Source: Streptomyces sp. CCM_MD2014
GTDB lineage: Bacteria > Actinomycetota > Actinomycetes > Streptomycetales > Streptomycetaceae
NCBI RefSeq assembly: GCF_000772045.1
Contig: NZ_CP009754.1
Span: 6,262,001 to 6,326,000 of the forward strand
Reading direction: 5' to 3'
DNA: 64,000 nt
The notes below the pieces were generated by a model. That model ran no database searches. It saw only the letters and a list, made by a program, of their open reading frames with translations, and was not told where the DNA came from. Positions 1-64,000 of the stretch are shown one piece after another; the first letter of the stretch is position 1, and each line of letters starts with the position of its first letter. A program made the position numbers and the translations under genes.

Positions 1-84
1 GACCTGTCCCCGGCCGACCAGGTCGACCGGCGGGTGGCGGCCGTTCTGCACTACCTGGAGAACGCGCGGGCGCCACGCCGCTGA
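1..84 (+). CDS. C-terminal end of an unidentified protein (partial)
   Basis: The first 84 bases read open in frame 1 and end at TGA (82–84). They give 27 residues, with an acidic/hydrophobic helix followed by ENARAPRR at the end. Third positions are mostly G or C, as in real genes here. The start lies outside the window and the fragment is too short to assign a family. The gene runs toward the convergent small gene at 103–282, only 18 bp away. Confidence 0.6.
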   Translation, partial: DLSPADQVDRRVAAVLHYLENARAPRR

Positions 85-102
85 GCGGCCGGGGCGGCGG
101 GG

Positions 103-282
103 TCAGTTCCCGGGATTCCGCTGCCGTTCCCGCAGCCTGCGCAACAGCTCCCGCTTCTGGGCCTGCGGGGACGGGCCGCCGCCGACGCGCCCGGCCCGGT
201 CTCCGCCGCGCAGGGCGTCCCGGCCGAGGTTCCGGCGCGTGCCTCCGACGCCCAGCATGTTTCCGCTTCCGCCTCGGGGCAT
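103..282 (-). CDS. Small basic protein, DUF6243-like (59 aa)
   Basis: This is an Arg/Gly-rich protein of 59 residues starting MPRGGSGNMLGVGG and ending in a helix of the form QAQKRELLRRLRERQ. It resembles a small Streptomyces family I recall as DUF6243, whose function is unknown. A start at 282 is chosen because GAAGGAG lies 6 bases upstream, while extending further back would run into the regulator diverging at 401. It shares a 118-bp intergenic region, with an operator-like palindrome, with the TetR gene. Its charge would allow nucleic-acid binding, but nothing shows it. Confidence 0.7.
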   Translation of the reverse strand: MPRGGSGNMLGVGGTRRNLGRDALRGGDRAGRVGGGPSPQAQKRELLRRLRERQRNPGN

Positions 283-321
283 GGGTTTCTCCTTCGGACC
301 GGTGCGAGCTCCGTAGCTAAA

Positions 322-338
322 CGAGACGGTTCGTCTCG
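322..338. promoter_or_regulatory. Operator-like palindrome for the TetR regulator
   Basis: The 17-bp inverted repeat CGAGACG-gtt-CGTCTCG lies between the divergent genes starting at 282 (−) and 401 (+). Size, symmetry and position fit an autoregulatory TetR operator controlling both genes. Binding is inferred. Confidence 0.55.
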
Positions 339-400
339 CTTGTTCGCGGCTCCCACTGTCGGCGAGACGCGGCGTCTTGTCAACCTGGTAGCTTCGGAGC

Positions 401-1051
401 ATGGCCACACAGAAGCCCACCCGCACCCCCGCCACCGCCGCCGAGCGGCCGCACCCCGACGCCACCCGGCGCAGCCAGCGGTCCCGCCAGGCCATCTACG
501 ACGCCGCCCTGGAGCTGGTCGGTGAGGTCGGCTACCCCAAGACCACCATCGAGGGCATCGCGGCCCGCGCCGGCGTCGGCAAGCAGACGATCTACCGCTG
601 GTGGTCCTCGAAGGCGGACGTCCTGCTGGAGGCCTTCCTCGATCTCGGCGACCGGCTCGTGGAGGCCGCCGGCGAGGAGGCGTACACCATTCCGGACACC
701 GGTGACGTGGCCGCCGACCTCAAGACCGTCCTGCGCGCCACCGTCGACGAACTGCGCGACCCCCGGTTCGAGGCCCCCTACCGCGCCCTGGCCGCGGAGG
801 GCGTCGTCAACGAGGAGCTGGGCCGGACCTTCGTGGCGCGGCTCCTGGAGCCGTCGCTGCAGCTCCACGCCGACCGGCTGCGCGCCGCGCAGAAGGCCGG
901 CCAGGTGCGGCAGGACATCGACCCGCGGATCGCCCTGGAACTCTTCGTCTCCCCGCTCGCCCAGCGCTGGCTCCAGCACACGGGGCCGTTCTCCCACGCC
1001 TACACCGACACCCTCGTCGACTACGCGCTGCACGGGCTCGCTCCCCGCTGA
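401..1051 (+). CDS. TetR/AcrR-family transcriptional regulator
   Basis: A 216-residue regulator. The TetR-type helix-turn-helix is at about residues 27–75, with TTIEGIAARAGVGKQTIYRWW as the recognition region, followed by an all-helical ligand-binding domain resembling the TetR_C_33/AcrR type. It diverges from the small basic protein at 103–282. The 17-bp palindrome at 322–338 in the shared promoter region is the likely operator, so autoregulation is expected. The ligand cannot be predicted. The first 25 residues are basic and disordered. Start ATG at 401. Confidence 0.9.
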   Translation: MATQKPTRTPATAAERPHPDATRRSQRSRQAIYDAALELVGEVGYPKTTIEGIAARAGVGKQTIYRWWSSKADVLLEAFLDLGDRLVEAAGEEAYTIPDTGDVAADLKTVLRATVDELRDPRFEAPYRALAAEGVVNEELGRTFVARLLEPSLQLHADRLRAAQKAGQVRQDIDPRIALELFVSPLAQRWLQHTGPFSHAYTDTLVDYALHGLAPR

Positions 1052-1157
1052 CCGGACAAGCCTGACCAGGGAAGTTTGTCCCTTCGCGACCCCGAAGCGA
1101 TAAATGGTGGGACGATAGGGCATGCTGGTGCGCACGACGGCGAGGGCAAGGGGATAG

Positions 1158-1889
1158 ATGAGCGCGGAGTTCGGCGGTCGGAGCGGTCTGCAGGGCAAAC
1201 TCTCCTCGTGGCTGCGCGGACGCCGCCCCAAGGAGGCCGCCGGAGACGGTGGCCGGGAGGGCCTGCTGCTCGCCGCCGCCGGTGCGGGACTGCCTCTGGC
1301 GCCCGCCGCGCACCCCGCCGGATACCGTTGCTCGTGCGACCGCGTGGGCTGTCCCACCCCGGCCCGGCACCCGGTGTCGTTCGCCTGGCAGACGCAGTCC
1401 ACCACCGACCGCGCCCAGATCGAGCGCTGGGCCCGGCACCAGCCCGAGGCCAACTTCATCACCGCGACCGGCATGGTGCACGACGTCCTCGACGTGCCGC
1501 TCCAGGCCGGTCGCGAGGCGCTGCGGCGGCTGCTCGACGCCGGCGTCGACGTCGGGCCGGTCGCCGAGAGCGACGACGGGCGCATGATGTTCTTCACCCT
1601 CACCCGCGGTACGCCCGAGGACGAGGACGAGTGGTGGCCCTGCGAGCTGGACTGCCACCCCGAGACCATGGACGAGCATCCCGGGCTGCGCTGGCACTGC
1701 CGCGGGTCCTACGTACTGGTGCCGCCGGCCCGGCTGCCCGGCGAAGGCCGGACCGTGCACTGGGTGCGCGGCCCCGAGCACCCGCTGCCCGACCCGCTGA
1801 CCCTTCTGGAGACCCTCACCGACGCCTGCGCCCGGCACGCCGGCGAGGAGAGCGACCAGGCGGGCGCCGCCTGGCCCCTGCGTCGCTGA
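1158..1889 (+). CDS. Bifunctional DNA primase/polymerase-domain (PrimPol-like) protein
   Basis: A 243-residue protein with the N-terminal layout of the archaeo-eukaryotic PrimPol family of actinobacteria: a Cys-containing segment (YRCSCDRVGCPTPARHP), then W..Q....I..W....P..NF.TATG at about residues 80–110. In replicative PrimPols this region carries the acidic metal-binding residues, but the D-x-D motif is not obvious here, so catalysis is uncertain. GGGG lies just upstream of ATG 1158. It stands alone on the chromosome and is not part of the element at 35–57 kb, which has its own PrimPol. It may be a domesticated relic or a repair-related protein. Confidence 0.65.
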   Translation: MSAEFGGRSGLQGKLSSWLRGRRPKEAAGDGGREGLLLAAAGAGLPLAPAAHPAGYRCSCDRVGCPTPARHPVSFAWQTQSTTDRAQIERWARHQPEANFITATGMVHDVLDVPLQAGREALRRLLDAGVDVGPVAESDDGRMMFFTLTRGTPEDEDEWWPCELDCHPETMDEHPGLRWHCRGSYVLVPPARLPGEGRTVHWVRGPEHPLPDPLTLLETLTDACARHAGEESDQAGAAWPLRR

Positions 1890-1901
1890 GGCCCGCGGCG
1901 G

Positions 1902-2891
1902 CTACTCGCCCTTGGCCGACGTCAGGCCCTGCACGCGGCCCAGTACCGACACCGGCCCGTCCACCGGGTCGAGCGCCACCTCGTTGGAGACGAACTCCAT
2001 CGTCAGCGACTGTTTGATCTCGCCGTCCGTCAGCGCCAGCACGTCCTTGTTCGGCGTCGGCACCGACGCGCCCTGCGCGGCGGTCTGCTTCTCGAAGTGC
2101 CGGGTCGTGAAGAACACCAGCGCCCCGCCGTCCTTCGTCCGCAGCGCCAGCGGCGCGTAGTCGCCGTTCGTCAGCGGCTCGTCGATGTACTGCGTGGCCA
2201 GTCCGGGGCGGGTGGACCGCTTCTCGCGCAGCGCGCGCCAGGAACTGGTGTGCGTCCCGTCCGCGAAGGTCTTCCCGCCGTCCTGCAGATACGTCGTGTA
2301 GCCCTTGCTCAGCTCGGCCGGCGGCATGCTCACGTCGGTCGCGTTCGCGGGCACGGCCTCCGCCCAGCCGTCCGCGTCGGTCTTGAACTCGGGCACCTTG
2401 CCCGGGGCGACCAGCGTCAGGTACGCCGCCTCCCAGGTGTCCTCCAGGCCGTCGCGGGTGAACACCAGCAACCAGCGGGCGTCGCCGCCCTTGTTGGCCT
2501 TGGTGTCCGCGAGGAACCAGCGCGGCCAGCCCGCCTTCTTCGGGATGGTGAACCTGGCGTCGCTCAACTCCAGCGGCGTGTGCGTCGGGTTGCCGTCCGG
2601 GTGGTTGGCCGCCCCCGCCTCCAGCCGCGCCGAGTCGATGGCGGCGAGGGCGCCCGTCGTGCGGTCGGCGTCCAGGTCGGCGTCGAACGCCTTGTCGGCC
2701 TCGTTGTACGCGGTGGTGAACCGCTCCAGCGCCTTCGCGGCCTCGGCCCGGGTGGCCGAGGGGAGCACCTCGCGCTCACCGTGCACCACCACGCATCCGC
2801 TCGCCGCCAACGACAGAGCGGTCGCCGAGGCGGATATGAGCGCGCACTTCTCAAGCCTGCGGGGCCTTCGAGGGCCGCGTTCCTGGCTCAT
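1902..2891 (-). CDS. Conserved lipoprotein downstream of the Efe iron system
   Basis: A 329-residue predicted lipoprotein. A basic N-terminus is followed by a hydrophobic segment ending in the lipobox LAASGC (Cys at about residue 33). The exported part is hydrophilic with no domain I recognise. Its start overlaps the 3' end of efeU by 41 bp, with GAAGGA upstream, so it is very probably the last gene of the efeO-efeB-efeU transcript. It could act on the outer face of the membrane, but no role in iron uptake is shown by the sequence. Confidence 0.75.
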   Translation of the reverse strand: MSQERGPRRPRRLEKCALISASATALSLAASGCVVVHGEREVLPSATRAEAAKALERFTTAYNEADKAFDADLDADRTTGALAAIDSARLEAGAANHPDGNPTHTPLELSDARFTIPKKAGWPRWFLADTKANKGGDARWLLVFTRDGLEDTWEAAYLTLVAPGKVPEFKTDADGWAEAVPANATDVSMPPAELSKGYTTYLQDGGKTFADGTHTSSWRALREKRSTRPGLATQYIDEPLTNGDYAPLALRTKDGGALVFFTTRHFEKQTAAQGASVPTPNKDVLALTDGEIKQSLTMEFVSNEVALDPVDGPVSVLGRVQGLTSAKGE

Positions 2892-3723
2892 CAGGTTCCT
2901 TCACCTTCCCCTTCCCGGAGGCGAACCCTACCGGGGCGAGGAAGAGCGCGAGCGTCGGGATCAGGTACAGCAGCCACACCGTGACCTGGAGGACGGTCGG
3001 ATCGGGCTGGAAGTTGAACACGCCCTTGAGTAGGGTGCCGTACCAGCTGGACGGGTCGACCGTGTTGCTGATGTCGAAGGCCAGGTTCGTCAGACCCGGC
3101 ACCAGGTCGGCCTCCTGCAAGTCGTGCACGCCGTACGCGAGGACGCCCGCCGCCACGACGACCAGCATGCCGCCGGTCCAGGTGAAGAACCGGGCCAGGT
3201 TGACGCGCAGCGCGCCCCGGTAGAACAGCCAGCCGAGCAGCACCGCCGTCGCCAGTCCCAGGGCCACGCCGATCAGCGGGCGCGGGGTGCCGTCGCTCGC
3301 CGCGTGCACCGACGCCCACACGAACAGCGCCGTCTCCAGGCCCTCCCGGCCGACCGCCAGGAACGCGGTGGCCACCAGGGCGCCGGTGCCCATCGCCAGG
3401 GCCGCGTCCAGCCGACCGTGCAGCTCCGCCTTCAGATGCCGGGCGGTGCGCCGCATCCAGAAGACCATCCACGTCACCAGGACCACGGCCAGGATGGAGA
3501 GCGAACCGCCCAGCGCCTCCTGCGCCTTGAACGTCAGCTCCTGCGAGCCGAACTCCAGCGCGCAGCCGAAGCCGAGCGCGATGGCGATCGCGACGCCGAT
3601 GCCCGCCCAGATCGGTTTCAGGGCGTCCCGGCGGTCCGTCTTGACCAGATAGGCGATGAGGATGCAGACGACGAGCGAGGCCTCCAGGCCCTCGCGCAGT
3701 CCGATCAGGTAGTTGGAGAACAC
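2851..3723 (-). CDS. efeU: EfeU/FTR1-family iron permease
   Basis: A 290-residue membrane protein with about seven transmembrane segments. It carries two REGLE iron-binding motifs, REGLEASL near residue 9 and REGLETAL near residue 120, the hallmark of Ftr1/EfeU permeases. It imports iron delivered by EfeO/EfeB. The start is GTG at 3723 with GGAGG seven bases upstream, two bases after the efeB stop. The C-terminus is a charged cytoplasmic tail. Transcription with efeO and efeB implies control by the iron box at about 6208. Confidence 0.93.
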   Translation of the reverse strand: MFSNYLIGLREGLEASLVVCILIAYLVKTDRRDALKPIWAGIGVAIAIALGFGCALEFGSQELTFKAQEALGGSLSILAVVLVTWMVFWMRRTARHLKAELHGRLDAALAMGTGALVATAFLAVGREGLETALFVWASVHAASDGTPRPLIGVALGLATAVLLGWLFYRGALRVNLARFFTWTGGMLVVVAAGVLAYGVHDLQEADLVPGLTNLAFDISNTVDPSSWYGTLLKGVFNFQPDPTVLQVTVWLLYLIPTLALFLAPVGFASGKGKVKEPDEPGTRPSKAPQA

Positions 3724-3725
3724 GG

Positions 3726-4988
3726 TTACGCCTCCTTGCCGAACAGCGTGCTGCCCCACCAGTCGTCCGCGTCGCGGACCCCGGGCGGCACGGCGAAGAC
3801 CGCCGAACCCACGTGCTGGATGTACTCGTTGAGCGCGTCCGTCGCCAGATTGCGCTGGACGCGGATGAAGCCCGTGCGCACGTCGCGCTGGTAGGCGAGG
3901 AAGAACAGGCCGGCGTCCAGGCGGCCCAGGCCGTCCGTGCCGTCGGTGAAGGAGTAGCCGCGGCGCAGCAGCGTCGCCCCGCCGTTGGAGTCGGGGTGGG
4001 CGAGCCGGACGTGCGCGTCGGGCTTCATCGCCTTCAGGAAGGGTTCGTCGCGCTCCTTGGCCTTGCCGACCGGCGCGCCCTCGCCCTTGTCGCGGCCGAA
4101 CACGTCCTCCTGCTCTTGCAGGGAAGCCCGGTCCCAGGTCTCGATGTGCATGCGGATGCGGCGGGCGACGAGGTACGAACCGCCCGCCATCCAGGCCGGT
4201 CCGTCCTTCGCGGCGGCCCAGACGAACTTCTCCAGGCGGTCCTTGTCCGTGCCCGCGATGTTGCGGGTGCCGTCCTTGAAGCCGAGCAGGTTGCGGGGCG
4301 TCTGCTGGTCGGGCGTCGTGGACGAGGTCTTGCCGAAGCCGAGCTGCGACCAGCGCACGACGACCTTGCCGAAGCCGATCCGGGCGAGGTTGCGGATCGC
4401 GTGCACGGCGACCTGCGGGTCGTCGGCGCAGGCCTGGACGCACAAGTCGCCGCCGCTGCGCGCCTTGTCGAGGTTGTCCCCGGGGAACTTCGGCAGGTCG
4501 GCCAGGGCCTCGGGGCGCAGGCCGGCGAGGCCGAACTTCGCGAAGAGGGACGGGCCGAAGCCGATGGTGAGGGTCAGCCGGGACGGCTTGAGGCCCAGCG
4601 CCTCGCCCGTGTCGTCCGGCGGGGCCTCGGGCAGACCGCCGTAGGCGCCCTCACCCACCGCGTGACCGGCGGTCATCGCGCGGGCCGCCGCCGTCCACTC
4701 CTTGAGCAGCGCGACGAACGCGGCCCGGTCCTCGGTCGTCACGTCGAACGCCGCGAAGTGCAGCCGGTCCTGCACCGGCGTGGCGATGCCCGCCTGGTGC
4801 GCGCCGTGGAAGGGGACGGCGGAGCCCGCGTCGGCACCGGCCGGGTCCGCGTCGCCGCCGGTGCGGTCCATCGCCACCGCGCCGCCGGCCGCCGCGGCGG
4901 CGCCGAGCGCCAGGCCCGCTCCGCCCCAGCCGATCAGCGCCCGCCGGGAGGGCGAAGGGGCCGGTGCGGGGGAGTCGGTGTCCGTCAT
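3726..4988 (-). CDS. efeB: EfeB, Tat-exported DyP-type heme peroxidase
   Basis: A 420-residue protein with a twin-arginine signal (SRRALIGWGGAGLALG at about residues 14–30) followed by a DyP-type peroxidase domain. The GFKDGTRN segment is the GxxDG motif, with the catalytic Asp, and the axial-His region MHIETWDR is near residue 280. The EfeB family oxidises ferrous iron or acts on heme outside the membrane and works with EfeO and EfeU. The gene lies between efeO and efeU with very short spacers (14 and 2 bp). Tat export agrees with folding around heme in the cytoplasm. Confidence 0.93.
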   Translation of the reverse strand: MTDTDSPAPAPSPSRRALIGWGGAGLALGAAAAAGGAVAMDRTGGDADPAGADAGSAVPFHGAHQAGIATPVQDRLHFAAFDVTTEDRAAFVALLKEWTAAARAMTAGHAVGEGAYGGLPEAPPDDTGEALGLKPSRLTLTIGFGPSLFAKFGLAGLRPEALADLPKFPGDNLDKARSGGDLCVQACADDPQVAVHAIRNLARIGFGKVVVRWSQLGFGKTSSTTPDQQTPRNLLGFKDGTRNIAGTDKDRLEKFVWAAAKDGPAWMAGGSYLVARRIRMHIETWDRASLQEQEDVFGRDKGEGAPVGKAKERDEPFLKAMKPDAHVRLAHPDSNGGATLLRRGYSFTDGTDGLGRLDAGLFFLAYQRDVRTGFIRVQRNLATDALNEYIQHVGSAVFAVPPGVRDADDWWGSTLFGKEA

Positions 4989-5002
4989 CTCGCCTCCCAC
5001 GC

Positions 5003-6157
5003 CTACTCGGCGACCACGGCCGCGGCGAGCTTGGACAGCGGCTCCGCCAGCGCGTTGACCGCGTCCGACAGCTCCTTGCGGTCCGCCTTGCCGACCTTGT
5101 CGTAGGAGGTGAACTCGTAGGAGGAGGTGCTCGGGCGGTACTGGTCGAGCAGCTTGTTCAGCGCCCCGAACTGGCGGTCCAGTTCGGTCGTCAGCGCCGC
5201 GTCGTTCTCCTTCGCGACCGGCTTCAGCAGCTCGTACGACTTCTGCGCGCCCTCGACGTTGGCCTTGAAGTCGACCAGGTCGGTGTGCGAGTAGCGCTCC
5301 TCCTCGCCGGTGACCTTGCCGGTGGCGACCTCGTCGAGGAGTTCCTTGGCGCCGTTGGCCATGGAGGTGGGGGTGATCTCCGCCTTGCCGACCCGGTTCT
5401 GCCAGTCCTTCAGGTCGGTGACCAGGGTGGCGGCCAGTTCCTTCTCCCGGTCGCCGATCTTCCCGTCCTGCCACAGCGCCTTCTCCAGGCGGTGCCAGCC
5501 GGTCCAGTCGGTCGCCGGGTCCTGGCCCTCCTCCAGGCCGTCCTCGCGGACGTCCACCTTCGGGTCGATGTCGCCGAAGGACTCCGCGACCGGCTCCGTG
5601 CGCTCCCAGCCGATGCGGGAGGTGGCGTACGCCTTCTTCGCGGCCTCCAGGTCGCCGGCCTCGACGGCCTTCGCGAACGCCTCGGCCTTCGGCAGGGTCT
5701 CGTCGGCCTGCGCCTGCACGTACTGGCGGTAGGCGGCCACGGCCTCGTCGAGCCGCGGGTCGCGCTCGGCCGCCTTGCCGCCGGTGGCCTTCACCTCCTG
5801 GCGGATGCCCTTGCCCTTCATGCCGGGCTTGCAGGCGATGCGGTACTCGCCGGCCTTCACCTCGGCGGTGACCCGCTGCTCGGTGCCGGGGCCGATGTTC
5901 TCCCGCTCGGTGACCACCCGGTCGTCGGGGAAGAGGAGATAGACCTCGGTGACCTTGGAGCCCTTGTTCTCGACGGCCAGTTCGACGTGCCCGGCCGGGA
6001 ACTCCGTCTTCGAGACCTCGCACTTGTCGTCCGTCGCCGTCACCGTGATGACGTGCTCGCCGTCCTCCGCGCCGCTCTTCTCCGTGCAGCCCGTGACGGC
6101 GGCCAGGGCCGCGACGGTGGCGACGGCGGTGACGGCGGAGAGTCTGGCGGCTCGCAT
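5003..6157 (-). CDS. efeO: EfeO, iron-binding imelysin-family lipoprotein
   Basis: A 384-residue lipoprotein. The signal peptide ends in lipobox LAAVTGC (about residues 17–23). A cupredoxin-like domain follows (residues 33–115), then the M75/imelysin domain with the HxxE motif in GWHRLEKALW near residue 240. It captures iron outside the membrane for EfeU. ATG at 6157 is preferred to the in-frame TTG four codons upstream, because GGAG then sits at a normal distance. It is the first gene of the operon and follows an iron box. Confidence 0.92.
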   Translation of the reverse strand: MRAARLSAVTAVATVAALAAVTGCTEKSGAEDGEHVITVTATDDKCEVSKTEFPAGHVELAVENKGSKVTEVYLLFPDDRVVTERENIGPGTEQRVTAEVKAGEYRIACKPGMKGKGIRQEVKATGGKAAERDPRLDEAVAAYRQYVQAQADETLPKAEAFAKAVEAGDLEAAKKAYATSRIGWERTEPVAESFGDIDPKVDVREDGLEEGQDPATDWTGWHRLEKALWQDGKIGDREKELAATLVTDLKDWQNRVGKAEITPTSMANGAKELLDEVATGKVTGEEERYSHTDLVDFKANVEGAQKSYELLKPVAKENDAALTTELDRQFGALNKLLDQYRPSTSSYEFTSYDKVGKADRKELSDAVNALAEPLSKLAAAVVAE

Positions 6158-6207
6158 GCGGGGCTCCAAGGGGTGGCCGAAAAGTGCGCGTGACGGGCCT
6201 CTGAGGG

Positions 6208-6247
6208 AAGGTGAGGCTGGCCTAACATACCTAAGGATTTCCTAAGT
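6208..6247. promoter_or_regulatory. Putative iron box (DmdR/IdeR type) upstream of efeO
   Basis: The 19 bases at 6208–6226 match about 14 of 19 positions of the DmdR consensus in reverse orientation, as the halves GGTGAG and CCTAA. More CCTAA halves follow at 6231 and 6242. The site is 50–90 bp upstream of efeO, as expected for an iron-dependent repressor. It is weaker than the boxes at 9405 and 14738. Confidence 0.6.
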
Positions 6248-6288
6248 AAAACCCGTCCATGCGGTGATCCGAATCTCATGGACGGTGT

Positions 6289-6331
6289 ATGAGCACGGGC
6301 CGGTCACGGTGGCTCAATGAGGTGCTCATAG
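6289..6331. terminator. Inverted repeat between efeO and hmuV
   Basis: A perfect 9-bp inverted repeat, TATGAGCAC at 6289–6297 and GTGCTCATA at 6323–6331, with a 25-base loop. It lies about 50 bp past the hmuV stop on the minus strand and could end the hmuTUV transcript. An operator is also possible. There is no U-tract. Confidence 0.35.
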
Positions 6332-6380
6332 GAGGGTCAAAGGTGCGTCAAGGATGGCCTGCCGGGGCGGCGGCGGGACG

Positions 6381-7226
6381 TCACGGCGTTCGGTGCGGGA
6401 CGACGAGCAGCGCCCCCGTGCGCGGGTGCGGGAACACCTCCACCGGGTGGTCGTAGACCTCCGACAGCAGACCTTCGGCGAACACCCGCGCCGGGGGACC
6501 GTCCGCCGCGATCCGGCCCGAGCGCAGGACCGCCACCCGGTCCGCGTACGCCGCCGCCAGCGCGAGGTCGTGCAGGACGACCACCACCGCGTCCCCGGCC
6601 CGCGCCCGCTCCCGGCACAGCCGCAGCACGAGTTCCTGGTGCCTGAGGTCCAGGGCCGCCGTCGGCTCGTCGAGCAGGAGGAGGGGAGCGCGCTGGGCCA
6701 GGACCCGGGCGAGTGCGACCCGGGCCCGCTCGCCGCCGCTGAGCGCGGAGAACGGGCGCCCGGCGAAGCCGGTCACCTCCGTGCGCGCCATCGCCTCGGC
6801 CACGGCCGCGTCGTCCTCGCCCTCCCGGTCGCCGCCCGCCCAGGGCGCCCGGCCCATCCGGACCACCTCCTCCACCGCGAACGGGAAGGACAGCGACGCC
6901 GACTGGGGCAGCACGGCCCGGCGCAGCGCGAGTTCGGGCGCCGACCATGCCGTCGCCGGGCGGCCGTGGACGCGTACGACGCCCTCGGCGGCCGGGACGT
7001 CGGCGGCCAGCGCGCCCAACAGGGTGGACTTGCCCGCTCCGTTGGGGCCGACCAGGGCGAGCACCTCGCCCGCGCGGACGCGTACGTCCACGCCGTCGAG
7101 GACGGGCCGCCCGCCGAGGCGCACGCGCACCTGCTCGGCCTCGGCGAGGACGTCGCCCGGCGCGGGCGGGGGCGGCGGCGCCGGACGTGGCGACGGTACG
7201 AGCCGCGCCAGTCTCGGACCTCTCAT
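6381..7226 (-). CDS. hmuV: Heme ABC transporter ATP-binding protein
   Basis: A 281-residue ABC ATPase. Walker A is GPNGAGKST near residue 60, the signature is LSGGERARV near 160, and Walker B is LLLLDEPTA near 180 followed by the H-loop LHDLALA. The class is that of siderophore/heme (FecCD-type) importers. It overlaps hmuU by four bases (ATGA) and is the third gene of hmuT-hmuU-hmuV. The Pro-rich N-terminal extension of about 25 residues is unusual but harmless. Heme as substrate is inferred from the adjacent HtaA and heme oxygenase genes. Confidence 0.9.
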   Translation of the reverse strand: MRGPRLARLVPSPRPAPPPPPAPGDVLAEAEQVRVRLGGRPVLDGVDVRVRAGEVLALVGPNGAGKSTLLGALAADVPAAEGVVRVHGRPATAWSAPELALRRAVLPQSASLSFPFAVEEVVRMGRAPWAGGDREGEDDAAVAEAMARTEVTGFAGRPFSALSGGERARVALARVLAQRAPLLLLDEPTAALDLRHQELVLRLCRERARAGDAVVVVLHDLALAAAYADRVAVLRSGRIAADGPPARVFAEGLLSEVYDHPVEVFPHPRTGALLVVPHRTP

Positions 7227-8320
7227 GCCCAGCCTCCCTGCCTGCGCCGGGTGCGGCGCAGCAGCCAGAAGAAGAACGGACTGCCCAGCAGCGCCGTCAG
7301 CACCCCGAGCGGCAGCTCGGCCGGCTCCGCGACCGTGCGGGCGGCCAGGTCGGCGGCGAGCAGCACCAGCGCGCCGAGCAGGGCGCTGCCCGGGATCAGG
7401 AACCGGTGCCGGGGGCCCGCCGCCATCCGCAGCAGGTGCGGGACGACGAGCCCCACGAAGCCGATGACCCCGGCCACGCTCACCGCCGCCGCGGTCAGCA
7501 ACGCGATCACCAGGACCAGGACGACGCGCAGCCGCTCCACGTCCACACCCAGGTGCCGGGCCGGGCGTTCACCGAGGGCGAGCAGGTCGAGCCGGCGGGC
7601 GTACAGCGGGGCAAGCCCGAGTCCCAGGGCGGCGCACGGCAGCACCGCCAGCACCTTCGGCCAGGTCGCCTGGGCGAGCGAGCCCAGCTGCCAGAAGGTG
7701 ATCTGGTTGACCGCCGCCGTGTCGGCGAAGAACAGGAACAGCCCGATCAGCGCGCCCGCGAAGGCGTTCACCGCGATGCCCGTCAGGATCAGCGTGACGA
7801 CCTCCGTACGGCCGCCCGAGCGGGCCATCGCGTACACCACCAGGACGGTGACGAGCCCGGAGCCGAACGCGAAGGCGGGCACGGTCCAGTTGCCCAGGAA
7901 GTTCGAACCGAACGCGATGGCGCCGACCGCGCCGACCGCCGCGCCCGAGGAGACGCCGATGACGCCCGGCTCGGCCAGCGGGTTGCCGAACACGCCCTGC
8001 ATCAGCGCCCCCGCGCAGCCCAGCGAGGCGCCGACGAGCAGCGCGAGCACGATCCTGGGGAAACGCACGTTCCACAGCACCGACTCGGCCACCCGGTCCA
8101 GCTCCGTGCCGCCGAGCCCGGTCCGGTGCAGCAGCGAGCCGAGCACGTCGCCGACCGGGACCGGGTAGGCGCCGGTGCCGGCCGCGACCGGGACGAGGAC
8201 CAGCAGGCCGGCGGCGAGTGCGGCGGTCAGCAGCCAGGCGGTGGAACGCCGGGCGCGGGGCGGGGCCGGGGCGGCGGGTGCCTGCGGGCGCTGCCCCGGC
8301 TTGTCGTCCAGTACGGTCAC
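7223..8320 (-). CDS. hmuU: Heme ABC transporter permease (FecCD family)
   Basis: A 365-residue FecCD-family permease with about nine transmembrane segments. Family-typical stretches include the one around RFPRIVLALLVGASLGCAG and GVIGVSSGAAVGA, and the coupling-helix region GFVGLVVPHLLRM near the C-terminus. The GTG start at 8320 overlaps the hmuT stop by four bases (GTGA), which indicates translational coupling. It would form the membrane channel for heme delivered by HmuT. The N-terminal 35 residues are Pro/Ala-rich and cytoplasmic. Confidence 0.9.
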   Translation of the reverse strand: MTVLDDKPGQRPQAPAAPAPPRARRSTAWLLTAALAAGLLVLVPVAAGTGAYPVPVGDVLGSLLHRTGLGGTELDRVAESVLWNVRFPRIVLALLVGASLGCAGALMQGVFGNPLAEPGVIGVSSGAAVGAVGAIAFGSNFLGNWTVPAFAFGSGLVTVLVVYAMARSGGRTEVVTLILTGIAVNAFAGALIGLFLFFADTAAVNQITFWQLGSLAQATWPKVLAVLPCAALGLGLAPLYARRLDLLALGERPARHLGVDVERLRVVLVLVIALLTAAAVSVAGVIGFVGLVVPHLLRMAAGPRHRFLIPGSALLGALVLLAADLAARTVAEPAELPLGVLTALLGSPFFFWLLRRTRRRQGGWA

Positions 8321-9357
8321 CGGGCGCCGTCCTCGCCGTAGAGCTGGGTGACGACCGACTCGAGCACCTGGTCGGTGCGCGGGCCGTAGTTGAGGAGAAC
8401 GCCGTCCTCGACGGAGACGACGCGGCGGTCCATCCCGGCCGGGGTCTGTGCGACGCCGGGAATCCTCACCAGCCCGTCGACGCCGCCGACGGACTCGAGT
8501 CCCTTGCTCATCACGAGGATCGCGTCCGGCGCGGCCTTCACCAGGGCCTCGCTGGTGATGGCGGTGAAGTCCTTCCCGAGGCCGGAGGCGGCACCCGCGT
8601 CCACCGCCCCGGCCGCCTCGATCAGCGAACCGGCGCCGGAGTCCTCGCCGCCGATGAGGTAGACGGAGGCCGAGCCGCGCAGGTACAGGAAGGCCACCCG
8701 CGGCTTCTCCCCGTGCGGAACCTCCGCGCGTACGGCCTCGATCCGCTGCTCCGAGCGCCGGGTCAGTTCCTTCCCGGCCGCCGGTACGCCGAGGGCGCCG
8801 GCGACCGCCCGGATGCGCGGTCCCACGTCGTCCAGGCCCTTCGCCGCCTCGACGAAGACCACCGGGACCCCGGCGGCGCGGATCTGGTCCACCGCCTCCC
8901 GGGGCCCCGTGGTGGTCTCGGCGAGCACCAGGTCGGGCTTCAGGGACAGCACGCTCTCGGCGGAGACGTCGTGACCCCGGGTCACCACGGGGAGCCGCGC
9001 CGCCTGTTCGAAGGTGGCGGTGACGTCCCGGGCGACGACCCGGCCGCCGAGCCCGAGCGTGAAGACGATCTCGCTGAGGCTGCCGGAGAGGGGGACGACC
9101 CGCTCGGCGCCCTTCACCGTCACCCGCTCCCCGTCGGCGGACCGCACGGTCACCGGGAGCCGGGGCTCGGGTCGCCGCGCGAGCGGTTCGACCCGGTTCG
9201 CGACGGACCCCTCGGCCCGGACGGCCGCCGAGTCGGCCCCGGCGCCGGACGCGGCCCCGGAGGCCGCCGGGGAGGAGCCTCCGCATCCGGTCGCGGTCAG
9301 GGTGAGGGCGAGCACGGACAGCAGTGCTCCCGCCAGTCGGTTGCGCAAGCGTCGCAC
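8317..9357 (-). CDS. hmuT: Heme-binding lipoprotein of the HmuTUV importer
   Basis: A 346-residue substrate-binding lipoprotein of the cluster A-III/TroA-like fold. The signal peptide has lipobox LTATGC (Cys at about residue 25), followed by a Ser/Ala-rich tether. Domain features include ERVVPLSGSLSEIVFTLGLG, KPDLVLAETT and PDAILVMSKGLESVGG, typical of corynebacterial HmuT. It takes heme from the HtaA proteins encoded divergently at 9459 and passes it to HmuU. The strong iron box at 9405–9423 lies 48 bp upstream. Confidence 0.9.
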   Translation of the reverse strand: MRRLRNRLAGALLSVLALTLTATGCGGSSPAASGAASGAGADSAAVRAEGSVANRVEPLARRPEPRLPVTVRSADGERVTVKGAERVVPLSGSLSEIVFTLGLGGRVVARDVTATFEQAARLPVVTRGHDVSAESVLSLKPDLVLAETTTGPREAVDQIRAAGVPVVFVEAAKGLDDVGPRIRAVAGALGVPAAGKELTRRSEQRIEAVRAEVPHGEKPRVAFLYLRGSASVYLIGGEDSGAGSLIEAAGAVDAGAASGLGKDFTAITSEALVKAAPDAILVMSKGLESVGGVDGLVRIPGVAQTPAGMDRRVVSVEDGVLLNYGPRTDQVLESVVTQLYGEDGAR

Positions 9358-9404
9358 GGTTCCGTCCCGTCCTTTCGTCGACTGCCGTATCAGTCCAGCA
9401 GAGC

Positions 9405-9423
9405 TTAGGTTAGCCTTGCCTTA
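9405..9423. promoter_or_regulatory. Strong iron box between hmuT and the HtaA genes
   Basis: TTAGGTTAGCCTTGCCTTA matches the Streptomyces DmdR1/IdeR 19-bp box very well (TTAGGTTAG at the left, CCT-A at the right). It lies between hmuT (start 9357, −) and the first HtaA gene (start 9459, +), so one iron-dependent repressor can shut off both directions. Confidence 0.85.
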
Positions 9424-9458
9424 CTTCGCTACCGGCCCCCCGATCCGGAGGAACTCGC

Positions 9459-10892
9459 ATGCCCGCCCGCCTTCGCGCCCTGGTCACCGTGGTGTGCGCG
9501 GCCGTTCTCGGCGCCCTGCTGCCCGTGACCGCCGCCCACGCCGAGAACCGGACCGTGCGGGGCGGACGGCTCGACTGGGGCGTCAAGTCCTCCTTCCAGA
9601 GCTATGTCACCGGGCCCGTCGCGAAGGGGAGTTACTCCCTGACCGGGGGAGTGGCGACCGTCGGCGGCAGCGCCTTCCGCTTCCACTCGGCGACCGGCAC
9701 CTACGACCCCGCCACCGGCGCGTTCCGCGCCGCCTTCTCGGGCGGCGTGCACTTCCTCGGCCACCGCACGAGCGGCGGCGCCCACCAGCTCGACCTCACC
9801 CTCAGCCGTCCCACCGTGAGCGTCTCCGGCGCCACCGGCACGCTCCACGTGGACGTCACCAGCAGGGCGAAGGACACCGGGACGGTCACGACGTCCCGTC
9901 AGGTGCCCTTCGCCTCCCTCTCCCTCGGCGGCATCGACATGCGGGGCGGCGGCGGCACCGTCACCCTGAACAACCTCCCCGCCACCCTCACCGCCGAGGG
10001 CGCCCGCTCCTTCGCCGGGTACTACACCGCCGGCACCGCGCTCGACCCGGTGAGCCTGTCCGCCGACGTCGAGGCGCCCGCGTCGCGGCGGGAGAAGCAG
10101 CCGACGGCGACGTCCTCGCCGTCCGCCGACTCACCGGTGCCCACGAGGACGGCGGGCGGCGCGATCCGGGACGGCGCCGTCGACTGGGGTGTGCGCCGCA
10201 CCTTCCGCGAATACGTCACCGGTGACATCGCCGACGGCGCGTGGGCCCTGTCCGCGGGCGCCCAGGACGGCGGCGCGCTCTTCCGCTTCCCCGGCGGCGA
10301 GGGCACGTACCGGGACGGCGAACTCACCGCCGACTTCGAGGGTGCGGTGCGCTTCACCGGCGCCCACGGCCTCGACCTGACCCTCAGCGGCGTACGGGCC
10401 GCCGTGAAGGACGGCAAGGGCACGCTGTACGCCGACGTGACGAGCCCGGACGCCGCGGAGAAGAAGGTGCCCCTGGTCACCTTCACCGCCGGCGAACCGA
10501 AACCCGCCGACGGCCTGGTGAAGTTCACCGAGGCCCCCGCGAAGCTCACCGCACGCGGCGCCGAGGCCTTCGGCGGCCTGTACCGGGCGGGCACCGAAAT
10601 GGACCCGGTGTCCCTGGCCGTCGCCCTCACCGCCGACGCGGAACTGCCCGCCCTGCCCGACCTCGGCAGCGATCCCGCCCCGAGCGTGAGTCCGCAGCCG
10701 ACACAGACCACCGCCCCGGACACCTCCGCCGCGCCCGTCGCGAGCACCGCCGACGACGACGGCTTCCCCGCACTTCCCGTCTCCCTCGCGGCCGGCGCCC
10801 TGCTGCTCGCGGCCGCGGCCCTCGTGGCCGTCGCCCTCCGCAGGCGCCGCGCCCGGCCCGCCGCGTCCCCCTCGGACCCGGACCAGGGCTGA
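9459..10892 (+). CDS. Secreted, membrane-anchored heme-binding protein with two HtaA domains
   Basis: A 477-residue protein. The signal peptide ends near AHA (residue 27). Two HtaA-type domains follow, at about residues 33–190 and 225–385; each begins with a [LV]DWGV[KR].[ST]F..YV.G motif and contains F.F..[AG].GTY. A disordered linker precedes a C-terminal membrane helix and the basic tail LRRRRARP. HtaA domains bind heme from host proteins in corynebacteria. It follows the iron box at 9405 and is 38 bp ahead of the second HtaA gene, so they probably share a transcript. Confidence 0.88.
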   Translation: MPARLRALVTVVCAAVLGALLPVTAAHAENRTVRGGRLDWGVKSSFQSYVTGPVAKGSYSLTGGVATVGGSAFRFHSATGTYDPATGAFRAAFSGGVHFLGHRTSGGAHQLDLTLSRPTVSVSGATGTLHVDVTSRAKDTGTVTTSRQVPFASLSLGGIDMRGGGGTVTLNNLPATLTAEGARSFAGYYTAGTALDPVSLSADVEAPASRREKQPTATSSPSADSPVPTRTAGGAIRDGAVDWGVRRTFREYVTGDIADGAWALSAGAQDGGALFRFPGGEGTYRDGELTADFEGAVRFTGAHGLDLTLSGVRAAVKDGKGTLYADVTSPDAAEKKVPLVTFTAGEPKPADGLVKFTEAPAKLTARGAEAFGGLYRAGTEMDPVSLAVALTADAELPALPDLGSDPAPSVSPQPTQTTAPDTSAAPVASTADDDGFPALPVSLAAGALLLAAAALVAVALRRRRARPAASPSDPDQG

Positions 10893-10930
10893 CCACTCCC
10901 GACACCACCGACAGCCAGGAGAACCGAGCC

Positions 10931-12541
10931 ATGCCCGTCAGACGACGCCGCTCCACCGCACTCGCCGCCGCCGTCGCCACGGCCACCGCCCTCGGCGCGA
11001 CCGCGCTCGCCGCACTGGGCGGCGCCACCACCGCCTCGGCGGCCGAAGCCCCGCTCGCCGACTACGAGTTGACCTGGGGGATCAAGCAGTCCTACCGGAC
11101 GTACGTCGGCATGTTCGGCAGCTTCACCGCCTCCGAGGGCGCCGGCCAGGCCGCGGGCAACGGCGCCTTCACCTTCACCGGGGGCACCGGCACCTACGAC
11201 ACCACGGCGCACACCGTCGACCTCGCCTTCCAGGGCAAGCTGGTGAGCGCCTCCGCCGCGCACCACTTCGAGGTCACGCTCACCGACGTGCGCTTCGACA
11301 GCGGCGCCGGTGAGATCACCGCCGACGTGACCACGGTCGACACCTCCGGCGCGACGCCCACCAAGAAGGGCGACGACGTGCCGCTCGCCAAGGTCGCCGT
11401 GACCCGCGCGATGACCGGCATGGCGACCACCCTCACCGCCGAGGCGGGCGAGTACCTCGGCAGCGCGGGCTACGCGGGCGCGGCGGGAGACCCGCTGACG
11501 GTGGTCAGGAAGACGCCGCCGACCACGGAGCCCACCACCGGGCCCACCACCGGGCCCACGACCGGGCCCACCACCGGTCCCACGACCGGTCCCACCGGAG
11601 AACCCACCACCCCGGAAGCCTCCGAGGAGCCGACCACCGACCCGGAACCGACCGGCCCGCAGACCACGCCGGCCACCCGGGAGCCGAGCCCCGCGACGAG
11701 CACCAGCGCCTCGCCCTCCGCGCCCGCGAGCACGGCCCCCGCCAAGGGCGAGATCGCCGACGGCACCCTCGGCTGGGGCGTGAAGGAGTCCTTCCGCGCC
11801 TACGTCGTCGGCAACGTCGCCAAGGGCCGGGTCACCGTCTCCGGCGGTGCCGCCCAGGCCGCCGGGAACGGCGCGTTCACCTTCAAGGACGCCACCGGCA
11901 CCTACGACACCGACGCCGGCAAGCTGACCGCCGCCTACAAGGGCGCCGTCAACTTCAGGGGCCACGAGTCGGGCGGCACCTACGGCCTCGACCTGACGCT
12001 GAGCAACCTCAAGGCCACTCTCGACGGCGGCACCGGCACGCTCAGCGCCGATGTGAACAGCCTCGGCACGCAGACCAAGGGCGTGGTGCTGGCCGACCTC
12101 GAGGCGAAGTCCGGCGACCTGGAGGCCGCACGGGACGTCATCACCGTGGACGACGTCGCCGCCACGCTCACCGCGGCCGGCGCCAAGGCCTTCGGCGACT
12201 TCTACCAGGCGGGCACCGCGCTCGACACCGTCGACCTGTCGGTGGCCCTCAGCGACGACGCCCGGCTGCCGGACGGCGACGGCTCGGACACGTCCGGCGG
12301 CTCCGGCACGGCGGGCGGCTCCACCGGCGGGGGCACGGACACCGCCGCAGGCACCGGATCGACCGTCGGCGGCACCGGCACGACCACCGGCGGTTCCCTC
12401 GGCGGCGGCAGCCTCGCCTCCACCGGCTCGGACATACCCGGCCCGGCGCTGGGCGCGGCGGCCGGCGCCGCGGTCGTGGCCGGCGCGGGCACGGTGTACG
12501 CGACGCGCAGGCGGCGGACCCAGGGGCGGTCCGCCGAGTAA
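10931..12541 (+). CDS. Cell-wall heme-binding protein with two HtaA domains and an LAXTG sorting signal
   Basis: A 536-residue protein. The signal peptide ends at ASA (about residue 37). HtaA domain 1 (about 45–195) contains LTWGIKQSYRTYV. A Thr/Pro linker with TTGP repeats (about 200–270) separates it from domain 2 (about 275–430), which contains LGWGVKESFRAYVVG. The C-terminus is a complete sortase-E type signal: LASTG, a hydrophobic segment, then TRRRRTQGR. It is therefore expected on the cell wall, passing heme to the first HtaA protein and HmuT. Start ATG 10931, 38 bp after the upstream gene. Confidence 0.9.
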   Translation: MPVRRRRSTALAAAVATATALGATALAALGGATTASAAEAPLADYELTWGIKQSYRTYVGMFGSFTASEGAGQAAGNGAFTFTGGTGTYDTTAHTVDLAFQGKLVSASAAHHFEVTLTDVRFDSGAGEITADVTTVDTSGATPTKKGDDVPLAKVAVTRAMTGMATTLTAEAGEYLGSAGYAGAAGDPLTVVRKTPPTTEPTTGPTTGPTTGPTTGPTTGPTGEPTTPEASEEPTTDPEPTGPQTTPATREPSPATSTSASPSAPASTAPAKGEIADGTLGWGVKESFRAYVVGNVAKGRVTVSGGAAQAAGNGAFTFKDATGTYDTDAGKLTAAYKGAVNFRGHESGGTYGLDLTLSNLKATLDGGTGTLSADVNSLGTQTKGVVLADLEAKSGDLEAARDVITVDDVAATLTAAGAKAFGDFYQAGTALDTVDLSVALSDDARLPDGDGSDTSGGSGTAGGSTGGGTDTAAGTGSTVGGTGTTTGGSLGGGSLASTGSDIPGPALGAAAGAAVVAGAGTVYATRRRRTQGRSAE

Positions 12542-12582
12542 TCCCTTGCGGGCCGGGGCGGCTGGGACCCGATACTGGCCGC

Positions 12583-13422
12583 ATGGAGCGGGCGGTGCGG
12601 GAAGCGACCGGGGGACCCCTGGTCCTGGACGTCCGGGGCCGCCCCGGCCCGCCACCGCTGCGCTTCGTCCGGGCCCGGGACGGCGGTCCGCCCACGCTCC
12701 ACCAGGACGACCGCCCCCTCACCCGGGCCCGGTGGCACGGCGACGGCTGCTGTCGCGAGCTGCGCCTGCGCCGCCTGCCCGGCCACCGCTCCCCGCTTCC
12801 GCCCCTGCGCGCCGCGTGGATGCGTACCGCGGACACCGACTGGCGCCACCGCTGCGCCCGGTGGCTGGAGGACACCCCCCACGGGCCGCTGCACGACGGA
12901 CGCTGGTCGCTCACGGCACGCGCGTCGTTCGCTCCGGGAATCTGGAGCGCGGACTTCGTACGGGACTGGCCCGACACCGTCCTCGAACTGCTCTGCGGAG
13001 GCGGCTGGCACGGCGTCCTGCCCCTGCGCCCGCTCTCCCCGCCCGACGCGCCGCGCGTGAAGGCGTACCGCAAGCACGCCCGGGACGGCACGCTCGCCCC
13101 GGTCCTCCTGTGGTGGGTGTCCTTCCTCGACGGCTGGCTGATCCTGGACGGGCACGACCGGGCCGTGGCGGCGCTGGCGGAGGGCACCGAACCGGCCTGC
13201 ACGGTGCTGGCCCGGCTGCCGGACGAGACGGAGTGGCGCCGGACCGCCGACGCGGTCGCCGAGGGGCACGCGGAGCGGATGTCCCGGCTGTCGGAGCACC
13301 CCGCCGGACCGGGAACCGAACGCCAACGCGCCGCCCTGGAGCGCGGGTACGCGGACGCGCTCGCCGCCCTCCCGTACGACGAGAGCCCCACCCCGCTCTG
13401 GCCGCCCGCGGACGATGCTTGA
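12583..13422 (+). CDS. Conserved hypothetical protein (279 aa)
   Basis: A 279-residue cytoplasmic protein without signal peptide or membrane segment. It is rich in Trp and Arg (WRHRCARWLEDTP, WHGVLPLRPLS, LLWWVSFLDGWLILDGHDRAVAALAEG). The last stretch resembles substrate-binding segments of ParB/sulfiredoxin-like or knottin-unrelated folds, but I cannot assign a family. Third-position GC is high, so it is a true gene. It ends 8 bp before the PhzF-like gene and is probably cotranscribed with it. No role in heme uptake can be claimed. Confidence 0.7.
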   Translation: MERAVREATGGPLVLDVRGRPGPPPLRFVRARDGGPPTLHQDDRPLTRARWHGDGCCRELRLRRLPGHRSPLPPLRAAWMRTADTDWRHRCARWLEDTPHGPLHDGRWSLTARASFAPGIWSADFVRDWPDTVLELLCGGGWHGVLPLRPLSPPDAPRVKAYRKHARDGTLAPVLLWWVSFLDGWLILDGHDRAVAALAEGTEPACTVLARLPDETEWRRTADAVAEGHAERMSRLSEHPAGPGTERQRAALERGYADALAALPYDESPTPLWPPADDA

Positions 13423-13430
13423 ATGCCCCG

Positions 13431-14075
13431 GTGACCGACTACGACGTGCTGCGCGTCTTCTGCGCGCCCAACGGCGGATACGGCAACGAACTGGGCGTCG
13501 TCCGGGACGGATCCGTACTGCCGGAGCCCGAGCGGCGGCAGGAGCTGGCCGCCAAACTCGGCTTCAGCGAGACCGTGTTCGTCGACGACCCCGAGCGCGG
13601 CGTCGTCGACATCTACACGCCCACCCTGCGGCTGCCCTTCGCCGGCCACCCCTGCGTCGGCACCGCGTGGCTGCTCGACGTGCCCGAACTCGTCACGCGG
13701 GCCGGGGTGGTGGGCGCCCGGCTCGACGGCGAGTTCAGCTGGATCGAGGCCCGGCCCGAGTGGGCCACGCCGCGCACCCTGCGCCAGTACGCCACCGTCG
13801 CCGAGGTCGACGACCTCCCCGTGCCCCCGAAAGGGGAGTGGGTCTACGCCTGGGCGTGGGAGGACGAGGCGGCGGGCCGGGTGCGCGCCCGCGCCTTCCC
13901 GGGGCGCGACGACGGCATCGACGAGGACGAGGCGACCGGGGCGGCGGCGCTGCTGCTGACCGCACGGCTGGGCCGCGCCCTCAACATCACCCAGGGCGTC
14001 GGCTCCCAGATCCTCACCGCTCCGCAGCCCGAGGGCTGGGTCGAGATCGGCGGGCGGGTGCGCCTGGAGCGGTGA
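13431..14075 (+). CDS. PhzF-family isomerase/epimerase-like protein
   Basis: A 214-residue protein starting VTDYDVLRVFCAPNGGYGNELGVV, with FAGHPCVGTAWLL near residue 65 and EATGAAALLLTARLG near residue 170; these are the PhzF/DapF-like fold motifs. It is shorter than classical PhzF (about 260–300 residues). The Glu of the usual N-terminal active site is seen only as GNELG. The substrate is unknown. GTG 13431 is chosen because it follows the previous stop closely. It is convergent with hmuO, with a 1-bp gap. Confidence 0.8.
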   Translation: MTDYDVLRVFCAPNGGYGNELGVVRDGSVLPEPERRQELAAKLGFSETVFVDDPERGVVDIYTPTLRLPFAGHPCVGTAWLLDVPELVTRAGVVGARLDGEFSWIEARPEWATPRTLRQYATVAEVDDLPVPPKGEWVYAWAWEDEAAGRVRARAFPGRDDGIDEDEATGAAALLLTARLGRALNITQGVGSQILTAPQPEGWVEIGGRVRLER

Positions 14076-14076
14076 C

Positions 14077-14724
14077 TCAGGCGGACAGCGGGAACTCCTC
14101 GCCGAGCGCCCGGAAGACCGCCGTGTTCAGGGCGAAGGCGCGCTTGCACTCGGCGACGACCCGCTGCTTCTCCAGGTCGTCCGCGCGGATGCCGTCCAGC
14201 AGGTCGCGGTACTCCCGCTTGAAGGCGGCCGGGTTGGAGATCTCCTCGAAGACGTAGAAGCGGACCCCGTCGCCCTTCCTGGCGAAGCCCCAGGTCCGTT
14301 CGGCCTTGTCGCGGATGATCTGCCCGCCCGACAGGTCGCCGAGATAGCGCGTGTAGTGGTGGGCGACGTACCCCGCCGGCCACTCCTCGGCGCACTCGCG
14401 CACCCGGGCCGCGTACGCCTCGGTCGCGGGCAGGGCGGTCAGCCCCGCGCGCCAGTCCGCGCCGCGCAGGTGCGCCAGGTCCCGCTCCAGTGAGGCCAGC
14501 CGCAGCAGCTCCGGCCGGACGAACGGTCCGGCCACCGGGTCGGTCGCCAGCCGGCCTGCGGCGGTCTCCAGGGCTTCGTAGACGAACCACAGCTGCTCGG
14601 TGTAGCGCGCGTACGCGTCGACGCCGAGCCGGCCGCCGAGCAGGTCGCTCATGAACGTCGAGGTCTCCGCCTCCACGTGCTGCTCGTGGGAAGCGGTGCG
14701 GATGAGCGTCGAGAAGGAGTCCAT
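14077..14724 (-). CDS. hmuO: Heme oxygenase (biliverdin-forming)
   Basis: A 215-residue heme oxygenase of the HmuO/HO-1 family. The proximal heme-ligand His is in the N-terminal stretch TASHEQHVEAET, and the family signature HHYTRYLGDLSGGQ lies near residues 122–135 (distal helix with the GxxxG-type Gly). It opens heme with oxygen to biliverdin, CO and ferrous iron, completing the HtaA–HmuTUV pathway. The iron box at 14738–14756 lies just upstream of the ATG at 14724, so expression is expected only in low iron. Confidence 0.93.
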   Translation of the reverse strand: MDSFSTLIRTASHEQHVEAETSTFMSDLLGGRLGVDAYARYTEQLWFVYEALETAAGRLATDPVAGPFVRPELLRLASLERDLAHLRGADWRAGLTALPATEAYAARVRECAEEWPAGYVAHHYTRYLGDLSGGQIIRDKAERTWGFARKGDGVRFYVFEEISNPAAFKREYRDLLDGIRADDLEKQRVVAECKRAFALNTAVFRALGEEFPLSA

Positions 14725-14737
14725 GAGCGTGATTTTC

Positions 14738-14756
14738 TATGGTTAGGCTTACCTAA
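14738..14756. promoter_or_regulatory. Iron box upstream of hmuO
   Basis: TATGGTTAGGCTTACCTAA (reverse: TTAGGTAAGCCTAACCATA) matches the DmdR/IdeR box with both TTAGG and CCTAA halves. It is 14 bp from the hmuO start codon, where a bound repressor would block initiation. Confidence 0.8.
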
Positions 14757-14810
14757 GTCAATAGGCTTGCCGACGGACTGTCGGTAAAAGCGTACCCACC
14801 CGGACGCGAA

Positions 14811-14840
14811 ACGGCCCGCCCTCCGGGGAGAGCGGGCCGT
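14811..14840 (-). terminator. Hairpin after map
   Basis: A 9-bp perfect stem, ACGGCCCGC (14811–14819) and GCGGGCCGT (14832–14840), with a 12-base loop, about 30 bp past the map stop codon. It is GC-rich with no U-tract, as is usual for Streptomyces terminators. Confidence 0.6.
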
Positions 14841-14870
14841 CGAACGAGGTGCGACGTGTATCGGTGTCTG

Positions 14871-15728
14871 TCAGGGCAGCGTCAGGATGTCCGCGCCCGA
14901 GTCCGTCACCACCAGCGTGTGCTCGAACTGCGCCGTGCGCCTGCGGTCCTTCGTCACGACCGTCCAGCCGTCGTCCCACATGTCGTACTCGTGGGTCCCC
15001 AGCGTCAGCATCGGCTCGATCGTGAAGGTCATCCCGGGCTGCATGACGGTCGTCGCGTGCGGGCTGTCGTAGTGCGGGACGATGAGCCCGGAGTGGAACG
15101 ACGTGTTGATGCCGTGGCCGGTGAAGTCCCGCACCACCCCGTACCCGAACCGCTTCGCGTACGACTCGATGACCCGGCCGATGATGTTGATCTGCCGGCC
15201 CGGCTTGACCGCCTTGATCGCGCGGGCCAGCGACTCCCGGGTCCGCTCGACCAGCAGCCGGCTCTCCTCGTCCACGTCGCCGACCAGGTAGGTCGCGTTG
15301 TTGTCGCCGTGCACGCCGCCGATGTACGCCGTCACGTCCAGGTTCACGATGTCGCCGTCGCGCAGCACCGTGGAGTCGGGGATGCCGTGGCAGATGACCT
15401 CGTTGACCGAGCTGCACAGGGACTTGGGGTAGCCCCGGTAGCCGAGCGTGGACGGGTAGGCGCCGTGGTCGCACATGTACTCGTGTGCCACCCGGTCCAG
15501 TTCGTCCGTCGTCACGCCGGGCGCGATGTGCTTCGCGGCCTCCTCCATCGCCCGCGCCGCGATCCGCCCGGCCACGCGCATCGCCTCGACGGTCTCGGGT
15601 GTCTGCACCTCCGGACCGGTGTACGGCGTCGGCGCGGGTTTGCCGACGTACTCGGGCCTGCGGATGTTTCCGGGCACGGAACGGGTGGGGGACAGCTCCC
15701 CTGGGACGAGCAGCGACTGGCCAGACAT
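14871..15728 (-). CDS. map: Methionine aminopeptidase, type I
   Basis: A 285-residue M24A peptidase that removes N-terminal Met from new proteins. The metal ligands are visible in family order: D in [16 protein letters not shown] (two Asp), H in [12 protein letters not shown] in FTIEPML and E in FEHTLVVT. The N-terminal extension of about 40 residues ([12 protein letters not shown]) is typical of actinobacterial MapA/MapB forms. It diverges from the small gene at 15786. Streptomyces usually carry more than one map copy, so this need not be essential. Confidence 0.95.
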
Positions 15729-15785
15729 GCAGCGAGTCTAACCAGCACGCATGGGGGAACATGTCGGTGGCGAGAGGAGCTGTCC

Positions 15786-16028
15786 ATGGCCCTGTTCAAG
15801 AAGCGCACGGTCGGCAAACCGGGCGAGTGGTACTACTGCCTGGAGCACCGGAAGGTCGAGGAGGGCCCGGACTGCCCGGGCCGGGACCGCTTCGGGCCGT
15901 ACGCCTCCCGCACGGAGGCCGAGCACGCGATGCAGACGGCCCGCGAGCGCAACCTCGAGTGGGAGAACGACCCCAAGTGGCACGACGCCTCCCCGACGGG
16001 AAGCGCCGACGGCGACCGGGACGACTGA
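15786..16028 (+). CDS. Small conserved hydrophilic protein (80 aa)
   Basis: An 80-residue protein beginning MALFKKRTVGKPGEWYYCLEHRK…, with two Cys (WYYCLEH and GPDCPGRDR) and FGPYASRTEAEHAM followed by a charged tail. Such short proteins next to map are conserved in streptomycetes with unknown function; the FGPY-S-EA pattern is reminiscent of SPOR-like or methionine-aminopeptidase-associated small proteins. GAGGAG lies 6 bases before ATG 15786. It is not exported and not membrane-bound. Confidence 0.75.
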   Translation: MALFKKRTVGKPGEWYYCLEHRKVEEGPDCPGRDRFGPYASRTEAEHAMQTARERNLEWENDPKWHDASPTGSADGDRDD

Positions 16029-16061
16029 GCAGGCGCGGAGCCGGCCGCGCGCGCGGGCCGC

Positions 16062-17417
16062 TCACCCGCTCGCGGCGTCGGCTGCGCGCCTCTCGCGCAG
16101 CCGCACCGCGTGCTCGTTCGTCCGCGCGTCGTACGTCATCATCGTCGGCAGGCACAGCGCCAGCAGCCCCACCGCGCCCGCGCACAGCAGCCCGCCCGAC
16201 CACACCGAGGCCCGCACCCCGGCGAGCGCGGCCGTGCCGCCCGCCCGGACCTGGCCGAGCTGCGGGCCCACCGAGTACGACAGCAGCTCGATCCCGGCGA
16301 GCCGGCCGCGCAGCTCGTCCGGGACGGTCTGGTTCCACATCGCGCTGCGGAAGACGCCGCTGACCATGTCGCAGGCCCCGGCGAGGACGAAGCACAGCAG
16401 CACCAGCCACACGTTCCCGGCGAAGCCCGCGGCGGCGATCGCCAGACCCCACCCGGCCGCCGCCAGCACCACCATCCGCCCGTGCCGGTGCACCCGCGAG
16501 GTCCAGCCGCTGCTCACGCTCACCAGCAACGAGCCCGCCGGGATCGCCGCGTACATCATGCCGAGCGACCACTCGGCGTCCAACTCGTCGGCCAGGAACG
16601 GCAGTACCGCGAGCGGCATCGCCAGCAGCATCGCCGCGACGTCGACCGCGTACGTGCCCAGCAGTTCCTTGCGGCTCCACGCGTACCGGGCGCCCTCGGC
16701 GATCGCCGCCCACGACGGCCTGCCCGCCTCGTGCGAGGCCGGGGAGGAGGCGAGGCCCGCCACCAGGGCCACGGAGGCGGCGAAGGTGGCCAGGTCCACC
16801 GCGTACGCCCAGCCGAGACCCGCGTACGCCACCACCACGCCGGCCAGCGCCGGTCCGGCGATGCCGCCGACCTGCCAGCGCAGCGCGTTCAGCGAGGCGG
16901 CGGCGGGCAGGTGCTCGTGGGCCACGATCCGCGGGATCAGCGAGTCCAGGGCCGGGCGCTGGACCGCGCCCAGCGCCGAGGTGAACGCGGCGATCACGTA
17001 CAGCGGCCACACGGCCGGGCTCGGCAGCAGCGCGTTGACCAGCAGCGCCGCGCACAGCACGCCCTGACCGGCCTCCGTCCACACGATCAGCTTCCGCTTG
17101 TCCCAGGCGTCGGCCAGCGCGCCGCCGTACAGCCCGAAGACCACCAGCGGCACCAGCTCCACGGCACCGATCGCGCCGACCGCCGCCGCCGACCCCGTCA
17201 GCTCCTTGATCTGCACCGGAAGCGCGACGAACGTCAGGAAGCTCCCGAAGTTCGTGATCAGACCGGAGACCCACAGCCGCCGGAAGTCCCGGGAGGCCCG
17301 CCAGGGGGAGAGGTCGGGCAGCAGGGCGCGCAGGCCGGCGGGCGGATCGGCGGGCGTGCCCGTGGGGCTGCCGGCGGGGGCGTCGGCGGGTGTGTCGGTG
17401 GGGGAGGTCTCGGTCAC
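16062..17417 (-). CDS. MFS transporter, EntS/DUF894-like
   Basis: A 451-residue major facilitator with about twelve membrane segments. It fits the EntS-like (MFS_3) group by motifs such as LWVSGLITNFGSFLTFVALP (TM1), a short cytoplasmic loop DAWDKRKLI after TM2, and RGRLAGIELL between the halves. Members export siderophores or drugs. The nearby iron genes hint at a siderophore, but there is no iron box in front of it. A Thr/Pro-rich N-terminal stretch precedes TM1. It is convergent with the gene at 15786. Confidence 0.85.
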   Translation of the reverse strand: MTETSPTDTPADAPAGSPTGTPADPPAGLRALLPDLSPWRASRDFRRLWVSGLITNFGSFLTFVALPVQIKELTGSAAAVGAIGAVELVPLVVFGLYGGALADAWDKRKLIVWTEAGQGVLCAALLVNALLPSPAVWPLYVIAAFTSALGAVQRPALDSLIPRIVAHEHLPAAASLNALRWQVGGIAGPALAGVVVAYAGLGWAYAVDLATFAASVALVAGLASSPASHEAGRPSWAAIAEGARYAWSRKELLGTYAVDVAAMLLAMPLAVLPFLADELDAEWSLGMMYAAIPAGSLLVSVSSGWTSRVHRHGRMVVLAAAGWGLAIAAAGFAGNVWLVLLCFVLAGACDMVSGVFRSAMWNQTVPDELRGRLAGIELLSYSVGPQLGQVRAGGTAALAGVRASVWSGGLLCAGAVGLLALCLPTMMTYDARTNEHAVRLRERRAADAASG

Positions 17418-17760
17418 GAGGGGTCATCGTCCGGCGGCGCCCGAGCACGGGCAACCGGTTTTCGCGGCGTGGTCACCGGGCGTCGGCCACCGGCCGGACG
17501 GCGCCGGTCTCCGGCCGGACGGCGCCGGTCGCCGGTCGGACCGCGGCGGCGCGGCCGGCTGCTCGGCCGGGCGGGACGAGCGGTCCCGGAACCGGCGGCG
17601 GGGCGGTTCCGGGCGGCGCGGGGAGCGGAGGGTGACCGGCGATGTGCGGCGGCGGGTTGGTGATCAGCCGGGCGGCGGCGGTGCCGCCCGGAGCCGGCCG
17701 GGCCGGACAGGGGCGCGTGGTCCGGGGCCGGCGGCGGGGCAGCCCGTTCTCCGACGGGGG
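17418..17760. repeat. Intergenic GC-rich repeats with a degenerate copy of the neighbouring gene's 3' end
   Basis: A gap of about 340 bp without a gene. It holds a 21-bp tandem repeat (17492–17512 and 17513–17533, one difference). It also holds a 39-bp segment (17563–17601) that matches 17795–17833, inside the 3' end of the next gene, at all but about 5 positions and in the same orientation. The copy still translates as RRRFRDRSSRPAE against RRRFRDRLSRLAD. It looks like an old partial duplication now decaying. Confidence 0.6.
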
Positions 17761-18375
17761 TCACCACCCCGACGGCGGCGGCGCCGTCAGGTGGTCGGCC
17801 AGGCGGGACAGGCGGTCCCGGAAGCGGCGGCGGCCCCGGGGCGGCGGCACCGCGTTCTCCCCGGCCGACGCGCTGACCAGGTGCTGCACCGTGTCCAGGT
17901 CCAGCTCGGCGCCGTCCGGCACGGTCAGCGTCTCGTGCGCCATCGCCGTCAGCTCCCGCTCGCCCGGCTCCCGGTCGGTGCCCAGCGCCAGCACCGTCGC
18001 ACCCGCCCGGCGGGCGTCGTGCACCCGCTCCAGAAGTCCGGCGCCGGGGTCGTCGGGCGTCACCACCAGCAGCGTCTCCCCGCGCCGGGCCGCCGCCAGC
18101 CGCCCGAGACCGACCGCGAGATGCGCCGGGTCCGAGGGGCGCGCTCCGTGCCGCACCAGCGTGGGCGCCAGCTCCGGCGTCCCCGACCAGGCGGCCTCGT
18201 CCACCAGGTGCGCCGCCAGGTGCCAGGGCTCGTACCCGGGGGTGCCCACCAGCAGCAGACCGCCCCCGTGCGGCACCACCGATCCGCGCAACGCCCCCGC
18301 GAAGGACCGGGTGGCCCCCAGCCACTCGGTCCCGGCGAGCACTTCCCGCAGCAGCGCGACCCGTACGGCGTCCAT
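17761..18375 (-). CDS. Conserved protein with SIS-like fold, function unknown
   Basis: A 204-residue protein. Alternating strands and helices such as GGLLLVGTPGYEPWHLAAHL and GETLLVVTPDDPGAG…RRAGATVLALGT resemble sugar-isomerase (SIS) or Rossmann-like folds, but the classical SIS Ser/Thr phosphate loop is not clear. MDAVRVALL at 18375 is preferred because AGGA lies 8 bases upstream; an in-frame start exists 19 codons earlier. It diverges from npdG and ends in a basic, helical tail whose last 20 codons have a degenerate duplicate downstream. Confidence 0.65.
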   Translation of the reverse strand: MDAVRVALLREVLAGTEWLGATRSFAGALRGSVVPHGGGLLLVGTPGYEPWHLAAHLVDEAAWSGTPELAPTLVRHGARPSDPAHLAVGLGRLAAARRGETLLVVTPDDPGAGLLERVHDARRAGATVLALGTDREPGERELTAMAHETLTVPDGAELDLDTVQHLVSASAGENAVPPPRGRRRFRDRLSRLADHLTAPPPSGW

Positions 18376-18506
18376 GCGGCCGCATCCTGCCGCAGCCGCG
18401 TCCGCGCGGTCCGGCGTTCGCCCCGGATTCACCCGGCCGGGGACCGTCTTCCACCGGGCGGGACCCGTACTCCCGGGCGGGCCGTCGCGGACGTAGGGTC
18501 GCCCCC

Positions 18507-19235
18507 ATGACCTCTACCGACAGTGCGGACAGCGCCGCACAGAAGGCCCCCGCCAAGGCTCCGGCCAAGGATCCCTGGGACCTGCCCGACGTCTCCGGGC
18601 TGGTCGTCGGCGTACTCGGCGGCACGGGGCCCCAGGGCAAGGGCCTCGCCTACCGCCTCGCCAAGGCCGGCCAGAAGGTGATCGTCGGCTCCCGCGCCGC
18701 CGAGCGCGCCGAGGCCGCCGCCGAGGAGATCGGGTACGGCGTCGAGGGCGCCGACAACGCCGAGACCGCCCGCCGCAGCGACGTCGTCATCGTCGCCGTG
18801 CCGTGGGACGGCCACGCCAAGACCCTCGAATCCCTGCGCGCGGAGCTGGCGGGCAAGCTCGTCGTCGACTGCGTCAACCCGCTCGGCTTCGACAAGAAGG
18901 GCGCCTACGCGCTCAAGCCCGACGAGGGCAGCGCCGCCGAGCAGGCCGCCGCCCTGCTGCCGGACAGCCGGGTCGCCGCCGCCTTCCACCACCTCTCGGC
19001 GGTCCTCCTCCAGGACCCGGAGATCGACGAGATCGACACCGACGTGATGGTGCTCGGCGAGGCGCGCGCCGACGTGGAGATCGTGCAGGCCCTCGCGGGC
19101 CGCGTCGCCGGCATGCGCGGCGTCTTCGCCGGGCGGCTGCGCAACGCCCACCAGGTCGAGTCGCTGGTCGCCAACCTGATCTCCGTCAACCGCCGCTACA
19201 AGGCACACGCCGGGCTCCGCGTCACGGACGTATGA
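18507..19235 (+). CDS. npdG: NADPH-dependent F420 reductase (F420:NADP+ oxidoreductase)
   Basis: A 242-residue enzyme that moves hydride between F420 and NADP. The Rossmann motif is VVGVLGGTGPQGKGLAYRLA near residue 33, followed by the NADP-phosphate site SRAAERA and VIVAVPWDGH. The C-terminal FHHLSAVLL and GRLRNAHQVESLVANLISVNR segments are typical of Fno/NpdG. In actinomycetes reduced F420 feeds natural-product and stress enzymes. The N-terminal 25 residues are Ala/Lys-rich. It diverges from the gene at 17761–18375. Confidence 0.93.
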   Translation: MTSTDSADSAAQKAPAKAPAKDPWDLPDVSGLVVGVLGGTGPQGKGLAYRLAKAGQKVIVGSRAAERAEAAAEEIGYGVEGADNAETARRSDVVIVAVPWDGHAKTLESLRAELAGKLVVDCVNPLGFDKKGAYALKPDEGSAAEQAAALLPDSRVAAAFHHLSAVLLQDPEIDEIDTDVMVLGEARADVEIVQALAGRVAGMRGVFAGRLRNAHQVESLVANLISVNRRYKAHAGLRVTDV

Positions 19236-19288
19236 GGCGATGGGGGACACTGGTGGGCATCAGTGTCCCCCCGACAGGAGCCGTTCCC

Positions 19289-19477
19289 ATGCCCCGCCTC
19301 GCCCTCTACGCCCTGGCCTTCTGCGTCCTCGCCGTGGCCGCCGCCGTCGTCTCCTTCGTGCGGGGCGGCATCGTGATCGGCGTCGTGTGGGTGCTGCTGT
19401 CGGGGCTCTCGTCCAACATGTGCTGGTACTACGTCAAGCGCGGCCGGGACGCCCGGCGCGCGTCCGCCGCCTCCTGA
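19289..19477 (+). CDS. Small membrane protein (62 aa)
   Basis: A 62-residue protein with two predicted membrane helices (YALAFCVLAVAAAVVSFV and IVIGVVWVLLSGL) and a basic C-terminus (YYVKRGRDARRA). CAGGAG lies 9 bases before ATG 19289. It follows npdG by 53 bp and is convergent with the M50 protease 6 bp away. It is similar to small uncharacterised streptomycete membrane proteins; function unknown. Confidence 0.75.
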   Translation: MPRLALYALAFCVLAVAAAVVSFVRGGIVIGVVWVLLSGLSSNMCWYYVKRGRDARRASAAS

Positions 19478-19483
19478 GCGGCG

Positions 19484-20281
19484 TCAGCCGCCCGGCGTGC
19501 ACAGCGGGTCGGTCTGCCAGAAGCGGTACAGCTCGAAGCCGCAGTACGTGTCGATCTCGCCGATCCCGAGGCCCCGCAGCAGCGCGTCCACCGCGTCGAA
19601 GAAGACGCCGTTGAGCGCCGGGATCCACAGCAGCGCGAACACCAGCAGCAGCCCGAACGGCGCGAGCGGCTCCACCTGCCGCCGCACGTTGTACGACAGC
19701 CACGGCTCGATCACGCCGTAGCCGTCCAGGCCCGGCACCGGCAGGAAGTTCAGGATCGCGGCCGTGACCTGGAGCAGCGCCAGGAAGGCCAGCGCGAGGC
19801 GGAAGTCGAGCGGCACGCCGTCCAGCGCGTCCAGCCAGAACGGCGCCGTGCACACGACGGCGAACAGCACGTTCGTCAGCGGCCCCGCCGCCGAGATGAG
19901 GCTGTGCCGCCACCGTCCCCTGATCCGCCCGCGCTCGATGAAGACGGCACCGCCGGGCAGCCCGATCCCGCCCATGATCACGAAGAGGACGGGGAGGACG
20001 ATGCTGAGCAGCGCGTGCGTGTACTTCACCGGGTTGAGCGTGAGGTAGCCCTTCGCGCCGACCGAGATGTCGCCGCTGTGCAGCGCGGTGCGGGCGTGCG
20101 CGTACTCGTGCAGGCACAGCGAGACGACCCACGCGGCCGTCACGAACAGGAACACGGCGAGCCCCGGCTGCTCGGCGAACCCGGTCCAGGTGGCCCAGCC
20201 CGTGACCGCGGCGACGGCGACGATCCCGAGGAAGACGGGACTGATCCTCCGGTCACTGGGGCGGGCGGTGGCGGTCGACAT
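19484..20281 (-). CDS. Site-2 protease-like membrane metalloprotease (M50)
   Basis: A 265-residue intramembrane metalloprotease of the compact M50 group, without PDZ or CBS domains. The zinc motif HEYAH (HExxH) lies in TM2 near residue 59, and the third-ligand motif NFLPVPGLDGY (NxxPxPxLDG) near residue 175. Six membrane segments are predicted. Members cut anti-sigma factors or other membrane substrates; the partner cannot be told here. ATG at 20281 diverges from the AfsR-like gene. Confidence 0.88.
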   Translation of the reverse strand: MSTATARPSDRRISPVFLGIVAVAAVTGWATWTGFAEQPGLAVFLFVTAAWVVSLCLHEYAHARTALHSGDISVGAKGYLTLNPVKYTHALLSIVLPVLFVIMGGIGLPGGAVFIERGRIRGRWRHSLISAAGPLTNVLFAVVCTAPFWLDALDGVPLDFRLALAFLALLQVTAAILNFLPVPGLDGYGVIEPWLSYNVRRQVEPLAPFGLLLVFALLWIPALNGVFFDAVDALLRGLGIGEIDTYCGFELYRFWQTDPLCTPGG

Positions 20282-20475
20282 GGAACTCCCTGACTGTCGG
20301 GCCCGCGTGACGGGCACCCGCGGGGTGCGGGACTGCCCGACCGTACCGGGCGCACGGGGGAAACGTCTCGCGGGCGGCGGTCGTTCCGGAGCGGAACGGC
20401 GAGGGGCGGAGGCCGGCCACGCCGCGCGGCCAAAACCCCGTGACCGGCTCCGACGGCAGCAGGGACAATGGGCCC

Positions 20476-23400
20476 GTGCGCTATCGCATCCTCGGCACCA
20501 CACGAGCACTCCGCCCCGACGGCACCGCCGTTCCGCTCGGCGGGGCGCGGCTGCGTGCCCTGCTGACCGTGCTCGCCCTCCGGGCCGGCCGCGCCGTCCC
20601 GGCCGGGCTGCTGGTCGAGGAGGTGTGGAACGGGGAGCCGCCCGCCGACGCACCGGGCGCCCTGCAGGCACTGGTCGGACGGCTGCGCCGCGCGCTGGGC
20701 GCGGAAGCGGTCGCCTCGGCCGACGGCGGCTACCGGCTCACCGCCCCACCGGACGACGTCGACCTGCACCGCTTCGACCGGCTCGCCGGTGAGGGCACCC
20801 GCGCCCTCGCCGACGGCGACCCCGCGAAGGCGGCCGAGGTACTCGACGACGCCCTCGCGCTGTGGCACGGCCCCGTCCTCGCCGACCTGCCCGACCGCAC
20901 CGCGGAGGCGGCCCGCTGGGAGATGCGGCACGTCGACGTCCTGCGCGCCCGCCACACCGCCGCCCTGGACCTCGGACAGGCCGAGCACTCCCTGCCCGAG
21001 CTGACCGCCCTGTGCGACGGCCACCCCCTGGACGAGCCCCTCCAGGCGCTGCGGCTGCGCGCCCTGCGCGACACCGGCCGCGCCGCCGAGGCCCTGGCCG
21101 CCTACGAGGTCGTACGCCACCTCCTCGCCGACCGCCTCGGCACGGACCCGGGCCCGGAGCTGCGGGCCCTCCACGCCGAACTGCTCAGCCCGACGGCCCC
21201 GGCACCCACGACCACGCCACCGGCTCCGGTTCCAGCGCCGGGGTCGGGACCGGCATCCGGCGGCGGCCCGGGTACGGCGTCCGGGGCCGACTCCGGCCCG
21301 GCCCCGGGAGGCGCCGCGGCGCCCGCCCCGGGAAGCGGCCCCGCCACCGAGACGGCACACGGGCCCCACGGCGCGGCGCCTGCCTCCGGCAGGGCAGCCG
21401 TCTCCGGCACCGGACCGGTCTCCGGCACGGCAGCCGCCGCCCGCACGGCGCCCGCGTCCGCCACCGGCCCCGCGTCCGCGCCCGCCACCGGCCCCGCGTC
21501 CGCGACGCCGCCGGAAGCAGCCGCCGGGGTCCCCGCGCCCGCCCCGGAGGGAATCCGCCCCCGGGGCAACCTCCGGGCCCGGCTCACCTCCTTCGTCGGC
21601 CGGGACGGTGACCTGGAGACCCTGCGCGCCGACCTGGCGACCACCCGGCTCGTCACCCTCCTCGGGCCCGGCGGGGCCGGCAAGACCCGGCTGTCGCAGG
21701 AGGCCGCCGAGGGGGCCGGGGACACCGCGCCCGACGGCGTGTGGCTGGCCGAGCTGGCGCCCGTCGACGACCCCGCCGACGTACCGGAGGCCGTCCTGAC
21801 CGCCGTCGGCGCCCGCGAGACCGTGCTCTACCGCGCCGGCGCCGAGGAGATGCGGGCCGTCACCGCCTCCGAGGGACAGGACACCGCCGTCGAGCGGCTC
21901 GTCGAGCACTGCGGCCGGCGCCGCATGCTGATCGTCCTCGACAACTGCGAGCACGTCGTCGAAGCCGCCGCCCGCCTCACCGAGGAACTCCTCGCCCGCT
22001 GCCCCCACCTCACCGTCCTCGCCACCAGCCGCGAACCCCTCGGCGTACCGGGGGAGTCGCTGCGCCCCGTCGAGCCGCTGCCCGAACCCGCCGCGCTGCG
22101 GCTGCTCGCGGACCGGGGCGCCGCCGCCCGCCCCGGCTTCCGCGTCGACGCCGACGAGGAGACCGCCGCCGCCTGCGCCGAGATCTGCCGCCGCCTCGAC
22201 GGACTGCCGCTCGCCATCGAACTGGCCGCAGCCCGGCTCCGGATGCTCACCCCGCGCCAGATCGCCGACCGGCTCGACGACCGCTTCCGCCTGCTCACCT
22301 CCGGCAGCCGCACCGTCCTGCCCCGCCAGCAGACCCTGCGCGCGGTCGTCGACTGGTCCTGGGACCTGCTCGACGAGGACGAACGCGACGTCCTGGGACG
22401 GCTGTCGGTCTTCGCGGGCGGCTGCGACCTCGCCGCCGCCGAGGCCGTGTGCGGGCCCGCCGCGCTGGACGCCCTCGGCTCCCTCGTCGACAAGTCCCTC
22501 GTCGTGGCCACCCCCGTGACCGACCGGAGCGATGGCGACGGCATGCGCTACCGGCTCCTGGAGACCGTCGCCGAGTACGCGGGCGAGCGCCTCGACGAGG
22601 CCGGCACCCGCCCGGCGGCCGCCCGCGCCCACCTCACGTACTACCGCGAACTCGCCCGCACCACCGACCCGTTGCTTCGCGGACCGCAGCAGCTCGCCGC
22701 CATCGAGCGGCTGGAGCGCGAGTACGAGAACCTGCGCACCGCCCTGCGCCACGCCGTCGCCGAGCGCGACGAGCAGGAGGCACTGTGCCTGGCGCTGTCG
22801 TTGGTCTGGTACTGGCAGATGCGCGACCTGCGGGTCGAGGCCCGGAACTGGTTCGCCGAGGTCATGGCGCTCGGCCCGGACCCCTTCGCCGAACCGGTCC
22901 GCCCCGCCCGGCCGCTGTGGGAGCGCTGCACCTCCGCCCCGCCCCCGATGACCGGCGAGGTCCTCGCCGAGGCCCGCCGCGGGGTCCACCTGGCCCACCT
23001 GGCCTGCATGGACACCGAACTGGACGCGTGGCAGAACCCGGCGTCCCAGCGCAAGCTGCGCGTCATCGCGGACACGTACGAGCCGGGAATGCCGCAGACC
23101 TGCTCCAGCCCCGGCCTGCTCTGGTTCTTCGCCGTCATGCTCACCGGCGACATGACCCGGCTGCGCGAGATCATGGACGCCACCCTGCGCACCTGCCGCG
23201 ACACCCCGGGCTACGAGTGGGAGCTGGCCGGCGGCCTGCAGATGCGCGCCCAGATGCTCGCCAACCGCACCGACTGGGCGGGCGACGCGCTCCGCGACGC
23301 CGACGAGTCGCTGGAGATCTACCGCCGCCTCGGCGACGCCTGGGGCATGGCCGAGGCCCTCTCCGGACGTGCCGAGGCCCGCGAGCGCGTCGGCGAGTAC

Positions 23401-24093
23401 GAGCTCGCCGCCGAGGACTACCGGGCCGCCGCGCGGCACGCCGAGCGGCTCGGCGCCCACGCCCAGGTGGACATCCTCGACGCCCGCCTCGGCAGTGTGC
23501 TGCTGGAGGCGGGCGCGTACGAGGAGGGCGAGCGCATCCTGCGCGACGTCATCGAACGCACCCGGGGGACGGGTCACAACGGCGCGATGCCCGCCGCCCG
23601 GCTGTTCCTCGCCGGGCGGCTCGGCACGACCGGGCGGACCGCCGAGGCCGGCGAACAGCTGCGGCTGCTGCGCGAGGAGTTCTCCATCGCCCACTTCGTG
23701 GTCTTCGACGCCTTCATCCTCGCCGCTGAGGCGTGGATCGCCACGCTGGAGGGCCGGCACGAGGAGTGCCTGGCCAAGGTCCGCCGGTCGCTCGAACGGG
23801 CCGAGGACCCGCTGGCGACGGCCATCGCCCCGCACATGCGCTCCGCCTACCTGACCGTCGCCGCGATGGCGATGGCCCGCCTGGGCGACCGGCGCCTGGC
23901 CGAGGACGGGGCGCGCTGCCTGGGCGCCGCCGACGCCCTGCTGCCGCCGGGCCACGTGTCGACGGGCATGGAGCGCGACGCGCGCGAACGGGCCGTCGAG
24001 CGGGTCCGCGAGGCGCTCGGCCCCGAGGCGTACGACGCCGCGTACGCCGAGGGCGGCAGGCTCTCCGCCGGGGAGGCCGCCGCCCTCGTCTGA
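20476..24093 (+). CDS. AfsR/SARP-family regulator with NB-ARC and TPR domains
   Basis: A 1205-residue regulator in three parts. At residues 1–90 is an OmpR-type winged helix (VRYRILGTTRAL…), followed by the bacterial transcriptional activation domain to about 240. A long Ala/Pro/Gly/Thr linker spans about 240–355. The STAND ATPase has Walker A GPGGAGKTR near 400 and the Walker B-like MLIVLDNCEHV near 490, and TPR-like repeats lie in the C-terminal third. Such proteins activate secondary metabolism or act as global regulators. GTG 20476 is chosen. No biosynthetic cluster adjoins it, so a target cannot be named. Confidence 0.9.
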   Translation: MRYRILGTTRALRPDGTAVPLGGARLRALLTVLALRAGRAVPAGLLVEEVWNGEPPADAPGALQALVGRLRRALGAEAVASADGGYRLTAPPDDVDLHRFDRLAGEGTRALADGDPAKAAEVLDDALALWHGPVLADLPDRTAEAARWEMRHVDVLRARHTAALDLGQAEHSLPELTALCDGHPLDEPLQALRLRALRDTGRAAEALAAYEVVRHLLADRLGTDPGPELRALHAELLSPTAPAPTTTPPAPVPAPGSGPASGGGPGTASGADSGPAPGGAAAPAPGSGPATETAHGPHGAAPASGRAAVSGTGPVSGTAAAARTAPASATGPASAPATGPASATPPEAAAGVPAPAPEGIRPRGNLRARLTSFVGRDGDLETLRADLATTRLVTLLGPGGAGKTRLSQEAAEGAGDTAPDGVWLAELAPVDDPADVPEAVLTAVGARETVLYRAGAEEMRAVTASEGQDTAVERLVEHCGRRRMLIVLDNCEHVVEAAARLTEELLARCPHLTVLATSREPLGVPGESLRPVEPLPEPAALRLLADRGAAARPGFRVDADEETAAACAEICRRLDGLPLAIELAAARLRMLTPRQIADRLDDRFRLLTSGSRTVLPRQQTLRAVVDWSWDLLDEDERDVLGRLSVFAGGCDLAAAEAVCGPAALDALGSLVDKSLVVATPVTDRSDGDGMRYRLLETVAEYAGERLDEAGTRPAAARAHLTYYRELARTTDPLLRGPQQLAAIERLEREYENLRTALRHAVAERDEQEALCLALSLVWYWQMRDLRVEARNWFAEVMALGPDPFAEPVRPARPLWERCTSAPPPMTGEVLAEARRGVHLAHLACMDTELDAWQNPASQRKLRVIADTYEPGMPQTCSSPGLLWFFAVMLTGDMTRLREIMDATLRTCRDTPGYEWELAGGLQMRAQMLANRTDWAGDALRDADESLEIYRRLGDAWGMAEALSGRAEARERVGEYELAAEDYRAAARHAERLGAHAQVDILDARLGSVLLEAGAYEEGERILRDVIERTRGTGHNGAMPAARLFLAGRLGTTGRTAEAGEQLRLLREEFSIAHFVVFDAFILAAEAWIATLEGRHEECLAKVRRSLERAEDPLATAIAPHMRSAYLTVAAMAMARLGDRRLAEDGARCLGAADALLPPGHVSTGMERDARERAVERVREALGPEAYDAAYAEGGRLSAGEAAALV

Positions 24094-24125
24094 CCCGCAC
24101 GAGCCGTACGGAGCCCGCGCCACGC

Positions 24126-24953
24126 TCAGGTCTTCGTACGGAACTTGTGGATGGCGACCGGCGCCATCACCGCCGTGATCGCCACCGCCCAGCCGAGCGT
24201 GATCCACAGGTCGTGGGCCACGGGGCCGCCCACCATCAGCCCGCGTGCCGCGTCGGCGAGCGTGGACAGCGGGTTGTAGTCGGTGAAGGACTGCAGCCAG
24301 CCCGGCATCGACTGCGTCGGCGCGAAGATCGACGAGCCGAACTGCAGCGGGAAGAGCACCATGAAGCCCATCGCCTGCACGGACTGCGCGTTCTTCAGGA
24401 CCACGCCCAGGGTGAGGAACACCCACATGATCGACGAGGCGAACACCGCGGACAGACCCACCGCCGCGAACAGCCCGGCCCAGTGGTCGATGTCGAAGCC
24501 GACCAGGACGGCGACGATCATCAGCACCGTGGTGGCGAACAGCATCCGCGCCATCTCGACCGCGATCTTGGCGAAGAGCACCGAGCCGCGCCCGATCGGC
24601 AGCGACCGGAAACGGTCCATGACACCGGAGTTGAAGTCCTGGCTGAAGCCGGTGCCGACCCCCTGGGACAGCGTCATGCTCATCATCGCGATCATGCCGG
24701 GGATCACGTACTGCACATAGCCGTCCTGCCCGCCGCCCAGGGCCTGGCCGATCGACCCGCCGAAGACGTACACGAACAGCAGGGTGAAGACGATCGGCAT
24801 CAGCAGCGCGTCGAACATCGACTCGGGGTCCTGCCGGATCCACAGCAGGTTGCGGCGGACCAGGGCCCCGGTGTGCCGGACGTGCGCGCGCAGCGAGATC
24901 CGCGCGTCGGGGGTGAGGGCGGGAGCGGGCGGGGTGGTGGTGGCGGCGCTCAT
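24126..24953 (-). CDS. ABC-2 type exporter permease (DrrB-like)
   Basis: A 275-residue ABC-2 permease with six membrane segments. It has the family-typical N-terminal region RNLLWIRQDPESMFDALLMPIVFTLLFVYVFGGSIG and the conserved GVMDRFRSLPIGR loop. It pairs with the ATPase encoded at 24950–25981, whose stop overlaps its start by four bases (ATGA). The DrrAB group exports drugs, lipids or daunorubicin-like compounds; the substrate is unknown. It is convergent with the AfsR-like gene. Confidence 0.9.
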   Translation of the reverse strand: MSAATTTPPAPALTPDARISLRAHVRHTGALVRRNLLWIRQDPESMFDALLMPIVFTLLFVYVFGGSIGQALGGGQDGYVQYVIPGMIAMMSMTLSQGVGTGFSQDFNSGVMDRFRSLPIGRGSVLFAKIAVEMARMLFATTVLMIVAVLVGFDIDHWAGLFAAVGLSAVFASSIMWVFLTLGVVLKNAQSVQAMGFMVLFPLQFGSSIFAPTQSMPGWLQSFTDYNPLSTLADAARGLMVGGPVAHDLWITLGWAVAITAVMAPVAIHKFRTKT

Positions 24954-25981
24954 GCGGCGACCTCCTCGCGGGCGTCGTCGGTGGCGGGCGCGGGGTCCTG
25001 CGGGGCACTGGCGCGGTGGCCGGTGAGGGACAGGAAGACCTCGTCCAGGCTGGGCAGTTCGGTGGTGACGGCGGAGACGGTGATGCCGCGCGCGGTGACC
25101 GCGCCGACCACGGCCGTCAGCTGCTCGTCGCTGAGGATCGGCACCAGGACGGCACCGCGCTCGGTGTCCACCGTGGTGTTGGCGAGCCCGGTGATGCCGA
25201 GCTCGTCCAGGTAGGCGGCGAGCGGGCGCAGCTGGAGCGGGTCGGCCGGGCGGACCCGCAGGGTGCGGCCGCCCACCTTGGCCTTCAGCTCCTCGATGCC
25301 GCCGTTCGCGATGACCTTGCCGCGGTCCACGACGGTCAGCTCGGAGGCGAGCTGCTCGGCCTCCTCCATGTACTGGGTGGTCAGCAGCACGGTCACGCCG
25401 TCGCCGACCATGCGCTTGACCTCGTCCCACACCTCGTTGCGGGTGCGCGGGTCAAGGCCGGTGGTGGGCTCGTCCAGGAACAGCACGGCCGGGTGCCCGA
25501 TCATGGAGGCGGCCAGGTCGAGCCGGCGCCGCATGCCGCCGGAGTAGGTGGACGCGGGCCGCTTGCCGGCCTCGGTGAGCGAGAACCGCTCCAGCAGCTC
25601 GTCGGCGCGGGCGCGGGCGTCCCGGCGGGACAGGTCGAGCAGCCGGCCGATCATGTAGAGGTTCTCCCAGCCGGGGAGCTTCTCGTCCACGGAGGCGTAC
25701 TGCCCGGTCAGCCCGATGACCCGGCGCAGCTGCCGCGGCTGCCGCACGACGTCGTACCCGGCGACGTGCGCCTGGCCGGAGTCGGGGGTGATGAGGGTGG
25801 ACAGGATGCGTACGAGGGTGGTCTTGCCGGCGCCGTTCGGTCCGAGCACGCCCATCACGGTGCCCTCGCGCACGTCCAGGTCGACGCCGTCCAGCGCCTT
25901 GGTCTCGCCGTAGTGCTTGACCAGCCCCCGCACGGTGACCGCGCTGTCCGCGGCCCGGGGGATGTCGTCGATTCGCTTCAT
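24950..25981 (-). CDS. ABC exporter ATPase (DrrA-like)
   Basis: A 343-residue ATPase. Walker A is GPNGAGKTT near residue 47, signature YSGGMRRRLDLA near 148, and Walker B VLFLDEPTTGLDP near 170. The C-terminal domain of about 90 residues (DELGITGLANTTVDTERGAV… SLDEVFLSLTGH) is typical of DrrA, where it contacts DrrB. It is the first gene of the pair. ATG 25981 follows a region rich in CCGACAT repeats (26011–26063). An upstream in-frame extension is possible but has no good ribosome site. Confidence 0.92.
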   Translation of the reverse strand: MKRIDDIPRAADSAVTVRGLVKHYGETKALDGVDLDVREGTVMGVLGPNGAGKTTLVRILSTLITPDSGQAHVAGYDVVRQPRQLRRVIGLTGQYASVDEKLPGWENLYMIGRLLDLSRRDARARADELLERFSLTEAGKRPASTYSGGMRRRLDLAASMIGHPAVLFLDEPTTGLDPRTRNEVWDEVKRMVGDGVTVLLTTQYMEEAEQLASELTVVDRGKVIANGGIEELKAKVGGRTLRVRPADPLQLRPLAAYLDELGITGLANTTVDTERGAVLVPILSDEQLTAVVGAVTARGITVSAVTTELPSLDEVFLSLTGHRASAPQDPAPATDDAREEVAA

Positions 25982-26136
25982 GCCCCAGACGATGGCAGCG
26001 GCCACCGACAAAGCACCGACATCCCGCCGACAGGCGTCGCGCGCCACCGACATCCCGCCGACAGCCGGCCCGGGAGCCACTCGGCCCCGCCGACGGGGGA
26101 TGATCGGCGGGGCCGGTGTCGTACCGCGGTGGTCTG

Positions 26137-27012
26137 CTAGTGGACGGAGTGCTCCTCCTGCGGGAACGTCCCGCCGACGACGTCCTCGGCGTACGCCTTC
26201 GCCGCGTCGCCCATGACCTTGCGCAGGTCGGCGTACTGCTTGACGAACTTCGGCACCCGGCCGCCGGTCAGCCCGAGCATGTCGGTCCACACCAGCACCT
26301 GGGCGTCGGTGTCCGGGCCCGCGCCGATCCCGACCGTCGGGATGTGCAGCGTCCGCGTCACCTCGGCGGCCAGCTCGGCCGGCACCAGCTCCAGGACGAC
26401 TGCGAAGGCGCCCGCGTCCTGCACCGCCTTGGCGTCGCGCAGCAGCTGCTGGGCCGCCTCCTCGCCGCGGCCCTGCACCCGGTACCCCATGGAGTTGACG
26501 GACTGCGGGGTGAGGCCGATGTGCGCCATCACGGGGATGCCGGACTCGACGAGCAGCCGGATCTGCTCGTGCGACCGCTCACCGCCCTCCAGCTTGACCG
26601 CCCCGACCCCGGCCTCCTTGACCAGCCGGGTCGCCGAGCGCAGCGCCTGCACCGGGCCCTCCTGGTAGGAGCCGAAGGGCAGGTCGCCCACGATCAGGGC
26701 GCGGCTGGTGCCCCGGATGACCGCGGCCGAGAGCATCGTCATCTCGTCCAGGGTGACGGGCACGGTGGTCTCGTAGCCGAGGTGGCAGTTGCCCGCGGAG
26801 TCCCCGACGAGCATCACGGGGATGCCGGACTCGTCGAAGACGGAGGCGGTCATGGCGTCGTACGCGGTGAGCATGGGCCACTTCTCGCCGCGCTCCTTGG
26901 CGGCGGTGATGTCCCGGACGGTGATACGGCGGTTGATCCTGCCCCCGTACAGCGCCCTGCTCCCGTCGGCGGGGGTGCGCTGCGGCGTCTGGGCAGCCGA
27001 AAGCTGCGTCAT
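26137..27012 (-). CDS. panB: 3-methyl-2-oxobutanoate hydroxymethyltransferase
   Basis: A 291-residue enzyme that adds a hydroxymethyl group from 5,10-methylene-THF to ketoisovalerate, the first pantothenate step. Visible motifs are MLTAYDAMTASVFDESGIP, VGDSAGN (Mg-binding Asp), GDLPFGSY, KLEGG, MAHIGLTPQS, the catalytic Glu in VLELVPAELA, and IGIGAGPDTDAQVLVW. Length is normal, with a 25-residue N-terminal extension. It is monocistronic as far as the sequence shows. Confidence 0.96.
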   Translation of the reverse strand: MTQLSAAQTPQRTPADGSRALYGGRINRRITVRDITAAKERGEKWPMLTAYDAMTASVFDESGIPVMLVGDSAGNCHLGYETTVPVTLDEMTMLSAAVIRGTSRALIVGDLPFGSYQEGPVQALRSATRLVKEAGVGAVKLEGGERSHEQIRLLVESGIPVMAHIGLTPQSVNSMGYRVQGRGEEAAQQLLRDAKAVQDAGAFAVVLELVPAELAAEVTRTLHIPTVGIGAGPDTDAQVLVWTDMLGLTGGRVPKFVKQYADLRKVMGDAAKAYAEDVVGGTFPQEEHSVH

Positions 27013-27342
27013 GGCAACGGCTCCTTCATGTCATCTCGAGGCGCCCTGACGGCGTCCCCGGATCCCTTCCATGGTGGCACCTGTGGCGTCCCGGCGGCTA
27101 GGGGACCCCCGCCGGGACCTCCGTCACGTGTCATCCCGTGTCATGGGGTGGCCCATGGGGTGAAATGTGCCCGTTCTGTCACAGAGCCGCCCGTTCCGGC
27201 GCCGGGCGGAACTTCCCGTACGGGCCCGTACGTCCTCGTGCCCGTACGGCCGTCGAGGGACGGCGGGATCGGAACCGATCATCCCCTATGGTGCTGAGTC
27301 ACAGGGGGCGACGGTGTGCACGGCAGGCAGTGAGGCGACGGT
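27013..27342. other. Intergenic region between panB and the EEP-family gene
   Basis: There are about 330 bases between two divergent genes, with no credible coding frame. Three CCGTACG words cluster at 27215–27248, one of them inside the 10-bp palindrome CCCGTACGGG (27215–27224). This may be an operator for the gene at 27343. No clear −35/−10 pair is seen. Confidence 0.4.
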
Positions 27343-28395
27343 ATGGCGCAGCAGGCGTACATGACGGAGACGGACGGCGGCGGCTCGGACCCCGAACGCC
27401 GGGAGCCCCGGATTCGGCGCCTGTTCGACCGGGCCGTCAGCGGCTGGCGCGGCGACCGCCGCGTCTGGCGCCGGGGCCTGGTCACCGCCGCCGTGGCGCT
27501 CCTCCTGGCGGGCGTCATGGCGGCCCACTCGCACATCCCGAACACCATCGGCAACCTCGGCAGCCTCTCGGAGACCTTCCTGCCGTGGTTCGGCCTGCTG
27601 ATCCCCGTCCTGCTGGTGATCGCCCTGGTCCGCAAGTCGGCGACGGCGCTGATCGCGCTGGTGCTGCCGGTGAGCGTGTGGCTCAACCTCTTCGGCGGCC
27701 TGCTCTTCGACAAGACCGGCTCCGGCGGCGATCTCACGGTGGCCACGCACAACGTCAACGCCGACAACGCCGACCCGGCGGGCACCGCCCGTGCCGTCGC
27801 CGCCGCCGGGGCGGACGTACTGGCCCTTGAGGAACTCAAGGCGTCCGCCGTGCCGACGTACGAGAAGGCGCTGGAGGCCAAGTACCCCCACCACGAGGTC
27901 GTGGGCACCGTCGGGCTGTGGAGCAAGTACCCGCTCAGCGGCGTGAAGCCGGTCGACATCGAGCTGGGCTGGAAGCGCGCGATGCGCGCCACCGTCACCA
28001 CCCCGTCCGGGCCGATCGCCGTCTACGTCGCCCACCTGCCCTCCGTACGGGTGAAGCTGGAGGCCGGCTTCACCGCCCGGCAGCGGGACAAGAGCGCCGA
28101 GGCCCTCGGCGAGGCCATCGCCGACGAGAAGCTGCCCCGCAAGATCCTCCTCGGCGACCTCAACGGCACCATGAACGACCGCTCGCTCACCGCGATCACC
28201 TCGCAACTGCGCTCCCCGCAGGGCGCCGTGGGCAACGGCTTCGGCTTCAGCTGGCCGGCGTCCTTCCCGATGGCCCGCATCGACCAGATCCTGGTCACCG
28301 GCGTGGAACCGATGACCAGCTGGACCCTCCCGGCGACCGGCAGCGACCACCTCCCGATCGCCGCGCGTGTGAAGGTCGACACAACGGCCTCCTGA
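27343..28395 (+). CDS. Membrane-anchored endonuclease/exonuclease/phosphatase-family protein
   Basis: A 350-residue protein. A cytoplasmic N-terminus is followed by three membrane helices (about residues 48–125), then an extracellular EEP domain. Catalytic motifs are THNVNADN (Asn), ALEELK (Glu), ILLGDLNGT (Asp/Asn), RIDQILV and GSDHLPI (Asp/His), all in family order. It could cleave DNA, phospholipid or a phosphoester outside the cell; the layout matches the actinobacterial group often found near vancomycin-type or envelope genes. ATG 27343; an internal ATG at codon 7 is also possible. Confidence 0.85.
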   Translation: MAQQAYMTETDGGGSDPERREPRIRRLFDRAVSGWRGDRRVWRRGLVTAAVALLLAGVMAAHSHIPNTIGNLGSLSETFLPWFGLLIPVLLVIALVRKSATALIALVLPVSVWLNLFGGLLFDKTGSGGDLTVATHNVNADNADPAGTARAVAAAGADVLALEELKASAVPTYEKALEAKYPHHEVVGTVGLWSKYPLSGVKPVDIELGWKRAMRATVTTPSGPIAVYVAHLPSVRVKLEAGFTARQRDKSAEALGEAIADEKLPRKILLGDLNGTMNDRSLTAITSQLRSPQGAVGNGFGFSWPASFPMARIDQILVTGVEPMTSWTLPATGSDHLPIAARVKVDTTAS

Positions 28396-28430
28396 AATTC
28401 GCCTGCGGAATACCTGCCCTGAGAGCCTTT

Positions 28431-28481
28431 GTTCCGTACGGGAACATACAGTCGTCCCCCTGTGTCCCGTCCCCCGTACGG
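28431..28481. promoter_or_regulatory. CCGTACGG palindromes before the MFS gene
   Basis: GTTCCGTACGGGAAC (28431–28445) is a near-perfect palindrome, and a second CCGTACGG core followed by AAC occurs at 28474–28481, 30 bp before the MFS start. Two related sites in a short leader suggest a repressor. The same core recurs at 27215–27248. Confidence 0.4.
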
Positions 28482-28510
28482 AACCCCGCTCTCGAAAGGC
28501 GAGACCCTTC

Positions 28511-29734
28511 ATGCCCCTGGCCCTGCTCGCCCTTGCCGTGGGCGCCTTCGGCATCGGCACCACCGAGTTCGTGATGATGGGCCTGCTGCCCGACGTCGCG
28601 GACGACCTGGGCATCTCCATCCCCACCGCCGGCCACCTCGTCTCCGCCTACGCGCTCGGCGTCGTCATCGGCGCCCCGCTGCTCGCGGCGGCGACCACCC
28701 GGATGTCCCGCCGCGCCGTCCTGATCGCCCTCATGGCGCTGTTCGTGGTGGGCAACGCCCTGTCGGCCGTGGCCCCCGGCGAGATCTCCCTCCTGGCCGC
28801 CCGCTTCGTCAGCGGCCTGCCGCACGGCGCCTTCTTCGGCGTCGGCGCGGTCGTCGCGACCGGCATGGTCGCGCCGGAACGCAAGGCCCGCTCCGTCTCC
28901 CTGATGTTCCTGGGCCTCACCGTCGCCAACATCGTCGGCGTCCCCGCCGCCACCGCCATGGGCCAGCAGCTCGGCTGGCGGGCCACCTTCCTCGGCGTGA
29001 GCGCCATCGGCGTCGCGGCCATCGCGGCGCTGGCCCTCCTCGTCCCGCGCGACAGCGCCCCCGCCCCCACGACCGGCCTGCGCGGCGAACTGGCCGCCCT
29101 GCGCTCCCTGCCCGTCTGGCTGGCGCTCGGCACGACGGTCGCCGGCTTCGGCGCGCTCTTCGCCGCGTACAGCTACATCACGCCGATGCTCACCGATGCC
29201 GCCGGGTTCGCCGAGACCAGCGTGACGCTGCTCCTCGCCCTGTTCGGCGTCGGCGCCACCGCGGGCAACCTGCTGGGCGGCCGCCTGGCCGACCACTCCC
29301 TGCGGGGCACCCTCTTCGGCGGCCTGGCCTCCCTGGTCGTCGTCCTCGCCCTGTTCCCCCTCCTGATGCGCACGCCGGTCACGGCGGCCGTGTCGGTGGC
29401 CCTGCTCGGCATGGCCGCCTTCGTCACCGGCTCCCCGCTCCAGCTGATGGTGATGGAGAAGGCCGCGGCCGCCCCGTCCCTCGCCTCCTCCGCCAACCAG
29501 GCCGCCTTCAACCTCGCCAACGCCGGCGGCGCCTGGATCGGCGGCCTCGCGCTGGCCGCCGGGTTCGGGGTCACGTCCCCGGCGACGGCGGGCGCGGCCC
29601 TGGCCGTGCTCGGCCTCGCGGTCGCGGGTGCGGCGCGGGCGGTGGACCGACGCCGGGGCGCCGCCCCGGTCGCCGGACGGGAGCGCGTGGTCGCGGGTCA
29701 CGTGCCGGAGGCGGCGGAGTCGGTACGGCACTGA
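28511..29734 (+). CDS. MFS drug exporter (chloramphenicol-efflux/AraJ-like)
   Basis: A 407-residue transporter with twelve membrane segments. TM1 contains GAFGIGTTEFVMMGLLPDVA, the hallmark of the AraJ/Cml-type DHA1 group, and RFVSGLPHGAFFGVGAVVA is motif-C-like. Relatives export chloramphenicol, arabinose-type compounds or unknown metabolites. GAAAGGCGAGA lies just before ATG 28511. Two palindromes in its leader suggest local control. The C-terminal 35 residues are charged. Confidence 0.87.
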   Translation: MPLALLALAVGAFGIGTTEFVMMGLLPDVADDLGISIPTAGHLVSAYALGVVIGAPLLAAATTRMSRRAVLIALMALFVVGNALSAVAPGEISLLAARFVSGLPHGAFFGVGAVVATGMVAPERKARSVSLMFLGLTVANIVGVPAATAMGQQLGWRATFLGVSAIGVAAIAALALLVPRDSAPAPTTGLRGELAALRSLPVWLALGTTVAGFGALFAAYSYITPMLTDAAGFAETSVTLLLALFGVGATAGNLLGGRLADHSLRGTLFGGLASLVVVLALFPLLMRTPVTAAVSVALLGMAAFVTGSPLQLMVMEKAAAAPSLASSANQAAFNLANAGGAWIGGLALAAGFGVTSPATAGAALAVLGLAVAGAARAVDRRRGAAPVAGRERVVAGHVPEAAESVRH

Positions 29735-29967
29735 GGGCGCCGGGAGCCGCGGCCGCGGTCCGCGCGGCTGCGGCTGCGTACCGATCCCGCGAACCCGCGA
29801 CGAAGCGCCGGGAATCCGTGCGAAGAAATAACGGTCAAAACGTGTCATAACTCACTCAGCGGCCACCCGAAGTGTGATGGGCGGTCACGTACGGGCCTCG
29901 AACGCGGGGCCCGCCGGGCCACCGGGCCACGGGACCGCACGCAGGACGTCCGACGAGGAGACTGCCG

Positions 29968-30630
29968 ATGAGTGAGTCCGTACAGCCCGGAACCGGGGCC
30001 ACCAAGCAGAAGGTCAGGACAGAGACGTCCGCCACGGCCGACCAGGCCAAACAGGCCGCGAGTCAGGTGGCGGGAACCGCCGCGGACCAGGCTCGCTCCG
30101 TGGCGGGCGAGGCACGGCAGCAGGCCGGTACGGCCCTGGAGGACCTGCGCAGCCGTGCGATGGAGGAGGCCGACGGCCAGACCCGTCGTGCCGCCGGTCA
30201 GCTTCGCCAGTGGGCGAGCGACCTCTCGGGTCTCGCCGCGCACGCACAGAGCGACTCTCCGGCCCGCGGCCTCGTGACGCACGCGGCCGACACGGGCAGC
30301 CGGGCCGCCGACTACCTGGAGGAACAGGGCGTCGAAGGACTCGTCGGCGACCTCCAGCACTTCGCCCGGCGGCGGCCCGGAGCCTTCCTGGGCGGCGCCC
30401 TGCTGGCCGGACTGGCCGTCGGGCGGCTGGCGAAGGCGGCGGGATCCGCGTCCGGGTCCGACGGCCGTGGTCCGGGCGGACCGACGGCCGACCGTGGTCC
30501 GGCCGGGCAGTCCGTACCGGCCGGCCCTCCTGCCATCCCCGCCGAGGGGACCGCCATGCCGCCGTCCGTTCCGTCGACCGTGGGGCACCTCACGGACGGT
30601 GCGCACGGCCGTGGGCGTCCGGAGGTATGA
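29968..30630 (+). CDS. Helical, LEA-like protein with one membrane helix (envelope/stress operon)
   Basis: A 220-residue protein. Residues 1–110 form an amphipathic Ala/Gln/Lys/Arg helix (TADQAKQAASQVAGTAADQA) like LEA or ElaB-type proteins. GAFLGGALLAGLAVGRLA near residue 145 is a short membrane helix, and the tail is Gly/Pro-rich. It is the first of three genes (29968–31743) separated by 1 bp and then overlapping. Operons of this layout are often induced by osmotic or envelope stress in streptomycetes; no matching promoter is identified here. Confidence 0.7.
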   Translation: MSESVQPGTGATKQKVRTETSATADQAKQAASQVAGTAADQARSVAGEARQQAGTALEDLRSRAMEEADGQTRRAAGQLRQWASDLSGLAAHAQSDSPARGLVTHAADTGSRAADYLEEQGVEGLVGDLQHFARRRPGAFLGGALLAGLAVGRLAKAAGSASGSDGRGPGGPTADRGPAGQSVPAGPPAIPAEGTAMPPSVPSTVGHLTDGAHGRGRPEV

Positions 30631-30631
30631 G

Positions 30632-31063
30632 ATGGCCACCATCTCCCCCCTCCGAGGCACGGGAGCGCACTACGAACCCCGGGAGCAGGACCGGTCCGTG
30701 AGCCATCTGCTGTCCGCGGTGACCACGGACCTGCAGACCCTCTTCCGGCAGGAGGTCGAACTGGCCAAGGCCGAAGTCAGGGACGAGGCGAGCCGTGCGG
30801 GCAAGGCCGCCGGAATGTTCGGCGGCGCCGGCTTCGCCGGCTACATGGTCCTCCTGTTCCTGTCGCTGGCCGCGATGCTCGGCCTGGCCAACGTCATCGA
30901 CGGCGGCTGGGCGGCCCTCGTCGTCGCCGCGCTCTGGGGCGCCGCCGGGGCCGTGCTCTACCTCAGGGGCCGGGCACGCATGAGGACTGTGTCGCCGAAG
31001 CCGGAGCTAACCGTCGAGACCATGAAGGAGAACGCGGAATGGGCACGTCACCCGACCAAATGA
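30632..31063 (+). CDS. Holin superfamily III-like membrane protein (DUF1469)
   Basis: A 143-residue protein: a helix facing the cytoplasm (HLLSAVTTDLQTLFRQEVELAKAEVRDE), then two membrane helices (GFAGYMVLLFLSLAAML and AALVVAALWGAAGAVLYL) and a charged tail. This is the Actinobacterial Holin-X/DUF1469 pattern. Despite the name, such proteins are chromosomal envelope proteins rather than lysis factors. It starts 1 bp after the upstream stop, with GGAGG inside that gene's 3' end, and overlaps the next gene by 25 bp. Confidence 0.8.
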   Translation: MATISPLRGTGAHYEPREQDRSVSHLLSAVTTDLQTLFRQEVELAKAEVRDEASRAGKAAGMFGGAGFAGYMVLLFLSLAAMLGLANVIDGGWAALVVAALWGAAGAVLYLRGRARMRTVSPKPELTVETMKENAEWARHPTK

Positions 31064-31743
31064 GGTCCGAGATAGAGGCCACCCGCGGCAGGCTGGCCAC
31101 GGACGTGGGCAGGCTCACCGAGCGGACCAGCCCACGGCGCATGGCGCGGCGCCGCACCGCGCGGATGCGGGGCGCGGTCTCCGGCATGCGCAACCGTGTC
31201 ATGGGCACGGCATACGACACTGCTTACGGCGTACGCGACACCGCCCAGTCGGCGGCCGGCTCCCTCCAGGAGGGCACCGGGCAGGCCGTCGGCTCGGCCC
31301 GCGACGCGGCAGAACACGCGGCCGGCGCCGCCCGTGACATGGCCGAGCAGACCGGACACGCCGTGCAGCAGACGCCCGACATGGCCCGCAGCCAGACCCA
31401 GGGCAACCCCCTGGCGGCCGGCCTGGTCGCCTTCGGGGTCGGCCTGCTCGCGTCGTCGCTGGTGCCCGCCTCCCGCGCCGAGCGGCAGAAGGCCTCCGAA
31501 CTGATGCACAGCGAGGCCCTGGAACCGGTGAAACAGGCCGCGACCGAGTCCGCGCAGCATCTGAAGGAAGGCGCGAAGGAAGTGACCCAGGGGGCGGCCG
31601 GCGACATGAAGGAGACCGCCACCCAGGCCGCCCGCACCACACAGGAGAAGGCCCGCGGCCACGTCGGCAAGGTCACCGAACAGGCCCGCGAATCCGGCCG
31701 CAACGTCGCGGACGAGGCCCGCAACCGCTCCGGACCCGGCTGA
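31039..31743 (+). CDS. DUF3618 protein with long amphipathic helices
   Basis: A 234-residue protein. The DUF3618 motif (SEIEATRGRLATDVGRLTERTSP) is at residues 9–32. A basic segment, amphipathic repeats (DTAQSAAGSLQEGTGQAVGSARDAAEH), one membrane helix (LVAFGVGLLASSLVPA, about 130–145) and a second helical repeat region follow. It overlaps DUF1469 by 25 bp, which implies coupled translation. DUF1469 and DUF3618 proteins usually occur together, so they probably form one envelope-associated complex. Confidence 0.8.
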   Translation: MGTSPDQMRSEIEATRGRLATDVGRLTERTSPRRMARRRTARMRGAVSGMRNRVMGTAYDTAYGVRDTAQSAAGSLQEGTGQAVGSARDAAEHAAGAARDMAEQTGHAVQQTPDMARSQTQGNPLAAGLVAFGVGLLASSLVPASRAERQKASELMHSEALEPVKQAATESAQHLKEGAKEVTQGAAGDMKETATQAARTTQEKARGHVGKVTEQARESGRNVADEARNRSGPG

Positions 31744-31984
31744 CCCGCACCGCCCGACGACAGGGGGCCGGGCGCCCCGGCCCGCACAGGGCCGGGGCGC
31801 ACGTCCGGGTGACAGGGCGTCCGGTCCCAGGACTCCGCGGATCCGCTTCGTCCGCTCCGGACGGCGAGTGGGGTGTCGCTGTCATCACCACGGTGGGGAA
31901 TCCGAGCGCCCCCACGGCGCCCGCCTCGCCGTCACCGAGACGGCGTGGGCGGGGTTCGTGGGGGCTTCGGCGCTCCGACGGGGC

Positions 31985-32215
31985 TCAGAGCATCGTCGTG
32001 TGGGCCTCGCCCTGGGCCGAGGCGCCGCCGAAGGGCGCCGAGACGCCGAGGCCGCCGGTGAGGGCGAACGGGCCGGACTCCGCGTGGAGGCCGGCCGCGA
32101 AGGCGCCGTCGCCCGCGACGAGGGCCGTGCTCGCGGTGAGGCCGACGCCGCCGGACACCTGGTCCAGGTCGGTGTCGGAGAGCTCGGCCGTTGCGACCTG
32201 GGGGACAGTGTTCAT
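31985..32215 (-). CDS. Peptide precursor with double-glycine leader (orphan RiPP/bacteriocin-like)
   Basis: A 76-residue precursor. Residues 1–23 end in ELSDTDLDQVSGG, a clear double-glycine leader (L–L–V–GG spacing) of the kind cut by C39 peptidase-transporters. The predicted 53-residue mature part starts VGLTASTALVAGDGAF; it is Gly/Ala-rich and hydrophobic, with no Cys, so it resembles an unmodified or class II-like bacteriocin or a signalling peptide. ATG 32215 has AAAGGAAC upstream. No modification enzyme, C39 transporter or immunity gene is seen in the window. Confidence 0.65.
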   Translation of the reverse strand: MNTVPQVATAELSDTDLDQVSGGVGLTASTALVAGDGAFAAGLHAESGPFALTGGLGVSAPFGGASAQGEAHTTML

Positions 32216-32747
32216 GGCAGGTCTGTTCCTTTCATGGGGAGGGGAGCGGTGCGGCGCGCACGCCCGGCATCCGGAGTTTGGGGCCTCCGGAGGGGCCACC
32301 GGCGGGCCGCGCACCGATCAAAGCACGGGGGCGAACCGCCCACCATCGACGTGCCGTTGACCGACGCCGCCCGGCGTCGCGGCGTTCACCAGTGTGTGAA
32401 TGCGGTCAGGGAAAGCGTCCGGATCTTCACGCCATCCCCCAGGGCGCCGGGCTCTTTGGCGCCGCGACGCGTGCGGGCCGCCCAGCGGGCCGCCGTCGCG
32501 CCCCCGACCGTGCGACCGACCGATGAACGCTGTGGAGATTCACGGGTTTTCCAGGACCGGGTCCCGGCCCGCGGGGGTGTGACACATCGCCGCCCGCGGC
32601 ACGGGCGCGGCTCGTCGGCCGGCCGCCGCCCCCTGAGTCGTTCCCCGGAGGATCTCGTCTCCTTGGAACGCGTTGTGGCAGTATCCGGGCCGAGGCGCCG
32701 CCGGCCAGGGAGCCGGTGGCCCTCGTCCGACAACTGCCGGGGGAGAC
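32216..32747. other. Intergenic region between the GG-leader peptide and the kinase operon
   Basis: About 530 bases separate two divergent units. Candidate frames here have poor third-position GC and no ribosome sites, so I call no gene. The segment must contain both promoters. I see no clean −35/−10 pair or large repeat. GC is slightly lower around 32380–32420. Confidence 0.4.
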
Positions 32748-32882
32748 ATGAGCCGTAGGGACACATCCGGACACCTCGCCGACCTGGCCCAGTTCATGAG
32801 CAGCCACGGCGACACCGGCGAGTCCGGCGACTGCGTCGATGCGGTGACGTGGACGATGTTCCCGGCCGGGGCGCTCGCGTAA
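32748..32882 (+). CDS. 44-residue peptide translationally coupled to the kinase
   Basis: A short frame of 44 residues (MSRRDTSGHLADLAQFMSS…, ending MFPAGALA) with the ribosome site GGGGGAG 5 bases before ATG 32748. Its stop overlaps the kinase start as TAATG, the usual sign of coupled translation. It has one Cys and many acidic and polar residues, with no signal peptide. It is not recognised. It could be a leader peptide setting kinase translation, or a small partner or substrate of the kinase. Confidence 0.6.
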   Translation: MSRRDTSGHLADLAQFMSSHGDTGESGDCVDAVTWTMFPAGALA

Positions 32883-34981
32883 TGGCGGACCGCGTGTCAC
32901 GCCCCGCCGGTGGCATACCGGCCGAGATCGGTCCCTACCGGCTGGAGAGGCTGCTGGGCGAGGGCGGGATGGGCCGCGTCTACCTCGGACGCACACCCGC
33001 CGGAAGTGCCGTCGCCGTCAAGGTCGTCCACCGTGCGTACGCAGCCGACCCGGAGTTCCGCAGGCGGTTCGCGCAGGAGGTCGCCGCGGCCCGGCGCGTG
33101 CAGGGTCTCTACACCGTGCCCGTCGTCGCGGCGGACCTGGACGCCGACGAGCCCTGGCTGGCCACGGCCTACGCCCCCGGGCCCTCACTCCAGCAGGCCG
33201 TCGGTGAACGGGGGTCGCTGTCCGCCGCCGAGGTGCTCGCGCTGACGGCCGGGGTCGCCGAGGCGCTGGAGACGATCCATGCCGCCGGAGTGATCCACCG
33301 CGACCTGAAACCCTCCAACATCGTCCTCACGGCCGACGGGCCCAAGGTCATCGACTTCGGCATCGCCCGCGCCGCGGAGGTCACCGCCCTGACCGCCACC
33401 GGCATGCGCGCCGGGACCCCGGCCTACATGGCGCCCGAGTACATCCGGGGGCAGGAGGTCACCGAGGCCGGTGACGTCTTCGCGCTCGGCCTCGTCGCCC
33501 ACTTCGCCGCCACCGGACGGCTCGCCTTCGGCGGCGGCGGCGACCACGGAGTGGCGTACCGGATCCTGGAGGCGGCGCCCGACCTCGACGGCTGCCCCGC
33601 GTCCGTGCGCGCCGTCGTGGCCCGCTGCCTGGAGAAGGACCCGGCGCGGCGGCCGGCGCCCGCCGAGGTCGTCCGGCTCTGCGGCCGGGCGGCGAACGGG
33701 GACTTCGACGACGGCCGCACCCCCACCGTCGTCTCCGCACCCCCGGCGACCGGCCCGGACGCGCCCACCGCCACCGCCCCGGCGCGCCCCCCGGCGCCGG
33801 ACGCCGCCCCCCGGACCCCGTCCGCACCGCCGTACGCCGCCCTGCTCGGCGTGGTCGGGGCGATCGCCCTGGTCGTCGTCCTGGTCGTGGTGTTGCTGCC
33901 CTCGTCGGAGGAGACCCCGGAGAACAAGCAGCCGTACCCGGTGGTCGCGGCCACCGACATCTTCGCCGAGGGGACCAGCGGCGTCGCGTTCAGCCCGGAC
34001 GGTGAGACGCTCGCCACCGGCGGCGAGGACGGGAAGGTGCGGCTGTGGAACGCCGCCACCCGCGAGCTGCGTGCCACGCTCACCGAGAAGAACTGGTCCG
34101 GGGACCCGAGCCGAGTAGTCGGCGTCACGTTCGGCGCCGACGGGAAGACCCTGGCCACGAGGACCGGCACCCACCTGGTCGGCGTCTGGGACGTGGCCCG
34201 CCGCCGGGAGGTCCGCCGCATCGAGGAGACGGCCTACTCCCTCGCCCTCAGCCCCGACGGCAAGCGGATCGCCCTGGGCGACAGCGCGGGTGCCAACCTG
34301 TGGGACCTCGGCGGCCGCAGTGAGGATCCGCGCGCCCACCTGTCGCAGAACCTGCGCGCGACGGACATGGCGTTCAGCCCCGACGGCAGGACGCTCGCCT
34401 CCGTCGGAGACTTCTCCGACCAGCGCCACCAAGCGGACAACGAGCCGGCCAAACTGTGGGACCTGACCCGGCTCGACCCGCGGCCCTACGGCCAGGGCGA
34501 CCCGCGCCACGACCTCGCCCTGGAGGACGTCACCTACGCCGTCGCCTTCAGCCCCGACGGCAAGACCCTCGCCACCGGCGGCCAGGACGGCGGCGTACGG
34601 CTGTGGGACGTGGCCACCGGCCGCCTGAAGGCCACCCTCACCCACCGCTTCGTCACCGAGGCCCGGGACCTGGCGTTCAGCCCGGACGGCAGGACGCTCG
34701 CCGTCACCGCCGACGGCCGGGTGCTCCTGTGGAACCTGGCGGACCGCAAGCCCGGCGCCATCCTGGCCGACGACGAGACCGGCTTCGGCGCCGACGTCCG
34801 CGAGCTGGCCTTCAGCCCGGACGGCCGGTTCCTCGCGGGCAGCACCGCGGGAGGGGGCGCCCCGGAGGAGACCCCCGCCCCGGGCACCGGCACCGATTCC
34901 GACGCGGTCGAGGACAGCGGCGTACGCCTGTGGAAGGTCCCGAAGGCCACCGGCACTACAGCACCGGCAGCGACTTCCTGA
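32882..34981 (+). CDS. Transmembrane Ser/Thr protein kinase with WD40 repeat sensor
   Basis: A 699-residue Hanks-type kinase. The Gly loop is LLGEGGMGRVYLG near residue 22, the catalytic loop HRDLKPSN near 140, DFG near 160, and MAPEYIRG is the APE segment. A Pro/Ala linker leads to one membrane helix (LLGVVGAIALVVVLVVVLL, about 322–340). Outside are about six WD40 repeats of the form AFSPDG.TLA.GG.DG.VRLW. ATG 32882 is preferred because of the TAATG coupling to the peptide. Its 3' end overlaps the original 3' end of glnA2 by 26 bp on the other strand. Confidence 0.92.
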   Translation: MADRVSRPAGGIPAEIGPYRLERLLGEGGMGRVYLGRTPAGSAVAVKVVHRAYAADPEFRRRFAQEVAAARRVQGLYTVPVVAADLDADEPWLATAYAPGPSLQQAVGERGSLSAAEVLALTAGVAEALETIHAAGVIHRDLKPSNIVLTADGPKVIDFGIARAAEVTALTATGMRAGTPAYMAPEYIRGQEVTEAGDVFALGLVAHFAATGRLAFGGGGDHGVAYRILEAAPDLDGCPASVRAVVARCLEKDPARRPAPAEVVRLCGRAANGDFDDGRTPTVVSAPPATGPDAPTATAPARPPAPDAAPRTPSAPPYAALLGVVGAIALVVVLVVVLLPSSEETPENKQPYPVVAATDIFAEGTSGVAFSPDGETLATGGEDGKVRLWNAATRELRATLTEKNWSGDPSRVVGVTFGADGKTLATRTGTHLVGVWDVARRREVRRIEETAYSLALSPDGKRIALGDSAGANLWDLGGRSEDPRAHLSQNLRATDMAFSPDGRTLASVGDFSDQRHQADNEPAKLWDLTRLDPRPYGQGDPRHDLALEDVTYAVAFSPDGKTLATGGQDGGVRLWDVATGRLKATLTHRFVTEARDLAFSPDGRTLAVTADGRVLLWNLADRKPGAILADDETGFGADVRELAFSPDGRFLAGSTAGGGAPEETPAPGTGTDSDAVEDSGVRLWKVPKATGTTAPAATS

Positions 34982-35043
34982 GCTCGAACGCGGTGACCTG
35001 GGAGCGGTACTCCTCCCACTCCTGGCGCTTGTTGCGGAGGAAG
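34956..35043 (-). pseudogene. glnA2: Displaced original 3' end of glnA2 (attL side)
   Basis: On the minus strand this reads as the last 28 codons of a glutamine synthetase, from FLRNKRQEWEEYRSQ to RKSLPVL and a TAG stop (34956–34958). It matches the present end of glnA2 (56629–56716) apart from 10 mismatches in 84 bp and three residue changes (R/K, Q/E, S/N). It has no upstream gene here. This is the old chromosomal 3' end, cut off from glnA2 when the element inserted; the element's own version now completes the gene. Confidence 0.92.
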
Positions 35044-35147
35044 TGTCGTCGACCCCGAGCGACCTCACGCGATCGACGCCGGCGCAGCGCTGACCTGCGG
35101 TCGAGCGGTCGTCATTGGTCGATGTGGGTCGCTGTGGGCCGCCCTTC

Positions 35148-35174
35148 GACGGCCCACAGACGGCCCAGGCACGG
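35148..35174 (+). repeat. Putative integrase arm site, left
   Basis: GACGGCCCACAGACGGCCCA followed by GGCACGG matches 56524–56550 at the other end in all but two or three positions and in the same orientation. It holds two GACGGCCCA words 11 bp apart. It lies about 105 bp inside the left core. Such direct repeats flanking the core are the expected arm-binding sites of a tyrosine integrase. Confidence 0.5.
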
Positions 35175-35192
35175 TGGTTCACCCCGGCCCAG

Positions 35193-36410
35193 TTAACCTG
35201 CTTCGGCCTGCGGTTTCTCTCGGAGGTCTCGCTGTCGGGGGACGGCTACGGGAAACAGCGTCCGCTTCCCAGCCACATCACCGGACGTGAGCCTGTCCAC
35301 AGGCGTGCGGTAGGCGTATGAGATCACCGTGAGATCTTCGTCTTCCACGGCCCACGGGGAGGTGCAGTGGAGGATGCCACCGGAGGCGGTCGGCTCCACC
35401 CCAGTGCGGTCCAGTTTGATCGAGTGCACGACAACCAACGCGTTGTCCGGGTAGTACTTCCGCTGCTTCTCGACCTCGGCTCGGGTCAAGATCACTTCCA
35501 ACCCCGCAGAGGTCGTCCCCTTGACCTCCACGTGCAGTCGCTTCTCCCCCCTCGTGAGCAGGAGGTCAAAGGACTCCTTGGCGCCGACGTCCTTGACCGA
35601 CCAACCCTGAGCCTCGAAGTGCTCAGTGGCCATCCGGACGCTGTGGTGCTCTATCGCGCGGCGTTCGCTGGCGGTGAGCAGAAATCCCTGCCCCGGTCTA
35701 CGCGGTCGGGTGCCGCTACGGGTCCGACGGCCGGCGGTCTTCTCCGCACTCTGCTCAGCCTCCAGCACCTCCGGAGTCGGGTCCCCAGGGATGTAAGGGG
35801 CGAGGCGCTCGGCTTCATAGAGGGTGCCGAGTAGGCCTGTCATGAAGGCCAGGTCCTTCAGCAGAACCTCCCGCGAGGGCAGCTGCTCGCGCTCGTATGC
35901 GATGGCCACCACGTTCCCGGGGCCGTAGCCACTGCCAAGAGGGGTCCTGGCGTCCAGCTGAAGCGTTTCGTGCAGGTCCGGGCGCGCGGTCGTCGCCTTC
36001 GCCAGTAGTGGCCGCGCCCAGTCGACACGGGCACGAAGATCTTCGGCTCTGCGCGCCTTGAAGACGCCTCCCGTCCAGATGGTGGTCCCCTGATTCAACG
36101 ACAGGTAGACCCTCCGACCGGAGGCGCTGAACAGGTAGACCACGTACCACCCGGTGGTCGAGCTGGGTGACTGCTCCCGCCCGAAAACCCGAACCCAGGG
36201 AATCTCCGACTTGAGCCCCGTACCATCGCGGCCCTCGACTCCTAAGTTGTCGAGTGAAGTACCGAGCGCCGCTGACAGATCCCGTCCGTGCGCCCGAAGC
36301 AGATCTGGCAGCTGCTGCCGGACGACGACGCCTCGTTCCTGCATCTTTTCCGTGTTCGCTGCCGTCCAAGACGGCTGAAGATCAAGGACCTTGCCCAGGA
36401 GATCATTCAC
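35193..36410 (-). CDS. MrcB_N–NOV_C (DUF3883) protein, putative modification-dependent nuclease
   Basis: A 405-residue protein with two domains. Residues 1–160 look like MrcB_N/DUF3578 (DLLGKVLDLQPSWTAANTEKM… VRVFGREQSPSSTTGWYVVYLF), the family of the DNA-reading part of McrB. Residues about 275–375 match DUF3883/NOV_C, with FDLLLTRGEKRLHVEVKGT giving the D…ExK pattern of PD-(D/E)XK nucleases. There is no GTPase domain, unlike McrB. GTG 36410 starts the family match; an in-frame ATG exists at 36500. It diverges from the helicase–nuclease gene at 36586. A defence role is inferred. Confidence 0.75.
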   Translation of the reverse strand: MNDLLGKVLDLQPSWTAANTEKMQERGVVVRQQLPDLLRAHGRDLSAALGTSLDNLGVEGRDGTGLKSEIPWVRVFGREQSPSSTTGWYVVYLFSASGRRVYLSLNQGTTIWTGGVFKARRAEDLRARVDWARPLLAKATTARPDLHETLQLDARTPLGSGYGPGNVVAIAYEREQLPSREVLLKDLAFMTGLLGTLYEAERLAPYIPGDPTPEVLEAEQSAEKTAGRRTRSGTRPRRPGQGFLLTASERRAIEHHSVRMATEHFEAQGWSVKDVGAKESFDLLLTRGEKRLHVEVKGTTSAGLEVILTRAEVEKQRKYYPDNALVVVHSIKLDRTGVEPTASGGILHCTSPWAVEDEDLTVISYAYRTPVDRLTSGDVAGKRTLFPVAVPRQRDLREKPQAEAG

Positions 36411-36585
36411 GGCCGCAGCGTAGCCCCGAGTACTGACAGCGCTCGGGGCGCCTATAGCGGAGTAGGGCCACCGACGGCGGGGTTTCGCGTCATTACACAC
36501 GGAATCTCCCCATAACTGGGTCGATTGTCAGACCCTCCTGGCAGGGTGTTCACCTGTAACAACCCGTTCGAACAATGGAGTTCCT
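36411..36585. promoter_or_regulatory. Divergent promoter region of the putative defence pair
   Basis: The 175 bp between the two divergent genes include the 7-bp stem CCCCGAG/CTCGGGG (36424–36430, 36442–36448) and a small ACCCT/AGGGT repeat (36532–36547). Both promoters must lie here. No convincing −35/−10 pair is seen. Confidence 0.4.
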
Positions 36586-39549
36586 GTGGACGTGAAGCAG
36601 GCGCTGAGCGCTTGGCCACTGACCGCCGATCAGCTCCCGGCGGCCATCGCAACCGACGCCGAGATCCTCGCGCTCGCCGGCGCGGGGTCCGGCAAGTCGC
36701 GAACCCTCGCTGCCCGAGTAGCCTTCCTCGTGGCCTCGGGGGCGCTCCCGGAGTCGCTGGTCGCCTTCACGTTCTCCGACAAGGCTGCCGAGACGATCAA
36801 GGAGCGGGTGGCTCAGGCTCTTACGGTGTGTGGGCTGGACCCACTCCTGGTGGGTGGGATGTACATCGGCACCATCCACGCCTGGTGCCGTCGCGTCCTC
36901 GGCGAAATGGATGCCAAGTACCGGCAGTTCGATGTGCTCGACGCCATGCAGCTCCAGATGTACCTGATGTCTCGGTATCCCAAGCTCAACCTGCATCCAC
37001 TGCGTGCCCAACACAGCACGAAGGCAGGCAAGCCGCGCGGGTACTTCGAGACGCTCAACCAGGTCAGTCGTGCCTGGACGATGATGAACGACGAACTACT
37101 CGATCCTGCACAGATCGCTGCCGAAGATCCAGTGCTGGGCGACGCTCTGGAGCGTCTTCGCGCGCAGATGGAGCAGGACAACTTCATCGACTTCTCACTG
37201 ATGCAGCGCCTCGTGGTCGAGGCGCTTGAGGGCAAGGAACCCGGGGCAGTGCAGGCACTTGCTCCTCTCCAGCACGTGCTGGTGGATGAGTACCAGGACG
37301 TGAACGTCGTACAGGAGCGTCTGATCGAGCTGATGCACCGCGAGTCCGACACCCTCTTCGTGGTGGGCGACGACGATCAGGCGATCTACGGATGGCGCGG
37401 CGCGGACATCACGAACATTTTGGAATTCGACCAGCGTTATCCGAACGCGGCCGTGCACAAGCTGCTCACCAACTTCCGGTCCACTTCGGCCATCGTCGAG
37501 GCCGCCAGCACGTTCGCCGGGCAGGAGTTGGGCGCCACGCGGCTGCAGAAACAACTGACCGCCGCTGTGGACCGTGACCCCCGTGAGTTCGGCGTCCTGC
37601 GGTTCCCCACGCGGATGGACGAGGCTGCTTTCGTCGGCGACCGGATCAAGGAACTGCTCGGCACCCGCTACGAGGAAGCGGACGGGACCGTGCGCGGTCT
37701 GACTCCCGCCGACTTCGCCATCCTGATGCGGTCGACGAACATGTCCGAAGGCGATGAAACCAAGCGCCACACCGCGTTCATCCGAGCCCTGGAAACGCGG
37801 GGCATCGAGTACGCCCTCAATGCCGGCGGCCAGCTCTTCGAACGAGCCCAGCCCGCAGCCGTGCTCAGCGCTTTTCAGCTGCTGCGCGGCGAAAACCCGA
37901 ACCGTACGCAAGTGGACGGACTGTTCAACTCCGAGCTGAGCGTAGCCTTCCCCTGTGCCGACCTGGGCCGTGTCAGGCACGTCTTCGCCGATTGGGGTCG
38001 CCGCATCCACGCTCCCGTCGCACCAGGCGTTCCACGTCAGCGCCTCTTCCCGCAGCAGCTGCTCCATGACCTGTTGGAAGCCCTCGGCGTCGCCGCCAGC
38101 GGGTTCGGCGACGGCGTCATGGCCGACCTGGGTACCTTCAGCAAGATCCTTACGGACTTCGAGTCGGTGTACGTCTCGGTCGACGGCAAGGCACGGTACG
38201 GGGAGCTTCTGAACTTCCTGCAGAACGTGGCAGGCGAGGGATATGAGACCGACAACCAGATGATGGCCCGCCCTGATGCAGTGACGGTCTCCACGATCCA
38301 CAAGGCAAAGGGGCTGGAGTTCCCGGTCGTCTTCGTGGTGGACGTCGAAGCCGGCCGTTTCCCAGGCAGGAAGCGCTCGTACGACGGGTGGATCCCTGCC
38401 CCGTTGGTGCAGCGGGCCCTGAACAACGGCAGTTACCAGACGGATCGGCCGGACCAGGCCCGGCTGTTCTACACGGCCATCACCCGCGCCGAGCGCTTTC
38501 TGTACGTCACCGGATCCGAATGGCTACCCGGAGGTGCAAAGCCGACCAAGGTGTCCCCCTACGCAGCCATGCTGACGCATCCCGAAGTCCGTCGCGACCT
38601 TCTCGACCCGTCCGCCCCGCCCAAGGTGATGCCCCCGCCCGCCGTTCCGTCCAGGCGTGGCGACGAGTCCGTGCTGCCCACCACGTACTCCCAGATCCAC
38701 ACCTACATGCGTTGCCCCCACGCCTACAAGCTCAGCGTGGTGCACGGGTTCGCCCCGCCGATCCCGGAGCTCTTCGGGTTCGGACGCGCGGTCCACGCGG
38801 CAGTGGGCAAGGTGCACCAGCTCTATAAAGACCAAGCACCCAGCCCGGTCGAGGCGCGGAACGTGGCCGAGGACCTCTTTCACCTCAAGCACGTCGCCCC
38901 GAGCCAGGACCCGGTCAACCGGCCAGGCGCGTACGAGCGTGCGAAGCAGAGCTCCGCGAACATCGTGGCCAGCTACGTCGATAAGTACGCGAAGGACTTC
39001 GAGAGCAAGCGGCAGGTCGAGCTTCCTTTCGAGGTCCCGGTGAACCGCGCGGTCATTTCCGGAGCCATCGATCTGCTGCTCAGCTACGACGACTCGGACC
39101 AGATCCGCGACGCATCGGTGATCGACTTCAAGACCATGGAAGGGGGCCCCGAACCGATCAACAATCCCGATCTCCACTGGGAGAACCTCTCCCTGCAGGT
39201 CCAGCTCTACGCACGTGGCGCCGTACAGGTGTACGGGATGAACGCGCGGACTGGTGCCGTACACCTCCTCAAGGATGGCCAGCGGGTGTCGGTTCCGGTC
39301 GACACCGACGCCGTCGACGCCGCGGTCGCCAATGTGGACTGGGCGGTCGACCGAATCATGGAAGGCGACTTCCCGCAGCGCGCCTCGGGAAAGAAGTGCG
39401 GTGGCTGCGACTTCGCCCAGATCTGCCCGAAGAAGGTGCAGCAGTTCGCGACGTCACAGGAGCCTCCGAAGCTTCACCTTCCGGCTAGTAACGGCGGCAA
39501 GGAGTTCCTGATGGTGTCCGCCTTCTCTCAGCTCGGGCCCGACCAGTAG
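36586..39549 (+). CDS. UvrD/PcrA-like helicase fused to a Fe-S RecB-type nuclease
   Basis: A 987-residue superfamily 1A helicase. Motif I is AGAGSGKS (about residue 31), II VLVDEYQD, III VGDDDQAIYGWRG, IV NFRS, V STIHKAKGLEFPVVF and VI YTAITRAERFLYV. The C-terminal 250 residues form an AddB/Cas4-like PD-(D/E)XK domain: YMRCPHAYKL, GAIDLLL, VIDFKT, Q.Q.Y, and CGGCDFAQIC, whose Cys with the earlier one would hold a 4Fe-4S cluster. Such fusions degrade DNA ends. GTG 36586 follows GGAG. The divergent MrcB_N–NOV_C gene suggests a two-gene restriction system. Confidence 0.88.
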   Translation: MDVKQALSAWPLTADQLPAAIATDAEILALAGAGSGKSRTLAARVAFLVASGALPESLVAFTFSDKAAETIKERVAQALTVCGLDPLLVGGMYIGTIHAWCRRVLGEMDAKYRQFDVLDAMQLQMYLMSRYPKLNLHPLRAQHSTKAGKPRGYFETLNQVSRAWTMMNDELLDPAQIAAEDPVLGDALERLRAQMEQDNFIDFSLMQRLVVEALEGKEPGAVQALAPLQHVLVDEYQDVNVVQERLIELMHRESDTLFVVGDDDQAIYGWRGADITNILEFDQRYPNAAVHKLLTNFRSTSAIVEAASTFAGQELGATRLQKQLTAAVDRDPREFGVLRFPTRMDEAAFVGDRIKELLGTRYEEADGTVRGLTPADFAILMRSTNMSEGDETKRHTAFIRALETRGIEYALNAGGQLFERAQPAAVLSAFQLLRGENPNRTQVDGLFNSELSVAFPCADLGRVRHVFADWGRRIHAPVAPGVPRQRLFPQQLLHDLLEALGVAASGFGDGVMADLGTFSKILTDFESVYVSVDGKARYGELLNFLQNVAGEGYETDNQMMARPDAVTVSTIHKAKGLEFPVVFVVDVEAGRFPGRKRSYDGWIPAPLVQRALNNGSYQTDRPDQARLFYTAITRAERFLYVTGSEWLPGGAKPTKVSPYAAMLTHPEVRRDLLDPSAPPKVMPPPAVPSRRGDESVLPTTYSQIHTYMRCPHAYKLSVVHGFAPPIPELFGFGRAVHAAVGKVHQLYKDQAPSPVEARNVAEDLFHLKHVAPSQDPVNRPGAYERAKQSSANIVASYVDKYAKDFESKRQVELPFEVPVNRAVISGAIDLLLSYDDSDQIRDASVIDFKTMEGGPEPINNPDLHWENLSLQVQLYARGAVQVYGMNARTGAVHLLKDGQRVSVPVDTDAVDAAVANVDWAVDRIMEGDFPQRASGKKCGGCDFAQICPKKVQQFATSQEPPKLHLPASNGGKEFLMVSAFSQLGPDQ

Positions 39550-40062
39550 GCGTGACGCAAGCCGGTGCCGTGGGCTGTGGATCCTGCGCTAAGGGTCTCA
39601 GCCCACTGTGCTGAAGCTGATCGATGGCCTACGCGCCGACCGTCTCTTCTGGCGCCTGGACCCGGCACCGCGGTGGCAAGCGGCCCTGGCCGCCATGGAT
39701 GCGTCTCGCTACCTCTAGCTGGGCAGTGGGACCAGTGAGCCGGTCGGCGACCTGCCCCTTGTCATCATGGTCAGCAGCCGCTTGCTGCCAGCCGCTCGGA
39801 CAGCTCAGCTCTCGCGGCGAATTTACAGTTCCCCAGCTAACAGGTCGCAGATGCGCCGCTGACCTGCCCGTGTGCAGACGCGGTCGGCGCATGCGCGTGT
39901 CACCGTCCACACCCCGTCCCAAGAGCGGGTCTCACCGCAGACGCGCGGAACAGCGGCGAGGGCGTGCGAACACCGCTACTCCCACGAGAACGCGGCCAGA
40001 TCGGTGCAAAATCTGCGCAACAGGGGGACCTGCGCGCCCGTGGTAAGGGAAGATCGGCTCTT
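39550..40062. other. Gene-free gap after the helicase–nuclease gene
   Basis: About 510 bases with no convincing gene. Frames at 39624–40046 (+) and 39629–39922 (−) lack ribosome sites, have mixed third-position composition and show no recognisable domain. GC is lower than the chromosome. It may contain the promoter of the gene at 40063 and a decayed segment joining two cargo modules. Confidence 0.4.
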
Positions 40063-40644
40063 GTGGACCCCGCCATAGCAGCCGCTCTGATCTCCAGCCC
40101 CGTCGCACTACTAGCGGCCGGGGCTGCGTATGGCGCTGGCCTCGTGCAAGGCCGAGGTGCCTACCGCGGCCCCGTTGACGCCGTGCGCCGCCAGCACCAG
40201 CGAGACGCCTACGCCGCTTTCCTTACGGAAGCCAACGCATTTTTCAGTAAGACTTTGTGGGGAAATTGCGCACAACAAGCTAGCAGCCAATTAGGCATTT
40301 CATTGCGAGACGAAGCCAGGCGCCAGGAAATCAACCGACGCGCCTTGCGTATCCAGTCGGAAGTGCCAACAGAGCCACTGAAACTCGCTGCGGCCGTCGT
40401 CCAACTTGAAGGCCCCGAAAATATCGCAGCCATCGCACGGGAGATCGAAAATCACGCCCACAACGTGCACGTCGACGCACTCTACGGCGAGGCCCCCTAC
40501 ACATTATTCGACGCGCTGGACGGGCGGCCCGCCCCTACCGGTGAGGGTCGCAACACACACCTAGACCTACTGACCGCAATTAACAATTTCACCGACGCCA
40601 CCCGTTCTCACCTCAACGGCAGCAAGACGGCAAGGCGGCCCTGA
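40063..40644 (+). CDS. Membrane-anchored protein of unknown function (cargo)
   Basis: A 193-residue protein. The N-terminus is a membrane helix (AAALISSPVALLAAGAAYGAGLV), then RGAYRGPVDAVRRQHQRDAYAAFLTEA and a helical cytoplasmic domain. GTG 40063 has AAGGGA about 12 bases upstream. I recall similar 'TM + RRQHQRDAY' proteins as hypothetical proteins in streptomycete accessory regions. Codon use is clearly less GC-rich than the backbone. It lies 93 bp before the HEPN-like gene and may work with it. Confidence 0.65.
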   Translation: MDPAIAAALISSPVALLAAGAAYGAGLVQGRGAYRGPVDAVRRQHQRDAYAAFLTEANAFFSKTLWGNCAQQASSQLGISLRDEARRQEINRRALRIQSEVPTEPLKLAAAVVQLEGPENIAAIAREIENHAHNVHVDALYGEAPYTLFDALDGRPAPTGEGRNTHLDLLTAINNFTDATRSHLNGSKTARRP

Positions 40645-40693
40645 AATCTATCAGGCGCGCGCGAGGTAATTACGCGGCCAGATCTTCGATCTG

Positions 40694-40722
40694 TTGACCA
40701 CTGAGCAGCCCAACACTATACC
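40694..40722 (+). promoter_or_regulatory. Consensus-like promoter before the HEPN-like gene
   Basis: TTGACC (40694–40699), a 17-bp spacer and TATACC (40717–40722) fit the vegetative (HrdB-type) promoter closely. Transcription would start near 40729, giving a leader of only about 9 bases before GTG 40738, with AGGGGGA at its very 5' end. Confidence 0.5.
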
Positions 40723-40737
40723 TTTCAGGGGGAACAT

Positions 40738-41898
40738 GTGGATCTTTTCGCTGATGAAAAACTCAAGAAACACATGTCGATCATCATGCGCGCAATTAAG
40801 CCCGCTAACCCCGGTGATCCAGGATTCGCCATGACGATCGGCCGCCCCCGTCATCGACTCAGAGTGGACCCGCAACGTCTTCCCATCCCGGGGATCGTTC
40901 GAATAGTTCTTGAACTGATCGGGCTGCAAGATCTAGGACAGGCAGAAAAGCTCGCATGGGAGTACGCATTTGAAGTCGACGGCACCTCCTGTTCGCTTGC
41001 TCATCAAAAATTCGGACTGCGTCTTTATGTAGACTCTACCGTTATAACGTCCGAAGATGACGCACAGGCCCTACTCGTTCGAATCACGAAAGCACTGGAG
41101 AGCGCACAGCGCAGTCTGGAAAGACGCCAATTGCGGGATTTTGCAGACGAGCAGATCCGTCAAGGTCGCTTGACGATTCGCAATCAGTACCATCGTTTGC
41201 GCCACATTTATGAGTACTTCCAAGAAGGCGCAAGCCTCGCCTTTGCCGGCCAGGGGAGACTCAGCCCAGAGTTGCCTGACGGGGGACGACGTTTCAATCC
41301 TCGTGCAACCGAGGGATTTTACAATACGGTAGCCATGGTGTCGGCATATTTCAGCCTCTTGGAACATACTTTGGTGCTGCTGCTCCCCTTCACGGGTTTC
41401 GATCCCTCCGAATCCGCTCTGAAAGATTTCATCGGCGAGCGGTGGGGGGAAAAGTTCAGGAAGATATTCACAGTCGACAGGGACCCCTCTGCCAAGAATA
41501 ACTTCGACACTCTCTATCGAATCGCCGAGGAGTACCGCAATACTTACGGGCACGGGGGGTTCGATAAGAATGGTTCAACTTTCCTGTTTCACATGGAAGG
41601 AGTTGGCGCACTTCCAGCCGTACTCAGCAACATCCGCGGAAACTCCTACTTTAGCTTCGTCCCCGTCGACGCAGACGACTTCAGCCGCGTGAAGCTCTCA
41701 TTCGACTCAATAGACGAATGGCTCAGAAAAGACGTCGCACCACTTGCAATGAAATGGGTCGAGAGTGGTTTGGATGTTTACTACGACGAGAATTTCCGAG
41801 ACCAAGCATCATTGGCAATGGAATCACCGGAACATTTCGACAGATTCATAGAGTACTGCTCCTACCTAACAGACCAGGCCGCCAACATGGATTGGTGA
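40738..41898 (+). CDS. Probable HEPN-domain protein (386 aa), low-GC cargo
   Basis: A 386-residue soluble protein, mostly helical. The C-terminal half holds EEYRNTYGHGG, where Arg267-Asn-Thr-Tyr-Gly-His272 matches the R-N-x3-H catalytic signature of HEPN RNases, preceded by long helices (TVAMVSAYFSLLEHTLVLLLPF). HEPN proteins are common toxins and phage-defence effectors, often cutting RNA. The N-terminal half is unrecognised. GC is near half by eye, far below the backbone, so recent transfer is likely. GTG 40738 follows AGGGGGA. No cognate antitoxin is recognised; the membrane protein upstream is a candidate partner. Confidence 0.65.
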   Translation: MDLFADEKLKKHMSIIMRAIKPANPGDPGFAMTIGRPRHRLRVDPQRLPIPGIVRIVLELIGLQDLGQAEKLAWEYAFEVDGTSCSLAHQKFGLRLYVDSTVITSEDDAQALLVRITKALESAQRSLERRQLRDFADEQIRQGRLTIRNQYHRLRHIYEYFQEGASLAFAGQGRLSPELPDGGRRFNPRATEGFYNTVAMVSAYFSLLEHTLVLLLPFTGFDPSESALKDFIGERWGEKFRKIFTVDRDPSAKNNFDTLYRIAEEYRNTYGHGGFDKNGSTFLFHMEGVGALPAVLSNIRGNSYFSFVPVDADDFSRVKLSFDSIDEWLRKDVAPLAMKWVESGLDVYYDENFRDQASLAMESPEHFDRFIEYCSYLTDQAANMDW

Positions 41899-42055
41899 CC
41901 GATTCCACCAAACCCATTACCGTCATCACCGTGAGTGAGGGCGTGAGAGCCACATGCGCCGTCGTTCCGAGGACGGGACATCCCCGGCCCCCACCAATCG
42001 CATCGCAAGACGTTACGCTGGTTCGCGCCACTTCAGGATGGAGAGTGCTCCGCGG

Positions 42056-42844
42056 ATGGGACCGAAGACGACCAAGGTCTACGAGACGCTTCGCGCGCGG
42101 CTCACCGCCGGCGAGTACGCCGCTGGCGACAAGTTCCCCTCAGAGCGCACGCTGGTCGAAGAACTGGGCATCGGCCGGACGGCTCTTCGGCAAGTGCTCG
42201 CCCGTCTCGTCGCTGAGGGCGCCCTGGAGGTACGCGGACGGAGCTCGTACCGAGTGCCAGGCGCCGTGAGCGTCGAGCGGCCGGAAGGGCTGGAGCCGTG
42301 GCGCATCCACGGCGAGCGCGACCTATACGACAACCGATGGGTCAAGCTGCAACTCTGGGACGTGCAGCCGCCTGGCATGGAGCCGTTCGAGCATCACGTG
42401 GTAAGGCTGCACCACGTGGCGGTAACCGCTGTCCTGGACGATCAGGACCGCGTGCTCATGATTTGGCGGTACCGATTTGTCCCCCAGCAGTTCGGCTGGG
42501 AGCTCCCTGGCGGCATCGTTGACGAGGGTGAGGACCCGGCGGAGACGGCGATGCGCGAAGTCGTCGAGGAAACCGGCTGGCGGCCGAGGTCTCTAGAGCA
42601 CGTTGTGACCTACCAGCCCATGGTGGGCATGGTCGACTCGCCACACGAGATTTTCGTGGGCAACGGGGCCGAGAAGGTCGGTTCACCGACGGACCTAGAA
42701 GAGGCGGGGCACATCGAGTGGGTACCCCTCGCAGACATTCCGGGGCTCATGGCCCGCGGTGAGCTGATGGGGTCGGGCACGCTCGTCGCACTGCTGCACA
42801 TCCTGGCCAACCGGCGTGCGCAGGGAGTCACAGCCGCGCACTGA
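42056..42844 (+). CDS. GntR winged helix fused to Nudix hydrolase (KorSA/Pif-like regulator)
   Basis: A 262-residue fusion. Residues 1–75 are a GntR-type winged helix (KVYETLRARLTAGEYAAGDKFPSERTLVEELGIGRTALRQVL). From about 110 a Nudix domain follows, with a perfect Nudix box from GIVDEGED to REVVEETGW (Gx5Ex7REUxEExGU). pSAM2-type elements encode a GntR repressor (KorSA) and a Nudix immunity factor (Pif) as separate genes, so this looks like both in one chain. It would repress transfer and replication genes. ATG 42056 is preferred (GGAGAG upstream); earlier in-frame starts exist. Confidence 0.85.
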   Translation: MGPKTTKVYETLRARLTAGEYAAGDKFPSERTLVEELGIGRTALRQVLARLVAEGALEVRGRSSYRVPGAVSVERPEGLEPWRIHGERDLYDNRWVKLQLWDVQPPGMEPFEHHVVRLHHVAVTAVLDDQDRVLMIWRYRFVPQQFGWELPGGIVDEGEDPAETAMREVVEETGWRPRSLEHVVTYQPMVGMVDSPHEIFVGNGAEKVGSPTDLEEAGHIEWVPLADIPGLMARGELMGSGTLVALLHILANRRAQGVTAAH

Positions 42845-43958
42845 GCATGTCGACACGACGGCGCTGCCGAACCGATCCGGTGCGGCTCGCCAACAGTCGG
42901 GCCTGCCTCAGATGGGTGTGCGCGTCGTCGTACTCGGCTCGGGCGAGATGCGCATGCGCCAGGTCGGTGTGCAGTCCGGCCCTGGCCCGTACGAATGTCG
43001 CGTCCATGCCGTCCATCGCCTCATACAGACTGGTGACTGCGTCACCGTCACCAAGGAGCGCAAGCACGTTGCCGTGCCACCGGGCAAGGTGGGCACCGTT
43101 CAGGAAGATGCTCAGCATGTCGGGGTCCCGGTCCTCCGGGCCCGGCGGAATGCTGGCCAGTGCGGCATCGAGCGCACGGCGGCTGTCGTCCGGCATGTCG
43201 GCGTGCGCGCACATCTCCGCTTCCGCGGCGTACAGCCATGCATGGAGCCGAGCGGAGCCGGCTTGGCCGACGGTGCGCCGCGCTTCGCGGACCAGGTCGA
43301 CGCCGAGCGCCGGCCGCCCAGCCTCGCAGAGGACGTACGCCTGTTCTGCCATGGCGTGGGCGAGGTACATCGGAGCCTCAGCATCGCGCGCCGCCTGCTT
43401 GGCCTGTTCGTAGTGACGCCACGCCCGTTCGACCGCCCCCGAGTCGATTGCCTGCCAGGCTGCGAGCGTCGACGCACCCGCGAGCGCGAGCGCCACCGGT
43501 CGACGCGCGGTCGGCAGCACGGTGAAGTTGAGCGCCTCTTCGAGGGCTGCCAGATGACCTGTCATCTGGTCGATGAGATGAGCGGCGCCCCTCTGCCGGT
43601 CCATGGTGCGGAGCAACTCAGTTTGGTCGTTGAACGCCTTCACCATGGACTCACTGACGCTGTCGGCGGCATCGATCCGGCTGAGTAGCTCGTCGTAGCC
43701 GTCTGCCGTCGGCGCCACGGGCGTCGGCGCGGCGTCCCGCAGCTCCCCATCGGTCACGCCGAGGAGTTGCCGCAGGATGGCCGCGTACCGGTCCGAGATG
43801 GTGCGCTTGCCGTTCTCCCATTCGGACACGTACACCCGCAAACTCGCTGTCGACGCGACGTCCGTGACGCTCCGTCGGGCGTACTGCTCAATTTCACGAA
43901 CCAGTCGCTCCTGAGACCAGCCGCGCGCCGTCCGCGCACTTCGAAGTCCTGCGCTCAC
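42828..43958 (-). CDS. XRE-family regulator with TPR-like C-terminal region
   Basis: A 376-residue protein. The Cro/CI helix-turn-helix is at residues 1–70 (LRSARTARGWSQERLVREIEQ… LRVYVSEWENGKRTISDRYAAILRQLLGV). The remainder is helical repeats rich in Ala (AWRHYEQAKQAARDAEAPMYLAHAMAEQAYVL), as in streptomycete sensors that bind peptides or proteins. Its stop overlaps the convergent GntR–Nudix stop by 17 bp. GTG 43958 is chosen; TTG 43988 is an alternative. It diverges from the transfer genes across the region with paired palindromes. Confidence 0.85.
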   Translation of the reverse strand: MSAGLRSARTARGWSQERLVREIEQYARRSVTDVASTASLRVYVSEWENGKRTISDRYAAILRQLLGVTDGELRDAAPTPVAPTADGYDELLSRIDAADSVSESMVKAFNDQTELLRTMDRQRGAAHLIDQMTGHLAALEEALNFTVLPTARRPVALALAGASTLAAWQAIDSGAVERAWRHYEQAKQAARDAEAPMYLAHAMAEQAYVLCEAGRPALGVDLVREARRTVGQAGSARLHAWLYAAEAEMCAHADMPDDSRRALDAALASIPPGPEDRDPDMLSIFLNGAHLARWHGNVLALLGDGDAVTSLYEAMDGMDATFVRARAGLHTDLAHAHLARAEYDDAHTHLRQARLLASRTGSVRQRRRVDMLSARL

Positions 43959-44144
43959 AGGCCACCGTCCGGCGATAGATGCCCTCAACTGACCATCCCA
44001 GCATGCCGCACGTCGCCGCAGGTCAACAGGGGTTAACAGGCCGGAAGTTAAGTCCTGTTGGCTACCGGTGACCCTGCCTCAGACAGTCTCCTGAAGGGGC
44101 ACCGCGGCGAGGTGAACGCCCTCAAATCGGCAAACCACCTTGAC

Positions 44145-44183
44145 TCTGGTGCGCACCAGATGCAACCTACTGGTGCGCACCAG
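44145..44183. promoter_or_regulatory. Paired palindromic operators in the control region of the element
   Basis: TCTGGTGCGCACCAGA (44145–44160) and CTGGTGCGCACCAG (44170–44183) are perfect palindromes with the same 12-bp core, 24 bp centre to centre. A related half, GGTGTGCAC, follows at about 44207. They lie between the XRE gene and the transfer genes, in a 650-bp gap that otherwise shows no gene. The GntR–Nudix or XRE protein is the likely binder. Confidence 0.65.
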
Positions 44184-44570
44184 ATACCGGCTCGCGTCGG
44201 GTCTGTGGTGTGCACGCAACGGGCGCCCGAAAGGGCTTTACCGGCCGTGTCAGTGCCCGGATGCAAGGCCCGGATTTCGCACTGCGAAGAACTCAACAGA
44301 GTGCCGACCCAGCCACCTGAACACGGGTGGTCGATGGGTGCGGGTCACCACCCCGACCGCCCATGTTGGGCCGGGTGACCTGCCCGGATCTGTCCCGCGG
44401 GGCGGACCCGGCCTCGCTTGATCCGACTTCCGCAGAACCTTTGCGGGGCAATCGTCGTCCCGCCTGAGCACCAGTGCTCACGGTCCTCGGCACCTGCGCC
44501 GTACGCGGCGTGCTGTGCCGGGGAGCCGTGGCCGCTCGTGCAGATCGAGAGGCTTTGTCCTAGACGGCGG

Positions 44571-44600
44571 GCGGCCCCGGGTCTAGCCACCCGGGGCCGC
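44571..44600 (+). terminator. Perfect hairpin before the first transfer-region gene
   Basis: A 12-bp stem, GCGGCCCCGGGT (44571–44582) and ACCCGGGGCCGC (44589–44600), with a 6-base loop. It lies 38 bases upstream of ATG 44639. It may end leaky transcription from the control region or protect the mRNA 5' end. Confidence 0.6.
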
Positions 44601-44638
44601 TGTTGGGGCCGTACCTACTGCTAGGGAGACACGACCCA

Positions 44639-44905
44639 ATGAGCCACATCGTCACTGTTCAGGAAGCTGTTACCGCGTTCGCCGACTGGAAGGAGCCGAC
44701 GGACGCGGAGCTGGACGCGATCGAGCTGGAGATGCCCGCGATCCTCGCGGACGTCGACCTGGTCGACGCGGAGATTGCCGCGCTGGAGCGCGTCCCGGGC
44801 GCGCTGGACGCCCGCCGGATCCGCCGGATCCGCCGGGCCCGCCGCAAGGCGCTGGCCACGCGCGTGGTGCTGGCCAACCGCGCCCGCCGCGGGGAGGCGG
44901 CGTGA
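44639..44905 (+). CDS. Small AICE protein, DUF6284-like (88 aa)
   Basis: An 88-residue helical protein starting MSHIVTVQEAVTAFADWKEP and ending in a basic helix (RRIRRIRRARRKALATRVV). It resembles the family I recall as DUF6284, carried by many Streptomyces AICEs with unknown function. AGGGAG lies 10 bases before the ATG. It overlaps the next gene by four bases (ATGA), and so starts a tight run of transfer-region genes. Confidence 0.75.
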   Translation: MSHIVTVQEAVTAFADWKEPTDAELDAIELEMPAILADVDLVDAEIAALERVPGALDARRIRRIRRARRKALATRVVLANRARRGEAA

Positions 44906-45435
44906 TCCGCATCATCACCGCCAGCCGTATCGCCCGGCTGGAGCAGGACGCCGACCAGGCCCGCGACCGTGCGCGGGATGTACAGGCCCAGGCGGATGCA
45001 GCGTGGGGCCGCCACGTGCGGGAGCTGTACGCCGTCACCGACCGCGCCGAGCGGTCGGAGGCGGCCACGTCCGAGGTGGGCACGATCCTCGCCCGTGCGA
45101 TGGGGGAGCTGTCGGCCGCGCAGCAGGAGCTGCTGCTGAAGGACATCGAAATCCGCCGGCTGCGCGAGGAACTGCAGCGCGGGCCGGTGGAGGGCGACAC
45201 GCTGACGGTGCTGATGCACTACGGCGCGCCGCACACGGTCTACGCCTCCCGCGAGGACGCCTACGCCGACACCGCCACCCACGGCGTGCCCGCCGGGACC
45301 CCGTGGGTGGCCGCCGGTGAACGCCCGGCGTCGGCGTCCATGTGGTGCATTGCGGCGTTCATCTACGACGCCTCCTGCAACGGGTTCCGCCGGGCGTTCA
45401 CGCCCGCTCCGGAGCCGGTTGGGGGTGCGGCGTGA
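44902..45435 (+). CDS. Hypothetical coiled-coil AICE protein (177 aa)
   Basis: A 177-residue protein. Residues 8–98 form a long helix/coiled coil (ARLEQDADQARDRARDVQAQADAAWGRHV). A small C-terminal region follows (LTVLMHYGAPHTVYASREDAYADTATHGV…WCIAAFIYD). No known domain is recognised. It overlaps both neighbours by four bases (ATGA, GTGA), so the three are translated together. It is probably a structural or regulatory part of the transfer module. Confidence 0.7.
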   Translation: MIRIITASRIARLEQDADQARDRARDVQAQADAAWGRHVRELYAVTDRAERSEAATSEVGTILARAMGELSAAQQELLLKDIEIRRLREELQRGPVEGDTLTVLMHYGAPHTVYASREDAYADTATHGVPAGTPWVAAGERPASASMWCIAAFIYDASCNGFRRAFTPAPEPVGGAA

Positions 45436-46439
45436 ACAGTGTTCAGACGCGTTCAGCGGAGCGCGCCCTGTCGGGTGGCACGTGGCTGATCGTCTGTGGG
45501 GCGATGCTCTATTCGATCCTCACCGTGACGCCGTTGATGGCGAAGCACACGGCCGAGGAGTGGGACTGGACGGCGCCGATCCTGCCGCTCGTGGTGGACG
45601 CCGCGGTGGTCATCGTGGTCAAGCTCGATGACGTGCTGGCCCGCCTAGGCGGGCACGGCGGGCGCTGGCCCGTGGCGCTGCGGTGGATGACCGGGCTGAT
45701 GACGCTCGCCCTCAACACCGCCGACTCCGCACTGAAGAAAGACCTGGTCGGGGTGGCGGTCCACGCGGTGGCGCCGCTGCTGCTGATCGTCACCGCGGAG
45801 ACCAGCCTCGCCTACCGCCGTGCCATCGCCGCCGCTGTGACGGCGCTGGAGGAGCAGCAGCGGGCCGAGCGGGAGCGGCGCGAGCAGGCGGTGCGGGAGC
45901 GGGAGGAAGCCGCCCGTCGGCAGGCCCGCGAGGAGCGCGAGCACGCCGCGCAGTTGGAGCGTGAACAGCGTGAACACGAGGCCGCGCTCGCCCGCGAGCA
46001 GGCTGAGCGGGAGGAGCGGCGCTGGCGCGAGGAGCGCGAGGCCCGGGAGCGGGCGGAGGCTGCCGAGCGGGCCGAGCGTGAACGCCGTGAACGCAAGCGT
46101 GAACAGCGCGAGCAGGAGCGTGAACAGGCCGAGCGGGAAGCCGCCGAACGCCGCGAGCGGGAACGCCGTGAGCGGGAGGCGCGTGAACGCCGTGAACGGC
46201 AGGAGCGTGAGGAGCGGGCCGAGCGTGAACGGGCCGCGCTGCTGGCTCGCGGGCCGGCCGACGGCAAGCTCCCCGAGGAGGAAGCCCGGCAGATCGTGGC
46301 TGCTGCGTTCGGCGCCGGGGTGTCGGTGCGGTCGGCTGCGGAGCTGTGTGGCTGGTCGGTGGGGTGGGTGTCCGCCCGCTACGCCGAGCACCGCGACCCC
46401 AGCACGCACGGCGCTGAGCTGGCTATCGCGAGCAACTGA
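45432..46439 (+). CDS. DUF2637 (SpdB-like) membrane protein with coiled coil and C-terminal HTH
   Basis: A 335-residue protein. Four membrane helices lie in residues about 14–130 (WLIVCGAMLYSILTVTPLMA and so on), the DUF2637 arrangement of AICE spread proteins. A long Glu/Arg coiled coil follows (REREEAARRQAREEREHA, about 140–280). The C-terminus, ARQIVAAAFGAGVSVRSAAELCGWSVGWVSARYAEH, resembles a helix-turn-helix. Spd proteins help plasmid spread between septa of the mycelium. GTG 45432 overlaps the previous stop. The repeated GTGAACGC-type codons make the DNA locally repetitive. Confidence 0.85.
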   Translation: MNSVQTRSAERALSGGTWLIVCGAMLYSILTVTPLMAKHTAEEWDWTAPILPLVVDAAVVIVVKLDDVLARLGGHGGRWPVALRWMTGLMTLALNTADSALKKDLVGVAVHAVAPLLLIVTAETSLAYRRAIAAAVTALEEQQRAERERREQAVREREEAARRQAREEREHAAQLEREQREHEAALAREQAEREERRWREEREARERAEAAERAERERRERKREQREQEREQAEREAAERRERERREREARERRERQEREERAERERAALLARGPADGKLPEEEARQIVAAAFGAGVSVRSAAELCGWSVGWVSARYAEHRDPSTHGAELAIASN

Positions 46440-46777
46440 TGGCCAGCCTTCCCACCTACCGGTGGCGGCTCGCCCCGGACGGTTTAGCCACCCGCCGCCA
46501 GCTGCGCGCCCTCGGGCTGCGGCCCGGCGGGCAGGACGTGGCCGCGCAGATCGAGCGTCCGCGGCGCCGCCGCGGCTCGCTGATCGCCTACCTCTACTCC
46601 ATCGAGCAGGCCAAACCGGTCCGGCCGATGACCCCGGCCAAGCGGGCGGCGCTGGCCAAGGCCAATGCCGCCCGCCGCACCTGCCCGCAGTGCCGGCGTG
46701 ATGCCGGTTACGTCATCCCGCCGACGCTCGGCATGTGCGCCACCTGCGCCTTTCCCGAGGAACAGCGCGCCGCCTGA
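46439..46777 (+). CDS. RRQRL-motif zinc-ribbon protein
   Basis: A 112-residue protein with the N-terminal motif TRRQLRALGLRPGGQDVAAQI and a C-terminal zinc ribbon (CPQCRRDAGYVIPPTLGMCATC, two CxxC pairs). This matches the AICE-borne family called RRQRL motif-containing zinc-binding protein; its role is unknown, perhaps nucleic-acid binding. Its ATG overlaps the previous stop (TGATG). Confidence 0.8.
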   Translation: MASLPTYRWRLAPDGLATRRQLRALGLRPGGQDVAAQIERPRRRRGSLIAYLYSIEQAKPVRPMTPAKRAALAKANAARRTCPQCRRDAGYVIPPTLGMCATCAFPEEQRAA

Positions 46778-46839
46778 CCACCCATCGCCTTCGGAGTACC
46801 AGTGAGCGAGTCGCAGCAACCGCAGGGAACGCACTCTTC

Positions 46840-47019
46840 GTGCTGACCCTGGACAAGCCGGGCCAGTGCACGATCACGCAGGAAGGCACCTGCACCCCGC
46901 CGTCGGGCGCTACGCGGCAGGACATGTACCGGCTGATCTACGACACAGTGACCGCGCAGGACCCGGACCTGTCCGGCGCCGCGGTCGGCTTCTTCTTCCT
47001 GGAGCCCAACCAGCTCTGA
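46840..47019 (+). CDS. Small hypothetical AICE protein (59 aa)
   Basis: A 59-residue protein (VLTLDKPGQCTITQEGTCTPPSGATRQDMY…, ending FFLEPNQL) with two Cys. GTG 46840 has AGGGA about 12 bases upstream. A longer in-frame version beginning inside the previous gene is less likely. It resembles the small 'mobile element transfer' or SpdA-size proteins next to spdB, but no family match is certain. Confidence 0.6.
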   Translation: MLTLDKPGQCTITQEGTCTPPSGATRQDMYRLIYDTVTAQDPDLSGAAVGFFFLEPNQL

Positions 47020-47037
47020 CCTTGACCGGTACCCGGC

Positions 47038-47078
47038 GGGCCTGGCCGCCCACCTTCCACAGCAACGCGGCCAGGCCC
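47038..47078 (+). terminator. Perfect hairpin between transfer genes
   Basis: A 12-bp stem, GGGCCTGGCCGC (47038–47049) and GCGGCCAGGCCC (47067–47078), with a 17-base loop, 27 bases before ATG 47106. It is a terminator or attenuator within the transfer operon. Confidence 0.6.
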
Positions 47079-47105
47079 TTACTCCCGTGAAGGAGTGCTC
47101 ACAGC

Positions 47106-48722
47106 ATGACGGAACTCAGCACAGAGCCGGTAGCCGTTGAGGCTGCCCCGGCCGCAGCCTCCCCGCCCCCGCCGGCCTCCGCACCGGTCGAGCAGGCCCA
47201 AGCCGGGGCGGAGGTGGACCACACGCCCGGCGGATGGCCGGTCGTCCCGCTCGCCCTGTCCGGCGCGAACAGCACCGTGGGCATGGTCGCCGCCGCCGCT
47301 CTGGCCGGAGGCCCCATCGCCGCCATGGTGGCCGCCACCGGCGCCGTCGTCCTCGGCACCGTCGCCGCCACCCGCAGCCGCACGCCCAACCCCCGCAGGG
47401 AATCCCGACGGGCCGCCGCCCGCGCGGCCGGTCGATCCGCTGCCCGCACCACGGGCACACGCCAGACCGGAGCCGGCGGGGGCCGGACCGGGAGCCGCAG
47501 CAGTGCCTCGGGGGCCAGCCGCTCGCCGGGCCGCTCCGGTCGGGAGCCGGGCCAGCACCGCCGCGGCTCCGGTCCGGCGACCCGCACCACCGGCACCGCC
47601 AACTCCGGCGCGGGCCCGAGCAGCCGCAAGAGCACCGGCCGCCATGCGCCGAAGCGGGCATCCACTGCCGTGGGCAAGGCTGCGGGGCGTCTGGGGCAGG
47701 TTCGGGCGGTGCGAGCGTCGCAGCAGGCTGGCGCCGGATCGCGGGCCGGGCAGCGGGCCCAGACCACTGCCGCGCGCCGTGCGGTGGCCGACGCCCGGCG
47801 CAACGCCCGCACGCAGGCCGGGACCTCCCGCAATGCCGCCTGGCACCGCACACCGGCCCGTCACGGTGGTCCGGTCGGCCGGATGCTCGCCGCGGCGACC
47901 CGCCGGGCTGGTACTGCGCGGGATGCGGCGGTTGCCCGTGGTCGCACGACCCGCGACCAGCGGGCGCGCGCCGCGGTCGACACCCACCGCAGGGCGGTCC
48001 GCCGGGCTCCGGCGCGTAGGGCGGCCCGGCAGGCGTTGCGCCGGTCCGCGGCCCGTTTCCATGGCCGGCGCCTGCTGGCCGCGCTGCTCGCCCTGCCCCT
48101 CGGGCTGCTCGGGCTGATCACCAGCCCGATCGGTCGCAGGTTCAACCTGCCGTGGCTCATCCACCCCGGCCGCCGCCTCTACCGCCGCATCGTCCGTACG
48201 GCCGCTGAGCAGCGCGCCGAGCGGGACGCGGCGGCCCGCGAGCGGCAGGCCGAGCAGGAAGCCGCCGCTGAGGCCGAGGCCGCGCAGGACGGTGCCGAGG
48301 GCATCGCCGATGGCGTGGAGCGGCCCGCCGCACAGGTTCCCACCAGCACGAACGACCCGTCGATCGAGGGAGAGCACGTGTCCGGTTTCCGGTTCGAAGA
48401 GGCCGCTTCCGAGATGGAGCAGGCCGCCACCCAGTACGACCCCGAGAACGCCATGGAGATCCTGGCCATGGTCGAGGGCCTGCCCGCCGCGCTCACGTCG
48501 GTGGCGAACGTGATGAAGATCCTCGCGGAGCGCTCCGACTCGGAGTTCCCGCTGGAGAAGGAAGTCGCGGACGGCTTCAACGACATCTTCGGCGCCCTGA
48601 TGAGCGCCGTCGCGGTCGCCGAGGACATGGGCCCGCTGTTCCGTCAGGCCCACGAGCAGGACATCGCCCGGCACGAGGACCCCCGCAACGGCCACGAGGC
48701 CGAGAAGGGCTGGAACGTCTGA
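47106..48722 (+). CDS. Large Ala/Arg-rich membrane-associated transfer protein (Spd-like)
   Basis: A 538-residue protein. Pro/Ala-rich residues 1–50 lead to a hydrophobic segment (GMVAAAALAGGPIAAMVAATGAVVLGTVAA, read in two parts, about 55–85), a very basic stretch of about 270 residues, then a short hydrophobic helix near LLALPLGLLGLI. The acidic C-terminal domain (EEAASEMEQAATQYDPENAMEIL…) is the best-conserved-looking part. It immediately precedes traB (1-bp gap), where spd-type genes sit in AICEs. It may connect DNA and membrane during transfer; the function is inferred from position. GAAGGAG precedes the ATG. Confidence 0.75.
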   Translation: MTELSTEPVAVEAAPAAASPPPPASAPVEQAQAGAEVDHTPGGWPVVPLALSGANSTVGMVAAAALAGGPIAAMVAATGAVVLGTVAATRSRTPNPRRESRRAAARAAGRSAARTTGTRQTGAGGGRTGSRSSASGASRSPGRSGREPGQHRRGSGPATRTTGTANSGAGPSSRKSTGRHAPKRASTAVGKAAGRLGQVRAVRASQQAGAGSRAGQRAQTTAARRAVADARRNARTQAGTSRNAAWHRTPARHGGPVGRMLAAATRRAGTARDAAVARGRTTRDQRARAAVDTHRRAVRRAPARRAARQALRRSAARFHGRRLLAALLALPLGLLGLITSPIGRRFNLPWLIHPGRRLYRRIVRTAAEQRAERDAAARERQAEQEAAAEAEAAQDGAEGIADGVERPAAQVPTSTNDPSIEGEHVSGFRFEEAASEMEQAATQYDPENAMEILAMVEGLPAALTSVANVMKILAERSDSEFPLEKEVADGFNDIFGALMSAVAVAEDMGPLFRQAHEQDIARHEDPRNGHEAEKGWNV

Positions 48723-48723
48723 C

Positions 48724-50841
48724 ATGAGCAGCACCGCCACCGCCAAGCAGAACGCGAGCAGTGGCCCGGTGCTGGACTGGGCGGCCGGTCACGGACCCGT
48801 GACCGGCGCCCTGTCCGCCACCACCGGAGCCTTCGCCGTCGCCACCACCGGCGCCGCCACCCACATGCCGCCCGGCTGGGCCCTCGCCGTCGGCGCAGCC
48901 GGCGCCCTTGGCCACACCATCGTCGGCCTGCGCGTCCGCAACGCCGGCCGCACCCTGGCCACCCGCGCCGCCTCCTGGCTCGTCGGCGCCGGATGGACCA
49001 CCTGGGCCATGACCCACGGCCCCCTGACCTGGGCCGCCCTCGGCTCGCTCGCCACGATGGGGGTCGGAATCGGCGCCGCCGCCCGCTCGGCTGCATTGTT
49101 CGAGGAGGCCCGCGAGGAGGAGGCCATCGCCGCGGAGCAGCGGCAGATCGCCGCCGAGCTGTCCGCCGACCGGCGCGCGATCGCCGCGGAGTGGGTCGAC
49201 CGCATTCAGCGGGTCTGCTCGATTACCGTGCGCGTGGTCGGTGTCGAGCAGTGGGCCACCGGCGCCGGATACTCCATCGACGCCGAACTCCCGCCCGGCG
49301 GCGCCACCTGGAACAAGATCGCCGCCGAGTCGCCGCGACTGTCCGCGGACGCCCGGCTGCCGCACGGCTGCACCGCCACCGCCTCCCCCGGCATCCACCA
49401 GGGCCGCGTCATCATCGACGTCACCACGGTCAACGTGCTGGAGCAGGAGCGCACCTACCCCGCCGACTACGGGCCCCTGTCGGTCCACACCGGCATCCCG
49501 TGGGGGTATCGGACCAACGCCGAACAGATCCTCGCCTACCTGCGCGAGCAGTGCGCCCTGATCGTCGGCCCCACCGGTTCGGGCAAGACCAACATGGTCC
49601 ACTCGATCCTCGCCGGGTTCGCCCGCGCCGACGACATGCTGACCTGGGTCATCGACCTCAACGCCGGCAGCGCAGGGCTGCCCTGGGTGCTGCCCGCCCT
49701 CAACGGCGAGATCAGCAGCCCGGACGGCAAGCCGGTCCGGCCCGGCATCGACTGGCTCGCCGGCACCTATGACGAAGCCATGACCATGCTGGACGTGGCC
49801 GTGCGCGTGGCCAAGCAGCGCAAGATGGGCTATCAGGACGTTCTCGCCCGCGCGAACACCGATCTGCTGCCGATCAGCCCGCGGATTCCGCAGATCATGC
49901 TGGTCATCGATGAGGGCGCGGAGATCCTGGCCAGCCCGGACCGGCACGTGCGCAAGCTCGGGGAGAAGATCCTGGAAGTGATCCGGATCGCCCGAGCCAT
50001 GGGCATCCGCACCGTGCTCACCGCCCTCGGAGCGACCGGCAGTGTGCTCAGCAACCTCATGATCCGCCGGGAAGCCAAGGTCCGCGTCGCCCTCACCGGC
50101 GGCGAAAAGGAGGGCATGGACCTCTCCAAGATGTTCCCCGGCTCCCGCGGACTGCGCGTCGATCAGGCCCCGCACAAGGGCGCCGGGTTCATGGGCACCC
50201 CCGAGTCCCCGGCCGCCCTGTTCAAGGCATGGCGGATCCTCCCGAACCAGATCCGGGAGATCATCGCCGCCACCTCCGAGCGACACCCCACCCTGGACGC
50301 CGTGTCCGCCCGGGCGGCCGGGCCCGCCTACGCCCGCCGCTGGGATGCGGACCGCACCGCTTGGATGCGCGACCAAGCGTCCAGCGACGGCGCTGGCACC
50401 ACCGGCACGACGGGGGAGGGGCTGAAGCTGTCCGCCCTCAGCAGTCAGGAGCAGGCTCAGGTCTCGCCGGAAGACGAGATGCTGCGCAAGTTCCGAGCGC
50501 AGATCGACGCCCAGTTCGGCACCGCACCCGAGCCGCAAGCCCCCGCGGGAAGTGACGGGCCGCCGGCCACGGGCGGGTTGAACCTGTCCGCTCTGCGGGG
50601 CGAGCAGGACAGCCCCGCACAGCAGGCCGCGCTGGCGCTGCTGCTCGCCGCCGGCGGGGACGGCACCGGAGCGTCCGCAATCGCCCGCGCGCTCTCCGCC
50701 GAGCACGGCACGTCCCGTCAGACGGTCGTGGGCTGGCTGCGGGACTGGGTCAAGGACGGCACCGCCGTCCGCGTCGGAGAGGGCACCAAAGCCCGCTACG
50801 TCCACCGCCAGCACGCCCCCGAACAGCCACCCGAGAGCTGA
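48724..50841 (+). CDS. traB: TraB, FtsK/SpoIIIE-type DNA translocase for conjugation
   Basis: A 705-residue motor that moves double-stranded DNA between mycelia. It has three N-terminal membrane helices (about 35–125), then the FtsK ATPase with Walker A GPTGSGKT near residue 282 and Walker B IMLVIDEGAE near 395. A linker ends in a winged helix (ASAIARALSAEHGTSRQTVVGWLRDWV, about 650–690), the part that reads the clt repeats in related TraB proteins. GACAAG repeats start three bases after its stop. Confidence 0.93.
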   Translation: MSSTATAKQNASSGPVLDWAAGHGPVTGALSATTGAFAVATTGAATHMPPGWALAVGAAGALGHTIVGLRVRNAGRTLATRAASWLVGAGWTTWAMTHGPLTWAALGSLATMGVGIGAAARSAALFEEAREEEAIAAEQRQIAAELSADRRAIAAEWVDRIQRVCSITVRVVGVEQWATGAGYSIDAELPPGGATWNKIAAESPRLSADARLPHGCTATASPGIHQGRVIIDVTTVNVLEQERTYPADYGPLSVHTGIPWGYRTNAEQILAYLREQCALIVGPTGSGKTNMVHSILAGFARADDMLTWVIDLNAGSAGLPWVLPALNGEISSPDGKPVRPGIDWLAGTYDEAMTMLDVAVRVAKQRKMGYQDVLARANTDLLPISPRIPQIMLVIDEGAEILASPDRHVRKLGEKILEVIRIARAMGIRTVLTALGATGSVLSNLMIRREAKVRVALTGGEKEGMDLSKMFPGSRGLRVDQAPHKGAGFMGTPESPAALFKAWRILPNQIREIIAATSERHPTLDAVSARAAGPAYARRWDADRTAWMRDQASSDGAGTTGTTGEGLKLSALSSQEQAQVSPEDEMLRKFRAQIDAQFGTAPEPQAPAGSDGPPATGGLNLSALRGEQDSPAQQAALALLLAAGGDGTGASAIARALSAEHGTSRQTVVGWLRDWVKDGTAVRVGEGTKARYVHRQHAPEQPPES

Positions 50842-50844
50842 TCG

Positions 50845-51003
50845 CTTGTCGCTTGTCGCCTCCGTCCGAAGACACACGCCGTCCGGTTGCGTCTGAGGGC
50901 CGGAAACGGCTTGTGACCTGCAAGGCGACAAGCGACAAGACAAGACAAGCGACAAGCGACACGACAAGCACGCGACAAGGAAGACGACAAGCCAGGCGAC
51001 AAG
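50845..51003. repeat. GACAAG repeat cluster, candidate clt (TraB recognition) locus
   Basis: The hexamer GACAAG occurs nine times on the + strand (50927, 50934, 50939, 50944, 50951, 50963, 50974, 50986, 50998) and as CTTGTC twice at 50845 and 50852. The extended form is GCGACAAG. Spacing is 5–7 bp in the first five and about 12 bp in the last four. Directly following traB, this is where the cis-acting transfer locus with 8-bp TraB recognition repeats is found in other Streptomyces plasmids. Confidence 0.7.
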
Positions 51004-51020
51004 CACAGCCACCCATCCGA

Positions 51021-51053
51021 GCGGGCCCGCATCAGTGACTGGTGCGGGCCCGC
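51021..51053 (+). terminator. Perfect hairpin after the GACAAG repeats
   Basis: An 11-bp stem, GCGGGCCCGCA (51021–51031) and TGCGGGCCCGC (51043–51053), with an 11-base loop, 22 bases before ATG 51076. It probably ends traB transcription. Confidence 0.65.
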
Positions 51054-51075
51054 GGCTCACCCGAGGAGCCCCGTC

Positions 51076-51387
51076 ATGGACCACCGCACCCCGCCGGGGA
51101 ACATCGCCCCGCACATACCCGCCGACGCCTACCGCCGCGCGCAGGCCACCGGCCAGCCCGTCGTCATCGTCGTCCACGACACCCACCCGACCGGCATCCC
51201 CTGGCGCCGGGCCCTGGTCCCGTTCGCGATCGCCGGTGCCGCTGTCGCTGGCGGCTGGGGACTGGTCGCCTGCCTGTGCCTCCTGCTCGACGCCGCGGCC
51301 CACACCGCCACCGTCATCGCCGGAGCAGCCGGACCCATCGGCATCGGCGGCATCACCCTCAAGCTCGCCCGCACCAAGCACGCCTAG
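51076..51387 (+). CDS. Small membrane protein of the AICE (103 aa)
   Basis: A 103-residue protein with a Pro-rich N-terminus, then two membrane segments (ALVPFAIAGAAVAGGWGLVACLCLLL and ATVIAGAAGPIGIGGITLKLA, about 57–98). GAGGAG lies 9 bases before ATG 51076. It is flanked on both sides by hairpins, so it may be its own transcription unit. It is similar in size and layout to small Spd membrane proteins; not otherwise recognised. Confidence 0.75.
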   Translation: MDHRTPPGNIAPHIPADAYRRAQATGQPVVIVVHDTHPTGIPWRRALVPFAIAGAAVAGGWGLVACLCLLLDAAAHTATVIAGAAGPIGIGGITLKLARTKHA

Positions 51388-51393
51388 CTACGC

Positions 51394-51438
51394 CAAGGGC
51401 GGCCCCCGATTCCGCCAAGAACACCGGGGCCGCCCTTG
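51394..51438 (+). terminator. Perfect hairpin before the methylase gene
   Basis: A 13-bp stem, CAAGGGCGGCCCC (51394–51406) and GGGGCCGCCCTTG (51426–51438), with a 19-base loop, between the small membrane gene and the methylase gene (ATG 51478). Confidence 0.65.
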
Positions 51439-51477
51439 TCCACCTGCCAACCAACTGACCTGTGGAGGTCTCCCAGC

Positions 51478-52206
51478 ATGACGCAACCCGCCACCATCCG
51501 GCGAGTGCGCGACCCCCGGCCGCGCCTGCTGGATCTCTTCTGCTGCGCCGGCGGCGCCGCCGTGGGCTACGCCCGAGCCGGTTTCGCCGTGGACGGCTGC
51601 GACATCGCCTACCGACCCAGCTACCCCTTCCCCCACCACCAGGGCGACGCCCTCGCCTACCTCACCCACCTGATCACCACCGGTGAGATCCGCCGGTACG
51701 CGTTCGTCCACGCCTCCCCGCCCTGCCAGCACGGGTGCGCGCTCACGGTCGGCACGAACGCCTCGCAGGGCTGGGGACGCGCGCACGTCGACCTCGTGGC
51801 CCCCACGCGTGAGCTGCTGGACGCCACCGGCCTGCCCTACGTGATCGAGCAGCCCAACGGCCGCGCGAAAATCCGCAAAGACCTCACCCTGTGCGGCGAG
51901 ATGTTCGGTCTCGGAGTCATCCGACACCGCAACTTCGAGGCCGGCGGCTGGACCATCGAGCAGCCCGCGCACCGCCCGCACCGGGGCCGCGTACGCGGGT
52001 ACCGGCACGGCCGCTTCTACGACGGCCCGTACGTGGCCGCCTACGGCAACGGCGGCGGCAAGCCCAGCATCCCCGAGCTGCAAGCCGCGATGGGCATCGA
52101 CTGGACCGACGTCCGCGAGGAACTGACCGAAGCCATCCCCCCGGCTTACACCGAGTGGATCGGCGCCGCGTTCCTCGCCACGGCCACGCTGGAGGTGGCG
52201 ACATGA
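51478..52206 (+). CDS. C5-cytosine DNA methyltransferase-like protein
   Basis: A 242-residue protein with motif I LLDLFCCAGGAAVGYARAGF (SAM binding), motif IV SPPCQHG (catalytic Cys) and a motif VI-like VIEQPNGR. It is shorter than typical C5 methylases and lacks an obvious target-recognition domain, a form common in actinobacterial phages and AICEs. It could protect the element from restriction. GTGGAGG lies 9 bases before ATG 51478. It overlaps the PrimPol start by four bases (ATGA), so it is coupled to the replication genes. Confidence 0.85.
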   Translation: MTQPATIRRVRDPRPRLLDLFCCAGGAAVGYARAGFAVDGCDIAYRPSYPFPHHQGDALAYLTHLITTGEIRRYAFVHASPPCQHGCALTVGTNASQGWGRAHVDLVAPTRELLDATGLPYVIEQPNGRAKIRKDLTLCGEMFGLGVIRHRNFEAGGWTIEQPAHRPHRGRVRGYRHGRFYDGPYVAAYGNGGGKPSIPELQAAMGIDWTDVREELTEAIPPAYTEWIGAAFLATATLEVAT

Positions 52207-53045
52207 GCAAGGCGCCCTACCCCCAGCACACCGCGCTGAGCCTCGCCGCGTCCGGCGTGCCCGTGCTGCCCCTGCGCCGAGGCAAGGTCCCCTTCGGCAA
52301 CTGCCGTACCTGCGCGGACAACGCGTGCGGTGGCCGGCCGAACATGAAGACCCCGGGCCCGTGCCGCTGCCCCGGCGTCTGCCACGCCTGGGCCGCCGCC
52401 ACCACCGACCCGGCCGTCATCGCCTCGCCCCCGTGGGCCGGGGCGTGGCGACAGGCGGTGTGCGTCGGCTACCACCCCGGCGGCGCCGGCCTGACCGTCG
52501 TCGACCTGGACGACGCGAACGCCATCGCCTGGGCCCGCACCGCCCTGCCCCGCACGCGGACCGTGCCGACGACACGCGGGGAGCACTGGATCTACCGGGG
52601 CGCCATGCGGTCCGTGAACGCCGTGCGCCCTGGCGTGGACATCAAGTCGACCATGGCCTACGCCCGCTACCTCGGCCCCGGCACCGGCACCATGGCCGAC
52701 CTGCCGGAAACCGTGCAAGCGCTGGCCGTCAAGGAGCCCTCCCCGGTCCGGCCGGCGACCGTCGCCGTGCCCACCGGCGCCAGGGGTGGAGAGTGCCCGC
52801 ACCGCACGCCCGCCTACCTGGAACGCGGCATCGCCATGGCAGAGCAGCGCATCACCGAAGCGTCCAGCGCGGTCCACGCGACCGTGTACCGCACGTTCCT
52901 CGCCGTGCTGTCCACGCACGGCCGGTGCGGCTGCCTCACCGACACCCACGTCGCCCGCCTGTTCACCGCCGCGCAGGCCAAGGGCGAAACCGCTCGGCAC
53001 TGCGTGGACGCGTGGACCAACGCCCGCACCACGTTGGGACTGTGA
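52203..53045 (+). CDS. PrimPol (bifunctional DNA primase/polymerase) of the replication module
   Basis: A 280-residue protein with the PrimPol N-terminal domain: HTALSLAASGVPVLPLRRGKVPFGNCRTC (residues 9–37), a zinc-like Cys cluster, then VVDLDDANAI (the D-x-D-type metal site, about residue 100), TTRGEHWIY and VDIKSTMAYARYLGPGT. Together with the next gene it forms the RepPP type of AICE replication, which copies the excised circle. The C-terminal 80 residues are helical, without helicase motifs. The ATG overlaps the methylase stop. Confidence 0.88.
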   Translation: MSKAPYPQHTALSLAASGVPVLPLRRGKVPFGNCRTCADNACGGRPNMKTPGPCRCPGVCHAWAAATTDPAVIASPPWAGAWRQAVCVGYHPGGAGLTVVDLDDANAIAWARTALPRTRTVPTTRGEHWIYRGAMRSVNAVRPGVDIKSTMAYARYLGPGTGTMADLPETVQALAVKEPSPVRPATVAVPTGARGGECPHRTPAYLERGIAMAEQRITEASSAVHATVYRTFLAVLSTHGRCGCLTDTHVARLFTAAQAKGETARHCVDAWTNARTTLGL

Positions 53046-53047
53046 CC

Positions 53048-54526
53048 ATGTCCGACGACGAGAAGACCCCCGCCCGCGAGATCATCACCGACTACGCGCA
53101 AGCGCACTTCCGGTACTTCCGCACCGCCGACGGCACCGTGTACGCGCAGCGCAACGGCCACCCCGTGGCCCGCCCGATCCGCTCCCAGGGCACCACGGGA
53201 AGCCACCGGCAGGAACTCATGGTCGGACTGTTCAAGGACGGCATCGGCGTGTTCAACGGCACCGCAATGAAAGAGGCACTCGACCTGATCGAAGCGTTGG
53301 CACTGACCGAAGACGTCCAACCCGTCCACATCCGCGTCGCCCCCGGATTCGATGGGGCCACATGGCTGGACTTGGGACGCAGCGACGGGCAGTCCGTGCG
53401 CATACACCCCACCGGATGGGACATCCGCACCCCTGACCCGCAGGAAGTCTGCTGGCGGCGCACCCAGCTCACGGGGGAGCTGCCCCTGCCGGTCAAGGAC
53501 ACCGACGGCAAGGGCATCGACCTGCTGATGCGGCTGTGCAACTTCGCCACCGCGGAGACCGAGTGCCTGGCCATCGCGTGGCTCATCGGCTGCCTGGGCC
53601 CGAACGTGCCCGTCCCGGCACCGTTCCTCACCGGCCCGCAGGGCGCCGGCAAGTCCACCGGCGGGCGCATGCTCGTGCGGATCATCGAAGGCATGAGCGG
53701 CGACCTGCGCCGCGCCCCGAAGGACGAGGAAAACCTGACCACGGCCGTGGCGGCCGGTTGGGTCACCGCCCTGGACAACCTCTCCCACATGACCCCGGAC
53801 CTCTCCGACGCCATGTGCCGCATCGTCACCGGCGCCGAGGACGTCAAGCGCGCCCTGTTCACCGACGGGGACGTCGTCCGCATCGGCTACCGCCGCCCCC
53901 TGCTCCTGACCGGCATCGACGTCGGCGTCATCCGCCCCGACCTCGCCGAGCGGCTCCTGCCGCTCCGCCTGGAACGTCCCCGGGTCCGGCGCACCGAGGC
54001 GGAACTGTGGTCCGACTTCGCGGAAGTGCTGCCCGTCATCCTCGGCTCGCTCCTGGACCTCACCGTGCAGGTGCGTGCGGCTGAGGCGGACATCCCGACT
54101 GACCTGCGCATGGCCGACTTCGCGCACCTGTGCGCGCAGCTCGACGCGGCCACCGGCCTGGGAGCGCTCGCCGCCTACCGGGCCAGCCTGGACGACCTCA
54201 ACGACGACGTCATCGAGGGCGACCTGTTGGCGCAGACGGTGCTCAAGCACGCCGCCGGCATCGACCCGGGCACCGAGCAGCGGATGACGTCCGCCGAATG
54301 GCTGCACTGCCTCACCGGTCTCTACACGGGCGAGGACTTCCGTCCCCTGCCCAAAGGGTGGCCGACCACCGGCAAGGTGCTCTCAGACCGCCTCAAACGC
54401 CTTCAGCCCACCCTCGCGGCCCGGGGCGTCCTCATCGACTGGGGGCGCACCAAGACATCCCGCTACATCGAGATCGCACGGCCGGACGCCGCAGCGCCTC
54501 CGTCCGAGCAGGAAGCGGCCTTCTGA
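53048..54526 (+). CDS. AAA/SF3-like replicative helicase of the AICE
   Basis: A 492-residue protein that starts 2 bp after the PrimPol stop. Walker A is FLTGPQGAGKSTGG near residue 200, and the Walker B-like WVTALDNLSHM follows near 240 with a sensor region (RPLLLTGIDVGV). The N-terminal 150 residues are like the domain before the ATPase in plasmid/phage P4-like primases, and the C-terminal segment looks like a winged helix (GKVLSDRLKRLQPTLAARG). It would open the origin and unwind DNA for the PrimPol. Confidence 0.85.
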   Translation: MSDDEKTPAREIITDYAQAHFRYFRTADGTVYAQRNGHPVARPIRSQGTTGSHRQELMVGLFKDGIGVFNGTAMKEALDLIEALALTEDVQPVHIRVAPGFDGATWLDLGRSDGQSVRIHPTGWDIRTPDPQEVCWRRTQLTGELPLPVKDTDGKGIDLLMRLCNFATAETECLAIAWLIGCLGPNVPVPAPFLTGPQGAGKSTGGRMLVRIIEGMSGDLRRAPKDEENLTTAVAAGWVTALDNLSHMTPDLSDAMCRIVTGAEDVKRALFTDGDVVRIGYRRPLLLTGIDVGVIRPDLAERLLPLRLERPRVRRTEAELWSDFAEVLPVILGSLLDLTVQVRAAEADIPTDLRMADFAHLCAQLDAATGLGALAAYRASLDDLNDDVIEGDLLAQTVLKHAAGIDPGTEQRMTSAEWLHCLTGLYTGEDFRPLPKGWPTTGKVLSDRLKRLQPTLAARGVLIDWGRTKTSRYIEIARPDAAAPPSEQEAAF

Positions 54527-54554
54527 CCGCGCGGCACCACGACCGCTCGCACAA

Positions 54555-54589
54555 GCAAGAGGAGCACCCGGCGACGCGTGCTCCTCTTG
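54555..54589 (+). terminator. Strong terminator after the replication genes
   Basis: A 12-bp stem, CAAGAGGAGCAC (54555–54566) and GTGCTCCTCTTG (54578–54589), with an 11-base loop and a TTGTT tail, 28 bp after the helicase stop. Confidence 0.8.
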
Positions 54590-54704
54590 TTGTTCGGCGG
54601 CGGCGCCGCCCTGCGAGGGTCGCGCCGCGAAGCGGCTCCTTCTTCACTCTCTGAGCCGCACCACAACAGACACCACCCCCTCTTTGTCCGAAGTAGAGAG
54701 ACGC

Positions 54705-54912
54705 TGCGTCACCTGCGTCACCCGCACCCCGAAAACGGCCGGTGACCTGCCGAAAGACGGGTGACGCAGACGGCCGACGCTGCGTCATCCTGCGTCACCT
54801 GCGTCACCCGATGACGGACACCTACGTCACCGGTGACACACCCCCACCGTTCTGCGTCACCCCGAAACCGCAGGTCAGAGCGGTGAATGACGCAGATGAC
54901 GCAGGTGACGCA
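54705..54912. repeat. TGCGTCA iteron-like repeats before xis (candidate origin or operator)
   Basis: TGCGTCA is found at 54705, 54714, 54781, 54791, 54800 and 54853, and its reverse TGACGCA at 54762, 54888, 54897 and 54906: ten copies in 208 bp. Some pairs are spaced 9 bp apart. The region is gene-free, lies between the replication genes and xis/int, and is AT-richer on its left side (54640–54700). It may be the replication origin bound by the helicase, or the Xis/regulator binding site. Confidence 0.65.
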
Positions 54913-54964
54913 GAAATCCGCACCTCGGACAGACTCGGACAGGCCCTCTCCGCTTGGAGTCCCT

Positions 54965-55204
54965 ATGGCAAAACCGACAGACCCCGACCCCCGCGCCACT
55001 CTCCGAGGCGGACTGCCCGACCGGTACCTCACCCCCGACGACATCGCCGAGATCTTCGGCGTCCCCGTCGAAACCGTCTACCAGTGGCGCAAGAAGCGGA
55101 CCGGCCCGCCCGGCTTCCGCATCGGCAAGCACCTGCGCTATGACCCCGCCGACGTCCACGCGTACGTCACCCAGCGCAAGAGCGCCGACCAGAACGCCGC
55201 CTAG
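54965..55204 (+). CDS. xis: Excisionase (Xis), helix-turn-helix
   Basis: A 79-residue protein of the HTH_17/MerR-like excisionase family: PDRYLTPDDIAEIFGVPVETVYQWRKKRTGPPGFRIGKHLRYDPADVHAYV. It bends DNA next to the integrase sites to favour excision. ATG 54965 is chosen because TTGGAG sits 6 bases upstream; the earlier ATG at 54887 lies inside the TGACGCA repeats and would translate them. It is separated from int by a hairpin. Confidence 0.9.
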   Translation: MAKPTDPDPRATLRGGLPDRYLTPDDIAEIFGVPVETVYQWRKKRTGPPGFRIGKHLRYDPADVHAYVTQRKSADQNAA

Positions 55205-55222
55205 CCGAACACCACGAGAACC

Positions 55223-55258
55223 AGCAGGGAGAGCCGCTGCCCAGCGGCTCTCCCTGCT
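55223..55258 (+). terminator. Perfect 17-bp inverted repeat between xis and int
   Basis: AGCAGGGAGAGCCGCTG (55223–55239) and CAGCGGCTCTCCCTGCT (55242–55258) are perfect arms separated by two bases. This is the longest stem in the element. It would separate xis from int expression, or act as a binding site. Confidence 0.7.
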
Positions 55259-55284
55259 ATATGTCGAGAGAGGATCGCCGCCGC

Positions 55285-56553
55285 ATGGCAGGCCACATCC
55301 AAGACCGCTGGTACAAGACGGAAACCGACTCCACCGGAAAGCCCCGCCGCGTACGGACTGAGCGCTACGGCGCCGGCCTGCGCTACCGAGCTCGCTACAT
55401 CGGCCCGGACGGCACCGAGAAGAGCAAGTCGTTCCCCGACGGACAGAAGCGACTGGCAGACCAGTGGCTTGCCCACATCGAGGCAGACATGTCCCGGGGG
55501 CAGTACGTGGACCCTGCTGCCAGCCGAGTGACGTTCCGGCAGTACGCCGAGAAGTGGCTGAGCACGCAGACCACCGACATGACCACCCGGGAGTCGGTGG
55601 AGTCCGCGATCCGCGGCCACGCGATTCCCTACCTGGGGCCGCGACCGCTCGGCTCGTTCAAGCCGGAACACATCCGGGATTGGCTCAGCGAATTGGAACG
55701 GGCCGTCCCGGCGTCGTCGTATCGGCGAGTGATCTACAACAACGTATCGACGGTCCTCAACGCGGCCGTCGACGATGGCCACCTGTCGAAGAACCCCTGC
55801 CACGCGCAATCGGTGCGCCCGCCTGCTGCGGCAAGCGGTCGCGTTGTGCCGTGGAGCGCAGAGCGCGTCTTCGCCGTGCGGGCGGCACTGCCGGAACGCT
55901 ACCGCGCGACAGTCGACCTCGGAGGCGGATGCGGGCTCCGACAAGGGGAGATCTTCGGGTTACCAGTCGATGAGGTCGGCTTCGACTCCGGATGGCTGCA
56001 CATCGTGAATCAGGTGAAGGTGACGAAAGAGGGTCTTGTGTTCGCCCCGCCGAAGCGGAACAAGATCCGCGATGTTCCCTTGCCGGATCGCGTGGCCCAC
56101 ATCCTCAAACAGCATATGGAGGCGTTTCCCCCGGTAGAGATCACCCTACCCTGGCTTCGGGTGGATGGTCCGTCAGTCACGAAGCGGCTGCTGTTCACCC
56201 GTCTCGACGGCGCGGGTGCGGTTCGGCGTACCGACTTCAACGACCGGGTATGGAAGCCTGCTCTCGTCGCCGCTGGGGTGATCCCGCAGCCAAGGCCCGG
56301 CGAGCGCCACCAGGCCGCCCGCGAACACGGCATGCACGCGCTCAGGCACTTCTACGCCTCGGTCCTGCTGGACGCCGGCGAGAACATCAAGGCACTGAGT
56401 CACTACCTCGGACACAACGATCCGGGGTTCACGCTCCGGGTCTATACGCACCTCATGCCGAGCAGCGACGCACGGGCCCGGAAGGCGGTGGACGGCCTGT
56501 ACGAGGGCGCCGATCCGGCGCCGGACGGCCCAGAGACGGCCCAGGGCCGGTGA
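55285..56553 (+). CDS. int: Tyrosine recombinase integrase
   Basis: A 422-residue phage-type integrase. An N-terminal arm-binding segment (MAGHIQDRWYKTETD…) is followed by the SAM-like core-binding domain (about 75–170). The catalytic domain has Arg in GGCGLRQGEIFGL (about 219), HALRHFYAS (H-x-x-R, about 350), the second His in LGHNDPG and nucleophile Tyr in TLRVYTHLMP (about 385). ATG 55285 with GAGAGAGG upstream is preferred; ATG 55261 lies directly behind the hairpin with no ribosome site. It ends about 150 bp from the right core. Confidence 0.92.
   Translation: MAGHIQDRWYKTETDSTGKPRRVRTERYGAGLRYRARYIGPDGTEKSKSFPDGQKRLADQWLAHIEADMSRGQYVDPAASRVTFRQYAEKWLSTQTTDMTTRESVESAIRGHAIPYLGPRPLGSFKPEHIRDWLSELERAVPASSYRRVIYNNVSTVLNAAVDDGHLSKNPCHAQSVRPPAAASGRVVPWSAERVFAVRAALPERYRATVDLGGGCGLRQGEIFGLPVDEVGFDSGWLHIVNQVKVTKEGLVFAPPKRNKIRDVPLPDRVAHILKQHMEAFPPVEITLPWLRVDGPSVTKRLLFTRLDGAGAVRRTDFNDRVWKPALVAAGVIPQPRPGERHQAAREHGMHALRHFYASVLLDAGENIKALSHYLGHNDPGFTLRVYTHLMPSSDARARKAVDGLYEGADPAPDGPETAQGR
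56524..56550 (+). repeat. Putative integrase arm site, right
   Basis: GACGGCCCAGAGACGGCCCA followed by GGGCCGG is the counterpart of 35148–35174. It lies in the last codons of int, about 150 bp from the right core. A shared CTGACCTGCG word (56618–56627 and 35090–35099) is a second candidate pair. Confidence 0.5.
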
Positions 56554-56559
56554 GACGCG

Positions 56560-56592
56560 ATGGGGCCGACGATCCGCGACCGTCGGCCCCAT
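56560..56592. terminator. Bidirectional terminator between int and glnA2
   Basis: A 12-bp stem, ATGGGGCCGACG (56560–56571) and CGTCGGCCCCAT (56581–56592), with a 9-base loop. It lies between the convergent int and glnA2 genes, inside the element, so the element also supplies a terminator for the host gene. Confidence 0.75.
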
Positions 56593-56628
56593 CCGTCGAA
56601 TCGGTGGGAAACCTACCCTGACCTGCGC

Positions 56629-58005
56629 TTAGAGCACCGGCAGGTTCTTCCGCAGCTCGAACGCGGTGACCTCCGAGCGGTACTCCTCCCACTCCTGCTT
56701 CTTGTTGCGGAGGAAGAAGTCGAAGACGTGCTCGCCCAGGGTCTCGGCGACCAGGTCGCTGCGTTCCATCAGGGCGAGGGCCTCGCCCAGGTTCTGGGGG
56801 AGGGGTTCGATGCCCAGGGCGCGGCGCTCCGCGTCCGAGAGGGCCCAGACGTCGTCCTCGGCGCCCGGCGGGAGTTCGTAGCCCTCCTCGATGCCCTTGA
56901 GGCCGGCGGCGAGCAGGACGGCGTAGGTGAGATACGGGTTGGCGCCGGAGTCGATGGAGCGGACCTCGACGCGGGCCGAGCCGGTCTTGCCGGGCTTGTA
57001 CATCGGGACGCGGACCAGGGCCGAGCGGTTGTTGTGGCCCCAGCAGATGTACGACGGGGCCTCGCCGCCCGCGCCCGCCGTGCGCTCGGTGCCGCCCCAG
57101 ATGCGCTTGTAGGAGTTCACCCACTGGTTGGTGACCGCCGACGTCTCCGCCGCGTGCCGCAGCAGGCCCGCGATGAAGGAGCGGCCCACCTTGGAGAGCT
57201 GGTACTCGGCGCCGGACTCGTAGAACGCGTTGCGGTCGCCCTCGAAGAGGGAGAGGTGCGAGTGCATGCCCGAGCCGGGGTACTCCGAGAACGGCTTCGG
57301 CATGAAGGTGGCCTGGAGGCCCTGTTCGAGGGCCACCTGCTTCATGACCAGGCGGAACGTCATGATGTTGTCGGCCGTGGAGAGCGCGTCGGCGTAGCGC
57401 AGGTCGATCTCCTGCTGGCCGGGGGCGCCCTCGTGGTGGGAGAACTCCACCGAGATGCCCATCGACTCCAGCATCGTGATGGCCTGGCGGCGGAAGTCCA
57501 TGCCGATGTTCTGCGGGGTGTGGTCGAAGTAGCCGGAGTTGTCGGCGGGGGTCGGCACCGAGCCGTCGACCGGCTTGTCCTTCAGCAGGAAGAACTCGAT
57601 CTCCGGGTGGGTGTAGAAGGTGAAGCCCAGGTCGGAGGTGCGGGCCAGGGCGCGCTTGAGGACGTAGCGCGGGTCCGCGAAGGACGGCGAGCCGTCCGGC
57701 ATGAGGATGTCGCAGAACATACGCGCCGTGCCGGGGGCCTCCGCGCGCCAGGGCAGGACCTGGAAGGTGGAAGGGTCCGGCTTGGCGATCATGTCGGACT
57801 CGTAGACCCGGGCGAAACCCTCGATCGCGGAGCCGTCGAAGCCGATGCCCTCGTCGAAGGCCTGCTCCAGCTCGGCCGGGGCCACGGCGACGGACTTGAG
57901 GAAGCCCAGCACGTCCGTGAACCACAGGCGTACGAACCGGATGTCGCGCTCCTCCAGCGTCCGGATCACGAACTCCTGCTGCTTGTCCATCTTCCGCTTC
58001 CCCAT
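56629..58005 (-). CDS. glnA2: Glutamine synthetase-like GlnA2 (probably γ-glutamylpolyamine synthetase)
   Basis: A 458-residue GS-I-type ligase. Active-site stretches are GFDGSAIEGFARVYESDM, HPEIEFFLL, EGAPGQQEIDLRYADAL, GSGMHSHLSLF, NNRSALVRVP and VEVRSIDSGANPYL. The usual adenylylation site (NLY…P) is absent, with GYELPPGAEDDVW in its place. The short form and the linkage to glnE fit S. coelicolor GlnA2, which was shown to ligate glutamate to polyamines. The last 28 residues derive from the inserted element. It is transcribed toward int. Confidence 0.9.
   Translation of the reverse strand: MGKRKMDKQQEFVIRTLEERDIRFVRLWFTDVLGFLKSVAVAPAELEQAFDEGIGFDGSAIEGFARVYESDMIAKPDPSTFQVLPWRAEAPGTARMFCDILMPDGSPSFADPRYVLKRALARTSDLGFTFYTHPEIEFFLLKDKPVDGSVPTPADNSGYFDHTPQNIGMDFRRQAITMLESMGISVEFSHHEGAPGQQEIDLRYADALSTADNIMTFRLVMKQVALEQGLQATFMPKPFSEYPGSGMHSHLSLFEGDRNAFYESGAEYQLSKVGRSFIAGLLRHAAETSAVTNQWVNSYKRIWGGTERTAGAGGEAPSYICWGHNNRSALVRVPMYKPGKTGSARVEVRSIDSGANPYLTYAVLLAAGLKGIEEGYELPPGAEDDVWALSDAERRALGIEPLPQNLGEALALMERSDLVAETLGEHVFDFFLRNKKQEWEEYRSEVTAFELRKNLPVL
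56632..56716. other. attR: element-supplied 3' end of glnA2 with the core sequence
   Basis: The right junction. The 16-bp block 56701–56716 equals the left core 35028–35043. Identical blocks of 23 bp (56675–56697) and 19 bp (56654–56672) lie on the element side. Bases to the right of 56716 are original chromosome, and bases to the left came with the element and rebuild the last codons of glnA2. Confidence 0.85.
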
Positions 58006-58280
58006 CCTTGCTGGTCAGGCCGCCTGTCTCCGGTGCGGCGGGAGGTGGCCCTGCACCTGAGCATCACACCACAGCGCCGTTACGTACGCGTTGCCGACCT
58101 CGCTGGGCCGGCCCACCCCGTGACCGCAGCGTAGAGGCCACCTGTTCGATCGGGCCATTCCTGCGATCCGGCCGGGACAGATCCTGTGCCCGCCCTACGA
58201 AGGACCGGCCTCGCGCCATTACGATCAGCGGACCTCACGCTCCTCCGTCCAGAGTTTTCTTCCCAGAAGGGCAACACCCC

Positions 58281-58955
58281 ATGGGTTCCGCCAAGAAGAG
58301 CAGCAACACGGCGCGACAGGCCCGCATAGCCGAGATGCGGCGTGCCGAGGAGGCCCGCAACCGCCGCAACCGGATCCTCACGATCACGCTGAGCACCGTG
58401 GTCGTCGCCGGTCTGGTCGTCGGCGGCGTCTTCGTGGTCCGGTCGCAGACCGGCGACTCGGACGGCATGGAGTCGAAGGGCGACGGGACGAAGACCTCCG
58501 GCAAGTTCGTCACCGGCGCCGACGGGCTGCGCACCTGGGAGGGCGACCTCGGCCGCAACCACGTCACCGAGAAGGTGACCTACCCCGTGGAACCCCCCGT
58601 CGGCGGTGACCACAACCAGGTCTGGATGAACTGCAACGGCGACGTCTACACCAAGCCGCTGAACAACGAGAACGCCGTGCACTCGCTGGAGCACGGCGCC
58701 GTCTGGGTCACGTACACCGACGAGGCTCCCAAGGCCGACGTGGAGAAGCTGGCCGACAAGGTCAAGAAGACGCCGTACTCGCTGATGAGCCCGGACGACA
58801 AGCAGAAGGACCCGATCGTGCTGTCCGCCTGGGGCCACCAGCGCACGGTGACCGGTGCCGACGACCCGAACGTGGACAAGTTCTTCGAGAAGTTCGTCCA
58901 GGGCGAGCAGACCCCCGAGCCGGGGGCCGCGTGCACCAACGGGCTGTCCCAGTGA
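58281..58955 (+). CDS. DUF3105 membrane-anchored protein
   Basis: A 224-residue protein: a basic cytoplasmic N-terminus, one membrane helix (ILTITLSTVVVAGLVVGGVFVV, about 36–57), and an extracellular DUF3105 domain with PPVGGDHNQVWMNCNGDVYTKPL, NAVHSLEHGAVWVTY, and two Cys that may pair. The many His/Met/Cys could bind metal, and the function of the family is unknown. Its stop overlaps the DUF305 start (GTGA), so the two are coupled. A 275-bp leader separates it from glnA2. Confidence 0.88.
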   Translation: MGSAKKSSNTARQARIAEMRRAEEARNRRNRILTITLSTVVVAGLVVGGVFVVRSQTGDSDGMESKGDGTKTSGKFVTGADGLRTWEGDLGRNHVTEKVTYPVEPPVGGDHNQVWMNCNGDVYTKPLNNENAVHSLEHGAVWVTYTDEAPKADVEKLADKVKKTPYSLMSPDDKQKDPIVLSAWGHQRTVTGADDPNVDKFFEKFVQGEQTPEPGAACTNGLSQ

Positions 58956-59578
58956 CCCCGAAACGGACCGGCTGGATCGCCGGGGCCGCGGCGGCGGTGC
59001 TCGTCGCGGCCGGCGGCATCACCTACGCGGTCGCCGGGGACGACGGCGGTACCCGGGTCCCGTCCGCCGACTCCGCGGACGCCGGGTTCGCGCGGGACAT
59101 GTCGGTCCACCACCAGCAGGCCGTGGAGATGTCGTACATCGTGCGCGACCGCACCGACGACGAGGAGGTGCGGCGGCTCGCGTACGACATCGCGCAGACC
59201 CAGGCCAACCAGCGCGGCATGATGATCGGCTGGCTCGACCTGTGGGCGCTGCCCAAGGTGTCGTCCGACCCGCCGATGACCTGGATGGGGATGGGCGACG
59301 CGCCCTCCGCCGGCGAGGGCTCGCTGATGCCGGGGATGGCCACCGACGCCGAGATGAAGAAGCTCGGCACGCTGAACGGCGAGCAGGCCGAGATCTTCTA
59401 CCTCCAGCTGATGACCGAGCACCACAAGGGCGGCGTCCACATGGCGAAGGGGTGCGTCGAGCGGTGCACGGTCGGCGTGGAGAAGCGGCTGGCCCGGGGC
59501 ATGGTGGAGTCCCAGGAGTCGGAGATCCGGCTGATGGCCGACCTGCTGGCCGAGCGGGGCGCGAAGCCGCGGAGGTGA
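58952..59578 (+). CDS. DUF305 protein (ferritin-like, His/Met-rich), exported
   Basis: A 208-residue protein with a signal or anchor helix (GWIAGAAAAVLVAAGGITYAVA). The DUF305 repeats are FARDMSVHHQQAVEMSY near residue 50 and LQLMTEHHKGGVHMAKGC near 155, where HH and Met/His residues form a four-helix metal-binding bundle. Copper or another metal is suspected for the family. It is coupled with DUF3105 and probably handles metal outside the membrane. GTG 58952. Confidence 0.88.
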   Translation: MTPKRTGWIAGAAAAVLVAAGGITYAVAGDDGGTRVPSADSADAGFARDMSVHHQQAVEMSYIVRDRTDDEEVRRLAYDIAQTQANQRGMMIGWLDLWALPKVSSDPPMTWMGMGDAPSAGEGSLMPGMATDAEMKKLGTLNGEQAEIFYLQLMTEHHKGGVHMAKGCVERCTVGVEKRLARGMVESQESEIRLMADLLAERGAKPRR

Positions 59579-59606
59579 GGCCGCGGAGAGCCGCGCGCCC
59601 CCCGGG

Positions 59607-60053
59607 TCAGCCCTCGCGCTTGAGGTCGGCCAGCACCTTGTGCAGCGGTTCCGCCACGCGGCGCCGGTACTCCTGGATCGCCCAGCCGTTGCCGTCCGGG
59701 TCCTTGAAGTACATGAAGGTCGCACCGTCGTCCGGGGCGTACTGCACCGGCTCCGACACGTCCAGGCCCCGCGCGGTCAGCTCCGCGTGGGCCGCCTTGA
59801 TGTCGGCGACGCAGAGCTGGAGGCCCTGGTACGAGCCCGGTTCCGGCCGGGTCTGCCCCTGCGCCATGTCCCAGATGGCGTCGCCGAGGGCGACCGAGCA
59901 GCCGGAGCCCGGGGGCGTCAGCTGGACGATGCGCATGCCGGGCATGACCTCCTGGTCGATGTCGACGTGGAAGCCGACCTTGTCCCGGTAGAAGTCCCGG
60001 GCGCGGTCGATGTCGCTCACGGGCAGCGGGATGACTTCGAGCGTGAAGTCCAT
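59607..60053 (-). CDS. VOC-family (glyoxalase-like) protein
   Basis: A 148-residue protein with two βαβββ modules: FTLEVIPLPVSDIDRARDFYRDKVGFHVDID at the N-terminus and LQLCVADIKAAHAELTARG…FMYFKDPDGNGWAIQEY at the C-terminus. The family includes glyoxalases, dioxygenases and antibiotic-binding proteins. Metal ligands are only partly apparent (the C-terminal Glu of QEY). The substrate is unknown. It is convergent with the DUF305 gene. Confidence 0.9.
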   Translation of the reverse strand: MDFTLEVIPLPVSDIDRARDFYRDKVGFHVDIDQEVMPGMRIVQLTPPGSGCSVALGDAIWDMAQGQTRPEPGSYQGLQLCVADIKAAHAELTARGLDVSEPVQYAPDDGATFMYFKDPDGNGWAIQEYRRRVAEPLHKVLADLKREG

Positions 60054-60086
60054 GGCATGACTCCTCGGGTTTCGTCGGTCGCGGTG

Positions 60087-60341
60087 TCAGTAGTGGTAGC
60101 GCGCCTGGACGATGATCAGGACGTCGTCGGCGGGTTTGTACACAAGACGGTGCGTGTCGTCGATGCGCCGTGACCAGTAGCCCGACAGGTCGCCCTTGAG
60201 CGGCTCCGGCTTGCCGATGCCCTTGAACGGGTCACGGGTGATGTCGCTGATCAGTCTGTTGATCCGCTTGGTCACCTTCCGGTCGCTCTCGGCCCAGTGG
60301 ACGTAGTCCTCCCAGCCGTGGGACGTGAAAGTGATCCTCAC
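60087..60341 (-). CDS. yoeB: YoeB/Txe-family toxin (ribosome-dependent mRNA endonuclease)
   Basis: An 84-residue RelE-superfamily toxin: [56 protein letters not shown] and a C-terminal ARYHY. The Glu, Arg and His of the YoeB active site (E in KPEPL, RR, terminal H-Y) are present. It cuts mRNA in the ribosome and is neutralised by YefM. GTG 60341 overlaps the yefM stop by four bases. The gene sits next to glnE as in S. coelicolor. Confidence 0.93.
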
Positions 60342-60601
60342 GCCCGCTCCGCGTCCGGGTCGATCAACTCGCGCTCCCGGGCCTCGCCCGCCTCGGCCTC
60401 CGCGATGGAGTCGAGCAGGCGCCGGGCGTTCCGCGGCGAGCGCAGGAGATGCACCGTTTCCGTCCACGCCGTGAAGTCCTCCTCGGACATGAGCACGGCG
60501 TTCCCCTTGCGGGAGGTGATGTGCACCGGCGCATGGTCCTCGTTGACCTGCTCTATCAGCGGGAACAGGTTCTGACGGGCTTCGCTGGCGGTGATGGACA
60601 T
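60338..60601 (-). CDS. yefM: YefM/Phd-family antitoxin
   Basis: An 87-residue antitoxin: [39 protein letters not shown] is the DNA-binding Phd/YefM fold, followed by a toxin-binding acidic tail ([16 protein letters not shown]). With YoeB it should repress its own promoter, which lies in the 175 bp shared with the divergent glnE. TTGTACAAGATATCGTAC (60625–60642), with its TTGTACAA and GATATC palindromes and GTAC repeats, is the likely operator. Confidence 0.93.
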
Positions 60602-60624
60602 ACCAGTGTCTCCCTTCCTCGACT

Positions 60625-60642
60625 TGTACAAGATATCGTACG
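60625..60642. promoter_or_regulatory. Palindromic operator candidate of yefM–yoeB
   Basis: TTGTACAAGATATCGTAC contains the palindrome TTGTACAA and GATATC with repeated GTAC, 24 bp upstream of yefM. YefM operators in other bacteria have a TGTACA core (E. coli TTGTACA), so this is a good match. glnE starts 134 bp away on the other side. Confidence 0.7.
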
Positions 60643-60775
60643 AGTGCGGAGCGGGCCACTGGAAGGGGCGAAAGCGTACGCCCCGGCGCCCGCGCGGCGT
60701 TCCCCGGTTACGCTCAGCCCGTACGACCTTGATCCCGCGGAGCCCTTGGCCCGCACGGTGCGACAGGAGGCCGAG

Positions 60776-63700
60776 ATGACGGCGCCGGGGCGCAGGAGCA
60801 GTACCTTCACGCGGCTGCTGCGGCACGGCTTCACCGACCCCTCCGCCGCCGAACGGCTCCTCGAGGGCGCCGAGCTGGCCGAACTGCGCGCCGACCCGGT
60901 CCTCCTCGAGGCGCTGGGCGCCACCGCCGACCCGGACCTCGCCCTGCACGGGCTGGTACGGCTCCTGGAGGCGCAGCCCGGCCCCACCGCCCGCCGGGAG
61001 CTGCTGGACACCCTGATAGCCGCCAAGCCGCTGCGCGACCGGCTCCTCGGTGTGCTCGGCGCCAGCGAGGCGCTCGGCGACCACCTCGCCCGGCATGCCG
61101 GGGACTGGCAGGCCCTGGTGACGTACGAGCCGCGGGACCTGCACCGCGGGGTCGAGGAGTTCGAGCGGGGGCTCGCCGAGGCCACCGACCCGGTCTCCCT
61201 GCGCGTCGCCTACCGGCGCTGCCTGCTGTCCATCGCCGCCCGCGACGTGTGCGGCACCATCGACGTCGCCGAGACCGCCGCCGAGCTGGCCGACCTCGCC
61301 ACCGCCACCCTGCGCGCCGCCCTGGCCCTCGCCGAGGCCGCCGCGCCCGAGGACGCGGCGCGCTGCCGGCTCGCGGTGATCGCGATGGGCAAGTGCGGCG
61401 GACACGAGCTGAACTACGTCTCCGACGTCGACGTGATCTTCGTGGGCGAGGCGGCGGAGACCCCGGCCGGTGGCGCGGACGTCGACGAGACCAAGGCGCT
61501 GCGGGCCGCCACCTCGCTCGCCTCGCACATGATGCGGATCTGCTCCGAGACCACCGTCGAGGGTTCCATCTGGCCCGTCGACGCCAACCTCCGCCCCGAG
61601 GGCCGCAACGGCCCGCTGGTGCGCACCCTCAGCAGCCACGTCGCCTACTACCAGCGCTGGGCCAAGACCTGGGAGTTCCAGGCGCTGCTCAAGGCCCGCC
61701 CGGTGGCCGGCGACCCCGGCCTCGGCGCCGAGTACGTCGCCGCCCTCCAGCCCCTGGTGTGGCAGGCCGCCGACCGCGAGAACTTCGTCCCCGACGTGCA
61801 GAAGATGCGCCGCCGGGTGGTGGAGACCATCCCCGTCGCCGAGGTCGACCGGCAGTTGAAGCTGGGCCCCGGCGGCCTCAGGGACGTCGAGTTCGCCGTG
61901 CAGCTCCTCCAGCTCGTGCACGGGCGGGCGGACACCTCCCTGCACAGCGGCACGACGCTGGACGCGCTGGAGGCCCTGGCCGCGGGCGGCTACGTCGGCC
62001 GCACCGACGCCGCACAGCTCGAGGAGGCGTACCGCTTCCTGCGCTCCATGGAGCACCGCATCCAGCTGCACCGGCTGCGCCGCACCCACCTGGTGCCCGA
62101 GGACGAGGCCGACCTGCGCCGCCTCGGCCGCTCGCTCGGCCTGCGCACCGACCCCGTCGCCGGGCTGCTGCGCGCGTGGAAGCGACACGCCTCCGTCGTA
62201 CGCCGGCTGCACGAGAAGCTCTTCTACCGTCCGTTGCTCGACGCCGTCGCCCAGCTCGCGCCCGGCGAGGCCCGGCTCAGCCCCGAGGCCGCCCGGGAGC
62301 GCCTGGTCGCGCTCGGGTACGCCGACCCGGCCGCCGCGCTCAGGCACCTGGAGGCGCTGGCGTCCGGCGTCACCCGCAAGGCCGCCATCCAGCGCACCCT
62401 GCTGCCCGTGCTGCTCGGCTGGTTCGCCGACTCCGCCGACCCGGACACCGGACTGCTCAACTTCCGCAAGGTCTCCGACGCGCTCGGCACCACCCCCTGG
62501 TACCTCAGGCTGCTGCGGGACGAGGGCGCCGCCGCCGAGAACCTCGCCCGGGTGCTCTCCGCCGGGCGGCTCGCCCCCGACCTGCTGATGCGGGCCCCGG
62601 AGGCCGTCGCGCTGCTCGGCGACGGCGTCGCCGGGGGACTGCGGCCGCGCGGCCGGGCCCAGCTGGAGCAGGAGACCCTGGCCGCGGTCCGCCGCGCCGA
62701 CGACGCCGTACAGGCCGTCACCGCGGTGCGCGGCGTACGGCGCCGGGAGCTGTTCCGCACCGCCGCCGCCGACATCGTCGGCTCCTACGGCACCGAGGCC
62801 CAGCCGGTCGAGGCCGACCAGGGCGCCCTGGTGGACCTGGTCGGCGGCGCGGTGTCCGACCTGACGGCGGCGACGTTGGCGGGGACGCTGCGGGCGGTCG
62901 TGCGGGAGAAGTGGGGCGACGTCCTGCCGACCCGGTTCGCGATCATCGGCATGGGCCGCTTCGGCGGACACGAGCTGGGCTACGGCTCGGACGCGGACGT
63001 GCTCTTCGTGCACGAGCCCCGGGACGGGGTGGACGAGCGGGAGGCCGGGGACGCCGCCAACAAGGTCGTCGCCGAGATGCGCCGCCTGCTCCAGGTGCCG
63101 AGCGCCGACCCGCCCCTGCTGATCGACGCCGACCTGCGGCCCGAGGGCAGGTCGGGGCCGCTGGTGCGGACCCTCAAGTCGTACGAGGCCTACTACCGGC
63201 GCTGGTCCCTCGGGTGGGAGTCGCACGCGCTGCTGCGGGCCGAGTTCGTCGCCGGCGACGAGGAGCTGGGGCGGCGCTTCGTCGAGCTGATCGACCCCCT
63301 GCGCTATCCGGCGGGCGGGCTCACCGAGGACGCCGTACGGGAGATCCGGCGGCTCAAGGCCCGTATGGAGTCCGAGCGGCTGCCGCGCGGGGCCGACCCC
63401 AAGCTGCACGCCAAACTCGGCCCCGGCGGTCTCTCCGACGTGGAGTGGACCGTGCAGCTGCTCCAGCTGCGGCACGGGCACGAGGTCGCCGGGCTGCGGA
63501 CCACCAGGACCCGCACGGCGCTGGCCGCCGCGCGCGACGCGGGGTTCGTGTCGGCGGAGCACGCCGAGACCCTCGACGAGGCGTGGGTGCTGGCCACGCG
63601 GGTGCGCAACGCGGTGATGCTGGTCCGGGGGCGGGCCGGCGACACCTTCCCGACCGACCCGCGCGAGCTGGCGGCCGTGGGCCGCTATCTGGGCCACGGA

Positions 63701-63787
63701 CCGGGCCACGCGGGGGACATGCTCGACGAGTACCGCCGCACGGCCCGCCGGGCACGGACGGTGGTGGAGGAGCTGTTCTACGCGTGA
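60776..63787 (+). CDS. glnE: Glutamine synthetase adenylyltransferase/deadenylase
   Basis: A 1003-residue bifunctional enzyme. The N-terminal half holds nucleotidyltransferase motif GGHELNYVSDVDVIF near residue 208 (deadenylylase domain), and the C-terminal half holds GGHELGYGSDADVLF near residue 730 (adenylylase domain). RPEGRNGPLVR and RPEGRSGPLVR repeats confirm the duplicated domains. It controls the activity of GlnA (not in this window) by adenylylation. ATG 60776 has ACAGGAGG upstream. GlnA2 lacks the target Tyr. Confidence 0.96.
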   Translation: MTAPGRRSSTFTRLLRHGFTDPSAAERLLEGAELAELRADPVLLEALGATADPDLALHGLVRLLEAQPGPTARRELLDTLIAAKPLRDRLLGVLGASEALGDHLARHAGDWQALVTYEPRDLHRGVEEFERGLAEATDPVSLRVAYRRCLLSIAARDVCGTIDVAETAAELADLATATLRAALALAEAAAPEDAARCRLAVIAMGKCGGHELNYVSDVDVIFVGEAAETPAGGADVDETKALRAATSLASHMMRICSETTVEGSIWPVDANLRPEGRNGPLVRTLSSHVAYYQRWAKTWEFQALLKARPVAGDPGLGAEYVAALQPLVWQAADRENFVPDVQKMRRRVVETIPVAEVDRQLKLGPGGLRDVEFAVQLLQLVHGRADTSLHSGTTLDALEALAAGGYVGRTDAAQLEEAYRFLRSMEHRIQLHRLRRTHLVPEDEADLRRLGRSLGLRTDPVAGLLRAWKRHASVVRRLHEKLFYRPLLDAVAQLAPGEARLSPEAARERLVALGYADPAAALRHLEALASGVTRKAAIQRTLLPVLLGWFADSADPDTGLLNFRKVSDALGTTPWYLRLLRDEGAAAENLARVLSAGRLAPDLLMRAPEAVALLGDGVAGGLRPRGRAQLEQETLAAVRRADDAVQAVTAVRGVRRRELFRTAAADIVGSYGTEAQPVEADQGALVDLVGGAVSDLTAATLAGTLRAVVREKWGDVLPTRFAIIGMGRFGGHELGYGSDADVLFVHEPRDGVDEREAGDAANKVVAEMRRLLQVPSADPPLLIDADLRPEGRSGPLVRTLKSYEAYYRRWSLGWESHALLRAEFVAGDEELGRRFVELIDPLRYPAGGLTEDAVREIRRLKARMESERLPRGADPKLHAKLGPGGLSDVEWTVQLLQLRHGHEVAGLRTTRTRTALAAARDAGFVSAEHAETLDEAWVLATRVRNAVMLVRGRAGDTFPTDPRELAAVGRYLGHGPGHAGDMLDEYRRTARRARTVVEELFYA

Positions 63788-63815
63788 CGGCTGCCGCTTC
63801 GCCCGCGCGCCCGCG

Positions 63816-64000
63816 TCACCGCTGCTGGGGCTGAGGCTGGGGCTTCGGGTCGCGCGGTCCGGCGCTGGCCGGGTGCCTCCTCCAGTGCCTGAACGGCCCC
63901 GGCGCCCACCCGCGTCGCCCCGGCGGCACGACTGCCCGCAGCTGGGAGGGCAGTGCGTACGGCGACTTCCCGTACCAGACGCAGGCCACCCCGTATCCGA
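63816..64000 (-). CDS. C-terminal end of an unidentified protein (partial)
   Basis: The minus strand reads open from the window edge to TGA at 63816–63818, 60 codons. It contains GYGVACVWYGKSPYALPSQLR and ends in PKPQPQPQQR. Third positions are mostly G or C. It is convergent with glnE, 28 bp away. The family cannot be told from this end. Confidence 0.6.
   Translation of the reverse strand, partial: GYGVACVWYGKSPYALPSQLRAVVPPGRRGWAPGPFRHWRRHPASAGPRDPKPQPQPQQR

What the first reader, a model, noticed from the sequence alone, without database searches (positions are those of the whole stretch)
35193..39549. Candidate undescribed defence pair: MrcB_N–NOV_C protein opposite a helicase with Fe-S nuclease domain
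An McrB-like modification-reader domain is joined directly to a PD-(D/E)XK-like NOV_C domain, with no GTPase. Divergent from it, a UvrD-type helicase carries a RecB/Cas4-like nuclease. They share a promoter region, are cargo of a mobile element and have GC different from the backbone. One protein could recognise and nick modified foreign DNA and the other could degrade it from the break. I know of no named system with exactly this pair.
Basis: inference. Interest (0 to 1): 0.75.

Follow-up and report, generated by a model that had tools for sequence, protein, structure and literature searches.

The report
Type IV-like restriction enzyme beside helicase-nuclease
A mobile element in a soil bacterium carries a predicted enzyme that cuts DNA with chemically marked cytosines, next to a DNA-unwinding, DNA-degrading helper of a known kind; both look like defence genes, but they are usually found apart and so are probably not a fixed two-part system.

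Summary
Window 35193-36500 (-) joins an McrB-type modified-base reader (MrcB_N) to a NOV_C/DUF3883 nuclease without a GTPase. Window 36586-39549 (+) is a UvrD helicase fused to a Cas4-like PD-(D/E)XK nuclease with Fe-S-type cysteines. Both are cargo of a 21.8-kb conjugative element (AICE) in a glutamine synthetase gene.

The claimed undescribed pair fails its own test: of 42 loci with relatives of the first protein, the helicase is in the fetched flanks of 2, one almost identical, one with the genes tail-to-tail. Trees suggest two separate assemblies.

MrcB_N-NOV_C is best read as a modification-dependent (type IV) endonuclease. Its reader fold matches E. coli McrB (Z 10.9); methyl-contact positions (Y64/L68) and the nuclease residues are invariant in 37 of 37 sequences. 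Against this, some relatives, mostly in prophages, lie beside methyltransferases.

The helicase fits the UvrD-Cas4 family, described in 2017 (PMC5704561) as ancillary to type III and Dcm-linked systems; I recovered both contexts. New are a type IV-like partner, apparently acquired twice, and a reader-nuclease architecture I did not find described. Activity and defence are untested.

The parts
34957..35043 (.). attL: imperfect copy of the 3' end of the glutamine synthetase gene
   Evidence: 87-nt repeat, 87% identical to 56630-56716; includes an exact 23-mer
35193..36500 (-). MrcB_N-NOV_C protein, 435 aa (GTG at 36410 also possible): predicted modification-dependent endonuclease
   Evidence: ORF, Pfam, alignments, AlphaFold2 model and PDB comparison. 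Residue numbers in this report are those of the alignments, counted from codon 22 of this ORF; add 21 for the ORF
35832..36374 (-). MrcB_N (DUF3578/ADAM) modified-cytosine reader domain; W81, Y98, L102 invariant in 37 of 37
   Evidence: PF12102 3.9e-33
35421..35648 (-). NOV_C/DUF3883 core with PD-(D/E)XK residues D291, E304, K306 (E263 at its N-terminal edge), invariant in 37 of 37
   Evidence: PF13020 4.9e-8; Hjc/DpnI-type fold
36501..36585 (.). divergent intergenic region
   Evidence: no sigma-70-type match
36586..39549 (+). UvrD-Cas4-type helicase-nuclease, 987 aa
36622..37443 (+). UvrD/Rep helicase N-terminal domain with Walker A K37 and DEYQD box
   Evidence: PF00580
38683..39429 (+). PD-(D/E)XK nuclease with Cas4-like cysteines
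   Evidence: PF12705
39964..41898 (+). two further cargo genes (226 and 386 aa), low GC, family unknown
   Evidence: no Pfam, PADLOC or PHROG hit; in NCBIfam only a chance-level 0.22 for the first
41954..43988 (.). element regulators: GntR-NUDIX (+) and HTH protein (-)
48724..50841 (+). FtsK/SpoIIIE-like protein, presumed conjugal translocase
   Evidence: phrog_31069 E 9.2e-97
52155..54526 (+). Prim-Pol protein and a putative replication protein
   Evidence: PF09250 8.5e-9 for 52155-53045; the second gene has no hit, its label is recalled
55261..56553 (+). site-specific integrase
   Evidence: PF00589 4.5e-13
56630..56716 (.). attR, inside the 3' end of the glutamine synthetase gene (56629-58005, -)
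   Evidence: glutamine synthetase PF00120 2e-122

Best explanation
An AICE carries two adjacent but separable restriction genes. (a) MrcB_N-NOV_C is a single-chain, GTP-independent, modification-dependent endonuclease. Its McrB-type domain flips and reads a modified cytosine (predicted 5mC, 5hmC or 4mC, not glucosylated), and its C-terminal PD-(D/E)XK domain cuts nearby. It spares the host by ignoring the host's own marks or their sequence contexts. (b) The UvrD-Cas4 helicase-nuclease is an ancillary factor that loads on broken or nicked DNA left by whichever restriction enzyme it travels with, then unwinds and degrades it. Shown by computation: domains, fold of protein 1, invariant catalytic and pocket residues, mobile context, recurrent link of the helicase family to restriction genes. 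Inferred: modification dependence, cleavage, the hand-over to the helicase, phage or plasmid defence.
For: MrcB_N matches the E. coli McrB N-domain (3ssc/3ssd, Z 10.9, 3.2 A, 137-138 residues); NOV_C matches Hjc (Z 10.5) and, lower, DpnI (Z 8.2). E. coli Y64 and L68, which contact the methyl group of flipped 5mC (review passage), align with Y98 and L102, invariant 37/37; the non-conserved Y41 position is variable here too. E263, D291, E304, K306 invariant 37/37. Two relatives carry the same reader on a McrB-type AAA_5 protein (L087, L090). Of 42 genome loci, 37 have no match within 4 kb to eight methyltransferase queries and NaeI; three of the five that do carry a NaeI-type restriction gene as well. 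Helicase: 11 of 13 loci, the window included, lie near restriction genes. BPTD_3080 restriction family over cut-off in 3 of 246 Streptomyces, all 3 among the 7 with the helicase family (hypergeometric 1.4e-5).
Against: No activity is shown for either protein. In 4 of 5 prophage-type contigs with the nearly full-length protein a methyltransferase-like gene lies within 0.8 kb. The element has a small methyltransferase-like ORF, and the host genome five ORFs with C5-methyltransferase matches, which a broad 5mC reader would have to tolerate. Only two pairings support any helicase-type IV link, and shared AICE cargo status could explain them. The helicase model is poor (pLDDT 61.5) and was not used.
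Confidence: 0.57

Rival explanations
1. A dedicated two-gene defence system: MrcB_N-NOV_C nicks modified DNA and the divergent helicase-nuclease degrades it, each needing the other.
For: The two are adjacent in the window, in S. ficellus (L051, 99% identical, hence not independent) and in G004/NBC_00572. Co-occurrence of close helicase orthologues with MrcB_N-NOV_C is 2 of 3 where 7 of 246 genomes carry the latter (hypergeometric 0.002). An 85-bp divergent gap in the window.
Against: Helicase not found in the flanks of 40 of 42 loci (eight of the 42 are under 20 kb). Orientation differs between the two pairings. The window's nearest MrcB_N-NOV_C relatives L052 and L053 lack it, and L055 is sister to L054 which lacks it; the helicase tree groups the G004 copy with G340, not with the window (89/98). 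Both genes are AICE cargo, so co-occurrence is not independent.
Confidence: 0.12
2. MrcB_N-NOV_C is a modification-blocked, type II-like enzyme protected by a methyltransferase in the element or genome.
For: Methyltransferase-like genes lie within 0.8 kb in 4 of 5 prophage-type contigs (L101 C5-type; L102, L103, L104 by ORFs picked by eye or similar to them) and within 4 kb in 5 of 42 genome loci. The window's element has a methyltransferase-like ORF at 51436-52206. An McrBC-like enzyme working with a Dcm-type methyltransferase is known (PMC8989522).
Against: In the genome loci L053, L054 and L059 the methyltransferase comes with its own NaeI-type gene. The neighbouring methyltransferases are of different kinds (C5, N6/MT-A70-like), not one cognate type. 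In the PcaRCI case the DNA-binding domain is unrelated to that of McrB, whereas here the methyl-contact positions are kept.
Confidence: 0.17
3. The pair has no joint function: AICE cargo assembled near the attachment site, kept briefly and then lost.
For: Copies decay: interrupted in G019, truncated in G165 and G222. AICE cargo is often pseudogenised (PMC9513070, passages).
Against: Catalytic residues invariant across 37 sequences; recurrent restriction neighbours of the helicase family.
Confidence: 0.12

Closest known systems
UvrD-Cas4-like fusion family (Hudaiberdiev et al. 2017, author name recalled; PMC5704561)
   Same: UvrD SF1 helicase fused to a pfam12705 Cas4-like nuclease; contexts with type III Mod+Res and with Dcm-type methyltransferase, both recovered here
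   Different: A reader-nuclease of type IV make-up as neighbour is not mentioned in the passages read
EcoKMcrBC (type IV)
   Same: MrcB_N/DUF3578 reader domain with the same fold and the same residues at the methyl-contact positions
   Different: No AAA+ GTPase and no McrC; a different PD-(D/E)XK domain on the same chain
Single-chain modification-dependent enzymes: MspJI, ScoMcrA, TagI, DpnI
   Same: A reader domain joined directly to a nuclease domain; no NTPase (partly recalled)
   Different: Other readers (SRA-like in MspJI and TagI, sulfur-binding domain in ScoMcrA; DpnI's winged helix is recalled) and, in ScoMcrA and TagI, HNH nucleases
Gabija (GajA-GajB)
   Same: Nuclease beside a UvrD-like helicase; GajB profiles match the helicase part
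   Different: GajA is an OLD/TOPRIM nuclease and GajB has no Cas4-like nuclease (both recalled)

Membership tests
McrB-type modified-cytosine reader (PF12102) | Profile match and McrB-N fold | tested here: met
   E 3.9e-33; Z 10.9 to 3ssc/3ssd
McrB-type modified-cytosine reader (PF12102) | Residues contacting the methyl group (E. coli Y64, L68) | tested here: met
   Y98, L102 invariant in 37 of 37, on a weak local alignment
McrBC (GTP-dependent type IV) | AAA+ GTPase domain and McrC partner | tested here: not met
   No AAA domain in protein 1; no McrC among the six proteins of 35193-43988 scanned
PD-(D/E)XK nuclease | Conserved acidic/lysine active site | tested here: met
   E263, D291, E304, K306 in 37 of 37
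Type IV restriction enzyme | Cleaves modified and spares unmodified DNA | not testable with these tools
   needs biochemistry
Type IV restriction enzyme | No cognate methyltransferase at the locus | tested here: inconclusive
   No hit in 34901-51435 of the window, but a C5-like ORF 15 kb away in the same element; 5 of 42 genome loci have a hit within 4 kb, 4 of 5 prophage-type contigs within 0.8 kb
UvrD-Cas4 fusion family | UvrD helicase plus pfam12705 Cas4-like nuclease with four conserved cysteines | tested here: met
   the NCBIfam Cas4 model is matched below its cut-off
UvrD-Cas4 fusion family | Monophyly with the published proteins | not tested
   their sequences were not fetched; the type III and C5-methyltransferase contexts were reproduced
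Gabija | GajA OLD-family nuclease partner | tested here: not met
   none of the other three cargo proteins scanned matches a GajA model
AICE | Integrase, FtsK-like transfer protein and flanking direct repeats | tested here: met

The most novel reading that the evidence does not exclude
UvrD-Cas4 is a general finishing factor for restriction that does not depend on the class of enzyme: it also serves a GTPase-free type IV architecture (DUF3578-DUF3883), and was recruited to it at least twice, once head-to-head and once tail-to-tail.
Probability: 0.33. Interest if true: 0.6.

Novelty: new variant of a known kind. Interest (0 to 1): 0.42.

Why it matters
One helicase-nuclease family that changes restriction partners makes the question 'what happens to DNA after the first cut?' directly testable.

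Tried and rejected
Fixed pair: rejected.

Gabija-like pair: GajB models match only the helicase part and no GajA was found.

Type II-like enzyme with a methyltransferase: kept as a rival. For that reason the best explanation went from 0.62 to 0.57, this rival from 0.13 to 0.17, the other odds by 0.02 or less.

Start codon: I first took 36437 as the start and cut the protein there for alignments and for the model; the sequence shows GTC there, not a start. The 414-aa form is a truncation by 21 residues that leaves both Pfam domains whole.

PDB search by sequence with the MrcB_N-NOV_C alignment found no usable relative (best E 0.37); the fold comparison did. In one search a family that is not listed is not excluded.

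The helicase AlphaFold2 model was too poor to search.

Viral contigs: no relative of the helicase confirmed among 24 stretches; 8 loci for the MrcB_N-NOV_C alignment, five nearly full length and three over the NOV_C part. Plasmids: no helicase match at 1e-60, no near-identical DNA for 34900-42000, 21 records with a match to part of protein 1, none covering 80%. Phages: 99 records match the helicase, all under 60% identity; the 15 listed stop by residue 674, before the nuclease.

Literature: searches (25 of 68 papers listed; 15 of 15 listed) showed no title or abstract on an MrcB_N-NOV_C protein; I opened passages of four of these papers (PMC3874153, PMC11090510, PMC7641849, PMC3710099), not the rest. 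Neither DUF3578 nor DUF3883 occurs in the 2025 review PMC12707154. BPTD_3080 had no occurrence in the 12 of 132 papers listed. Only the open PMC subset was searched.

Rows dropped before counts: alignment A4 holds the window, L033, L034 and 34 of the 42 loci. Left out: L061 and L070 (broken in two), L068 (not called), L087 and L090 (McrB-type AAA proteins), L088 and L092 (fragments), L089 (336 aa, under my 340 cut); and from the genus search L031 (over my length cut), L035, L036, L037. The tree drops seven further distant rows (L080, L081, L083-L086, L091). Alignment A5 held the methyltransferase of L109 in place of its helicase; it was redone as A6 and only A6 is used. Helicase searches used strict limits (E 1e-60 to 1e-150), so weaker relatives are not counted. 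Gene lists in the loci come from my own rough gene caller.
Full report
WHAT IS THERE. The two ORFs exist as described. The minus-strand protein has an MrcB_N domain (PF12102, E 3.9e-33) and a NOV_C domain (PF13020, 4.9e-8) and no AAA/GTPase domain. The plus-strand protein has UvrD helicase domains, a PDDEXK_1 nuclease and a Cas4 match just over cut-off, and an NCBIfam Cas4 match of 6.1e-12 that stays under its cut-off. The divergent gap is then 85 bp. A sigma-70 scan found no promoter there, which says little in Streptomyces. Residue numbers below are those of the alignments; add 21 for the 435-aa ORF.

THE ELEMENT. An 87-nt imperfect repeat (87% identical) flanks the region at 34957-35043 and 56630-56716. 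The right copy is the 3' end of a glutamine synthetase gene (Pfam 2e-122). Between them lie an integrase, a Prim-Pol protein, an FtsK-like protein (phrog_31069), regulators and DUF6284. This is an AICE-type element of about 21.8 kb (the name AICE is recalled for this gene set), with the pair at its left end. GC drops to 53-67% over the cargo against 69-80% upstream. A sequence 83-91% identical to these att copies lies about 0.26 kb upstream of the helicase start in another genome, G340 (L096).

In 246 Streptomyces genomes, 35 have some match and 7 (the window's included) a strong match, E 1.7e-67 or better, to the protein or a large part of it. In GTDB genomes 42 loci matched, in Actinomycetota and some Alphaproteobacteria; two of these (L087, L090) are McrB-type and two are fragments. 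All 8 Streptomycetaceae loci of that search with a complete gene (L051-L057, L059) carry genes like those of the window's element nearby; of the 34 others one, L071, had a single such match. In nine Lentzea loci the gene has conserved neighbours. Five IMG/VR contigs encode it nearly full length. An AlphaFold2 model from 37 sequences (pLDDT 82.4) gives two confident domains. The first matches the DNA-binding domain of E. coli McrB (Z 10.9), the second Holliday-junction resolvase Hjc (Z 10.5), SPARDA nucleases (10.5) and DpnI (8.2). Two conserved proteins (2a8e, 3mqz) also match the first domain at Z 10.8 and 10.2, so the fold alone does not prove base reading.

POCKET AND ACTIVE SITE. A review passage states that E. 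[quoted passage not shown] A profile alignment puts Y64 on Y98, L68 on L102, W49 on W81 and Y41 on T73 (weak by itself, probability 13.6%, E 0.0021). Y98, L102 and W81 are invariant in 37 of 37; position 73 holds seven different residues. E263, D291, E304 and K306 are invariant in 37 of 37.

IS IT SOLITARY? In 42 genome loci, tblastn with eight methyltransferases from these loci, a NaeI gene and the element's small methyltransferase-like protein found a hit within 4 kb in 5 (L053, L054, L059, L086, L087). In L053, L054 and L059, and in L031 from the genus search, a C5-methyltransferase and a NaeI-type gene travel together. L086 has an N6-type match, and L087 is McrB-type. In four of five nearly full-length prophage-type contigs a methyltransferase-like gene lies within 0.8 kb: C5-type in L101, adenine-type ORFs picked by eye in L102 and L103, and one similar to that of L102 in L104. 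Prophages often carry methyltransferases (recalled), but this is the main evidence against my reading. The search is no exhaustive census. I still read the enzyme as modification-dependent, because most genome loci show no partner and the methyl-contact positions are kept. The host has five ORFs with C5-methyltransferase matches, which predicts a narrow sequence context, another mark, or silencing of the kind reported for PcaRCII (PMC8989522, abstract and one section).

THE HELICASE. Walker A lysine, DEYQD, nuclease residues and four cysteines are conserved in all 11 full-length sequences examined, the window's included; a twelfth is cut by a contig end. Close orthologues (73-85%) occur in G004 and G012 and G340, and a 99.7% one in S. 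ficellus. Relatives of 27-33% occur in 4 of 246 Streptomyces genomes and 6 of 345 genomes of the class (one shared). Neighbours: MrcB_N-NOV_C in the window/S. ficellus and in G004; a C5-methyltransferase, a Z1 protein like MzaC and DUF4420 in G012 (L097; the NCBIfam MzaC match is under its cut-off); a C5-methyltransferase and a protein like BbrUII/HgiDII restriction enzymes in G340 (L096; NCBIfam 3.2e-75 but under cut-off, PADLOC REase_II 2.2e-38); type III-like restriction and methyltransferase genes in G148, G066, G223, G806, G853 and G888, where the G888 genes and one of the two in G223, G806 and G853 were judged from similarity in my gene lists, not by HMM; type III-like genes 1.7 kb away, a HerA-like gene (under cut-off) and a D12 methyltransferase in G671 (L121); an operon with a protein kinase in G124; no restriction gene recognised in G757, only an MZB-domain helicase about 6 kb away. 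That is 11 of 13 loci near restriction genes, 10 of 12 without the window; G853 and G888 are near copies. As a control, the BPTD_3080 restriction family passes its cut-off in 3 of 246 Streptomyces genomes, all three among the 7 with the helicase family; 9 more match it below cut-off and none of these has the helicase at 1e-60 (hypergeometric 1.4e-5).

ARE THEY A PAIR? The helicase is in the flanks of 2 of 42 loci (2 of 38 without the McrB-type loci and the fragments; eight loci are under 20 kb). In the MrcB_N-NOV_C tree the window groups with L052 and L053, and L055 with L054, none of these three having the helicase (these forks starred). In the helicase tree the G004 copy groups with G340 (89/98, not starred); the window's copy is closest to G012 by identity (85%), which carries other systems. 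The arrangement is head-to-head in the window and tail-to-tail in G004. Two separate assemblies are the simplest reading. One gain with several losses and an inversion is not excluded.

WHAT IS KNOWN. PMC5704561 (2017; passages) describes the UvrD-Cas4 fusion as monophyletic, found mostly with type III Mod and Res and otherwise with Dcm (and Vsr), and proposes an ancillary role in several defence systems. The helicase here fits that family; I did not test monophyly with their sequences. DUF3883 was called a novel REase domain in 2013 (PMC3710099, passage). AICE cargo with restriction genes and frequent pseudogenes is reported (PMC9513070, passages). I found no description of the DUF3578-DUF3883 architecture in the listings; papers that I did not open, or outside the open library, may have it.

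VERDICT. Real and probably a restriction locus, but modular. The mechanism is inferred.

Noticed in passing
window 39964-40644 and 40738-41898: Two low-GC cargo genes (226 and 386 aa) without any convincing family match; matched elsewhere only in S. ficellus L051 among the 43 loci searched.
   Followed up: partly
window 51436-52206: Small protein with C5-methyltransferase-like motifs (LLDLFCCAGGAA, PPCQ) in the element core, no Pfam match.
   Followed up: partly
L031, L053, L054, L059: A NaeI-type restriction gene with a C5-methyltransferase recurs near MrcB_N-NOV_C, upstream in one locus and downstream in three, in AICE-type loci.
   Followed up: yes
L101, L102, L103, L104: Prophage-type contigs with MrcB_N-NOV_C and a methyltransferase-like gene of varying kind within 0.8 kb.
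   Followed up: partly
L035:9312-12699, L037:9910-10242, L036:9845-10405: Decayed copies of MrcB_N-NOV_C: one interrupted by a 475-aa ORF (transposase by recall), the others truncated.
   Followed up: partly
L055:9924-9953: A 25-30 nt remnant of the glutamine synthetase att site lies about 50 nt upstream of the MrcB_N-NOV_C match, on the other side of the gene than in the window; hints at cargo shuffling at att sites.
   Followed up: no
L108, L109, L111, L118, L119, L120: A three-gene unit of BPTD_3080/type III-like restriction gene, N6/N4 methyltransferase and UvrD-Cas4 helicase-nuclease in two families of the class.
   Followed up: partly
L110:917-7799: UvrD-Cas4 relative beside an operon with a protein kinase (PD-T4-6-like) and a 1030-aa protein without any family match.
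   Followed up: no
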